In this document: in pieces, positions 1 to 64,000 of the stretch
How positions within the stretch are numbered: the first letter of the stretch is position 1
Layout: every line of letters begins with the position of its first letter
DNA from: Apostichopus japonicus
Lineage: Eukaryota; Echinodermata; Holothuroidea; Aspidochirotida; Stichopodidae
Assembly: GCF_037975245.1 (NCBI RefSeq)
Contig: NC_092568.1
Coordinates: forward strand, 2,914,001-2,978,000
Reading direction: 5' to 3'
Length of the DNA stretch: 64,000 nucleotides
Notes under the pieces: generated by a model
Database searches by the model: none
The model's input: the letters and a program-made list of their open reading frames with translations, nothing else
What the model was told of the DNA's origin: nothing
Translations under genes and position numbers: made by a program

Positions 1-2784
1 AAAAAGAAAAGAAGGAGAAAGAAAAAAAAATATTGGATAAACGTTTAGAAGTTTATTATATTTGATCAGTATGCTCGAACGGTTCAAAATGAACTTTATC
101 GGTTGTCGGGTAAATGTTGCCTATGGCAGTATATAGCTCCGCGCTTTTATTAGTTACAGCAATGTGTGTGACAATTTGACAAAACAACCATAACAAGAAT
201 AGGCCTATAAGCGAACGTTGAATCGTTTTGACAAAAGATATTATAACACTCATTTATTCCAGAATAGAATCCACGTCGTGGTTATATTTGCACTAGAAGT
301 TGTAAATGATTCAATAAAGACAATAAACATCAAAAGAGTTAAGTAAATAAAAAGGAAAAAAAAAGAAACTCCGAAGGGAATTGTCTCGGCAAGTTAGGAA
401 CTAGACAGTGAGTCTCTCTAAATGAAAATACTTTGAGGCTATATTTTATGAATATAATCGGATTGTAAAAAAAAAAAATTACAAATACAAATACAAAAGA
501 GTTAAACTAATATAGGTTCTCCTTTTTCTTATATATATATTTGTTCACCCCTCAAAGTTATTTCAATAGACAGAACTGACGACTAGGTTGAGCGTGCTTA
601 TTTGGAACAGGTCGTTCTCAAATCACAATCAAATGTTGGAGGAAAGGCTCTCCTGGGGAGAATGGCTTGTTTTTCTTCAAGATCGAGAGTATCAAGGAGT
701 CTGCGTATATAGTCCGTTGGTTTCATTGTGTATATGTACAATATGAGAGTTCATGTGGCGACAGAAAGTATATCCATGCCCAGTTATGTGGGAATTAAAA
801 CTGATCCGTTACTTACACAAGTTGTCATTATGGCTACGAATACAAAACAAAAGGATTAAACAAATAGAGAGAAAAAAGTCGCTGGGATATCATTACAACA
901 AAAGAGAAAGACAAAACGAAAGAAGAACAGAACGAGGAGCCTTTTGTGTTTTGTTTGAGGATGTCACAGAAAGCCCCCATTGAAAATATGTTGCATGCTG
1001 TCTGTAAGGTTGTGAATCAAATTAACAATACTTCTATTAGTTTTCGCGGAACCAAATTGATTAACAATAGTTTTATTAGTTTTCACGGAACCATATTGTC
1101 GTATGAAAGATATTCAAAAGTGTACTTTTTTGCACACAAAAAAAGAAGAAAAAAAAAAGAAGCTCCTTTAACCCTTATTCTAGACTTGCTCTGTGGTTAA
1201 CGCTATAAAAACGAAATGGCAAGTAAAATAGTTCATGGTGACAAAGTAGTTGACAAAGCATGATTTATGATTAAAATAAATACAAATTTGGCGTCCCTTA
1301 AACTGTATGGACCTATTGTCACCGCAGTATGGCGTCAACTTCAAAAGTCGTAAATACTTCTTCCAACCAATGATAATATGATGAGTACACAGTTTCACTA
1401 CTGTAACATCGTTTCGGCACGTTCGAGTCGTTTTAACTTTATGTACTGTCTCTTCAGCATTGACAGAACTTTCATTCATGCGGAAGAAGGCAAAAAATCT
1501 TTTACAACTTTAGAGAAAAGTGGCTCTCGAGTGTAGAGTCTAACGACCTAAGTACTTGAGACGTTTTGATTTATCGTAGAATAAATACGGTTTTGGCGTC
1601 TCATAAACTGGACCTATGGCAACAAACCGGTGGCGTCAGTTTCACCTCGTAGTGGTCGTAAATATCTTTATATAACATATATGGAGATAAATTAACAGTC
1701 TTCAAACACTAAACGTTTGCGGATAAATTGTTTATCTCTTCTAATATATGTTAAAATATCTAAATGGAGACATTAAGCACTCAATAACTTAACCAATATA
1801 AGTTGTCAACACCGACTATTGGTTTTTGATCACGTTTCGTTCTATGGGTCCATCCGTACATGGTCATACCGTCTCGCCAAACCGGTATATCCCGATATTA
1901 TTGTTAGGACTGTAACGTCATTCATAATCAACCGCAGTGACCTATAATGCAGTGATATATAGAAGAGTCACCCTGTACAGTATTATTGTAAATATATGTA
2001 GGCAATATTTGACTGTTTGGTTACACATTCACAATGTCATCGGCTCCAAAGAGGTAACAATAGTAATGATCAAAACTATATTTGTTGATGTATGTTTAAT
2101 TGGGTGTAACCATTTTCAATGTTTATTTGAGATTGCCATAAAAGGGTCAAAGAGCATGTGTGCGCTATCAGTATGTACGTGCATGCACAAATATATTTAC
2201 TCTCATTGAATGTTATTCATATTAAAGGAATGACAATGACGTGCAGTTTTATTTTGGATTTGTGTTAATCTAACAATCACGTGACGTCCTAATGATTCTT
2301 AACAATTAGCTATTTCATCATCCAAAACACAAACCGTAGGTGAGACTTACAAGAAACTCTGTTTAGTGTGCTGTCCTATTCCATTTAATGTGGAAATTAA
2401 TTATTTGAACGGTTACATCGATACTTTCGTATTTACAGGGTATATACTTCTACATGAAGTCATTTTACCGATGAGACCCTCAGGGCATATCCTCTCTGTT
2501 TTGCTAAAAAATCTTCTTTGTGTTCTCATACGCATATCCTCTTCGTTTTGTTCAAATATTATTTTATACATCCCTCCGTGTATCTTCTTTGCTTATGTTC
2601 TCATACGCATATCCCCATCTGTTATGTTCCCATGTAGTACGGTGTGAAAAAAATGTAATAATGCGTATACGTGCGTTTGCGTCACTTGACCTGACCCGGA
2701 ACTACGATTCAATCTTCATCTCTGTCAAAAATGATGTCACAATTTCATCATTTAACCGATTTCTACTTGTTTCCTCTTACTCAG
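1..2784. other. AT-rich flank or intron upstream of the P450 exons; no gene seen
   Basis: No reading frame here looks like protein or matches the expected N-terminal part of the P450 (membrane anchor, proline-rich hinge). Two diverged direct copies, both containing ttggcgtc, then a cctat word and a further ggcgtca, lie near 1287-1360 and 1593-1665. A shorter pair of about 40 bp lies at 1020-1097. I cannot tell whether this is intron or intergenic DNA. Confidence 0.5.
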
Positions 2785-4847
2785 GAATCGTGTCCGCTGA
2801 CTATGGTTCCATCTGGAGAGAACAGCGAAGGTTCACCCTACAGACTCTCCGTAACTTTGGTTTCGGTAAACAGAGTTTTGAAGGTAACATACAGGAAGAG
2901 ATTGTCCACATGTTGGATGCATTCGGTGAGACCACTTGTAAACCATTTAACGCGAACCATATCATGGAGACATCAGTATCCAACGTCGTCTGCAGCATCA
3001 ATTTCGGCCAACGATTCCAATACGACGATCCATGTTTCCGCAAGCTCGTCCAGTCGATATACCGATTCTCAGAGATCGGTACCAATGCATCGGCCGTCAA
3101 CTACTTTCCGATTCTTCGACGATTACCGTTCCCTGAACTGAAGGAAGTTTACGAAATTGAGAAGACGATGAAGGACTTCATGTACGGAATGATCGAAAAC
3201 CATAAAAATACGAAGAAACCCGGAATCAACCGAGACCTGATCGACGGCTACCTTCATGAAATAGATCGGAGGAAGCAGGAGGGTTTGAACGATGAAGCCA
3301 GTCGCTCCTTCAACGAGGTCTATCTCTACCATACCCTCAGTGATCTCCTCTTTGCTGGTACTGAGACGATGAGTTCAACCCTCAGATGGGGCATCCTCTA
3401 CATGATCAAGTTCCCTCATATCCAAGCCAAGGTAAGCTGCCCATATTCGATCACTTACACACACATGCACTTACAGACAGGCGCAGAAAGTTGGTATAAC
3501 TTGATGAGGGCGTTATGTTTTCAGAAGGCATCCAATTTTTGAAAGTGGATGTGTACCTTCTTTGCTCATTTTAAACGACCATGTATACGCCCTCACGGGA
3601 AAATTATTTGAAACTGCGTTTCTCTTTTCATAATTACCCTTATTTCGTTTGTGTGTTTGTTTTAATTAAGACGGTCCTCATTAAACTCTGTTATCTTCAT
3701 AGGTCCAAGAGGAATTGGATTCAGTGGTCTTAGGTGATGAACTCCCCAGTTGGCGTCAACGTAACAAGTTACCGTACACTGAAGCAACTCTAATGGAGGT
3801 GCAACGTATGGCGAATATAACAGCTATTGGATTCCCACATAAAACGACTGAAGATACACAACTCTTCGATTACTTCGTCCCAAAAGATACATCTGTTTTC
3901 ATTAATCTTTACTCCGTCCATGTTGATCCAACTCAATGGTCCAAGCCCGACGAATTTAATCCCGAGAGATTCTTGACGGAAGAGAAGAAAGTTTACAATC
4001 ATCCAGCGCTCATGCCATTCTCTGCAGGTAGGTATCTTTATATGAAGAAGTGGTTGAAAATGAGGGCAAGACGATGGGAAGAGGGAAGAGGGAGGGTGGG
4101 GGGGGGGGGAGGAGAGATGAACGGGTGGAATGTATACACATGTACAGTTGTCTTGCTGTTATCCGCAAGTAGATGTCTTTGTAAAATTATTTAGAGTATG
4201 AGGACTGGGCATGCAAGATGCGGTTAGAATGGCATAGATGGATTGCATGGTCCGCGGCCATTCAACACTCATTCCGTACTTAGATGTTATTTGTTAGTAA
4301 ATAAATAAATACGTGGGGACAGGGTCCAATGTATCGAATGGGAGAGGAGGAGGAGGGGGGGGGGGTTGTAGCGTGGATAGAAAAGGTTGTTACCGTCCAA
4401 CGTTCTACTGGGTATGTGTCATACATGACATCGTTTGAGAGAGGAAACCGAGGGGGTGAGGTGGGGTGATTACAAGATTATTTGCTCCTCAAAAACCTCA
4501 TATTAAGTTTCCACATGCCGATACGCTATGCATCGATTTTCAATGTTCAAGTAAATCGAAACTTGGTTATTATGTCTTTTCTGCAATTTGCATTACGCAT
4601 TATGATGCTAATTATTTTATAAGCATATATCCATTAATATGTTTTATCTTCTGATTATTCTCCTTCAGGTAAGAGAGCTTGTCCGGGTGAAAATCTTGCC
4701 AAGATGCAGCTGTTTCTCTTCTTTTCCGCCATCTTGAAGAAATTCCGATTGACCACAACGCCCTCTAATCCAAACCCAAGCCTGGAGAAGCATTATGCTA
4801 TCAGTCTTTGTCCCAGTCCATTCGAAGTATGTGCTTACCCTAGGTAA
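2785..4847 (+). CDS. Cytochrome P450, CYP2-type, C-terminal three exons (5' exons not visible)
   Basis: Heme-thiolate monooxygenase, expected to be anchored in the endoplasmic reticulum and fed by P450 reductase. Coding exons are 2785-3431, 3703-4027 and 4669-4847, with GT-AG introns and continuous frame; together they give about 383 residues, ending at TAA 4845-4847. The first exon opens GIVSADYGSIWREQRRF, the segment where a conserved vertebrate CYP2 exon begins. The I-helix shows LLFAGTET, the K-helix EVQR (ExxR), then FNPERF, and the heme loop FSAGKRACPG with the cysteine ligand. The heme loop is split by the last intron. Against a usual length of 490-500 residues about 115 N-terminal residues are missing; they should lie on exons upstream, possibly beyond the window. 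All catalytic motifs are intact and there is no internal stop, so I read an active gene cut by the window rather than a pseudogene. The large first exon combines segments split among several exons in vertebrates. Substrate cannot be inferred. Confidence 0.9.
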
Positions 4848-7790
<2,943 letters not shown>

Positions 7791-8629
7791 CACTCAAAAA
7801 AATGAAGTGTTGAAAAGTAATCGATAAGTGTTATATCAAACACTTCAGCCTAGCTCGTACAGGGACAACACCCTCCTTGCTAATTTTACACTTTCCGAGT
7901 GTTGAAAATCTAACACCTCGCTGGTGTTGAATTTATCAACACTTGCAGGTGTCATTGTCACACCCAGTCCCCTAAATTTATCTCTTCAAAGGTGTTTATT
8001 ACTCAGTTGATGGGAGAGCTGTAGTAACACCACATGTCTGGCTATTCTTACACTTTTTGCGTGTTGAATATAGCCAACACCTTACTGATGTTCAATTGAC
8101 AATTGCAGGTGAAATTGCAAACCCCAAATCCCATAAATATAACACTTACACTCAAAAAACGTGATACACAGGTTAAGTAAAATTATACTTAATTTTCATG
8201 TGAAATAAGAACACTTAAACATTTAAGTAAAAGTTACTTAACTGCTGGTTTGTACAGTTTTACATGTTTATTATGTAACGCAAATACAACACTGTTATGT
8301 AAAATTTTGCCAGAGAAGTTTACATAGCACCCATTTAGTAAATATTTTATACAGGTTTTAGGTTAATTATTACCTAGTAATTAGGTAAACAATATATGGA
8401 TGCATGTTTGAATCGCTCACAGCAGAGAGGTACATTTAAGAGAGAGCAAAAAGCAATGACAATACAAACAATTCAGAATGTGCGATTTTCAGCAATTAAG
8501 AACCCTACTACCTTCCTATTCCAGAGGTCCATATATTATATCCCATTAAATGTAAAATAAACAATTTAGGCTATAAAAGTACTGTCTTGTGGAATGAAGT
8601 CAACTTAAAAGTGCCAACATTTTCAATTG

Positions 8630-9150
8630 CTACAGTTCAGTTACTTGGTCTTTATTGTTTGCGCATGCCTTTTGGTATTCCAGATTAAACACAAAGAAAC
8701 AATTCTTCCCAAAGTCAATTTCAAATACGCAACAACTTTAGAGAAATTCTGATCCATGGGATGAAAAAACATGGAGTGCTGTGTATGATGACTGCTACAC
8801 TACAGTGACTATGTATTTGTTGTTGGCAAATGCCTTTTGGTATTCCAGATTAAACACAAGAAACAACTCTTCCCAAAGTCAATTTCAAATAGGCAACAAC
8901 TTTAGAAATATGCTGATCCGTGGGATGAGAAAACGTAGAGTGCTGTCTCTGATGACTGCTACACTGCAGTTACTTTGTCTTTGTTGTTGGCTCGTGCCCT
9001 TGGTATTCCAAATTAAACACAAAGAAACAACTCTTCCCAAAGACAATTCCAAATAAGCAACAACTTTACATACATTCTGATCCGTGAGATGAGGAAACGT
9101 GGAGTGCTGTCTATGACAACTGCTAAACTGCAGTTTCTTTGTCTTTTTTG
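8630..9150. repeat. Tandem array of a unit of about 164 bp, about three copies
   Basis: The phrase tggtattccagattaaac recurs at 8673, 8839 and 9001 (aattaaac in the last), each time followed by acaa(a)gaaacaa, cttcccaaag and then gatgactgctac or a variant. Periods are 166 and 162 bp. The third copy runs into the exon-like segment on the opposite strand at 9123. Confidence 0.8.
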
Positions 9151-9451
9151 TTGGCACGGTAAGCATAAAAATCTCGAATCTGGTTGCACTTCACACCACC
9201 AGGCAACTGGTTGACAACTTTTTGGAAAAATTCCCAGGCACCGAAACTTGCAATTTGGTATAATTCAGATTTAACGCGTAGAATCATTTGAAGCAACATC
9301 AATGGCTTCATAAATGTCCTCTCGGGTAGCGCATGTCTCTCGATGATCACAAATGACTGCTGAGGATGTATTTTGCTTCCTCCAAGAAGTAACACATATT
9401 GCTGAGGTCTTTCTGAAATCTTTTGCAAATAGAATTCCAAGTTGATGCTAC
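9123..9451 (-). CDS. Candidate terminal exon of an unrecognised protein, inside the 7.8-11.0 kb element
   Basis: On the minus strand an acceptor (ttgttacttag) precedes 9451, and an open frame of 109 codons runs to a TAG at 9125-9123. The peptide is ordinary in composition: it contains FVIIERHALPERTFMKPL, then LRVKSELYQIASFGAWEFF and ends near IRDFYAYRANKKDKETAV. The pattern of a hydrophobic helix, an aromatic-rich stretch and a short basic end vaguely recalls the C-terminal part of uncharacterised transposon-associated proteins found in many aquatic animals, but I do not recognise a named domain. No upstream exon was found. It may be a captured exon or a relic of the element's own protein. 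Confidence 0.4.
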
Positions 9452-9970
9452 CTAAGTAACAAAGAAAAGAAAAGAAAATTCCCATCAAAATGAAGTTGTG
9501 TTAAAACATTCTTGGAGCATAAGCAGTTATTTACATGTACCCCTCAAAAAACATTGACATTCCTAAAGAAAATGCACACAATTTAATCAGTTGTGGTTGC
9601 CTAGAAAGCCAGATGGCCTATAGTGATTCCTTGTAAAAACAGGAACTTGCATTAAACTTTCATCAGACAATGTAGGCAACTTTTACAACCAATGCATCAT
9701 GTTAAAACAATGCTCACTCCCATTGTATGCAATTGTGTAGATGGCTATGAACTATAACAGCTAGATCACTTCCATAATATCGCTAAATTATAGTTGGGCC
9801 TAGGTCTAAAAGTATCACCGATCCACATCAACTTCGGCCTACTTGCTACAACTTACCAGCTAAAATGGCAATAAGTGGTAATTATATATTGCATTACATG
9901 AATATATGTTTATCCCTTAGTAAGCATAGTACCAGCGTAACTATAGGCCCATGCCCGATGCTATTAAAAA

Positions 9971-10243
9971 CAAAGTGGCTATTCTTACGACTGTTCGTAA
10001 GAATAATTTCCGATTACGCATGCGCAGTTGCTATTTTTATGACAGGAGTACTATTTTTTACGACCAGGAGTAACAATAATTTCCGGTTAGGGTTAGTGTT
10101 AGGATTGGGGTTTAGGGTTAAAGTTAGGGTTACCCCTACTACATGCGCAGTAGCTTTATTTACTTTACTGCGCTTGAATTCGCCTTTGTTGTAAGAATAG
10201 TTTATAAATGATTGTTACGACTAGTCGTAAGAATAGCCACGGC
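9971..10243. mobile_element. 273-bp MITE with perfect 10-bp target-site duplication
   Basis: The terminal inverted repeats share GTGGCTATTCTTACGACT (left 9975-9992, right the complement of 10222-10239). The element is flanked by identical direct repeats CTATTAAAAA at 9961-9970 and 10244-10253. A 9-10 bp duplication is typical of Mutator-like elements, so a MULE-derived MITE is the best guess. Its core (about 10081-10135) carries degenerate telomere-like TTAGGG repeats. It lies inside the larger CACTC element. Confidence 0.8.
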
Positions 10244-11009
10244 CTATTAAAAATGCATTGCCTTGAAATAGCCTCAGTATATCCTACTAGTATGCTACTA
10301 CTACTACTTAAAAAAGTGACTCGCAGGGTATACGAAGTTACGGTTAACGCCCAAAAGGAATAGAATGCACTAGGTTACATAAAAGGCCTAGACCAAAGAC
10401 CTCCATCAGTCCGTAGGCAATTCCGTTTAATTTTACTTGTATGTAGGTAACACAGATTCGTTGACAATTATGAGTTGACTATGACAAACAGAACCTAGCC
10501 TATTATATTAACTTATCGTATGACTTTAACGTTAGGTCTACGTAACGCAAGCGATTCAAATGCATTCGTCTACCCAACTTAGTCGTGGGTCTCTAAGCAT
10601 ATCTCGTTCTTTTCACGTTCACTTACATAATATCAAAACATACCTCCGAATTATTCAATCAATTCTTCTCCTATAACGTCATTTTCCATGCCATTGTAGC
10701 TCGTTATCGCACACTGAATATGTAACGTTATGTGGCTTGCACGTATGTATATGGCCGTGGTTACTATAGTACATTTAGTAACGATAAATGTTGTCAGTGG
10801 TTTAAACACTTAACTTGCACTAAGAATCCAGCTGATGGGAGGTTCGACCAATCGGAATGCTCGAACTGAAAGTACACTTTCTGCAGGTGTAAAAAATACA
10901 CGCTACATTATTTATGTAACCCTACTCAGGGTCAGAGTAACCCTTCAGGTGTAGGGTGAACGGTTACACCTGGAAAGTGTTCAAATTCAACACTCCATTT
11001 TTTTGCGTG

Positions 11010-14000
11010 TGGGGATATGGAGGTCGTTATTATTGCCGTTGATGTTATTCCTTAAATTTACAGCGAACAATTATCAGTGTTGTCATGACAACAAGTTTCT
11101 GAAACATGTGATATCATGTGAATAAGGATATAGCGAGCTACAATAGCCAGCCGTTCATTTCTTCAGTCTACGGCCCTGTTCGCCGAATTGCTTCCATGGT
11201 AGGCGACTATACATGGCAACTGAACAATACGTTGTGATATAGAAACTTGAAACTTCTTAAATTTCTAGAATTATAAATTTCCACAGCTTCTCATTCTCCG
11301 GTCAACTTATAACAGTAATTCGGTGAGGAAAATATATTTTAATAACAGGCAGTATCGAACGTGCTTTAGTTACCATGGTGACCAGTTTGTCCCATTTCTC
11401 AAATCTTCAATACTGCCTTTACTGATGGTTTTCTTTATCTTCTAAAAAACAGCATGGTTATCATGTTTGCAACGACAATGCATATCTTATGATTATTATG
11501 ATTGGATTAATTATAATGTCGCGTAACCTCGTTAGTTACTCACTTTCATACTTCGCCTATAGGCCTACAATCCGTCCATATATAATATGAGAAACATTTA
11601 AAAGAAAATTTTGCACACGAAAACCAAACAACTTGATCCACTAAGTGGCGCGTGCACACGATTTCAACTTCAAATTGGGGCATTCTGAGACATATATACA
11701 TTATAAATTGTACATCAAATATCATTTATGTCTAATCGCAAGGTTGAAAGTGGTGCAACCCCCCCCCCACCACCTGGATTCGCTCCTATTGTTGACATGG
11801 GCCCCGGAGGAGTCGTCCTTGACGATGGGGGCAAGGGCCGTGTAACCTCTCCCCACCCGAACCCCCTCTTGTGGCGCTTTCCCCTGAACCCAATTACAGC
11901 CCGAGTCACCAAATCACCCAAGTACCTTTACATCGAGACTGTACTCTTATGCGGATGATGACGGTGTTACGTCAGGTGAAGTTTTACACCTTTTATTACT
12001 ATCACTTTATAAAAATGTGTCCGCGGGAACAGATGAACCATATCCGTCGCGAATTTCCGGCCTTTTGGCTACGACCTTGTGTAGCATTATGTTCCGCTTC
12101 TATAGGGGAATAGTGATACACACCTGACGATGATCACACACTCTGTATGCAAGGGGACTGGGATTGAGAGCGAATCAAGTCGGTTCATTGTTTGGTTTTT
12201 CTTGGCCAGGTGCTTTCCTGGGTGACTTTTCTTAAACAGTACCGTACCTGTCATAACGTTAGTGAAGAGCATAACTAGTTGCATAACTTTTGAAAATGAA
12301 AATGCAAGTATCTACTGTAGTTAAGATTGACTGAACAAGTTTTAAATCATTATTATTTATTGGAGCGTGATTAACGAATTAGGCTTTATTACCCATGTAT
12401 TTTGGAATGTTTGGACATTATATAAAGACACATGTATAATGAACAGCTCATCTTCATCAAACGAAATTTGTATATAAAACCACCGTACGACATCAAAGGA
12501 ATTCTATGCATTGATTAGATCACACTTCAAACCTTCCTTGGAATTTTATGAATGAAATTTGTCCGTTGCCAGATGACAAATAATTGCTCAGAAATAGTTT
12601 ACAATGTCTGTCTCCTCATTTCAATTAAATTGTTCGAGAATAAAATGAATCTATTTATTAAAGAAAACGAACGAACCGTTTACTTAAACGGAACTTTATA
12701 TGTGTTGTTATCTCCTTCTCAATGGTTTCATCTTACGGAGCATGAAAGAATCGTTTGTTTCCACCCAAAATGGCGTAGAATGTAATATCACGTTTCTAAG
12801 CGAAATCGGTGTCGAATGAAACTTCACGTCACAAGTTGATGCTAAAGATGACATCCAGAGAAAGTCCATCCTGAACTGAGATATCGAACCGGATATGTGG
12901 AATTCATTCTGGCTGTTGATTCTTGATGGTCTTCTGTTTATTGTCCAAAACTATTTCACTTTAAGAACACATGCATCAATCATAGACCCACAATTCTTCT
13001 TTTACGTTCTATTACAAGTTTGACATGTTGAAGAATACAATATGGAGCATTCATAGACACTGATCAATATTGATCGTTTATCGCGTGACCTATTTCAGAG
13101 ACTTCAAATGCTTGTGTAACAGGGGTTACCTATAATTTAGGAAAGTTTAGGAAAATAAACAAATTCTTTCTTTCGTTCGGATTTAACTGCATCTCGTTCA
13201 CTTTCATACTTCATTTGGGGGAGGGGCAGGGGGTGGGGGAGAGGGGAGGGAAGAGGGGGTGATGGGGTGTGGGAAGGGGAAGGGGTGAAGTACCATGGGT
13301 GTGTGGAAGGATGTTATGTAGTTGAAATCACGTGGAATATAGGCCGATGGCTACCAAGTACACAACAGGAAATCAATAACTTTCCAAATTATACTTTTTT
13401 TCTACTTCGTCAGTTGTTAATAAACTGTTTCGTTAGCATGATCGGTGATTCACCAACCCTGTGCTCATCATCTTCACCCGTTATGCGATGATCGTGAACA
13501 ATCCCCCTGGGCCGACACAAAGAGGTTTATGAAGGAGCCTGTCTTCAAAAGAAAAACCCCATTACGTGATTTAGCGCAATATGCTGATTTCACAGTTGAG
13601 ATAAACAAGCAAAACGATTTTTTATTTTTCGTATAATAAATTCCACAATGCAATATACGAGTTGACTCTCCCAAATGTATTCTGTGAATTCAGGAGTTTC
13701 CCTGCACCGCGAGCTTGCCGCTCTTCTCTGTATAATTATCCCCCCCCCCCCTCCGTCTGTAAATACTCGCGGAAGGCAACTGAGGTAAGAGAATAACCAT
13801 GGAGGTGGTGGGGAGGGGGCGGGGTGTACGTTTAGGATTAGTAAACCCTTTAACGCGTTCATAGAACAATATATACAGGATTGATATAATACCCTTGGTA
13901 TAAACATAGCTTTATTTGAAACCAAAGTCCATCATGCATTAGCTCTATAAGTTATGACTTTGTATATTATTTGTATAACCACTGCAGTCAAATGGTTCGA

Positions 14001-15524
14001 GATTAATCGTTCTATTTCATTAAGTCACTAATTACATTACTAAGGTAACAAATAAATATTATTATAGATGATTATCTTGCTAATTAACATTTGATTTGAA
14101 AGATTGAAAATAAAAAAGATCTGGGTGATAGCTCTTAGTTTTAGATAATATAAAGAATACGTTTAGTCCTTTAAAATAACAATGACATATGTTCTCGTTC
14201 ACAGGATGAGTAATTATTATATATTTTGTAGAGGAGTTCTTGGACACCTTTATTGTTCAACATTCCAAAAGTATACGGCATTAAATAATCAAACAATCAT
14301 AACTAATAAATAGAATCTTTTTCAACAAGAGAAATTTTAAATGCACAAAATCAAGCAGGGGATATCTCTTTTGGGGTCACTTATTAAAGCTTGTTATGTG
14401 ATTCCAGAGACTTTTCCCAATGGTGATGTGCGATCGAAATTTCTACTTTAAAATTTTGATTTTGTGAATGTGAACCACGTAATCAGTGCACTTTTTGAGA
14501 TTTTGGCATTATAAGTAAACCTATGTGGGGGGGGGGGGAGGGGAGGGGGTTGGTCCTGAAGTTGGCGGCTAGAACGGTTTAATGCATATCACATGAACAA
14601 CAATACTGTTAGCTAGTCAATCAATTACATGTATGCAATTGCTGTGCGAAAACGTTTCCATTAAGTAGTACTACGTAGTTTTAGTGTGAAAAGTCAATTA
14701 TCGAGCCAATAAGTCTTTAAATACTACCAATTAAGGGCAGAAAGGTCACGAAGGATACTTCCATACCGTCAAACCTTAATTATATGACCCTTCGTACTCA
14801 AGTTAAAGCGAAGTGTGAAATTGGGCGAAATTGCGGACACATTCTATGGAAAGAATCCGTCGGTTGGCCTGTCAACAATGAACGCCGATCTTTCATAGAA
14901 ACCTCTTATACAATGTTTGGCAAACATTTCAACTTTTTCATCTGATAAGCGGGATGGTGTTAATTTCGTCGACTCCATCGGTGTTAACTGAAGGTCATTG
15001 TGTGTACTCGCTGGGTGAATAGGTTGGCGCCGTATATTAATCGATGATATGTATTTAATAGCGGTTATGAAAGTGAGTTAACAGTTGCCTTTCCTCTTTA
15101 TCAAAAGTTGTTCCCTTCATGCCAAACAATAGCATAGATAAAGATGGAGTCACCGTGAACTCTTGGATGCTCCAACCATGCACGTGTTGGATATTAAACT
15201 AACAAAGGCTTTCTCAGAACAATAAACCAAGTATTCAATTGAATATAAAACAACAACCCGCTAATACTAATATTACAACAATGAGAAAAAAAAGATAAGA
15301 ATTCATTTGTCTCCACCGACGTAAATAGCTACCTTATATAACAACAATAGGTCATTGTTCATCAACTATTGCTTAACTTTGCACTATTTAGGGTTAATGT
15401 CCCTTCATGGGAATGGACTTCGATGATAAATATGCACCCACAAATAACCATTCATGTATAGCTTATGTTGCAAATTGCTTTTTTCAAGTTTATCTTGTAT
15501 ACTTAGCTACTAGACTTGATATGA
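11010..15524. other. Gene-poor intergenic DNA
   Basis: No coding exon is supported; the open frames are short and of low complexity. Features worth naming are a strongly G-rich stretch at 13216-13291, C- or G-runs at 11759-11768, 13740-13752 and 14524-14536, and otherwise AT-rich unique-looking sequence. Confidence 0.5.
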
Positions 15525-15955
15525 TTTCGGACTTGTACTCCGAGTTCTTTTCTATATTCGTACTCCTCCTAGTGGATTTGTACTCTTTTACGGTACTCTA
15601 CCATTATAGTTGTCTGTATTTGTACTCGTCCTACAGGGTTTGTACTCTTTTGTGGTACTCTACCATAGCTGCAGGCTATATTCGTTCTCGTCCAAGTGGA
15701 TTTGCACTCTTACCGGTACTCCGCCATAGTTGCCTATGTTTGTACTCGTCCTAGTCACGGTGGATTTGTACTCTTACCGGTACTTCACCATTGTTGCCTA
15801 TATTCGTACTCGTCCTAGTGGATTTGTACTCTTTTACCATTGTCTGTATTTGTACGAGTCCTAGTGGATTTGTACTCTTTTGCGGTACTCTACCATAGTT
15901 GTATGTATCCGTACTCGTGGATTTGTACTCTTTAATGGTAATCTACCATGGTTGC
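15525..15955. repeat. Diverged tandem array, seven units of 45-64 bp
   Basis: The phrase ggatttgtactctt (with variants) recurs at about 15574, 15636, 15698, 15762, 15820, 15865 and 15919. Between copies are cggtactctaccatagttg and tgtactcgtcctagt. The units vary in length and sequence, so the array is older than the one at 17.6 kb. Confidence 0.85.
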
Positions 15956-17608
15956 ATGAGGCCACTCTCCACGGCCTCTAGAGCATAGATAGAAATTCAA
16001 CTGATATACGGTCCTACCCACTATTCGAAAGCTGATGGCCTGGGTTAATATGTCACTTTCAAATTTACCCACCAGGACCATTAGATTTTGAGCTGGAAGA
16101 GATCCAAGTTTAGCATAGTACTCCCCCAGCCCATCTTCCTCTGTTTCACCTCCGCCTGAATTTCTAACACCAATTAAAAACCACCTTCAATCCTCCCGAT
16201 TGTTTGACCATAAGTATTTATTCCATCCTCTTCAACATCCAAGTTTTCAGGCGATTGTGGTATGGTACCTGTAAGTCCGATATGAAGAAGAAATGAAGGT
16301 ATGATCAAATTCATGGCACCGTTGAAAAAAATCATCTTTCATGCTTAGTACCCAAGTACTGACAATAACTTTTAAATATTCATAGATATTCCTAGCGTGA
16401 TTGTAAAAAAATTAAACGTAATTTAATCGATTATTGATTTTCTTTTTTGGTATCATTCGATAGCCTTGAATCGATCATTGACATAAAATATCTCTTTTGA
16501 CCGAGCTTCTCAGGGGAAAGGGCAACTTTTTAAACGTCTCTCAACTTATAATACATATTTATATTCGATGTTGTTATTCCGAGGGGGGGGGGGGGCAAAA
16601 ATCTGTATAACAAAGGATCATAAAAGTATTGGTTGCAGTCTGCTCAATATGTAGAGATGAAATGAAAACAGTCACTTTATTAGTTGTTTGGCCAATGGCA
16701 GCTCCTTTTCCTGACAGGCAATGACGTAATTTTCGTCTTCCCATTTCAATGACATTGTACGGGCCACAGTTTACTCGGGCAGTTATCTCACTGTCTTACC
16801 AGTTAACCGACCTTCTATTCAAATAATTAAAATGAAACCAATTAGCTCGAAAAACAACACTAGTGGCAGGATATCACTATGACGATATTTGTAAATATAT
16901 AATAGGGCAGATTAATGCGGGGCCAAAGCTCAATGACTTCTACATAACCTTAACAACTTTTGAGAGACAATATGAAAATAATTTTCCATAACACAGGAAG
17001 GAAGAAGATCGATCACAAGTTACGTCATAAAGGTTTGATAAGAAATATTGCACCCTGTTAAAAAGTACTGCTACTGCCTATAGGTTGTATCTCTAGAACA
17101 TTTTTAATCTTTACAAAATGTCCCTTAAAAATCTGAGGCTCACCAATTGTAACGGCTGGACCACTAATTATAACACAGTGACCTCAGGTGAACGCCAACA
17201 TCGACAAGAAAACATAGCACTTTTATGGCTCCAAATAACATAGGTACAGTTTATTACCATCTTTTTCAAAATTTCGAATGGTGTTGAATATCATCCAAGG
17301 GGTTTTCAGTGTGAAGTTGAAAGAAACTTTTGTGTGGTTGAGTTATTAGAATTTATTAATCAACGAATTAACATTAATAACATTTAGGTCTATACATTGA
17401 ACGTCGGTGGCGTCAACTTCAAGTTTCCTTTAATGGAGCAGCCCAGAGATTAAGCATATTTTAATGCTGAATAGCTGTAGAAACACTTTTTTTTACTATA
17501 TTTTTCATTACTTTTTATGGATTATGATTTATCCTTTCAGCTTTGAATCGAAAGACACGTCCAGGCAGCGTTTACGTCTTCATTTTTGCAGCAAAGCATT
17601 GGTCCCCA
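15956..17608. other. Intergenic DNA, no gene seen
   Basis: AT-rich sequence with a poly-G run at 16581-16593. No conserved protein-like frame, RNA gene or transposon ends were recognised. Confidence 0.45.
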
Positions 17609-17810
17609 TTGCTATATACTGCAGCTGAATATTCATGTGTGCGGGGAGGACTGGGTCATTGCTATATACTGCAGCTGAATATTCATGTGTGCGGGGAGGA
17701 CTGGGTCATTGCTATATACTGCAGCTGAATATTCATGTGTGCGGGGAGGACTGGGTCATTGCTATATACTGCAGCTGAATATTCATGTGTGCGGGGAGGA
17801 CTGGGTCATG
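17609..17810. repeat. Four-copy perfect 50-bp tandem repeat
   Basis: The unit starts gctatatactgcagctgaat and ends ggaggactgggtcatt. It occurs at 17611, 17661, 17711 and 17761, identical except for the very last base. It reads open in two frames because 50 is not a multiple of three, but the peptides are not protein-like. The identity implies recent amplification or gene conversion. Confidence 0.95.
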
Positions 17811-18274
17811 GTTGGTGGAGGGACGGGGTGTTGTGCCTTTGTGAAAAATCCAACGGATATTGAACCCTTTTGACATTCTTTAGGAAGTTGTTGTCAGACT
17901 GTCGGAATTTACTCAGTTTATCTTTCGTTTTTAGGTCGTTAACAATGAAAATCTTATTGGGATAACGTCACTCATTAATATAGAAGGTTAGTCAACTTCG
18001 TAAAGTCAAATAAGTATTTAAATTCGAGGGCGAGGTTGGCAGTACCCATCAATAGATAGTATGGGTTTATGAGGGGTAGCGAATAAATTCGAAGAGTAAA
18101 CTTGAGGTTGTGACAATTGTTGAGGACTGAGTGATGCATGCATCGGTGCTTTCCGCGTAATATGTGTTTGTTTATTTATTTCTTGTGTTCCCGGGGTGGA
18201 GCGGGGTGGGCGAGATGGGGCTGGGTTGGTCGGGATGGGCGGGGTGGGGTTGCATATCATTAAGTGCACATGTC

Positions 18275-19614
18275 CAGGGGCGTATCCAGGGGGGGGGGCG
18301 CAACAGGCGCGCGCCCCCCCTATTGGCCGTCACCAAACAAAAAAAAGTTTAGCAAAAAAAAAAAAAAATTGATGACGACCTTTATGTGAGATGTCGGTGA
18401 TCGCTCAACCCCCCCCCCCCCCTCCCGTATGCTTTATTTTTTGTTTGCCAAAAAAAGGTTCTGGCGAAGTTCGGCGGCATAATAGTTTTAGAAACATAGA
18501 TGGTAATTGTGTTTGTATTATCACTATAAACACTAAGTGACATGCCAGCCATACTAAATTGTGCATTTTGTGTCCATATTTACTGGAAATGTTGCTTATT
18601 ATTAAGGTCGAAAAATGGATCACATATGGCCATGGGCGGCGATCCTGGGTGGAGGGGGGATATATCCCCCCATGAAAATGGGTGGAGGGGATGTAATGCA
18701 CCATATCCCCCCCCCCCCCCCACCAAATGCCAGGAATAAGAATATTTTCATGCCTACATTTATGCATCTTCGTTAATGTACGGCTCTTTTTTAGCTTCAT
18801 TTCTCGCCTACCATAAACGCAGTGCGATCTTTTCAAATAAAGCGTCTTTATAAAGCAAAAATAGTTGACTGTAGGCTTCATTGGCCCTATACCAACAAAA
18901 TGTATTATTGCGCCCACGGTATTGATATAGTACATATATGCACCCTCATAGTATTCATATAGGCCCTATAGCAGGCCTACACGCGTACATGTTCCCTCGA
19001 ACAGCTGAGAATCTCATGTAACCAGGGTAATGCTTAATACACGTTTCACCTGGATGCCCTAGCAATCGGTACCTAGGAATGTAACTATGTGTAATTGTGT
19101 ATTGCATGTGTATAGGCCTATAATAGCCTGCATGAGGCCATTTTCTTCATCGAATAATATAAAAGAGCTCTCGAACATTCTAACGTTGCGCCTGAAACAA
19201 GATTGACAGGGGCAATTTTCCCAAAATAACACCCGAAATTAAAAAAAAGTATTTTGGATCCTGATTATGAGATATTTCGGACATGACATCCCTATTTTAA
19301 AGTTGGGTATATGCCGCTTGGAAACCTCGGGAAGTGCCGTTTCCGGCCATCTAGAGGGTTTGTTAATCCCAAAATTTTCTTGTACGCTTCACGCCAACCC
19401 ATGGTGGCGCTACGCTTAGATAGTCAACAAGGTCATATCCCCCCCCCCCCACTCGGAAGTACGGATCGCCGCCCATGCATATGACACCATTTTGCATTTC
19501 AGCCCTTCTTCAAAAGCAAAAATTGTACACCCCTCCCCTTAGACCCATCCCCCAGGACGGCGATCATTCATGCCTGACGCCCCCCCCCCTTTTGGAAAAT
19601 CCTGGATACGCCCC
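18275..19614. mobile_element. Outer non-autonomous DNA transposon of a nested pair
   Basis: CAGGGGCGTATCCAGG at 18275 is matched by its exact inverse CCTGGATACGCCCCTG ending at 19614, a 16-bp terminal inverted repeat. The flanks read catgtc on the left and tatgtc on the right, a likely target duplication with one mismatch. The CAGGGGCG start resembles hAT-type ends. No transposase frame was seen; the interior consists of poly-C/poly-G runs and a second element. Confidence 0.7.
18631..19477. mobile_element. Inner non-autonomous hAT-like element inserted in the outer one
   Basis: CATGGGCGGCGATCC at 18631-18645 is matched by its exact inverse GGATCGCCGCCCATG at 19463-19477. Flanking direct repeats catatggc (18623-18630) and catatgac (19478-19485) agree at 7 of 8 positions, the length expected of hAT insertions. 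The 847-bp interior has no protein-like frame. It lies wholly inside the outer element, so it inserted later. Confidence 0.72.
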
Positions 19615-22600
19615 TGTATGTCAATCAATGATAGGTTATCCTTAGATCTGCTTTCCCTCACAAATCTGATAAAAGGCCTATAGTTTTCCCGATTTCGATA
19701 GTATGATAAAAGTTGCCACTTGCCATTATAAGATCACAATTTACTTATGAGACTAAAGAACGTGGGAAATAATATGATGAAACAAGGGACGATTTGCAGT
19801 TCGTGCGTCCTCAAACGGTCAGATCCACGTAGTGGGAGAAGGGAGGGGGGGGGTGTACATGAACCTGAAATAACCAAGAAAAAGAAAATGAAAATTTGTT
19901 CCACATATGTTAGTACTGTATAAGCATTTGAATAACCTCAAATAGTCAAAGTCATATGTAAAGGGGAACTGAACTAGTTTTAGGATCAACTTTTTAAAGG
20001 CAGCTAAGGAAGAAGTACGGTTTTTAGACCAAATAAACAATGAAAGACGTTTTTCTACTTCAGGAAGTGTGTCATCAGTGTTTGAAGTTTTCGGGGACTT
20101 TTCGGGGTTGTCCTTTGCAGTTAATAAGGTCTTTGGCCTGCGCCAGTTGTTCGACAGAAATCACGTCTACTTTATTGTCTTACTCAGTCTATAACGTCAT
20201 CACCAACTACTGCTGGTGGAAAGTAACTCAGTTTATACGGTCGACAGTATACAAGCATATCATATTGTAAGGCTTTGGGAAAGAAACTTGAGAAATATTA
20301 ACTCTTTGTAATGATTCACGTTTCAACTCCATTTCAACAAGTTCTAATAAACATACAACATACTTTAGCATAACACGAGAACGGTTACTATTGGTCACTA
20401 GCCCTTTACTAACGTTTACTTGGTCACTAGCTGAGATAACATGTGCCTTGCTGGTTTTTCAAGTGTCCTTCATTATGTTACCCTATCTACTGTAATGTTA
20501 GTTTTGTATCAATCTTGTACAAACATATCAGAAATAAATTTGAAATTGAAAAAAAAAAAAAAAAAAACCGTACAATGTATGACGTCATACACTATATGAA
20601 AAAAGAAACAATTTACACCTTTGAAATAAGGGTTAAGCCAGAGACATATGGTGGGCTTAATAAGGACATAAATTTATATTTATATGTAGCCTATATGTGC
20701 GTATATATTGTATACGGCGTGTTCCGTGCTCACAACTTGACAGTTTCGCAGTTTCGCAGGCAAAGTTCGTATAGGTCTATTGCACATAATACAAAACAAA
20801 CACAGAAGTGCATGGGACTTCCCCGATCACAAGACCTTTGAAGCGATATAAATATCATAAAAATGAACTAATATAACTCCTAGCAAGTATTGTTGACCAA
20901 GTGACACGTCACTGCCTAAATGTCAATGACTGATAAACTAAACTTCAGTTGCGAACTTTGATTTGTCATATGATCCATTTTGTTGTGATTAGAACAAACA
21001 TCTTAGCGTGTATATACCGATTAAATAGATAGCCTATTGCTTCAGGTTTGTATCGAACGCCGATAGGGCCAATATATATAAAATGAACGTTAGTATCCAA
21101 GACATGGAAACTTGTGAACATTTAAAATCATCGTGCAATGGAAGTTTCCTTTAAATAACATCAGCAGAAATATATATTACAATATTGTTTATTTGTAGTT
21201 CATCTTCCGAGATATTGCATAGGCCTATCGTAATGTACATGGAGCACATGGTAGTATGTTTCTCTGTTACGTCATTATCATCATATGGTGTGTATGGAAC
21301 GCCAGAGAGACAACACCACGTGAGCATTATGATATGTAAGACAGTATGATGATGTACTATATAGATACGAAGATGTAAATACATACGTATATAGTTATAT
21401 TGTAGTAATTTTATATAAACATACATAATTAACTCGCTCATGTAAGCTAAACGTTTTCAATATAGCATTTACAAGGTTATTACATATATTGGTATGTAAA
21501 CACAACATACGTTCTCAACTTAACTTTTTAAACACTTGATATGATTTTAATGCAACAAACTAAGTAAGTTTGCGTTTTTCAAATGATTGCATTCAAGTAT
21601 ATTGAAATGGTGTGAAAATTGTGAAAAAACGTTGCTGATCAAAATAAGTATACACAGGGTTTGATTCTCATTTACCAATGAAATGAGATATATCAGTTCT
21701 ATAACTTAGTCTTGCTAATAACTACTTTTGCATTTTTGGTGAGGTCTATGGGGGGGGGTGGGGGGGTTGTACACCGTCACACCCACACCCGGATCCGCTT
21801 CTAGGTTTATATATGCATCAGATAGTAACAGTGTATTTTACTTCATATTTCCTCTTGAGAGAAATGAAGTAATAGGCTCCTTTTATCGTTTAAGTGGTGT
21901 CCCCTAAGCAAAAAATAAATCTCGAACATGATATAATCTTCGCCTTGTGTATTTCCTTTAATTTAAACGTTACGTTGTGAACCCATTTGTTTCAAAAATG
22001 CAGAATGTCTCCTTTTGATACTGTCATCCTTTTCTTATACATGCGCCTTTTATTACGTGATTCTCGAAGTTATAACGCAAAATACCGATTATTCCTTAAG
22101 TGTTAAAATAGAGCCCCAACACCAACCCCAACCCCACCCCTGCCTACCCCACCTTCTCTCTCCCTCTCTCCTCCGTTGATTTCACTTGTCAGATCCCAGT
22201 TTAAATGCAACATTATATTGTACCGCGGCACTAATTGTAATAAATACCATATCATGCCGTTTAGTATCTGTCACTGCTCCATATACCAACCATACACCAC
22301 CGAGCCGAGCATTGCTCAATGAAAACAAAAGCATTTATGCAACCTCACGGAGGGCATCATTATTTTCCTTTAAGAAAACTAAACCAACAATTCCTCAACC
22401 TCTGACATATAATAATTCTCATTTCTGATTCGTTTTGTATAGAGTCAACCTTTATTTTTGGTTGATGTTTCATCTCATAGTTGCTTGGGTCTAATTGATG
22501 ACATGTTTATTGAAGATAAACTCGCATATTTCCACGTTTCTTAGAATTGGTCCAGCTGACCAGCCCGATGTACACCGACGCGGTTCGTTCTTCCTGGCGC

Positions 22601-23989
22601 CCTATGACGTCATCCATTCTAATTCATGTAACCATTCTGTACGCCGAGGAAAAAAAACATCTTAGAAGCCGTGGCTTTGACTTTACATCACACAATTTGA
22701 AATCACACACAGAGTTTAAAGAAATAAAATACCAAGTATTGAATTATTGCTGTACCAACAACAACATTATCACATGACAACATTCTCCTAACTATGTAGA
22801 TGCATATAAGAATGAGGTCAGTTTGGAACAGAGTGATCGTAACGTTTTCTTCCGTTCTCAGATTCGTTTAAAGGGGATAAAACCTGTCTTCAATAGTATT
22901 GGCAAACAGATTGCAGGCTCGAACCAGAAAATAACATCGAGTACCAGAACCACTGGAAACGATCGAAGAGGGGGGGGGGGGGATGACAACATCCCTAACA
23001 TTTGGAAAAGGGCTTACCCCTTCCTTGTCTTTGCTCTGAAAATTATCATTCACAGATAGTAGGGTCCTCAATTATAATTGGTATGACTTGATACTTGATG
23101 TTGATACTTGGTTTCTTTACAAGGCACGGAGCCCCTGATTGGGAGGGGAAGGGAGGTAAGCTTAGACATGACCCCCATAATTTCATGCGGGCATGGTGGC
23201 GGCAGTTTCAGCACCTGTGGACATCGGTGTTTGCTTACGAAATGGAATGATTAAAAGTACTTTTTACCTCCTATATGTATATCATAGTTCATTAACCGTA
23301 TTCCATGTGTGATATTAAGAGGCGAAATCCGATGAAAAGGTGCATGCAGGTACTGATGAATAGGCCTATGGTGAAGACATATCAAGGAGGGACTGGAAAA
23401 TGAAACTAAGAAAAAAAAATACAAAGAATAAAACACATTGAAAACAATATATCGACACAAACAGACATTGACCGAGGAGAGGAAGGATTGAGTCTATAAA
23501 TCTATGAATGTTTTTGCTTTAATCCAGTTTTTTTTTGGCAGAGCAAAATCAATGACATGCAACCCTGCCAAGTACCCTACACATTTCACACCATTTCTTT
23601 GTGCTCCATTAAACTTACATCTTTCTGATCCCTTTATAGACGGGCTTAGCCTAATACTCGACCTATGTAAGTTATTGGAAGTTACTACATTGTGAAGAAC
23701 ATAATAAGCATATTGCGCAGGTCGGCGCCCCCTCGTTTGTTTTTTAATCCAACCAAGATTTTAGGCCGAAGGGATGTCTTTAAGCAATAAAAAGTGAGAG
23801 AGTGAAAGAGAAAAAAATCTATGACAAGAATAATAACTGTTCATTACTCTGTGAATACCAACAGGGACTAAGTATGCCAAATGCAAACGCTTGTTACGAA
23901 AATATCCTTAAGTATCAAACTCGCTATTTTTAGATTTGAAAAAAATATTCCAATCTTTGTTAACTTTGTTCTTCTTTCTTTTTTTATAG
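19615..23989. other. Gene-poor intergenic DNA
   Basis: No supported gene. It contains a possible retroposed 3' end (separate entry), a G-run region at 21748-21766, a C/T-rich stretch at 22105-22175 and a G-run at 22969-22982. Confidence 0.45.
20443..20567 (+). pseudogene. Possible retroposed 3' end: AATAAA followed by an A19 tract
   Basis: AATAAA at 20533-20538 is followed ten bases later by nineteen consecutive A residues (20549-20567). This is the layout of a cleaved, polyadenylated mRNA copied into DNA. The upstream sequence gives no recognisable protein, so the source transcript is unknown, and the start given is arbitrary. No target duplication was identified. A genuine local polyadenylation site beside a chance A-run is the alternative. 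Confidence 0.3.
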
Positions 23990-24067
23990 GGGGAACTCGT
24001 GGGAAACTGAACGAGTCGGCTTCAGTCGGAGAACTTCATGAGTTTAAGGGCATCATTCACTGGGTTG
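23990..24067 (+). CDS. Isolated candidate coding exon of an unknown gene
   Basis: A long pyrimidine tract and ATAG acceptor (23972-23989) precede a 78-nt segment that ends at a strong donor, gttg|gtgagt. Only one frame is open across it, and it is symmetric (phase 1 in, phase 1 out). The peptide begins GTRGKLNESASVGELHEF and continues KGIIHWV. I do not recognise it. It cannot be spliced in frame to the small gene at 27.6 kb, and no partner exon was found nearby. It may be a real exon of a long gene, a small alternative exon or a chance match. Confidence 0.35.
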
Positions 24068-27000
24068 GTGAGTGACTCATGATGGAGCTATGGGGAAACA
24101 CCGGTGATGAGTCACTTCGAATATCACTTCTTTTCAAGAATGGGGTGACTAACATCTTATGTTTATCGTGGGTCTTATTGAGATTCTGTGGTCGGTAACC
24201 CGCTGTTCCGCCACGCTTCGATCTCGATAATTTTCTTGCCTCTGCACAGTTGGACCGCTGTTCCTACCAGCTATTTATGTTACCTAATTTCACATACTGC
24301 TGGCAACAATCTAATAGATATATGGCCTAACGATATGTATTTAGAGTCATATCGAGTTTTGGCAATAATATGTTTTAATGGAATTATGAAAACAAAAGAC
24401 CGAGTATGATTCCACCGCAGGGATAAATGTTATAGCAATACGAATCACGATATTATACTCTTGTAAAAACGATATAGCCGCCTGCAGTGGTAGTGGTGGC
24501 GCCATCACACTTTGTGATCTTCCCTGATGAAAATCCGGAGTTAGGGTTTGTTGGAACTTCGTGTATTTGGATCGGACGTTGTACCTATGGTAGCATTATG
24601 GTAGCGTCACAAATTTAATGATCGAAAATTTCATATACGTTATGCTATGACAGTGTTTTCAATTGGTCTATACATTAAATTTCTATGTTCCATCAACTTG
24701 CATTTTCATCTAACCGTCTGTGCTGACATCAAACCATCAAACTTACATGTTTCAATGACTCATGCACTCAGGCTGTTCTGAGAAACTGCCGAGCCTGTTC
24801 TGCAGATTCTTTACGATATTCCTATTCGCTCATATCGGAGGTTTTCTGTAACATATAAACTTTACCTATGTAAATACGTACAGCAAAGGAAGTGAGGTCA
24901 GGCCTGACGAAACGGGTTGTTGGTCAGAGCCCCTGACTCTCGACGCCCCGGGGTGAGGGTACAGCAAGATATTCCTGCGTAAACCAGCTCTATGCAACAA
25001 CAACAAAAAACAAACATCCTGGACTGTTAAAATAAAAATTAAGGTATTCGCTACGCCGGAGGTACGGGAATGAATGCACAAAACGTATAATAGTAAACGG
25101 ATTCGAATAAGCTCCACGGTAGAATCCATTTTCAGTTTGTCGTTTGTATGTCTGCGTAGGAATTCACATTGGATGCAGATCCAAATTGCAATATCTAACA
25201 TTGTAAACATTGCAGCTCAAATATCGATATAGCTTATCAGTCTACTTTCCGTGGTACCCCTCGTCGCACTTTAATTTCAAGAATTTACTTACAAGCTTGA
25301 CTGTCGCCAAGTACTTACTAAGATGCCTCAGTACTGCCTCAGGGATATACGCCTCTTCTTGCAAGCAGGACTAGGCCTGCTTTCCAACAGCGAGGGTTGA
25401 ACGAAAACGAAGACAAATTTAAGGGCATCTTATTTCCCTGGGCCATGTAATCAGTATCGAACGAGTCTGAAATTTTCAAAAACACGTCTAAGTTAAGATG
25501 TCGCACTTCTAAGAGTTAGAAATAAGGTACACTAAATATTTGACGGGCATGACGAGAGGGGCTACAACGACAGGGCTCGGGGTCAATAATGGGGTCTCGG
25601 GGGGGGGGGTGGTGGAATTAAGAACTATGTTTTATCATTTCCATATTCTCATTAAGGGAAATCATAGATTTCAAAAAGAGGTCGGCAGACATCGTTTTAA
25701 GAGACTAATGCCCATCGATATAATATAGTAACTAGCTTTTTCTTACAGTTTAGAAAAAGGTTTAAATGTTATGCGAGTTTTGCATGGGGTCTACGACAAG
25801 CCACGATTTAAATTGCGTACAATCAATGAGCATGCAGACTGCAGGAGTACATGGTTTCTCTACCATTCTTCTTTTGTAGGCCCTTCACTATAACCACGAT
25901 TGTAGATAGAGCAACAATTAGTTTTCGTTTTTCGACAATTGCAGTGTTTCAGTTTTTCTTCAGGGTTTTAAGCCCGTAGGACTGTAACAACTGTAGCATC
26001 GGCCTTTCGAGTTTTCCAAGGCGTAAGAGCAAACCCATTCCCTTCTACCTCTCCACGGGACTACATAGCATCTAAATACCCCTCCTCCTTCCTACAAAAA
26101 TGGTGGATGCGACCCAGTGTGTGGAACCCCAACTGCAGGTTCTCGTCTCAACTCTGAAGTTACATTAGGATATGCGAGCGAGCGGGTGGTGGTGGTGGGG
26201 GGTATTAGAAGATAACTTCAATATACGTGATCGACAAACCACTGCCCAAGACATCGGATAGGTCTTTCATTGCCCTTGCCAGATAAAGTATTATGGAACG
26301 GTCTCGACATGTTATTTTCTTCCTAACATTGGGAAACAGATGGCGTTCCGTACAAGTGAAGTCGGCCAACTGAAAACGACTCCGGTCGCTTTCCGATAAT
26401 TAAAACAGTAAAAGTGACGAAAGCGGGTCATCCACATTATTAAGATCCTTTTTCTCCTGCATTTAGAAGACTGAATATCAGAAGTGCCATCTCGTCATGT
26501 TTGTGTGTCCGGTTTTGCATTAATTTTACAAAAGAGCTCGAAAGTTGAATATTGTTGCATCTTCGATTACGTTGACTTTGTATTAGGAGTAGATCCACGA
26601 AATAAGCATGAAGGTATAAAGACACATAAGCTTTAGTTACACAACTGTTAAGCTGCTCCATAGACCCCATACCGTGGGGTAGTTTTTAGGATTGCTGTCT
26701 GTGGAATTGAAATGTTTAATGGGTATTGGTTATGAATAAATTGATTCCTGATTTAAGCTCTGTAACTTCTTGGATGCTTGATGACATTGTTGCATTTCTT
26801 GAATTAAAACAAACAAACATTGCAATGGCAATTTGCAGCCAGAGGTAAAGCAATCTCTTAATTCACTGTTAAGCTAGAAATTGATTAACTAATTAGAGTG
26901 TAGAGTACACTGCTTACACACTTGGTGATGAAGTGACAAGCAAGCAAGGGTGGGGAGTGATACAGATAGCATATATATCATTGAGTTCCCCTAGGAGGTT

Positions 27001-27557
27001 CCAGGATGCATGCCTTTATTTTCCTGGACAAATACAAAGTGAATTTCTTTGTGTTTGTGTGGCTGCCATGTAAATAACATGACATGTTTCACTTTTGTTG
27101 TGACTGCCATCTGGCGAATTGTTGCTACCCGCTGTAAGAATTGAAAAATATGAGGCCGGGGAGGGGGGGCAAGGGAAGGGGGACAGCAAGACATTTTGTG
27201 TATTTTGAACCAATGAAAATGCTACAGAGTTATGTATGTGTCCTGTATCAATTCTATACAGTATGGCAAGTATCAGAAAGAGAGGCAGACAATCTGAGGA
27301 ATGTTTAATCATCACCTATACATAATTCAGTAGAAAAATACAATATCTATCATTTGCTACAAGTATACCCTCTCTGTCTCTGCTCATTACCTTCTTTATC
27401 CCTCTATCCCTCACCACAGGTGGAAAACTGGTCCTACCACGCTTCTGCATTAACTCAAACTAAAAAACTGGCTTGAATAATTGTTATATATACACCTTTC
27501 ATGAATAAATAAGACAATATTTTTTAAAACTGCTAATTTTTTAATTATATTGTGAAG
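24068..27557. other. Intergenic DNA, no gene seen
   Basis: No protein-like frame with splice sites was accepted. A moderately GC-rich patch at 24480-24625 is open for about 45 codons but lacks good boundaries. G-rich runs occur at 25598-25610, 26186-26201 and 27150-27182. Confidence 0.4.
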
Positions 27558-27578
27558 GGTGGACGATGGGTTTCCTTG

Positions 27579-28524
27579 ATGGCACGAAAATTCAAGAATC
27601 CAGACGGTAGCATAAACTGGAGAGTGATTGCAGCTGCTACCTATGCTACCTCTGTTTGGACTATCTTGGGAATGCTGGCATTGGCTTACAAGCAAGGACA
27701 TTTGACATTGACAACAGAGAGCAAAGAACCCAGGGTTTCCGTGGTGGTGGACAGAAAAGAAAGTAAGAAGATATCACTTAGTTATTTATAGATTAATCAA
27801 TTCTGTTACATGTGTTTAATCCATGGTAAGAAATATTGAAGGTAAAGAAATAATCAGTGAAATGGTTTAAATGTTGGTACAGGCAATGAGTAATGAAAAA
27901 AAAAAACCCAAAAACTAGCAAATGAAAGGTTAAAGAGAGAAGAAAAAATTATAACAATAGATCTGAGATTCTACTTTTTAGTAATTTAAGGTCAAATTTG
28001 TAAATGAATAAAACATTTAAAAGAAATATTTTGTTGTGCTCAAACTTTGGTAAGTGAGGTTATAGCTACATGGTCGCACTTTTACATCACAGCTCAAACA
28101 AAATGAGTTAAAATATCATTTTAACAATTCTGTTGCACCAGTATTCTACATGCATTCACATATTTAAAGAAGACGGAAAGTGTGAATGTTTTGTGCATTG
28201 TACAAAGAAAGACAATTTGCAAAGGACACATCTTCACTGTTGGCAAATGGTTTAATTTTGTAAACCTACCTTATTTTGCTTAATGTGTCTTTAGATCAGA
28301 GAATATTATTCATGTATTTGTATAAAAGTTTGAGGCCAGGCTTTTGATCCTCCGTTTGATCAGCATATTTCAGTGGAACTACTAATGACTATAAAATGAT
28401 GCCATATGATCATTCTTTAATTTTTACTCCATAACTTGTCATTTTCTGTCAATATGCAGGATCGAGGCTCATCGCTGAGGATGTTGCGGAGAATAAGTAC
28501 ACACCAGAAAGTTTCATGGGTTGA
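27579..28524 (+). CDS. Small single-pass membrane protein, 82 residues, two coding exons
   Basis: Coding exons are 27579-27762 and 28460-28524, joined by a GT-AG intron (aaa|gtaagaag ... tatgcag|gatcg) that keeps the frame; the stop is TGA 28522-28524. An acceptor-like ttgtgaag just before 27558 suggests an upstream non-coding exon; the first ATG after it in this frame, 27579, is taken as the start. The protein has a short basic head (MARKFKNPDGSINWR), one hydrophobic segment at about residues 16-36 (IAAATYATSVWTILGMLALA), and a charged tail of about 46 residues ending NKYTPESFMG. There is no classical signal peptide. This is the layout of small integral membrane proteins of the ER or mitochondrial inner membrane, but I do not recognise the family and assign no function. 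Evidence that it is real: composition unlike its surroundings and a frame that continues exactly across the intron. Confidence 0.7.
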
Positions 28525-29567
28525 AGGTGCAAAACTTGGAGAAGTGGATCAGAAAATGCAGTGAATCAGTTTTCTTGTGCCTCAGCTGAGGAGACAAACG
28601 TGCAATAGAAGTGACGTGATCCAGACCTTTAGAGAGAGAGGAGAACGAAGTCAAATATCAGAGTCGAATACAATGATTTTTGTCACCCGATCTGAAACCT
28701 ACACTTTATGTAGGAACTTCAAAATTCTGAAATAGTGTAAATCATGCTCAGACCACTTATTTATCAACTATTTATGCTGCACTTTCCCATAGCCTTGGTA
28801 GCTGTAACACCATTTGCACACTATCTGAGCAGTATAACCTCCCAGAAAGTGTTATAAGTATTGCTAGGAATCTAGCATACTTTTGTTTCCTGTTGGGCGA
28901 GGCAGAGGTGATACTTTTCACATTGAAAATGGAACTAGACTTTGTTTGTTGAATTTTGACTAAAATATCTGACTTAACAAATTGTGGTTGGTATAAAGAA
29001 ACAAATTAAATTTGATTGTCTTTGTTGACCATTTTGGGCAATTTTCTCACATGTAACATTTTGCATTGTTCCATGTTCACTGATGGTATTATTGTTTAAA
29101 ATAAGATTTCAGAAATGGTATATAAATGGTATATATAAGTTGGTTGGTGCAGAATGGAGATTAATAGCAATAACTAAATTATGTGTCAAGTGAAATTACT
29201 TCACAAATACTATTTTATTGCAGCAGGAATCTTGTACTTGACTTAGAATTTACCTTCACAGATATTGTGTACACCAGATCGGCTGTGAGTTTGAACGGTT
29301 ATTTGGCTTTGCAAAGGATGCCACTGGTGTTGGCTCTTAGTAAAGATGGAAATCAAAGAGATATTTTTTAAATAATCTAATAATTGTGTTTGTAACAGTT
29401 TGTCTTGTACATTCATTTCTTTATTAAACAGTCAGTATTATAGGATCTCAACTTCAAAGAAGTGAAACTCCAAGAATAAACATGCCAAAAGATTTTTCTA
29501 CCTTTCATAACTCATCCAAAAAAATGGTAAGCTAATGTGAGGTTGCATTGAATGCCAAATTTAAGAT
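28525..29567 (+). other. Probable 3' untranslated region of the small membrane-protein gene
   Basis: No further coding frame. Possible polyadenylation signals are ATTAAA at 29423-29428 and AATAAA near 29475. The true 3' end cannot be decided from sequence. Confidence 0.45.
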
Positions 29568-29990
29568 TATCATAAAATATGAGAAACTCTTTTATTCTAC
29601 TTAACTTTAGTCCACTAAAATCACACCAGATCCAATAAGGCATTCATGTACTTTACATTCATTTTGTGGGACACAAAAATTGAATGCTCTTGAATATTCA
29701 GTGTAAAGCTCCCTGATTAGAAGCAGCCAAATGCCTGTTTATTCGCATAGAGGAGTGTTCCATGGCTTGCGATATAAGATTGTCAATAAAATATTGAAAG
29801 ATTTTCTTCTGTAGTCCACCAATACACCAGATCAAACAAGATCAGGCATTGATGCTAAAGGTTTGCTGATGTTAGAACAGTACATTACATTAAATCTGTG
29901 GGACACAAAACTTTAAAGCTTTGCATAAACAGTGTAAAACTCACTGATTAGAAGCAGCCAATTGGTTGTATCTGCGTAGATCGCTGAGTT
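29568..29990. repeat. Diverged direct duplication of about 200 bp
   Basis: Two copies (about 29568-29770 and 29780-29990) share gtccac, acaccagatc, aggcatt, gtgggacacaaaa, cagtgtaaa and ctgattagaagcagccaa in the same order. The divergence indicates an old tandem duplication. Confidence 0.75.
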
Positions 29991-30342
29991 AAACTGATGA
30001 ATATTTTGTGTGGACATTACGTGACCGTATCAGAGTGACACATTGTGCAGCTTTAAGTAGAAAATAATTGTAAATTGACAAATTAAAGGAAATGATGTGG
30101 TAGAGTTACTCTTCACTTTTATTTACATAAACAGAGATATAATAACAGTTCAAGGTGACATAAAAGATGCATCAGATAAATATTAAGAAGGATGGGGAGA
30201 TGCAATAAAAAGTAAAGTGCTTTGTTTAACTTTAAATTCTACTACTTGAATACAATAATCCATCTACTTGCTCAAAAGAAACGATCATGCAAACACTAGA
30301 AACCACGATAGGCCAAATATTTGTATATCGGGTGTGTGCGTT

Positions 30343-31773
30343 GGAAGCAGGACACTTCGCCCAACAACCATTTCGCCCAACTGCCATTTCGCCCAACCTT
30401 ACCATTTCGCCCAACCTTACCATTTCGCCCAACCAGCCTGGTCATTTCGCCCAACCAGCCTGGTCATTTCGCCCAACCAGCCTGGTCATTTCGCCCAACC
30501 AGCCTGGTCATTTCGCCCAACCTTGATTAAATATGATACTTGAAAAGTAAACGTTCGGGAATTGTTAAAGTTACAGGATACGAACCGAATATTAAGGAAA
30601 CTTGAGGACCGATCAGTGTGTTGGGGGTTAGGTTTGATAGTAAACGTTCGAATATTAAGGAAACTTGAAGTCCTTTTCTTTGTATAACTTTAGTAAGGAA
30701 ACGCCAGGTACCAACGAAAGACATACCGGAATAGACAAGGGCGGTACTTCGATCTCTGGGAGGAGTACTCTGAAGGGAGGCGGTCCACATCCAGTCTTCT
30801 GAGAGCGTGTTCTTTCCTGAACGGACCAACGATGTGAGGTTACACAGCTCCTGAACTATCCTCCAGAAAGATGAAAACTACAGTTCCTCAAATATGCAAA
30901 CGGCTCTTCTTAGGGCCACTTAATGCTCCAGAAAAAGACAACTATTCAGTTCCTCAAACATGCCGATTCTCCTTTGTTTTTATAATAACATAACTTCCAT
31001 ATAATAATAATAATAATATAACTACCAATAATATAACCCAAAATAAATCAAATTGAACTAGTGAAATAGAAACGGTTATATTATTCCACAACGGTTCCCC
31101 TTTGTTTGTATAATATTATAACTTCCAAAAAATAACAATATAACTTCCAATAATTTAACCCAAAATAAATAAAATTGAATTAGTGAAATAGAAACGGTTA
31201 TATTATTCCACACCGATTCCCCTTTGTCTATATAATAATATAACTTCCATATAATAATAATAATAATATAACTACCAATAATATAACCCAAAATAAATCA
31301 AATTGAACTAGTGAAATAGAAACGGTTATATTACTCCACAACGGTTCCCCTTTGTATAATAATATAACTTCCATTGTATGCGTAAACGCCTAAAGTAGTG
31401 TAATCCTCCCATTATACCCGAAATAACTGCTCAGACTCCGATCGATATCGAGCGGACCTCACTTTATTTACCTATTACGAAGTAACCTTACCCAAAATAA
31501 ATCAAATTGAACTGGTGGAATAGAAAAAGTAATATTATTCTGACTGAATATTAGTAAAAATAAGGTTGGGCGAAATGACCAACACGGTTGGGCGAAATGA
31601 CCAACACGGTTGGGCGAAATGACCAACACGGTTGGGCGAAATGACCAACACGGTTGGGCAAACTGACCATGCTGGTTGGGCGAAATGACCAACGCGGTTG
31701 GGCGAAATGACCAGGCTGGTTGGGCGAAATGGCAGTTGGGCGAAATGGTTGTTGGGCGAAGTGACTCGCAAGC
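30343..31773. mobile_element. Fold-back type transposon with minisatellite arms and exact 8-bp target duplication
   Basis: The 1431-bp element is flanked by the identical octamer TGTGCGTT at 30335-30342 and 31774-31781. Each arm is an inverted array of a 16-22 bp unit. The left arm (30349-30525) has nine copies of cgcccaac, the last four spaced by cagcctggtcattt. The right arm (31564-31763) has ten copies of the inverse, ggttgggcgaaatgacc. Both arms begin with the same short outer units (cacttcgcccaacaacc, then atttcgcccaactgcc). The interior has no transposase and carries its own tandem repeats. The architecture resembles fold-back elements such as the TU family described in sea urchins. Mobilisation would have to be in trans by another transposase; the octamer size suggests hAT. 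Confidence 0.8.
30948..31378. repeat. Three-copy AT-rich tandem repeat of 122-128 bp inside the fold-back element
   Basis: Units share cccaaaataaat, aaattgaa(c/t)tagtgaaat, aacggttatatta and ttcccctttgt. The phrase aacggttata occurs at 31071, 31193 and 31321. A partial fourth copy occurs near 31489-31535. Confidence 0.85.
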
Positions 31774-33133
31774 TGTGCGTTTACCATGATAGTATTGCGC
31801 AATATTTTGCTAATGTACAACAATCCTTGAAAGTTGAAACATTTGGAATATTTTCAACAATGACCCTAAATGATGTGAACATCGCAAAAGACACCCACTG
31901 CTCAAAACAATTATGAATACATTTGATAAATACCCCAAGGGTCTTTCTGAAAGTCCATGAGAGATTTTACAAGAAGAGTTCCTTAAGCTGTGGACAGTGA
32001 GGTCGGGGAGTTTGGCTCAATTGCTGCTTTTGAACATAAATAGAATCCTGAACTCTACTATTCACATAAATTATTTTTAACTCACAAAACTTTGTCTGTC
32101 ACTAAATTTTAGCTATGATAGATATGATTACAAAATAGTACAATTTGAACCCCTCACCCCCCCCCCCAAAAAAAAATTAATAAACACAATTTTTTAAAGG
32201 TGGTCTACTCTTTTGATAAAATTATAAAATATTAAATTATTTGCAGATAAATTATACCAAAGCATCTTTGTCTAGTCTGGAGAGATGTAGCAGTCTTTGC
32301 ATTGGTAAATGCAAACAGGGTACAAACATCAGAACATGCAAATAATTACAACTGTAAATGTTTTGAAAATATGCAAAGTCCAATGCTCCTGTCATCTACT
32401 CTATCAAATTTATCATCCACCCTGTCCCCCCATAAGATATTTAATTTACACAAGAAAACCTCACAGTTGTTTAGAATTATCAAATGTGAAACTTATTTAT
32501 GTAAATTGATATGTCTATAACAATCGAATGACCTGGTGATTGTCCTGAATGCCACTTAATATTGATAAGTAAAGTAAACTATCTAAAGTCACTCTACAAG
32601 TTACAGCTATGTATTACTAACACCAATAAATGCAAACCCCATGACAAGTTGCACAGTCACTCAAATTCTGCAGCCCCCCAACCAAACATTTTTGTGAAAA
32701 TTCGGGCAATATGCTGAGAATTTTTCGGGCACCTACTGAAAGAAAAATAAATTGCAATTATGTAGCTAAAGGAAATCAACAGTTTAAAAGAAAATCTCCT
32801 TGGTAATTAAAATAAAGTTCTAAGCTTGCTTATATGACAGGTGTACATTAACATGTCGAACACACGCGGAGCACCCGAAAAATGTTGGTTATATTTTTCG
32901 GGCAAGTCGTTTCAGCCCCCCCAAATCAAATTGGGCTCCTACACCTATGCCCACTACCATACATGTTTTATAGACCTGTAACCAGTGGTTCCATATTACA
33001 GTCAAGTCTTTACTGGGTATCATCCTGTCACAGATTTTTAAAGATTTAAATCAGTCTTATCACATTCAAATCCAAATGAAACGTGCGGCTTCCCTTCAAG
33101 TTGAGCAACTTGCAAAAACATAATTTGATCACA
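31774..33133. other. Intergenic DNA, including the BBS8 3' region
   Basis: No coding exon. The part just left of 33134 should hold the 3' untranslated region of BBS8 (minus strand); no unambiguous polyadenylation signal was fixed. The left part is AT-rich with a C-run and an A-run at 32158-32176. Confidence 0.4.
32660..32957. mobile_element. Fragment of a DNA transposon or MITE (tentative)
   Basis: The words cagcccccc, ttcgggca and caaat/caaac recur in inverted or direct order: ttcgggcaatatg at 32702, tttttcgggcac at 32719, acccgaaaaatgttgg at 32875 and tttttcgggcaagtcg at 32895. The segment ends with gggctcctacacctatg. No clean terminal inverted repeat or target duplication was found, so boundaries are approximate. 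Confidence 0.35.
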
Positions 33134-36100
33134 TCATAGAACTGAGAAATGTTTCTTGAGCTGTAACAATAAATCCTTTGAGTCGGCATGATTCGGGTAT
33201 GACTCTACGGACTTTTTCATAGCGTTATAACTGCTCTGTAGATCTCCAACCTGAAAGCGAAATAATGATTACATTTTGAAACAAGTAAAAAAAAGCTTAT
33301 ATTCGTAGGAACTCCCTGTTGGGTAAATCTGTAATAACTAAATGGGCAGATGACGATTCAGATGTAACACACTGACAAGAAGAAGCCACATTTTATAGAA
33401 TTTGTTTTTATAAATTTAAGAGAAAAAGTAATCTTGATAAATATAAAAGCAGTGTTGAAATATTTTTGGTCTGACAGCCAAATCTTCCTTTCATTGTAGC
33501 ATACTCCTTAATACAGAGTTAAGGACAGTGTTCAATTCTTTGTAGCTTAGATGACAAAAGTGCATGAATGGAAATTAGAAGTGGTGCCAAAAACCGGGGA
33601 AATTGAGGTAATATTTGGGACCCTCCTAGAACAGCGAATGAAATTTGTTTACTGGTGAGCAAAGCGGCTTGTTTGAAAATGACGAAAAACATTGGGTTGC
33701 TCTTGTTAAAATTGTTCATTTTCATGGTACAGAAAATAAAGTGCCATGCATGGTCAGCAAGTCAGCTCTTTGGCGAGGGGATAGCTTTTCACCCAGTGAG
33801 ACCTTCCACATGGCCCGAGAGACCACATTTCTTTGATGATGTAGCTTGTAAGTCAATGGGGAAAGTATATGGAGTATGCTACCTTAATTAGTTACAATCA
33901 GAATAATTGTTTAAGCATGGAGAGGAAAGAACATTACAATGAGAAATGAAGAACAAAACTCACCTGATCTGCTAATGCCCCGTAGTTATAATGAGGTTCA
34001 AACATGTGGGGGGCCAAACCTTGCGCTGCTTGGAAAAATGCTCGAGCCTGCAGAGGGATGGAAATAAAAGAAAAGAACTAAAACATGCAATATAACTCAC
34101 CCTGATTGTAATAAATGACAATATTCCTTTGTCTTTTGGTTCAATCTCGAACGGTTCAGCATTCCTGAATAGTCTGATAAATAACCAATTAAATTTAATA
34201 ATTTGATGTTTAAATTTTTTTTTTAAAAACATCCAAAATAAAATTAATAATATTGACCAATATGATCAAGACACATTGTTTCTAATTTTCAAAAGTATCT
34301 GGGGGTGGGAGAGGGAAACAATTTTTATGGAATGGTTAATTACTTACTACTTAATTACTTTGTTAATTACCTTACTTTTACTTATCTTGGCCTGCTCTAA
34401 ATCTGGGATAATAACTGGTAATTTACCTGGTCGACATGTCCTTTTCTCAGCTCCAGGACGCCTAGGTTGTTATAAGACTCAGCGTGGTTGTTGTTAGATG
34501 ACAGTGACAGTCTGAAACACTGCTGTGCTAAAGCAGTGTCACCGATACCCTGCAAGAGAGATGACATGATATTAAAAAGCCAGGAAATCACGATAACCCC
34601 ATTCCCCTCCTGATAGCTTTGCTGCCTAAGGTTGAAACATATTGATTAATGTCTCAGGAAGGTCTTCACAATTGGAGACTAGATGCACTCATCTGTTTTA
34701 TGAGAGGATGCTAGTAAGCAGCTGATTTGTATCCCTTCTAAGCATAAACAGATTTCAAAAATATTAAAGGGCTGAAATGCCCGCTGCATCTTTTAGAGAG
34801 GAAAGGGGGATGGCAGGGGTGGGGGTCAGGGAGAGACCAAGGGCATATCAATCAGGATCATGTATGACTGCTGTATCTTGTAGTGAGGACAGGGGAATGG
34901 CAGGGGTAGGGAGAGACCAATGGCATACCAATCATCATGCATGACTGCTGCATCTTGTAGAGAGGACAGGGGGATGGCAGGGGTGGGGGTCAGGGAGTGA
35001 CAGAGGGCATATCAATCATCATGGTTTAGTCTGCATCATTAAAATGTGTCTTAGAAAAAGCAAAAACCCACAGAAATAGTGAAATTTAGCTAGATTCGAC
35101 ATTTGAGAGTATGGATGCAATTCTGCCTAATAATCAATTATACCAAATTGTAATAATTGCCATCATTTGAATTAAATTTTATAGACTCAACCACCTTCCC
35201 TCCTCCACCCCCCCCCCCCCTTCCACCACTCCTTACCATTGCAACTTGTCCAACATTGTACCAAATATCTGCAGTAATGAGATCATCTTCTGACAGTGAC
35301 AGTGCTCTCTCAAACGATTGTAACGTCATATCGTACTGTTGAGCATAGAAGCAACACAGACCAAGGTTGTTGAACAATTCAGCTGTATATACTCCCATCT
35401 GTAACAGCCGCCTACGAAATCAATAGCAGAAAAGAAGTCACGAGACACAAGCAGGTGCAAATAATCTCCACTTTTTACATTCAAGAGGAACAAGAATCTC
35501 AAGTTACAGAAGCATATATGAAAATCAGAAAACTTACATAATAAAAGTTACTTGGTTCAGCTGCCAGCTTGTTAGTGTGTTCTCTTGCTGGGATATAAAC
35601 TATTAGACATATTTTCTCAAAATAAATTTGGTTACATTGTACAATAAACTGTGATGCATTATGACCTTCACCATGTTGAATTGCCTTTGCGTTCTCATAT
35701 GCAAATGCGGTATGTTGAATATTCATATAACAGAAGTCCAACAGCATGTCAAGACTTATCCAAGGGAAGAAAGTGTAATCTATTTCAGTAGGGAAATCAA
35801 TCATGCATGACAGGACATAAATAGATATACATTAAGGGTGCTGGGGGGGCAGGAGGAGGGCCAGGGAGGGGCTTCCTGGTTTTGGAAGAGAGGAGCTGAG
35901 ATACCTCAAACAGGGTATTCCTGCCTACCGTTTCTCAAACTTTGCTGAAGCAGACACAATTACTTGTGTTTGTTTTAGGAGGACCAAAATTGTCCAATAT
36001 TTTTGGGTGTATTTCACAAATGAATCCCATACAACATGGGAGAGAGAGGGTAGTGGTTCCCTACATCCCACTTGCACCACCTGGATAATTCCTTCCAACA

Positions 36101-39100
36101 GGTCAACCACCAGGCCACATGAAAAGGATGTCAGGGAGTGCTACAGCCTGGGAACCTGGGTCATTCAGGGGGCCTTACTAAAACAATAACAGGGATAAAG
36201 GGTAATGTACTTGCATTTTCATAATATAAATGAAAGCTTGAAAAGGGGGGGGGGGGGAGACCTGATCACATAATTGCCTCCAGGGCCACTCTAGCTCTTG
36301 ATGCCCCTGTCCTACATACCTGTAATATCGAAGTGCTATTTCTGGTTGGTCTGTATAGAAGTGATGGTTAGCAATGCAAGCCAAAGATTCTATGTGAGTG
36401 CTGTCGTGCTTCAACACTTCCTTATAACATTTCACAGCATTGTCCATGTCATTCAGAGCCTGTATAAGAGAACAAGGGGAGGGGGGAGGGGAGAGGAAGT
36501 GGGGGTCAAGACAGTTTCATAACTCCTGAATAACGTCAACAATGTACTGAATGTGAGCATAAACATTCTGATGTGCTTATTAGCTGCATGGAATACCTTA
36601 AGTTATAGTTGTGTAATGTCAAAGGTTATTTGTGAATAAACATCCACAAAAGCTAGTGCTTAGCCTTAGAATGTGAACAAATACCTCTCTGTACATACAA
36701 AATCCACTCATATGACATGAAACAAAGATATGTTATCGCGAGATCCGGAAATAACTTTCAAAGCAATGATCTCATGTTTCATAAGAGAGAAACATCAACC
36801 TGTAAGAGTGAAAGTAGTAGCACATTTCCTGTTATCTTCAACTGTGATTTACTTTCAGTATGAACACGAGAATTCATGCTATGGATTTTTACTTTACAAA
36901 AGCCGTTATCACATGGCTGGCTTTTATCTATATTAAACAAAACAAAAACACCCTGTAAATGAGACAACACTGAATGCTCAGAACACTAGAAGCTCAATAC
37001 TTATTATTTAAAATTATAAATTATTAAACTGAGAATTATGTAGTATTAATGCACCAAAACAAGATACAAAGTTCAATAAATTTGTTTTCTTTTCTAAATT
37101 GTCATTTTGATTGATAACAACTTCATAAGGAAACAAATCATAAGTTCTTTTTTCTTTCTATTTTATTATGCAAATCTAATTAAACAATAAATTGAAAGGC
37201 AAGTTGGCCTTTCTCCTATATATATAATGGACAGATATTAAATTAAAAAAAAAAATTCTAATGTAATTATTCACTATCAAAGTAAGAAAAAATTACTAAT
37301 TTAACAAGGTGCACATTTCACTACTTCTATTTCTTACCTTATTTTGAAATATTGTACAAACAGGAAATTTTGAAGTATAATTGTTGAATTATGGTTACAA
37401 AATACTAATACTCAAGGATATATATAACAAGATGTCATAGTTGGGACAGTGCTTACCTCATATACTCTTGCTATGCCTGTTTGTAGTGTTGTCTCGTTGG
37501 GGAATTTCTCAAGTCCTTGCTGGAATACTTCCACAGCAGTGAGAGGTTGGTCCAGTCGCACATAAACCTTGCAGAGGTACAGGTATGTGTCGACCGTGGG
37601 CTGTTGGGCCAGAGCTGACTTAAACTGTCTTTCAGAATCTCGATATAAGCCCAACCTGGAATAGAACATTACCAATCATCAACATCGATGGAAAGTTCTA
37701 ATTGTATTTGGGCAGAAGGACACTGGTTTCCTCAACAGTGACTGAGAGAACACAAACCCACAGAGAACTCTAAAAGGGTTAGTGGAATATAAGAGGAAAT
37801 GTAGTCCTAAAGTAAGCAAGAAATTTTTGTTTGGTAAGATAGGGACTTGAACCAGTGATCTCCTGATTAGACTCCTTGTGTTATCCTAGCAAATCTAACC
37901 CACCCTTAGTTGGTGGTGATCTCTACAAAACAGCATCTTTGTAATTCTGAGGTCACTGAGTTAAATCCCTCGCCCTTAGTTGGTGGTGATCCCTACAAAA
38001 CAACATCTTTATAACCCTGAGGTCAGTGAGTTAAATCCCTCTCCCCTTAGTTTGGTGTTGATCCCTACAAAACAACATCTTTGTAATTCTGAGGTCACTG
38101 AGTTAAATCCCAATCCCCTGTAGTTGGTGGTGATCCCTAAAACACAAAATCTTTATAATCCTGAATTCACTGAGATAAATCCTTCCCAACATAGTTAGTG
38201 GTGATCCCTACAAAACAACATCTTTGTAATCCTGAGGTTACTGAGTTAAATCCCTCCCCCTTAGTTTGGTGTTGATCCCTACAAAACAACATCTTTGTAA
38301 TCCTGAGGTTGCTGAGTTAAATCCCTCTCCCCTTAGTTTGGTGTTGATCCCTACAAAACAACATCTTTGTAATCCAGAGGTCACTGAGTTAAATCTCTCC
38401 CTAGCCACTGAAAATGTTATTTGCTTTTTACAAATTGTTTTTAATTTTCGAGTCAATTTACAATTGCTGCTTTACTTCTATAATTTGAAGATAAAATATG
38501 ATAGAAAATGCATTCATAGATTGTAGATAGTTAAGAGAGGAGGTTAATAATATAAATTTTTTACATAATTTGCAAATGGCATACTTAGGTATGATTACTT
38601 TGGTGAAAGTTCACATGGCATAACTTAACTGGTATCACATGGCAAACATGGCATAACTTAACTGGTATCACATGGCAAACATTGCATAGTAAAATGCTAT
38701 GCAAGTCCAAAGATATATAGCAGGTTGTTTTTACAAAGGATCCATGTAATAAGACACAAACTTCAGAGCCTTCAATGCTACTACACAAAATTTGAAAACT
38801 TAATTATTCCCTGCATGAACATTGGAGGAGTCTATCCCATCTCCCATACCCTCTCCCCACCCCACACTTGTAATACCCATACCATGGCAGCTATTGCAAT
38901 ATTTTACCTGTAGTAACATTTTCCAAGCTGGACCTTCCACCACCAGTCTTTAAACTGACAGGCCTGTGTTGCCTGTGAAGCCAGCTCCAGGGCATTACGT
39001 ACATCATTCTCATGATGAAAGATGTATTCAAATAGAGCCTGAAATTATAAGAAGCTAGCCTCGGTCAATGTTTCTCTTGGATCCATTGTTGGAAATCACA

Positions 39101-42100
39101 CAGAAGTTAGGAATAGTTTAAACAAAAAACATATGCTGTGATAGAGTTTAAAAAAAATTAGCTTCAGGTGAAATATACATTTAATCTGTTTATAGCTCTG
39201 TTTATAACTGGAAACAGAATCTGTATCACATTGGTAACTTATTTAATCCAGTTCTTCATTATACTTGCTGTGACAACTTTGTTCCCCATTTCAATTAATG
39301 AAAATCTTGTCCTATGTTACATTTTAAATACAAACTTCTTAAAATACCACCCTACTGATCTAAATCAGGGGTTCTCAATAGGACCCATGGGCCAAATCAA
39401 GCCCATGAAAGATTTCAATCTGGCCTGTGAAAGGCATCAGCCCACAATCTTGCACCAATTGGGTATGCCAGCCATTGGCACCTTCATATATGGCACCCTA
39501 CCATGCTACCCTTGCAAATTGCTCAACCTCTAGTGGGATTTTGGTACTCAATGGCCCTTCACTCCAACTTATGTCTTTTTCTGGCCATCTAAAAAAAATA
39601 ATTGAACAACCCTGCTCTAAATCATCTTTATCATCATTTGCAGTGGGATGCAGCTTCTCATGACTTTGTCACAATGAGGCACTTTCTCTTACCAACTTTT
39701 TTCACAGCTGTGATTGGAAAGGCCAATCTAATGAAATAAACCAGCTGTTTCATATTAATATCTTTGATGCTCCTGGATGTCTAAAATACAAGGATGGAAA
39801 TGGATTCTATACCTTCGCCAAATTGGGCTTGGCTGCATACTTTGCAAAATTTAATCTGGCAAGGTTGATGAAAGGACCATCTGGTGTGGACAACATTGAT
39901 GCCTGTAAAAAAAAAAAAAAACTTTTACAGTCAAATTTTCCTAGTTAGTCTGTTTAAACAATAAGAAAAAGATGCATTTCTAAATATTAAGTGATGATTT
40001 TGGGTACAATTTTACATGCTTAGGTCAACATTCCAAAACATCAGAAAATTTTAAGTGCAAGACTGCCAGTTAAAATGTCTGGAAAGTTCCTTTGAGTCAA
40101 ATCTGGCGATACCCTCTGCACATTTGTTCGCGTTGAAGTTATTAACTTCAACTAATGGTTCTGCATATTTTTCAAATATGATAAATATGACATTAAAGGA
40201 AGAAATACAACCAACTTTGCCCTTTGACATATTTATCTGTCATCTTGTATCATATATAAGGTCAATTTCTGTGCTACTTCTGAAGTGCTGACACAATGGC
40301 CAATACATGCAAAAACAAACTAGTGCAGCCACTTTGATGAGAACAATGGTCTAAGGTTATTGAAATGCTACCTGCAATGACAGTTATTTTCTTTAATGGT
40401 TGCTAAATATCAATAGTAATTTGTCATCTTTGCCATAGTAAAAGCAGCATTTCCAGTTGAACCTGAACATTTTTTTCCATGGAAAATTGTCAGTTTAGTT
40501 CACCACTGTAATTTTGATTTGTTTTAACCTACAATGAAAATGGATATTAGTTTGTATTTGAATCTGTGGGCACTTGTGCTAGAATTTAATCAACACTATT
40601 TCAACAAAAGAAATGTGCCCCACAAATTTTGAGGAATGGAATCATCAGTTACTGAAGTAATAAGCTATTTTGGAATAAAAAAGTTATCAGAGTGTCTCAA
40701 TTTTTTCTGTTTCATACATATTTCAGCTAAATATCAATTAAAGAATACAATTTTGAGCACTGTCACTAAGCATTGTGCAATGTTTTATGCCACAAAAGTG
40801 GCAAAAACAATGTCTATAACAAGATAACAACAGAATTGTTACAATATTTCTACTAAAACATAATTTCCTCTCTGAGATTACTCACTGTTCCCAACCTCAC
40901 AAATCTCCCTGAGGCACTTGTGACTGGTCTAGCAGTGTGAGCTGTCCTTGGAGTTCTTATGGCCTGCTCCATGGTTCCCGGTCTTCCTGATTGAGTTCCC
41001 GGCCTGACAAATCCACTCAACGGTCGACCGGATTGAGACATCGGTCTCACACCAGCGGATGGTGCTCCCTGGCCAGTCCCTGGAGCTTTCAACGAAGTTC
41101 CAGGACCTGTTGCACACAAAAATGTAACAATATCTATTGTAAAACAATAGCAGTAATGAACTGGCTAAAAATGGTATACCACTTTTAACAGAGAAATTTT
41201 TATTTGGCTAGAATGGTGTGGTACTAATTACCATACTGGATGTTAGGTTAAGGAAAACAAATTCCATTTTCTACCAACTGCATGAGCTATTCAGTCTGAA
41301 TTTGGGGCTGATCCAACTCCAGCCAAATAGGTCTGTGTATGTTCTTTCATACTAAGCAAACAGGAATAACTTTGTTGGCATACATTTATGTAATAGGTGT
41401 GAAGCATTTGACAAATACAACTTCAAAGCAGCAATGAATGTAGTGCTTAAGAATGTTAGCTCTAACGCATGAAAGCTATACAGATGTCAGTCATGTTAAC
41501 TAGGAAGACTGTCCTGCAACTATATATGTGAAATAGTCTTCCAAATTAGATGAATGAATCATTACAACTTAAATCAAGAATAGAAATGTTGATATTTTCT
41601 ATGGGGCCAGGAAATCAGGAATGAGTAAAATACACGAAGGCATTAACATTCAGTTAGCATGTTCAAAATCTTAAATTGTTGGTTTGAGATGAAGAAGGAT
41701 AACTCCTGAACCTGTTCCTAGGTCTCAAGTTTATTCTAAAAATAAAGGAAAAGGATCAAAGATGGGATCAAGTTCTTACGTGAAACACTGGCAATAACAT
41801 TATCATCCATTATCATCTCTGCAATTCCTTCTTCATCAACTTCCACCTCATCAACATAAACTTGTTCTGTGAGTGCCCTCATCTTCAAATGCCACGTTGC
41901 CTGAATGCAAGTACATGAATGCATCATAATTTGTTTTATAGCTTCAAAGTCTTCTTAAATCTCGACAACACACCACACATTCTTTTATGTAAATGGACAA
42001 TGCAGAGTGCTCAAGAAGTACCTTGGCTATGTGAGTGGTAAGGCTAAGGAGAGGAGAGGGGGGGGGGGGGCAAAAAATGACAATTTCATTATGTTACCAA

Positions 42101-42557
42101 ACTAATGAAAATCATGTTCATGACTTTAAAAATTATTACTATGATGAAGCAGACAGTTTATCCAGTTTGTGTGGCTGGGAATTGTTCCCAGTATGAATAG
42201 GATTATATTTATAGTCTTGCACAATTTATGGTAATGTTGTTATTTCAAAAAGTTCATTGGATTTGGAACCTAGACTTTTTGAGAAATTACCAGTTGTAAT
42301 TGCACTTCTATGTGATGAAGAGGGATGTTTCACTGCATTTGTATTTAAAGGAAGTTAATAAAAGTCCTGGGGAATTTGAGGAAAGTGGATCAGTGTTGCT
42401 TAGTTTTAGGCCTAACTTTAAAATTCCATGCCAGCCACACATTGCACTTCCCTACCTGGTCATATGGATTTTTCTGCAGACTTTCTGTGCAGACATCGAC
42501 ACATTCTTCAAATTTTCTCCTCCGAAAGAGATTTAGTGCAACATACAATGGATCCAT
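33134..42557 (-). CDS. TTC8: Bardet-Biedl syndrome 8 protein / tetratricopeptide repeat protein 8 (BBSome subunit)
   Basis: BBS8 is a TPR subunit of the BBSome, which ARL6/BBS3 recruits to move membrane cargo in cilia. Coding exons, in transcript order: 42557-42456, 41900-41780, 41106-40886, 39902-39813, 39038-38908, 37655-37457, 36459-36320, 35411-35237, 34549-34427, 34047-33964, 33250-33134. All introns are GT-AG, the frame is continuous and the product is 500 residues (human isoforms are about 500-540). The N-terminus is MDPLYVALNLFRRRKFEEC. Residues 75-148 carry the family-specific GRP-rich segment (SGRPGTMEQAIRTPRTA, SGRFVRLG). From about residue 150 it is helical TPR sequence, including DWWWKVQLGKCYYRLGLYR, FNNLGLCCFYAQQYDMTL and NNNHAESYNNLGVLELRKGH, and it ends LKKHFSVL. 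Exon 1 joins directly to ATWHLKMRALTE, so the short retina-specific exon of mammals is absent. It is divergent from NPHP1. Confidence 0.96.
34782..35026. repeat. Three-copy tandem repeat in a BBS8 intron
   Basis: Units of 77-87 bp start gctgcatctt(g/t)tag (34782, 34870, 34947) and continue with gaggacaggg(g), atggcaggggt, caggga and gcatatcaatcatcatg variants. It lies between the exons at 34427-34549 and 35237-35411. Confidence 0.8.
37835..37903 (-). repeat. Possible tRNA-derived SINE remnant in a BBS8 intron
   Basis: The minus strand reads ggttcaagtcc, close to the tRNA B-box, preceded by gctaggataacacaaggagt. Flanking ggttaga and tcttacc can pair at six of seven positions like an acceptor stem, but the T stem does not pair. 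It is at best a degenerate tRNA-like sequence. Confidence 0.25.
37904..38404. repeat. Seven-copy tandem repeat (66-73 bp unit) in a BBS8 intron
   Basis: Each unit holds ttagttggtggtgatccc (or ttggtgttgatccc), tacaaaacaacatctttgta, and ctgaggtcactgagttaaat, ending in a C-rich stretch. Copies begin near 37912, 37979, 38045, 38118, 38190, 38262 and 38333. It lies between the exons at 37457-37655 and 38908-39038. Confidence 0.9.
39366..39614. mobile_element. hAT-type MITE (249 bp) in a BBS8 intron
   Basis: It starts CAGGGGTTCTCAAT and the complement of its end reads CAGGGTTGTTCAAT, typical hAT-like termini. Flanking octamers atctaaat (39358-39365) and ctctaaat (39615-39622) match at 7 of 8 positions. 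The interior (gggccaaatc, tggcctgtgaaagg) resembles the terminal parts of hAT elements in many animals. It has no transposase. Confidence 0.75.
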
Positions 42558-42567
42558 TTTTATATCT
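42456..42567 (-). other. TTC8: BBS8 start-codon exon
   Basis: This exon holds the BBS8 start. The ATG at 42557-42555 is ten bases inside the exon. The residues after it, MDPLYVALNLFRRRKFEE, match the family start (MEPLLLAWSYFRRRKF in human), which fixes this methionine. The exon ends KNPYDQ|gtaggg in phase 0. Confidence 0.85.
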
Positions 42568-43305
42568 CTGAAATGAAGAAATAATTAAGATGTAGGTTAG
42601 GCTAATTGGCACCAACATGTGACATCATCACTCTGTCAACCTTGACCTGGTAGCAGCTCTCACCCAGTTTCCGTATTTTTATAATTTATAGGTAGGCCTA
42701 GGCCGTACGTAGGCTATATAGCTCCTAGTCCTAAGCTAGGCACCGTTGCCTTTCATTGATGCTACAATATAGGCCCGTAGGTTATTGTTTAGTTTTCCTA
42801 TTTAAGATTTTTACGTTACAGAAGAGCCCCGTAGTCCTAACTTCCTAGACCAATAAAATAATATGTATCCTATCACCGGACAGGAACTTCTCGAAACGAT
42901 CATATCAGCAGTTACCGTTATTCATCAGCAAGTCAATCGTTCCGGCTTCTTCTCGCAGCGTCTCTGTTGTCAACATCAACAGTTCATGTAGATGTTACCA
43001 TCTTGGAAATTTTTATCGGGCTGATAAATAATTAATCATATTTCACTCTTATATCCATTAAATGTTTAAAATTCAGTTAAATTTAGTAACTTAATTGATT
43101 AAAACCTATGAAAAATTATGATAATTTTTTTTTTAACAGTCAAGATTTGACATCCTAGTGTAACTTCCAGGATTCTAGATGTTACTGAAATTCCTGACTG
43201 CTTCGTTCTGTGTGCCGTCTGCTGTTCGAGAAGGATTTTACGGTCAGAATTTGGCCTTAGATTCGAACCAAAGCGTGAAGGTTTAATGATAGGAACGGAA
43301 TTACT
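42558..43305. promoter_or_regulatory. Shared divergent promoter region of BBS8 and NPHP1
   Basis: Only 748 bp separate the BBS8 ATG (minus) from the NPHP1 ATG (plus). On the minus strand an acceptor (tcttcatttcag) ends at 42568, ten bases before the BBS8 ATG, so BBS8 has an upstream non-coding exon. A plausible one ends at 42916 with gaataacg|gtaact. Within the remaining gap gttgtcaacatcaac (42966-42980) is a near match, with one half-site mismatch and a 3-base spacer, to the X-box bound by RFX factors that drive ciliary genes. CCAAGATGGTAAC on the minus strand (about 42991-43003) resembles a YY1 site. A CCAAT occurs at 42850. No TATA box is obvious. Both transcripts probably start within about 300 bp of each other. 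Confidence 0.6.
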
Positions 43306-46300
43306 ATGCCTCCAACCGAAAGTCCTCTTAAAGCAGCTCAAGTCGAAGGAGACAATTTAAAATCAAAGGTTCAAGCAGTTTTTACTTAGCCTAACTTGGG
43401 CTGACGTACCATAGATTTGTTTTTAAAACAAGCTAAAAGACTCTTCAATAAGCTCAGGAATAACGTTAGGCCTTACTGACGAGGTTGGGCCTAAGCTAGC
43501 ACCAATTGAGTGCTTTGTATAGAATCACTGGCAAACGACAAGTAAACGTTTTACTGCATTTAATAAAGTCTAACCTAGGCCAAACCTAGTTGATTCTTGC
43601 ACTATGAGGCATCTGAAGTAGCCTGCTGTGCTTTAAACACACATAGCTGGCACATAATTGCACTGTGATAGACATTCAATGTTTGTTTGGAAAGCTTCAG
43701 ATGATCACTGTTGAAGTGTTAGAAATAAAAGTGTACTTAATTGTAACCATTCATCTGTGGTCTTTTAGCCTCCATAGCCTAAACCAAGCAACAACAAAAA
43801 CAGTCTAACAATGGCAGAATATCAATGATTTGCAATGCTTACTTTTAGCTAGGATTTTGGTTTGTGTAAGTTGTAACACACACTTCAGTTTAGGTCTTCA
43901 TACATGTTTCTTTTGAAAGCATGTGTCACAAAGTTATTGCACATCATCTACTTGGTGGCTTAATATTCTTCATTTGTAAAGGAAAGGTCTTTGGCTAAAT
44001 GTATTTGTACCCAGAAACTATTCCCCATTCTTCACTTTATTATGTTCTCATTCAATTTTGGTACCATAATAAAGCATTAAAAGTTCTAATCTTGGCCTTG
44101 GTCCCAAACTCTAGCTCAGCCTGAGATCCAACAGTTATTTTGGTCAAACTTACATGTATCTAAATACTGTTTTGAATCAAATGCAATTTCCCTCCATCAA
44201 TTTGTTGTATATCAAGGTATGTTTCATAAATTGTATGATCATTTGGATAAGTTGACATGAATTGAAGTTTCTCTTTTATCTTATGCAGATTGATGACTTT
44301 GTTACAAAATGTAAAGAAATCCTACAAGATTCAGGACTAAAAGATAAACAAACCCAGACGAAACAACAGCTGGAAAGGTAGGTGTTAAAAGTCTTGATCA
44401 TTCCATGGAACTTGTAAATACAAAACTTAAAATACATAAATTGGCATAATTGGTTATAAGTAGTTATAATGATAAGGCTTTTGTCTGTGACACTTTTTTA
44501 TCTTTGCAAATTAACTTCCATGCTTCTCTTTTTGGTTTATTTAGATGCAGAGAACTCCAAAAAGCAGTTACCAAGTTAGAAAAAAAGGTTGGAAAATTGA
44601 AGAAGGTAAGCATTTTATATATCAGTTAATTATTAGCTTGAGGATTTTAAAGGCTGGTTATTAAAGTAGTACTTTGACTGGACTTGGCATCAATCTGTTG
44701 GTGAAAGGAAAATTGATATACCTGGCAATGTCCACCACATATCTCACCAGGAATTAATTTAGAAATGATAGATTGCATGGAATATGTGAGACCGAAAAAA
44801 TTTGTTTCAGGTTTTACATTTAATAGAGTTGGATTTCTTTTCATATCAGCACAAGGATGTAACTTATTTCCCAAAGTTTGATCCATTTACAGAGGAAAAG
44901 CAATGAATTCATGTTACTTGCTAACTTTCAGTTTGGTATATTAAGGGCTAAGTAATACAATGATCATATTTCTGCTCTACTCTTCAGTCTCAGGAGCCAA
45001 GCCCAGTTAACAGATTTGATGAAAGGAAGAAAGACGAATTAACCAGACTTGCATCTTTCAAGGTAAAACAAAGGCATGATATATGTTCATCTTTAAGATC
45101 ATTGATTATCTCCTAGGGGTTAGTTTCAGTATCAGATAGTGTGATAAGCACAGCAAGGTAACAACCTTGTTTCAATGTCTGTTTTTACTATCCTTCAGAG
45201 GATAATATTTGCCTTAATTTTAATAAAGGCATTGACCATTGTTTATATTACATTCAGTGTTGCTTCAACCAACAGGATTATTCTTGTTTTTGGCCATTGT
45301 CGTGGACCAGGAGAACCATTCTTATTTTCATACTTTTTTAGAGACACTGTTCTCATGTTTCTGACCATATTGTGTTTGTTAACCAGAACAACAAACCTGA
45401 TACATCTCTGGCTGTTTTCTGTTGCATTCTGGTGAATTGACATTGCTGATCTATAAAATGTTTGTTCCCAACATTCATATTCTTTAATTTTGTTTTGTTT
45501 TTATAGACTCAGTTGGAAAACATCAAAGATACTCTATCACCAGATGAAGTAGAGGAGGACTATTTTCGGTAGGTTTAGACCGACCGACATTTGGTATAAA
45601 AATTTGTCCCTTTTATGACATTAGGCATAGTTTGTTTAGCAAGCATGAAAGCCATCACATTTAGAAGGCTGTTTCATATATCAAATCCATTTAGAGATCA
45701 CTGCCATTAAATCAAGAACAAAGCTATTAATTATTACATGGGACATAGTTTTTCCAAACTTTTGCAGCATTATTGCAATAGCTTAATACCGGCATCTCTA
45801 CTTTCTTTGGGAGGTTCCAAACTATCAAATCACTGTAGAATATTGCAAATTTTTTCAAAGTCTGATAACAATGGTTTGGATGGATTTTTTTTCTGTCTTC
45901 CATTTTACTGGCTGGTAATGTTTGAAGGTGAATATACTCATAGCATGTAGATTTGTATTGATCATTACTAAGTTTAACATTAGAAGTAGCAGTCTTTTAA
46001 TGGGAATGTATTCAAAGCATGCAGAATTGTATCCATTTCATATATATGAAGCTTAAAAGTCTATGGACACCTATGAACAACATTATCCTAATCACTCTAA
46101 TAGGTATTAGAAATCATGAAAATAGCTGCAACTTCCATCAAAATCCATCAAAGATTGACCAGTTTAAAAGTCTTTTTTTTTTCAATTCTAGCTTTATTTA
46201 TGAATAAACATTAGCTAATTATGCACATTGATGATGTACAGAGAGTGACAGCCTAATTTTGTTATTATGTTTGTTTTGGTTTACAACCTTTGGTTGTTTT

Positions 46301-49300
46301 ACAACCTTCGTGGTACACAGGTTTGTGGCCTAAGACGATTTTTTAAATATTTTTATTGTGTTCTCTGAAAGGAGGAACATCACATTATTCAAATGATATA
46401 TGTGGGCTTGTATTAAGGGTTAACTCATTAAGGACTAAAATAAGACATTTTGATGATCAAAAACACACTCCACGTCATAGTTTGCACATATTTAATGAGT
46501 TTCCCAGATTTATCAAAATTTCAACTGTGTTTATCTTGGAAACAAAAGAGCTGACGGAAAATTTCAACAGATTTAGCATGAGATTATCACACACAACAAA
46601 TGTATACTGAACATGGGACAAACATGGTGTCCATAGTAAAACAACAACAAGACAAGACAAACAAACAGAGATTGTGATTCGCGCCTTTGGAGGGAAAAAA
46701 TCATACTGACGACTTAGTGCCTTAATGTGAACCTACTCATAGCATGTAGATTTGTATCCATGTCATTATACAGCTTAATACCCAAAGTAGAGTTAGTGGC
46801 TAAATGTGAATGTATCATATCGTATTCATACATTGCATATCATGTTTTTTTAATGAGTAATGGTTGTGCTAATTGGCAAAACCAAATAGAAAAGTGGGTT
46901 AACTTTTGCATATAGCTAAACTAAGTGAAGTGTGATCTGCAAGCCATCTAGTTAACAATCAGTTTTTTTTTCTCTAATTTCACATGCAAGCTAACATTTC
47001 CCCATGGGACAAACATGGTGTCCATAGTAAAACATGGTGTCCATAGTAAAACAACAACAAGACAAGACAAACAAACAGAGATTGTGATTCGCGCCTTTGG
47101 AGGGAAAAAATCATACTGACGACTTAGTGCCTTAATGTGAACCTACTCATAGCATGTAGATTTGTATCCATGTCATTATACAGCTTAATACCCAAAGTAG
47201 AGTTAGTGGCTAAATGTGAATGTATCATATCGTATTCATACATTGCATATCATGTTTTTTTAATGAGTAATGGTTGTGCTAATTAGCAAAACCAAATAGA
47301 AAAGTGGGTTAACTTTTGCATATAGCTAAACTAAGTGAAGTGTGATCTGCAAGCCATCTAGTTAACAATCAGTTTTTTTTCTCTAATTTCACATGCAAGC
47401 TAACATTTCCCCATGATGAGTTACATCTCTTAAACTAAAAACTGGCAAAATCTTGATAAGTGGTAGTCTCAAGAACACACTCTGCCTGACTCTCCCCAAT
47501 TTCCACAGTATGTGTGTCGGGTTGTGTTCGGGTGAGTCTTGTGTGACCGGTTTAAAGTGTTCTTTTTGCTCGTTTTTGACTTGGTTGTATTTTGTGTTGA
47601 TGCAATCAAAGTGAGATGCAACAGGGTGAGAAGAACAACAATGACATGGAAGACCGGGATGAAGATGAGACATTGGACAGCGATGAAGAGAGAGAGGCAG
47701 AAGACACCACTGCAGAATCAAAGGAGCAAATCTCGGAGAATAAATCTAAATTTAAAAGGTTAGGGCTGTTCAGAAGGTCTAAAAGCCCAATTAAGGACAT
47801 CAAATCAAAAGTTCCCAGTAAGATACCCGAGGAGGAAATTGGTGATGAAGATGTCGTAGAATCCTTGGAACAGTCTGAGGGAGATGAAAGTGAGGTGGAG
47901 GAGGAGGAGGAGGAGGAGGATGTGGTGGAAGAGAAAGAGAAAGAACTGAGTAAGAAGGAGAAAAAAGAGAAAGAAAAACAGGAGAAATTACAAGCCAAGG
48001 AAATGAAGGAGAAAGAGAAGAAAGAAAAGAAAGTTCAGGAGAAACTTGAAAAAGAGAAAAAGGCCAAAGAAAAGAAAGAGCAGAGGGAAAAACTGAAGGA
48101 TGAATCAGAGAGAAAGAAGAAACAAGAAAAGGAGAAAAGTAAAGGGAAAGAAAGTAAGGCAGATGTAAAGGAGAAGGATGAGGAGGAGGAGAAGGAGGAG
48201 GAGGCAGATGAGGATAATGGAGAGGATAATGAAGAGGATGAAGACAGCTTGGAAGATGAGGATGAGGACAAGATAGAGTCAGAGGAGGAAGAAGAAGATG
48301 ACGATCTTGAAGGACCCGATGACGATGAAGATGATGTTGAAATTATTTCCGAGACAAAACAAGACAAAAAGGGCATTGATGTAAAGAAAGAGAAAGAGGT
48401 CACAACAGATTCTAAACGAGGGAGCCGTGGATTTCGTTTCTTCCGAAGCAAAACACCAGACAGGTGAACTAGTTGTGAGAGTGATTAATAGTACTAACAG
48501 TAAACTTGGTTTGTGGTGCACACACTTTACCGTCGCATTAATGAATACTTGTTAACAGTTAGCTGTGTTAATTTCATACTAACCCATAGCACTTGCTTAT
48601 CGCTGGTGTCATACCGACATCAGTGGATTTCACACTTTCACTGAACCTGACAAGTTGTTCTGCTGGATATTCGTTACAGAATTCCAGAAACGATATTTTC
48701 TTGTGTATATGTTAGATGTCAACATTTGTAATGTTAATTTTGTGAGTAACTTACTTAAATTAATCATTTCTCTTTCATGAACATTTTGTATCACTTTTCA
48801 TTTCTCAAGACACGTTGAATCTTCGTTTTCAGACTGTTCAAAGTAAAAACCTTCTATGAAATCTTGTTGTTCTTACTCATACCTATCACATTCATACAAT
48901 TTCTTGTGTTTGATCATTCTTTCCAATCCAGTTCACTCTTTCATATTGACATTCTTTTATCAGTTTTGTGCTGTAAAACCATATCATGTCTTATGTGGGA
49001 AAGTTTCCTTACACTTAAAGACTTGTTCCTTGATTAAAATGTATCCTTAAATGTTTTAAGAGTACTCAGTAGCATGGCATTAATCTCTTGTGTAGGAATG
49101 TTCTCAGTAACCTGTGGATAGCCTGTAAAATAGCGTCTAAAAAGCTGTTTTCGATGCTACACTCCCGGTCCGTATCATGCAAGTTACCATAGGTTACCAT
49201 CGATAGATTGAAAATAAAAGTTATTTGTTGTTCACTGTAACAGCCCAAAGGTGTAACATAAATGTCAAACGGAAAGGAATGACAAAATTGCTCACAGTAA

Positions 49301-52300
49301 ACAATGCCTGATGTGAAAAACAACTGTGTTCATTTTGGCTAAATTGAAGGGTCAAAAAATAGATTGCTTCGGTAATTGATGTAGCTAGTGTGTTTTGTGA
49401 AATTTCTTTAATTCTTAGAGGTTTGAGAGATATTTGCTTACCCATTATTTCATGATGTTGACAACTTTGCCACAAATTTAACATGACATTGATATTTGTT
49501 TCAGGAAACAAAAACCTGAGGAAGTAGGCAAAGATTCGAGTACCAAACAGAGTGGGAAGGCTAAGCCCGGTAAAGGTAAGAGACAGGATTTGTTCACTTT
49601 TAAAGCGATAGAAACTGTTCTAAGAGTATATTTGAATCCAACAGTTTCAAGTGATTGCAGTTTTTGTCAAGTTTCAGCCGAATTTTCATTACAGCTCTAA
49701 TCGATCTGAACAATTGGTTTCTTTGTTACAATCTTTGTGTTAGATTGAGTATGATTATTAGATTAGGGATAAGATTTATTGAATTTCGGCTGTAATCAAA
49801 TTACAGCCATGATATTTTACATTTGTGGGTTTAATATCATAAAATACAGTTTGAAAACTGAGTTGATTACTTTTGATAACTAACAGAAGGCAAGGGAACT
49901 AGAGTAGAAGAAGTAGATGGAGATGATGAAGATGATGAGGAAGAAGAGGATGATGATGATGATGAGGAGGAGGAGGATGATGAGGATGAGGAGGAGGAAG
50001 AAAGTGATGAAGATGTAGTCATAGCTCAGCCTAAGTCATCTGGAGTATCGAGTAAACCTGGACCTTCCAGTTTTTCATCGAAACCGAAATCAACTGGTGA
50101 CTCTTCTAAAAAAGTTGGAATAGTGAGGCAAGATGCCAAGGAAGATGAAAGCAGCGATGAGGATGATGATGAAGATGAAGAATATGAAAGTGGAGAAGAA
50201 GAGTAATGAATATTCATTTATATGCAAACCTATGCAGCCAGTTGGGACAATTTTCTAGTGCTAATACCTCTCTAAACTATCCTCCCATATCATGTTTCAA
50301 AGCACTTGTATCGACAGTACAAACAATTCCTAATCTTTATCTGATATTAACACCATATTCATACTGCTCATACTGACACTACGAGTGCTCTGAACCAGGA
50401 TTGACATTACAGTATAGAATAATTGTCCCAACTGGTTGTCATATGAATTTAAATCTATGAATATCCATTTATGTGATTTAAATATGAAACGTTCAGGTTT
50501 AGTGTTTGACATTTTGCTCACATGATTAAATTGTTAACTGATATGTTTTTGTTTTGCAAAATATTCAATACAAAATAATGAAATTTTACAATTGGAATTG
50601 TCACATCAGTGGTCTTTGATCTTGAAAATGGCAAATGATATTTGGAATAACAAACAACACTGACAATTTTTTGTTGTTGCAAATGTGCCATTGAAATTAT
50701 GTCAGAGTCAAATATAACTGTGAATTATTACGGAAGCTATCCATAAGTGGGATGAAAACTGAGCAAAACTCTTCAGTCAGTATTACTTCTTTACAGTTGC
50801 CAGTCAGTCTTCATTACAATGAAAGGAATATCACTGGCATCTCTAGCAAACACAATTCTTTGTTCCATGCTAGCTGCCCATTTTTACTTGGTATTTTGAG
50901 TTAGCAGCAGTTTACAGTGTATATAGTGGTGTTGTATTCAGAGTGTAGTTCTATTCTTCTGGGTACAATGGTAGGTTGAACAGGTTAGGCAGTAACCATG
51001 TTTGTCTGTATCATGTTAGCTCGCATGAAGTTTATTTCTTGCTAGTTCCTATAAAACTCCAGGTAATAATAATGGATTTATTTACAGAGTACAATATCAA
51101 CATAAACGTTATCACAGGCACAATAATACAAACAATTGGTAACAGAAAAGCAAATAATATATGAAATCAGCCTAGAATGAATAACGACCGTAAAAAAAGA
51201 CAATATCCACGAAAAAAGAAAGCCTGGAGTAATATTTATTTATAATTGATATTTTAGTGAAGAGGAAGGAGAATTAGAGGAAGAAGAGGAGGAGGAGGAA
51301 GAGGAGGAGGAAGGAGATGAACTTGAAGAGACGGGATCATCAGAAGAGGAAGATGAGGATGATGAAGATGACCAATTACCTCTTGAGGGAGTAAGATAAT
51401 CATGTTTTGTTTATTTCTTTCCCCCAATTTTTTTTTAAAGCATTATACGCTTTTGTTTTGCTTAAGGTCTTGGAAGAAGAACAGTGCTAATTTTTGTCAA
51501 ACCACATTAAAATGTTTTCCTTGCAAATGGGAATGGTCTTGCCAATGTGTTGCTAGGCTACCCTTATAAATAGAATAATTTTGTGGTAAATTATGCAAAG
51601 CAATAGTTCCAAAGGCCTGTGTTAGCTTTTCTGGGAAACAGTTTACTTTGCCAAAATTATTGTGTCATGTTGGGTCATTTATCAATACAAGATCTATTTC
51701 CACTTAGTTTTGACAACAGTGCACTTTGTTGAGGTATTTCGAAAATTAATGAACTTAATGACCATTTACTACTTGAGTTGAGTGAGTTTTGTTTTCTAAA
51801 AATAGGACAGGTTTATATTAGCAGGCAGCAAAATGCTACAAGTTCTTCATGAATGATTATTTGTTCGGATCTGTTAATTGAAATAAAATTTTGTATGATT
51901 TATTTCCTCATACTGAATGAAGTCGATTGTTTTGTGTCATTTTTGACACGAAAAATTTATAATTGCTGTTCTTGTAATCCCATTCGAATTACAAAATTGT
52001 ATGTTATATTTCTGGACTTTCCTGGATTAAGTATTTATAAGCATGTTCTCTTTGCATATCTTTTCCTTTTTAGGAGAATATGTTTGTTGTTCTGTGTGAT
52101 TTTGATGGCGAAGAACCGACAGACTTAACGGTAAAACAAGGCAATGTTGTCACCATCCTCAGCACAAGGTATAGTAGTTAATTGTAGCATCAACTAGAAC
52201 AAAAATACAAATTGTGTCACCTCCCAGAATTTATTTGGAGAGATGTTAGTGAACACATGAGGGCATTGTCTGTAAGGTTATTGTTAGTTTAATATCAATC

Positions 52301-55300
52301 TTAACATATCAGTTACATCAAGCATTTAAACATGGAATAATTTCATACAACCATGGTGAGAAATTTTGATCTTCTAGAAACTGTTCTCTTCCAATGTACT
52401 CAGATTCAAAATCGACTTATCTTGTTCTACAAGTTTTATAATAAATGTAATTAATTGATAGCCAAACAATGTCATTTGATTTGACTAATGGGAGGAGATA
52501 TGGATGTTTAAGAAAAACCTGTTGCTAAGTGTCACTTTGTCTGCTAAAGGGTATTTCCCTTCATTGTCATATCCATCCCAGGGTTGGGCTAGAGGTGGGG
52601 AGCATGGAATCAGTGTTACTCACATTATTGTATTATGGTCTACCACCACCCCACCTCCCTCACTCCTTGTACTCACAATAGACACTGGAAATGTCAATGA
52701 TCCAGTTTTGAAGGACCATATGGTGATGTATCTTTTAATCAATACATTTTGCCATTATAACTGGAATGTTTGCAAATTTGGTGGTATGTGAAGTAGGAGA
52801 AACAAATGGACCTCCGTGATATGAATTATTTGTTTAGTGTAATAGAATGTAAACAAGAGTTACTGTAATATTCAAGAATTTATGTATGGATTTGCCTCAA
52901 CTTTGAGAAAATTTTCACAAATCTCCTTCATGTCATATCTGAAATATTCAAGTAAATTATTCATTATTTATACAGAGAGGATGGTTGGTGGATGGCAGAG
53001 GATGAAGAAGGGAATAAAGGCATGGTACCAAGCACTTATCTCAAGGTAACAAACAGGACCTATTGATAAAGGGCAGGGGAAGTGGTATGTGTGTGTGTGT
53101 GGGGGGGGGGGGGAGGGGAGTGGGTGTGATACCTCTTGTAACAATCAGGAATGCGACCAGGACATGCAGAGTACTGGTGGCTGTTTTGCAATGTCCTGGC
53201 AAATTTGGATCACTTTGTTAAATTCATCTTTACTAATGGACCTTGAAGTACTGGTTGTGGCAAACAGTCATTGCTGGTCAGAAAGGCATTCATTTTAGCT
53301 TGGTGTTTGTCGGTAAGACTGACTGTCAGTCGGTACTGACCACCACAGACCAGCATTCATAACATCACCGTTGACAATGGACAAACTTGTTTATACAGTT
53401 ATAAGTTTAAAGGCATTGAAGACTCGCCCCAAACCGCGTGCCACCCTCTGAAAAAGTTAACTTTCCTTTGCTTGCAAGTGAAGTTTTTTCTTGTCGCTAC
53501 AAAATGCAGACAGTTATGAAACGTGATACCGTGTTATCTTTTATCTAGACCTGATATGTCCATCGCTGCTATGCACACTGTGTTGTGGGTATTGACCGTA
53601 GCTGTTTGTTTTGTCTGTACACTAGTGTCAAATTACCGACGGTAGCAAGCTGTGTGTGTATTTTCTGGTATTGATGGTGGTGTCTAACACTTCTGTTACA
53701 CCTCATTCAAAACTAGGTCAGATTACCGGCATGAGACGTTTCTTTGTGCGCGAGTCTTCACACCCTTTAAGGACAGGATTAGTTAATGTAATTTAATTTA
53801 ATTTGCCTATGACCTGAACCTCTACTGGGAACCTGATAGTGAACTTTGTATCGTGAATAATCAAATACTGCATTTTAACTTAATTTCTTTGCACCCATTA
53901 AAATATTTTATAATTGATTACTGGCGCAGGAAGTGTGTTCAACAACAATGTCAAGGATGAAAGAAAGACCTGAGTATTAGATTTTCAATGTTAACTGCCA
54001 TTTTATAATTTCAGTATTAACTGTCTTAATTTATGCAGCAAAATTCACTTTAGCTGTGAAAAATAAAGTGGAACAGATTCAAAAGTTATTTTAGATTGTT
54101 CCTCTGTGTTTAGTTCATCATGTGTAGCAGTATGTGCATCTTGATTCAGTTGTGCTTTCTTAGATTCTAGTAAATATTAATCTTCATCTTTCTGTTTCTT
54201 TCCTCTCTCTCTCTCATATTTTAGCTGAAGAGAGACTCTGTTGACTATAAGGACATTCAATCACCAGAACCAGAGGCAGGTAGGTCATTCTTTGTGTATT
54301 TATGCAGTTTTTAGTTAGATTTCAGTTGTAGATAAGAGATGTTGACAATTCACAAATCAAAAACAGATAATATTCCATAATTATTGAAACAACAAAAAAC
54401 TTTGTATTTCCCTGTCCCTGATTTAAGCTACATTGCAGGCAGTAATGTATATATGGATACAAAACTTAACTTAAATACTTGGCAAAGAGCAAAATTTCAA
54501 CAGTTCCACATGAGTTTATTAAATCTTTCAGCATTTGTTCAACCTCATGACAAATTTGTGTTGGACAAGTTCAAAAAGTTGGGAAAACCTCTTTCCATGG
54601 ATTCTTCCTTCTTTAAACAATAGCATTTGTTTACTTGCATCATGACAAAGTGTTTCCTTTGTAAGCTGTTTATCTACCCGACTATCCGTTTCCAGTTTGA
54701 ACAAATTATCATTTTAATACGTTTGGGAAGGGAGGAGAGGTGAGATGTTACATTAGGGAGGGGAGGAGAGGTGAGATGTTACAGTCTCATTGTTATCCAT
54801 CTCCTGACACCTATGATCCTTGTGTGAAATTTTACATGTTATGTATTCAAGTGTAATGACATATACTCATTTTGATGTTGTTTTTTGTTTTTGTTTTTTT
54901 GCAAGATGCAGATGAGAATTTTTCTCCTAGAAGGTATATCCATCATGTATACAAATTCATCAACCTACTTTCCCCCCATTTCTGACTTTTATATGTTTAT
55001 TTATTCCATGTTCTTAGAGTTAGACTGTAACTTTCTTCCACAAATAATTTGATAATAAATGGTTTTCATGATAGAAAAGCCAAACGCTATAAAATACTAA
55101 TAATAGAAAAATTTAACTCAGATTTTTTTTAACAAAAATAACAAATTACTAAATTTGACTGCTTCCCTTTTTTTTCCCTTTTTTTTGAAAGCAGCAGTTT
55201 GGGTTAAATCTAAATATATTTTTGCATTGCGATTCCTTTTACCTATAAATAACTTAACTGTCAACTTACCTTACAAATAATCCGGAAAATTTAAACTGGC

Positions 55301-58300
55301 ATATATATACTGAAATATATTTTAAAAATGAACAATTGGAATCATCACTCCATTGTTGACTAGTGATCTTTGACTACAATCAAACGTTAATAGGTTTGTT
55401 TGACCTCAAAAAGTCAAAATAATGAAGAAAAAAAAGAAACAAACAAAGTAGCATGTGTAATTAAATTGACAAACAAGTTAAAACAGATAAAGAAAAAAAC
55501 TTCAAAGAAATTGCAACTTATGAATCATGGGATGAAAAGATTTTCTCCCTCTTTCTCAAAGGACCATAACTTAATTACATGCATTTGAGATCCTCTCTCT
55601 TTGGGATGATCTGGCTGAGATTCATATGAAGAAAATTTAATAAATTCAAACCACTGGCTCAAAAACACATATTGACTGGTTCCTCCTCACAAAATCCTCG
55701 CTGCTCTAAATCATCCATTTGTATTTATAGAGATAAACAGAATGTTGGCTTTTGTTTATTCTTTTGTCTTTAATTATCGTGTGCCCCTGTCAACATTAAT
55801 ATCACTGTAGTATCATTAGTTTCTCTTTCATATTTTCTCTCTTCTTGTCTGTCTTCTCTTCATTTCGATGAAAGATACGGTGGATGATATGGAAGACAGG
55901 TAAATTGGACATAGTTCAGAGGTTTGCTGATCTGTTGTTAAAAGGTTCTTGAAAGCAGTGGCATGCAAAATTAGTGAGCCTAAAGATGTGTGAGAAATGC
56001 AAAAATGTAGGTGTTAGTGGTGGCTGTCCATTTTAGTTGAATAGCAATGCAGTTAGATAGTAAAGAAAATGGCTAGTTTGTAGATACAAGAATGTGTAAT
56101 GATTCTGTAGCATTTTAAATGCCAATGAAATTTTTGTTTGAGATGCAGCAAAATTGAGTTGACAGAGAAGGTAAAGAGGAGAGATGAGTAAGTTACTAGA
56201 ATGTAGAGAGGTAGAGCAAAGGGAGGTAGAGCAGAGAGAGGTAGAGCAAGTATGGGAGGGTGGGAAGATATGTAATATTAAGAGAAATCCTAGGGAGGGG
56301 GGGAGAGGAGGGTGGGAATAGAATGGAGGATGGGCATTGTGTAATATTGGGAGCCGGGAAGATTATGGTGCAGTAAGGTCGGGTGGTATAGTGGAGATAG
56401 TATAATAGGCTACAAATGGCAGAAGTTAGGGTAAGGAGTGGGTAGTAAAACATGAAGGAGTAGAAGGTGGTACCATGGGGTGGGGGAGGAAGCATAGGAG
56501 GAAAAGTAATGTGAGGAGAGTCAAGACGGAAAGATTAAATAGAGGAAAGCAAAATTGAGCAGAGTTGGGTGTTGGAAAGGGTGTAGGTTAATATGGAGGA
56601 TATTAGCAATGGATTTTGAGTTGTTGGTAGTTTGTAATATTTGGTGCTGCCAGATATTGGCATCTTGTCATAAAATTATATGTCTATCGTTAGATGTTGC
56701 ATAATATTAGTGTTGATATGGGCAGATATCGTAATCCTAAAATTCTCCAATATCTGGAATGTTGCCTCTGTATTCTTTAATTAACAACAGTCTGTTATAT
56801 CTTCTCTTGTATCCTTTGTTTCCTTGTTTCTTTTGTCTGCTTTTAACATCTCATTTTGGTTTCAAACCTTTTTTTTCTTGTTAATCCATTCATTTTGTCT
56901 ATTTTTGTTATAAAGCATACTATTCATGCCATTTTTATTTGGTTTGATTTGCAAATTTGCATATAATTTGTCTACTAATAAAGCCTGCATATTACATAAA
57001 ATTTTTGCATATAATTTGCCTTGAGTTTTTTGACTTCACAAATAATGCGTGTTGCATAAATATGCGCATACGTAATACATTTTGTTTAAGCGAAACACAA
57101 AAACAGCTCTTTATCTGCCAGTATCTCTACCATGCAACCTAAATTGTTAGTGGGTTGTTTGTACCTATGGGATTTGAGACTTTGGTAAGATGATACTATG
57201 GCAGGCCGAATGTCTGACTTCAGCGAACTGCTGCATGCAGTAGTAGCTTAGCTCATGGGGCTGTGGGGTGGTTGTTATTGGAACAAGAATGCCATCCACC
57301 ACTTACATTTGAGGCTCTACTTTGCCTCTCCTAGTTTTACTCCAGAATAAGGGCTAGGTACCCTTCCCCCGCTAACCTCCCATCCAAAGGCAAAAGTGCT
57401 AAGTAATGCATAAATTTTAATGCTCGCTTATGTAGAGTACTTTAAAAATGACTGAATGAGGAGAACATTAATTGTTGGAAACATTTTGATTTCATTTGTC
57501 ACTTTCTTTCAAGTATATGCCTTCACTTTAGACTTGCTATAGGAAATTTTGTTTCACATATGCAGGGGTGTACTCAAGAATGTTTGAGTGCAGGTCGGAT
57601 TTGTGCAGTAGTGTGATCCACATCCTGGGGAGGGGTCTAAGGGGTGGGGTGTCCTCCCAAAAAATTTGCAAATGAAGTATGCTTGGATGGCAAATGGTTC
57701 CTATTCCAGAGTTAACTTGTGTGCCAAGTATTCACCAATATTTTGGTAATGGTAAAGTTTGCTAAATTAATCATCAAAAGTAGTGCCGTGCGGAAATGCT
57801 CAAAGTACTGTTTGTGCTGGGCAGCATTCAGAACTGCCGGGAGCAGCCTCCCAGAGCTGCCCGGCTTGAGCACGTCCCAGCATATGTTGTGAAAATGTTG
57901 TTTTGCCCTCACTGTACAAGGGGTGGAAGTAGGGGGGGGGGAGTGGGAGGAGATGGACAAGAAGAGAATGTACCCACCACTGATCCCAGTATGTTTATTA
58001 AGTCTAACAGTACTCATTTTAGTTATATTTTCTTATTCTTTCTTTTCATTTTCTCATTCTTTTGTATTTATTTCCGTAGTGGCAAAGAGCTCTGGAAATC
58101 AGTCAGGAAATCCGTACATGAAGTAAGATGATTATTATTTCATTTTGAAATTAACTCAAGCTTGATCCTGCTATGGAATACATATACGTAAAGTAATCTT
58201 TGGCAATGTAGAAATCAGTATTGTGTTGTTCCCTATGAATTGAAGTGAATGTCATTGTGAATGTCATTGTGAACATTTTAGCGATGATAATAATAATCGG

Positions 58301-61300
58301 TCATTGATGACATCTTGGTCAACCAACGGTTAAGGAAAAATTAAATATCGGTGTAGCATGAGTGTCAGCACAGACCAGTTGCGGGTCTCAAAATTCTCTC
58401 TCTGTACCTTCATTGATAGACAGCCCTACTGTACGCAACTGATGTCAGTTACAGTGTATGATGGTAATAAAGACCCAGTTTTTGGTCTTGTTTGGTTTTT
58501 CTGTTTTTGGAACAAACCATCTACCATTATGAAAGGGTAGAAAATATCCGTGAATACATCAGAATGACTTTTACACATCATGAGTAGACTATTTCATACC
58601 CCCCTCCCCCTCCCTGGAAGAATGTAAATTATGTACATAATTTACAACTAATTATGATGAAGTCTTTGATCTTGTACAATTAACCTTTGTACTCTCTGTT
58701 TTGCCATCAGACCAGTGCTACAGATGTTTTGAGTGCCATGGGTGCTATTCCAGCTGGCTTTAGACCGTCCATGACAGCGCGTCTTCTAAAAAATGGTTGG
58801 TGTTTTCTGTCATTGAACTTGTGTTTATTTAATACTTTGCAAAATTTTGCTACACATTATCAGAAATGTTTGGAACTTCTAATATCTTTTAAATCAGAGA
58901 ATAATTAAAATATAACTTGATTTGCCTGATATAAGTTGCCCTGAAGGTAGATGATACTATATATAATAAAAATTGTCAGACCCTTCGGCTTTTTATACTC
59001 TCTCCTGCATCGGGAAGGTTCAGGTAGATGAGCAACTTCCAAAGTGTACAGTGATTTCATACGTCATTCATTGTGATTCCTGGGATGACTTTAACAATGT
59101 CTGTAGACCAAAGAGAATCTTTTAGCTTTTGCTGTGAATATTCCTCTTTTTTATTTCATTGTATTTTTACTTTTAGAACAAAATAAATTGAGCAGTTTCT
59201 TGAAACCAAAGTTGAGTCCGTCCAATCTGAGCTTCAGCGATCTGCTCTGGGATCCGCAGACTAGTCAGGTTAGTTGGAGAGACAAAGTATCATTGGAGAA
59301 AATATTCAATATTGTAATTAACAAAATGATGAAATAAATTGCATGGGTCTGGAAATATAATGTTGGATTTGTGTTACTATACAAAACATCATGAACATTG
59401 CAAGTTAAAGCATGGCATTGGAGAAGCTCAGAGGCTGATTTGATAGTCTATACTTTGCAAAATTTATTGAATAGTTCACTTAGAGATTGCCCTTTGAGGT
59501 CAAGACCAAAAGATAAAAGAGAAAATTATATTCCTCATGAGAAAGCTGGTTAATTTTGTTTATGACCGATATTCTTTTATCTGTGATTTCTTGAAGGTGA
59601 ACAGACATAAATTTGTGGTCATATGGATTCAAATCTTTATTGCTGTATTAGTTTGCTTATCCCTGGAATAATTTCATATGTAAACAATCTCTTCCTTCTT
59701 AATTTACCAGTTACGTGCGGTGCCTTGCAGACTCCAAAAGATGCTCTCCCTGGTCTTGGTGAGAAACATGCCAGCCATGGGTGTAGGTAGGGTAGCAATT
59801 TCCTTTATATTTATTCCCCTAATTGATTCTAGGTAGTATTAAGGCACCTCAAATATGTCCCCCAATGACAAACAATATGAAACAATTGATTTCTAGATCA
59901 AAATGGCATACAAACACTTACTCATCCCCCCCACCCACCCCCCCCCCCCCCACCCCACCTGTTACCTTCTCCTCTCTCCTCTCATGATGAGTGGCATTGC
60001 ATTGGAAGCTCATATAGGCAATAAACTTTACTTGAATTAAACTAAATCAAATTTAATATAGAAAAATATCTTCTCATCTATCTTTGGTTGTTTAATAATT
60101 CTCTCATTGTATGATATTCACAAACATCCATTTTCATAGCAGAATGAAAGGACCACACATCATAATGTAAAATCTTGGATTGTTGGAAGACATCTAAGAA
60201 CAACGAACAAACGAAGGAAGGAATAAGCATGTGTGATTTTTAGACCGAATAAGAATGTATGGTATTGAAGAGAGTCAATATTCGTACTACTATTATATGT
60301 AACACATTGCAAGATATTTGAATTGCTCTCAGACCAAGGACGTATGCAGGTTAGACATTGCAAGATGTGAGTTTCTGATAGAATTACTGCAGTATTCAAA
60401 CTTACTATTCTCTCTTAACCTTTCAGGATTGGAAACCAAGAGCAGACATGCTCGAATTGCAATCTTTGATGGAAAAGAGGTAAGTGATATGCTAAATGAT
60501 ATGTTAGTGAAGATGCATGAATATGAAAATTAAAATAAAAAGAAAGAGAAAAGCTAAATATAGTTTTTTGTTTCTTTTCAAAGCACTATAGTTCTTAAAT
60601 GTACCAGGTGATAGCCTAAGATAGCAAACGTTAACCAAGCTGTTAGCTAAAACTTCAAATTTTAGAAAATCTAACTACAATGTGAGGGAAGAAAAAATTT
60701 GTTCTTGAAGGTCATACTAGATTATGAAACATATTATAGAACCAAATAGAATAAATAAAACAAAGCTGCAGTAAATCCATGAATATATGAACTATGAAAG
60801 ATGCAAGTGTGACACATTTATGATCTTCAGAGTACCAGAACAAAAATAACACATGCCTCTTGAAGGGTAGGGCCAATACATGTGCTACAAAGTTGCCTGA
60901 TGAAGATAAAGTGGTTGGGCTTTTCCGAATGGTTGGTGCTGGAAGAATCCACGTAGGGGGTTTCTTTGAAACATTGGCAGCTCTTAGTTTTCCGTCGGCA
61001 TTTCAACAAGTTTTGTCTGAATTGCTAAAATTTGTGTTAAAGAGGGTTTTAATATTCAAGTTACTTTTCTTTTACCTGTCCTAGGTCCTTAGTAACATCC
61101 ACACAGTTCAAGCGACATGGAATGAAACCGACCTCAAGACCTGGAGGTTCTCACCAAGGGTAAGTACCATGCGGATAGGAAGTACTTGTTGTGTTATGAA
61201 CACCTTATGAATGATAAATTAATGCAGTGTATTGGTTTAATCTCCTATTAAACCATTAGTTTCAGTCCGAGGGGAGTGTCTCTTTCAAAATGTATGTTTT

Positions 61301-63209
61301 TGTGAACGTAATCAATATAACACTGGCTGTGAAAAGTGTAAGCAAATTTAAGATTACTCATACGAATTTACTCTGACCAAAAATTTTCTTTCATAAGTTA
61401 ATAAAATACATTTTTATAACTAAAATATTTATGTGGTTACTAGGTAATGGCATATTATATGTTTGAATTGGTCACATGTCTATTTTTAAAATGTATTTTA
61501 AAGTTGACCAGCATCTATTGTGGTATAAGCACTTTGATGTAATAAACAATATTTTAGTAACTACAGCTATTTATTTAAGTCAAAAGGGTGTGATTTACAT
61601 TGTTGACTAGTGGTTTAAAAATCCATGCAAAGAATTTATATCACATGAATGATTGATATGTCATCCAGCACAATATATGGTAATATTGATATTAAGGTGA
61701 CCTTAAAATACATTAAACTAATCTATCATATTATAATATATGCCGTCTGGTCACCAATTTCCAGGTATCTGGTATACTTCCCAGCATTCTTGATGGTGAA
61801 TGCTTCATAAGATCTGATAAATCTGACAAAAACGTTGGTGAGTTTTACATTCTATTTATCTTTGATCTGTTTCATTTAATTATAGTCATGTGTGTTTGAT
61901 GTGGGAGGGTGGGGGGGGTGCAGGGGAAGATAAGGGGTGGTGGGATTGAGATGTGGCTGAAGTCACAAAATTTCAAAGCCCAGGTGGCTCATTAAATTTG
62001 AATATAGAGTAACTCAAACTGTTTTCTTTTCTTTTGGAACGACCAAATTTAGAAAAATACTCTTTGTTTCATTCCTGTTCCTTTCTTCTTTTTAGAAGCT
62101 ACATTTTCTGTTCCATGGTTACTTCTTAATCAGTTTTCAAAGACCACGTAGAACTTAAACATAACTGTACAGCCTTCAGTCTGACATTGATGTAGTTACA
62201 AGGGTTGTATTAAAAAGCTGCATTTATGTGGTGATGTAACTTCTGGATGTAATGCTGACCAGATCATGTAGATTTTAACATAGTTGACCTAGCCTTCATA
62301 TGTAAGGTCTATTTAGTTGCACCTGTTTGACATACCAATTAGAGAGATGCAAATTTTTCTTCCGTTCAATTTTTGCAACGTTAATCCTCAGAAGTTTAAA
62401 TTATTATTTTTGTTATGATAATTTTCATTTGTAACCCTTTCAAGTTAAGCCTTTTTTCATCTTTCCGAGTGTGATGAAAGTGACAACATAGTTCTCATGC
62501 ACTGAAATCTTCCTTTAACAGTTGATTATGATCACAAAAGACTGGCAGCAAATTGAGCATAAATTTCTACTTCAAGTCATAGTGTGTTCAGAGATTATTC
62601 ATTTCTCTCTTAAAGAGGAAGCAGCTATAATATATTTTCCTTCATTTCTTCATATATCTCAGGTAGCTTTATAAGAGCATAAATCTATGAAAAAGATTTA
62701 CCTCAAATATATTAAAATATCTTGCTCTTCGTTTCCAGGGTTACTGATAGAACTTTGTGTGTACTACGTCAGGACAGTAAGTAATCTTTCCACCGTAGTG
62801 GTTACACTCAACTGACATGTTTGTCTACTGAAGTGTGTAACAAAAAATTGTTTTTTTACAACAATTTGTAACAATTTTAATATATAAATTTTGTCACCTT
62901 CTGAGAGTTAAAATTTTCTTGGGTCACAGTTTAATTGCTTTGAATCAATGTTTGTTGAGGTTAGGATATGCTTTCCTACACTTTGTTTATCTTTGTTACA
63001 TTTAGTTTTATAGGATGTGGGATTTTTTTATGCGGTGTGGGGAGGTCCTGTATGGGGGAGTGGTATTTAACTGCTCAGATTGTTATTAATCCTTCATGTT
63101 TTTTATTTTTTTATTTTTCACAGAAAACTGGTGAAAAGGGAGAATTAAGTTGTGGATGGGTTCATCTTCCTCTCTTTAGTGAAGAGACAGGGGGACCTAT
63201 CATCAATAA
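43306..63209 (+). CDS. NPHP1: Nephrocystin-1 (transition-zone protein), C-terminal exons beyond the window
   Basis: Nephrocystin-1 works with NPHP4 and RPGRIP1L at the ciliary transition zone and at cell junctions. Exons: 43306-43368, 44289-44377, 44545-44605, 44988-45062, 45507-45568, 47612-48463, 49505-49575, 49887-50202, 51258-51390, 52074-52168, 52976-53045, 54225-54279, then either 54906-54933 or 55875-55899, 58080-58122, 58711-58795, 59177-59268, 59711-59786, 60427-60479, 61085-61159, 61765-61837, 62739-62776, 63124-63209. The frame is continuous for about 863 residues. Residues 1-117 are an N-terminal coiled coil (QLERCRELQKAVTKLEKK). Residues 117-574 are highly charged. The SH3 domain at 575-629 has FVVLCDFDGEEPTDL, DGWWMAED and GMVPSTYLK. 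Then comes the nephrocystin homology region: SAMGAIPAGFRPS, SDLLWDP, VLSNIHTVQATW, ILDGECFIRSD, GEKGELSCGWVHLPLF. The human protein has 732 residues; this one is longer because of the charged part. The first exon's donor (aag|gttcaa) is weak, but the alignment supports it. Confidence 0.93.
46612..47415. repeat. Near-identical tandem duplication of about 0.4 kb in an NPHP1 intron
   Basis: Copy 1 (46612-47002) and copy 2 (47003-47415) both run from catgggacaaacatggtgtc to gctaacatttcc. They differ by an extra 19-base repeat (atggtgtccatagtaaaac) in copy 2, one base (aattggc/aattagc) and one T in a poly-T run. Weaker, older relatives of a piece of the unit (actcatagcatgtagatttg) occur at about 45928 and 46012. 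Confidence 0.95.
47612..48463 (+). other. NPHP1: NPHP1 giant charged exon (852 nt)
   Basis: The exon encodes about 284 residues, over half of them Glu, Lys or Asp. It runs acidic, then Lys/Glu single-helix or coiled coil (KEKEKKEKKVQEKLEKEK), then acidic again. Near each end is a basic aromatic motif: FKRLGLFRRSKSPIKD and RGFRFFRSKTPDR, both with RSK[ST]P. The acceptor tcaaag|TGAG is the only nearby AG that restores the frame. An ATG at 47616 means a downstream promoter could also start here. Vertebrate NPHP1 has only a short acidic stretch at this place. Confidence 0.8.
54906..54933 (+). other. NPHP1: NPHP1 alternative microexon A (28 nt)
   Basis: It is preceded by a long T-rich tract and gcaag, and followed by gtatat. 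In frame from the exon at 54225-54279 it gives DADENFSPR and leaves two bases (AG). It enters in phase 1 and leaves in phase 2, the phase that the exon at 58080 requires. Confidence 0.7.
55875..55899 (+). other. NPHP1: NPHP1 alternative microexon B (25 nt)
   Basis: It is preceded by a pyrimidine-rich tract and gaaag, and followed by gtaaat. In frame from the exon at 54225-54279 it gives DTVDDMED plus AG. Entry and exit phases are identical to microexon A. Including both, or neither, would shift the frame of the nephrocystin homology region. Confidence 0.65.
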
Positions 63210-63920
63210 GTAAGTTTCCTCTCCGGGTGGACCTATCATCAATAAGTAAGTTACCTGTCCGGGGGGACATATCATTAATAAGTAAGTTTCCTCTCCGGGT
63301 GACCTATCATCAATAAGTAAGTTTCCTCTCCGGGGGACCTATCATCAATAAGTAAGTTTCCTCTCCGGGTGACCTATCATCAATAAGTAAGTTTTCTCTC
63401 CGGGTGACCTATCATCAATAAGTAAGTTTCCTCTCCGGGGGGACCTTTCATCAATAAGTAAGTTTTCTCTCCGGGGGGACCTATCATCAATAAGTAAGTT
63501 TCTTTTCCAGGTGACCTATCATCAATAAGTAAGTTTCCTCTGGGAGACCTACCATCAATAAGTAACTTATCTCTCCGGGGGACCTATCATCAATAAGTAA
63601 GTTTCCTCTCCGGGGGACCTATCATCAATAAGTAAGTTTCCTCTGGGGAACCTTTCATCAATAAGTAAGTTTCCTCTCCGGGGGGACCTATTATCAATAA
63701 GTAAGTTTCCTCTGTGAGACCTACTGTACCATCAATAAGTAAGTTTCCTCTCCGGGGGACCTATCATCAATAAGTAAGTTTTCTCTCTGGGGGACCTATA
63801 ATTAATGAGTAAGTTTCCTCTCCGGGGACCTATCATCAATAAGTAAGTTTCCTTTCCGGGTGATCTATCATCAATAAGTAAGCTTCCTCTCCGGGGGGAC
63901 CTATCATCAATAAGTAGTGT
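63193..63920. repeat. Minisatellite made of an NPHP1 exon end plus its 5' splice site, about 21 units
   Basis: The 32-38 bp unit consists of the last 17 exonic bases (ggacctatcatcaataa) followed by the first intronic bases (gtaagtttcctctccgg). The first unit is the true exon-intron junction at 63209/63210. About twenty more follow in tandem to 63920, most with an intact aataa|gtaagt. The last units are degenerate (aatgagtaag, aataagtagtg). The minus-strand Leu-Ile-Asp-Asp-Arg frame is an artefact of the array. Confidence 0.97.
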
Positions 63921-64000
63921 CCTCTTCGTCAAGTCTTTAGACTTTTTACATCAAATGTTATGTATTACCTTCAAGCTGTAGTTATAACTTGCTGAGTATA

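Follow-up and report, generated by a model that had tools for sequence, protein, structure and literature searches.

Tandem repeats whose unit carries a 5′ splice site are already known from three human genes, IFI6 (6-16), CBS, and ABCA7. The intron 18 VNTR of ABCA7 is reportedly the subject of a 2018 study by De Roeck et al. According to PMC5954066, this 25-bp repeat opens with the exon 18 donor, which supplies its first two bases, and its copy number ranges from about 12 to 427. The isoform retaining one unit amounted to 2 ± 1%, unchanged by array length, and skipping of exon 19 rose strongly as the array lengthened (p = 3.24e-13).

The human CBS gene contains a 31-bp VNTR, c.1444_1467+7(16_21), present in 16-21 copies, each of which by this notation joins 24 bases of exon to 7 of intron (PMC2630376). 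In CBS ins68, where an exon junction is duplicated, the more distal copy is strongly favoured (PMC2630376), and a 2001 paper cited there ties the 31-bp VNTR to reduced enzyme activity in its title. For IFI6 (6-16, G1P3), the minisatellite “provides multiple splice donor sites” in the words of a title (Turri, Cuin and Porter 1995), and PMC4526556 describes two downstream repeat units that serve as donors, giving three mRNAs.

The locus described here, in the NPHP1 gene of the sea cucumber Apostichopus japonicus, is a tandem repeat built from a unit that includes the neighbouring exon's own 5′ splice site, the defining trait of donor-carrying minisatellites. It belongs to the kind already known from human genes. 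An earlier note on this DNA had held that no donor amplified in this manner was known, and in view of the three human cases this was mistaken. The array brings such minisatellites, so far from three human genes, into another animal; a literature search for an NPHP1 minisatellite listed no paper on one.

ABCA7, CBS and IFI6 are the closest known counterparts of the NPHP1 array. Each 25-bp unit of ABCA7 repeats the donor, and retention of a unit causes a frame shift and a premature stop (PMC5954066). The ABCA7 repeat begins at the GT without the exon end, whereas the NPHP1 unit includes the exon end. Polymorphism, decoy use and exon skipping have all been measured for ABCA7. In CBS (PMC2630376), the unit carries the donor, units vary by substitutions, and both size and copy number are close to those of the NPHP1 array. 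The gene and animal differ, however, all CBS units are 31 bp rather than 33-38 bp, and length alleles are known for CBS.

The whole stretch of DNA analysed, hereafter the window, comprises 64,000 nucleotides (contig C8:2914001-2978000), and the array is located 2.98 Mb into this 43.0-Mb contig. Tandem Repeats Finder places a minisatellite at 63190..63925 of the window (+ strand), with a period of 35, 20.9 copies, 86% matches, and a score of 1079; in the window only a 410-bp repeat at 46620 scores higher. Measured from junction to junction, this minisatellite of 35-bp units comprises 21 units of 33-38 bp with 21 donor junctions. Its first 20 bases are the last ones of an 86-nt NPHP1 exon, and the other 716 take up the start of the following intron, which is 1,132 bp long. 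We confirm that this array of donor junctions at NPHP1 is real.

The consensus unit is GGGGGACCTATCATCAATAA/GTAAGTTTCCTCTCC (a slash marks the junction), with at most 20 exonic bases and 15 intronic bases, and a run of G blurs its exonic edge. The earlier note had read the unit as an NPHP1 exon/intron junction, and aligning the sequence and junctions of all 21 units bears this out. Its proposed split into 17 exonic and 17 intronic bases does not stand, nor does a start at 63124, which is the start of the exon; the repeat proper begins at 63190. A 21-base junction word allowed up to three mismatches occurs 19 times in the window, always within 63199-63887, compared with a mean of 0.01 in shuffled sequences (n = 100).

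The unit appears to be private to this locus. An exact 19-mer from it has 12 matches across the assembly (671.6 Mb, 35 contigs), every one of them inside the array, and a DNA search of the assembly with the whole array returned the array itself as its single match, although searches of this type can miss repeats. An origin from a dispersed repeat or transposon was rejected because the unit matches the end of the exon next to it and these searches turned up the array nowhere else.

The 86-nt exon, KTGEKGELSCGWVHLPLFSEETGGPIINK(-), occupies 63124..63209 (+ strand) and was recognized from its sequence and junctions, which include the acceptor TTTTTCACAG/AAAACTGG and a phase 2 donor. Upstream of it, an open frame and consensus junctions define a 38-nt NPHP1 exon (GLLIELCVYYVRT) at 62739..62776 (+), whose donor ACA/GTAAGT leads in phase 0 into the 86-nt exon. 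The true donor is the first junction of the array, TAA/GTAAGT at 63210..63215 (+, unit 1), and the exon that it ends is a genuine coding one. This is the sole junction that carries the frame into the next exon, which starts beyond the window at C8:2978342 (L009:1342), after TTTGCTTTATAG. The two exons join in phase 2 with the frame open (AAT AA/G TTG TAC GAG). Their joint 54-aa peptide matches the assembly at these two places only, and thus there is no second copy of the locus at that sensitivity.

The identity of the host gene, which extends from 47601 to 64000 of the window (+) and past its right end, was established with the aid of its SH3 domain. Two exons that jointly encode this domain lie within 52080..53048 (+), at approximately 52080-52169 and 52977-53048, as judged from their frames, and were joined by eye. 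The joined sequence matches SH3_1 (E = 1.8e-13), and among 267 matches to solved structures the best is Nephrocystin 1 (1s1n, E = 5.2e-13). By sequence comparison, the domain is most like that of nephrocystin-1, which supports the earlier naming of the gene as NPHP1. The exons beside the array, which presumably resemble the C-terminal part of human NPHP1, matched no Pfam family and no solved structure, and gave one match below threshold (MVL, E 0.16). Five of ten peptide landmarks, some of them guessed from remembered human sequence, were found along the gene, and the NPHP1 exons that were read around the array keep open frames.

Following the true donor are 20 decoy junctions (63246..63919, +), located at 63246, 63282, 63317, 63352, 63387, 63422, 63458, 63494, 63529, 63562, 63597, 63632, 63665, 63701, 63739, 63774, 63809, 63843, 63878, and 63914. 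The expectation of some 20 near-perfect decoys behind the true donor thus holds: the hexamer GTAAGT is intact in 18 of the 21 units, that is, in the true donor and 17 decoys. The exceptions are unit 11 (63562, GTAACT), unit 20 (63878, GTAAGC), and unit 21 (63914, GTAGTG). The full 9-mer of the true donor, TAA/GTAAGT, is identical in 16 of the 20 decoys, and unit 18 reads TGA/GTAAGT.

Use of any decoy, like retention of the intron, would lead the frame into the stop AAG TAA at 63208..63213 (+), so that the protein would end after the last lysine codon of the exon; frame reading gives this outcome for 20 of 20 decoys. It had been proposed that decoy use would soon bring a stop, and in fact an in-frame TAA is met at once. 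With the first decoy this stop lies 32 nt ahead of the new junction; with each of the remaining 19 the distance falls between 68 and 700 nt. Because every decoy meets the stop, the decoys are unable to act as backup donors for the full-length protein. This differs from IFI6, whose 12-bp unit lets added units preserve the frame.

Computed pairing energy with U1, based on the commonly known sequence of the U1 end, is -5.6 for the true donor and equal for the 17 decoys with GTAAGT. In the predicted RNA structure, 15 of the 20 decoys are more accessible than the first donor. An RNA structure that hides the decoys was also considered and was rejected, since the predicted accessibility of the first donor is no greater than theirs. 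With equal U1 pairing and no advantage in accessibility, sequence and structure alone leave a preference for the first donor unexplained. Such a preference would have to come from its position at the exon end and from exon definition. The locus offers a clean natural test of donor choice by the spliceosome, in which about 18 donors are equally strong and a stop marks each wrong choice.

The mutations that have accumulated in the array were counted over units 2-20, leaving out units 1 and 21. Departures from the consensus occupy 49 of 665 cells, which means that the array is not fresh. Only three of the 49 mutated cells fall in the donor 9-mer, compared with 12.6 expected. Permutation within A/T and G/C column classes gave p = 0.024 for the 9-mer and 0.025 for the hexamer, p = 0.013 for the least-mutated window anywhere in the unit, and p = 0.002 for a 15-column core that was chosen after inspection; the permutation treats mutations shared by descent as independent. 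Most mutations (40 of 49) lie in G/C columns of the unit. Given the weak p-values, the separate counting of mutations shared by descent, and the load on G/C columns, we regard the low mutation of the donor 9-mer as a hint of constraint and no more. The pattern does speak against the decoys having been removed by selection. A search for higher-order structure in the array showed no fall in likeness between units with distance, and units differ on average by 4.6-5.8 at lags 1-12.

Donor words are not favoured in arrays across the genome. Triple GTAAGT with a spacing of 20-48 bases gave 5,108 + 3,715 = 8,823 matches on the two strands versus 5,472 + 5,438 = 10,910 for the reversed pattern, and AGGTAAGT triples gave 259 + 58 = 317 versus 313 + 135 = 448 reversed, all of these being overlapping matches rather than numbers of arrays. 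Across the whole assembly, no excess of arrays carrying GTAAGT over those carrying the reversed word was seen. With arrays of this type so numerous, and the donor word no commoner in them, a minisatellite that begins at a genuine donor can arise without any special cause. The earlier note suggested that the array could capture U1 snRNP, buffer loss of the real donor, or tune NPHP1 output through its length. The two computed results, accessibility and genome-wide counts, do not favour a dedicated device, and the less-mutated donor 9-mer leans weakly toward one.

Starting from what is seen directly (an array made of copies of the junction, an unbroken frame over the first donor, and a stop for each decoy), we favour, with a probability of roughly 70%, a minisatellite born at this locus in which the first donor is mainly used, a minor leak enters stop-containing transcripts, and the effect is little or modest. 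The end of the exon and its 5′ splice site would first have been copied by tandem duplication at this place, one breakpoint falling in the G run of the exon and the other some 15 bases inside the intron, and unequal exchange or slippage may then have expanded this duplication to the 21-unit minisatellite. By analogy with ABCA7, the spliceosome would mostly pick the first donor, which borders the exon, and excise the array as part of the intron. On the same analogy, a minor fraction of transcripts would use a decoy, meet the immediate stop, and yield truncated NPHP1 or undergo nonsense-mediated decay. Individuals probably differ in array length, and the consequences are likely to be small or modest.

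This explanation is supported by the make-up of the unit from exon end and intron start, by the in-frame joining of the first donor to the next exon, by genome-wide counts that do not favour the donor word, and by open frames in the NPHP1 exons that were read, even though the array is not fresh. In ABCA7, which has the same anatomy, the low one-unit retention, unaffected by array length, points the same way (PMC5954066). Standing against it are the equal U1 pairing of 17 decoys, the greater predicted accessibility of 15 of the 20 decoys, the preference of CBS ins68 for its more distal copy (PMC2630376), and the less-mutated donor 9-mer, which would not be expected if the array were purely neutral. 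Because longer ABCA7 arrays strongly raise skipping of the next exon, the expectation of little effect may fail for long NPHP1 alleles. The array might instead mainly harm or shift nearby splicing, by skipping of the next exon or by decoys winning, so that long alleles lower NPHP1. Decoys of equal strength do sit closer to the acceptor, and both the growth of exon 19 skipping with ABCA7 array length (p = 3.24e-13; PMC5954066) and the 2001 title linking the CBS repeat with reduced enzyme activity (cited in PMC2630376) are in keeping with such harm, yet the open NPHP1 exons around the array reveal no decay of the gene, and we consider this unlikely.

Decidedly unlikely is an unproductive-splicing rheostat, in which the decoys, by competing for spliceosomes, would route NPHP1 transcripts in regulated proportion to the stop and to decay, with array length tuning output. 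All 20 decoys do give a stop, which 19 of them place far enough before the new junction to pass the 50-55 nt rule for decay known from mammals. The identical 9-mer kept in 16 decoys and its shortage of mutations (p = 0.024; least-mutated window, p = 0.013) likewise fit this proposal, but the caveats given above apply, namely weak p-values, one stretch chosen with the data in view, mutations shared by descent taken as independent, and 40 of the 49 mutations in G/C columns. Donor arrays also show no genome-wide excess, and one-unit retention in ABCA7 is constant across array lengths (PMC5954066). That selection maintains such a rheostat, with 17 intact decoys binding U1 and diverting a length-dependent, perhaps tissue-dependent share to the stop, and with the donor 9-mer kept as the rest of the unit drifts, strikes us as very unlikely. 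Redundant donors that selection keeps as a safeguard in case the true one is lost would account for the well-preserved donor words, but they are contradicted by the frame, unless truncated NPHP1 is useful, and their probability is close to negligible. It is highly improbable that the array is an assembly artefact: tandem arrays are often assembled at the wrong size, and the copy number may be wrong even if the array is real, but its units differ from one another in sequence and in length (33-38 bp) and it sits within a 43-Mb contig. The known picture of splicing is unchanged unless RNA reveals regulated decoy use; a large or regulated decoy share of transcripts, if true, would make the NPHP1 array of real interest.

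Several other features were observed nearby. TTC8/BBS8 at 36178-42557 (-), with solved-structure matches 6xt9 and 6vbu and a start codon placed by eye near 42557, stands head to head with NPHP1 (47601-64000, +), making a pair of cilium genes. A loose X-box pattern was not enriched within the window (seven found, 3.8 expected). The top-scoring tandem repeat, at 46620-47415, has a 410-bp unit present 1.9 times at 99% identity and lies close upstream of the acidic NPHP1 exon. Another tandem array adjoins the gene just 3′ of the NPHP1 end (L009:5926-6628), where a repeated sequence translates as DVTTISEIH in several frames. A very young array at 17607-17809 consists of a 50-bp unit present 4.1 times at 100% identity. 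An element of about 1.4 kb at 30353-31763 has TTCGCCCAACC-type units arrayed in inverted orientation at its two borders, its outer arms (30353-30398 and 31718-31763) being 46 nt long and 100% complementary, and looks like a non-autonomous foldback-type transposon. Cytochrome P450 exons are present at 2508-4194 (+), where 2508-3542 matches PF00067 (E = 7e-39).
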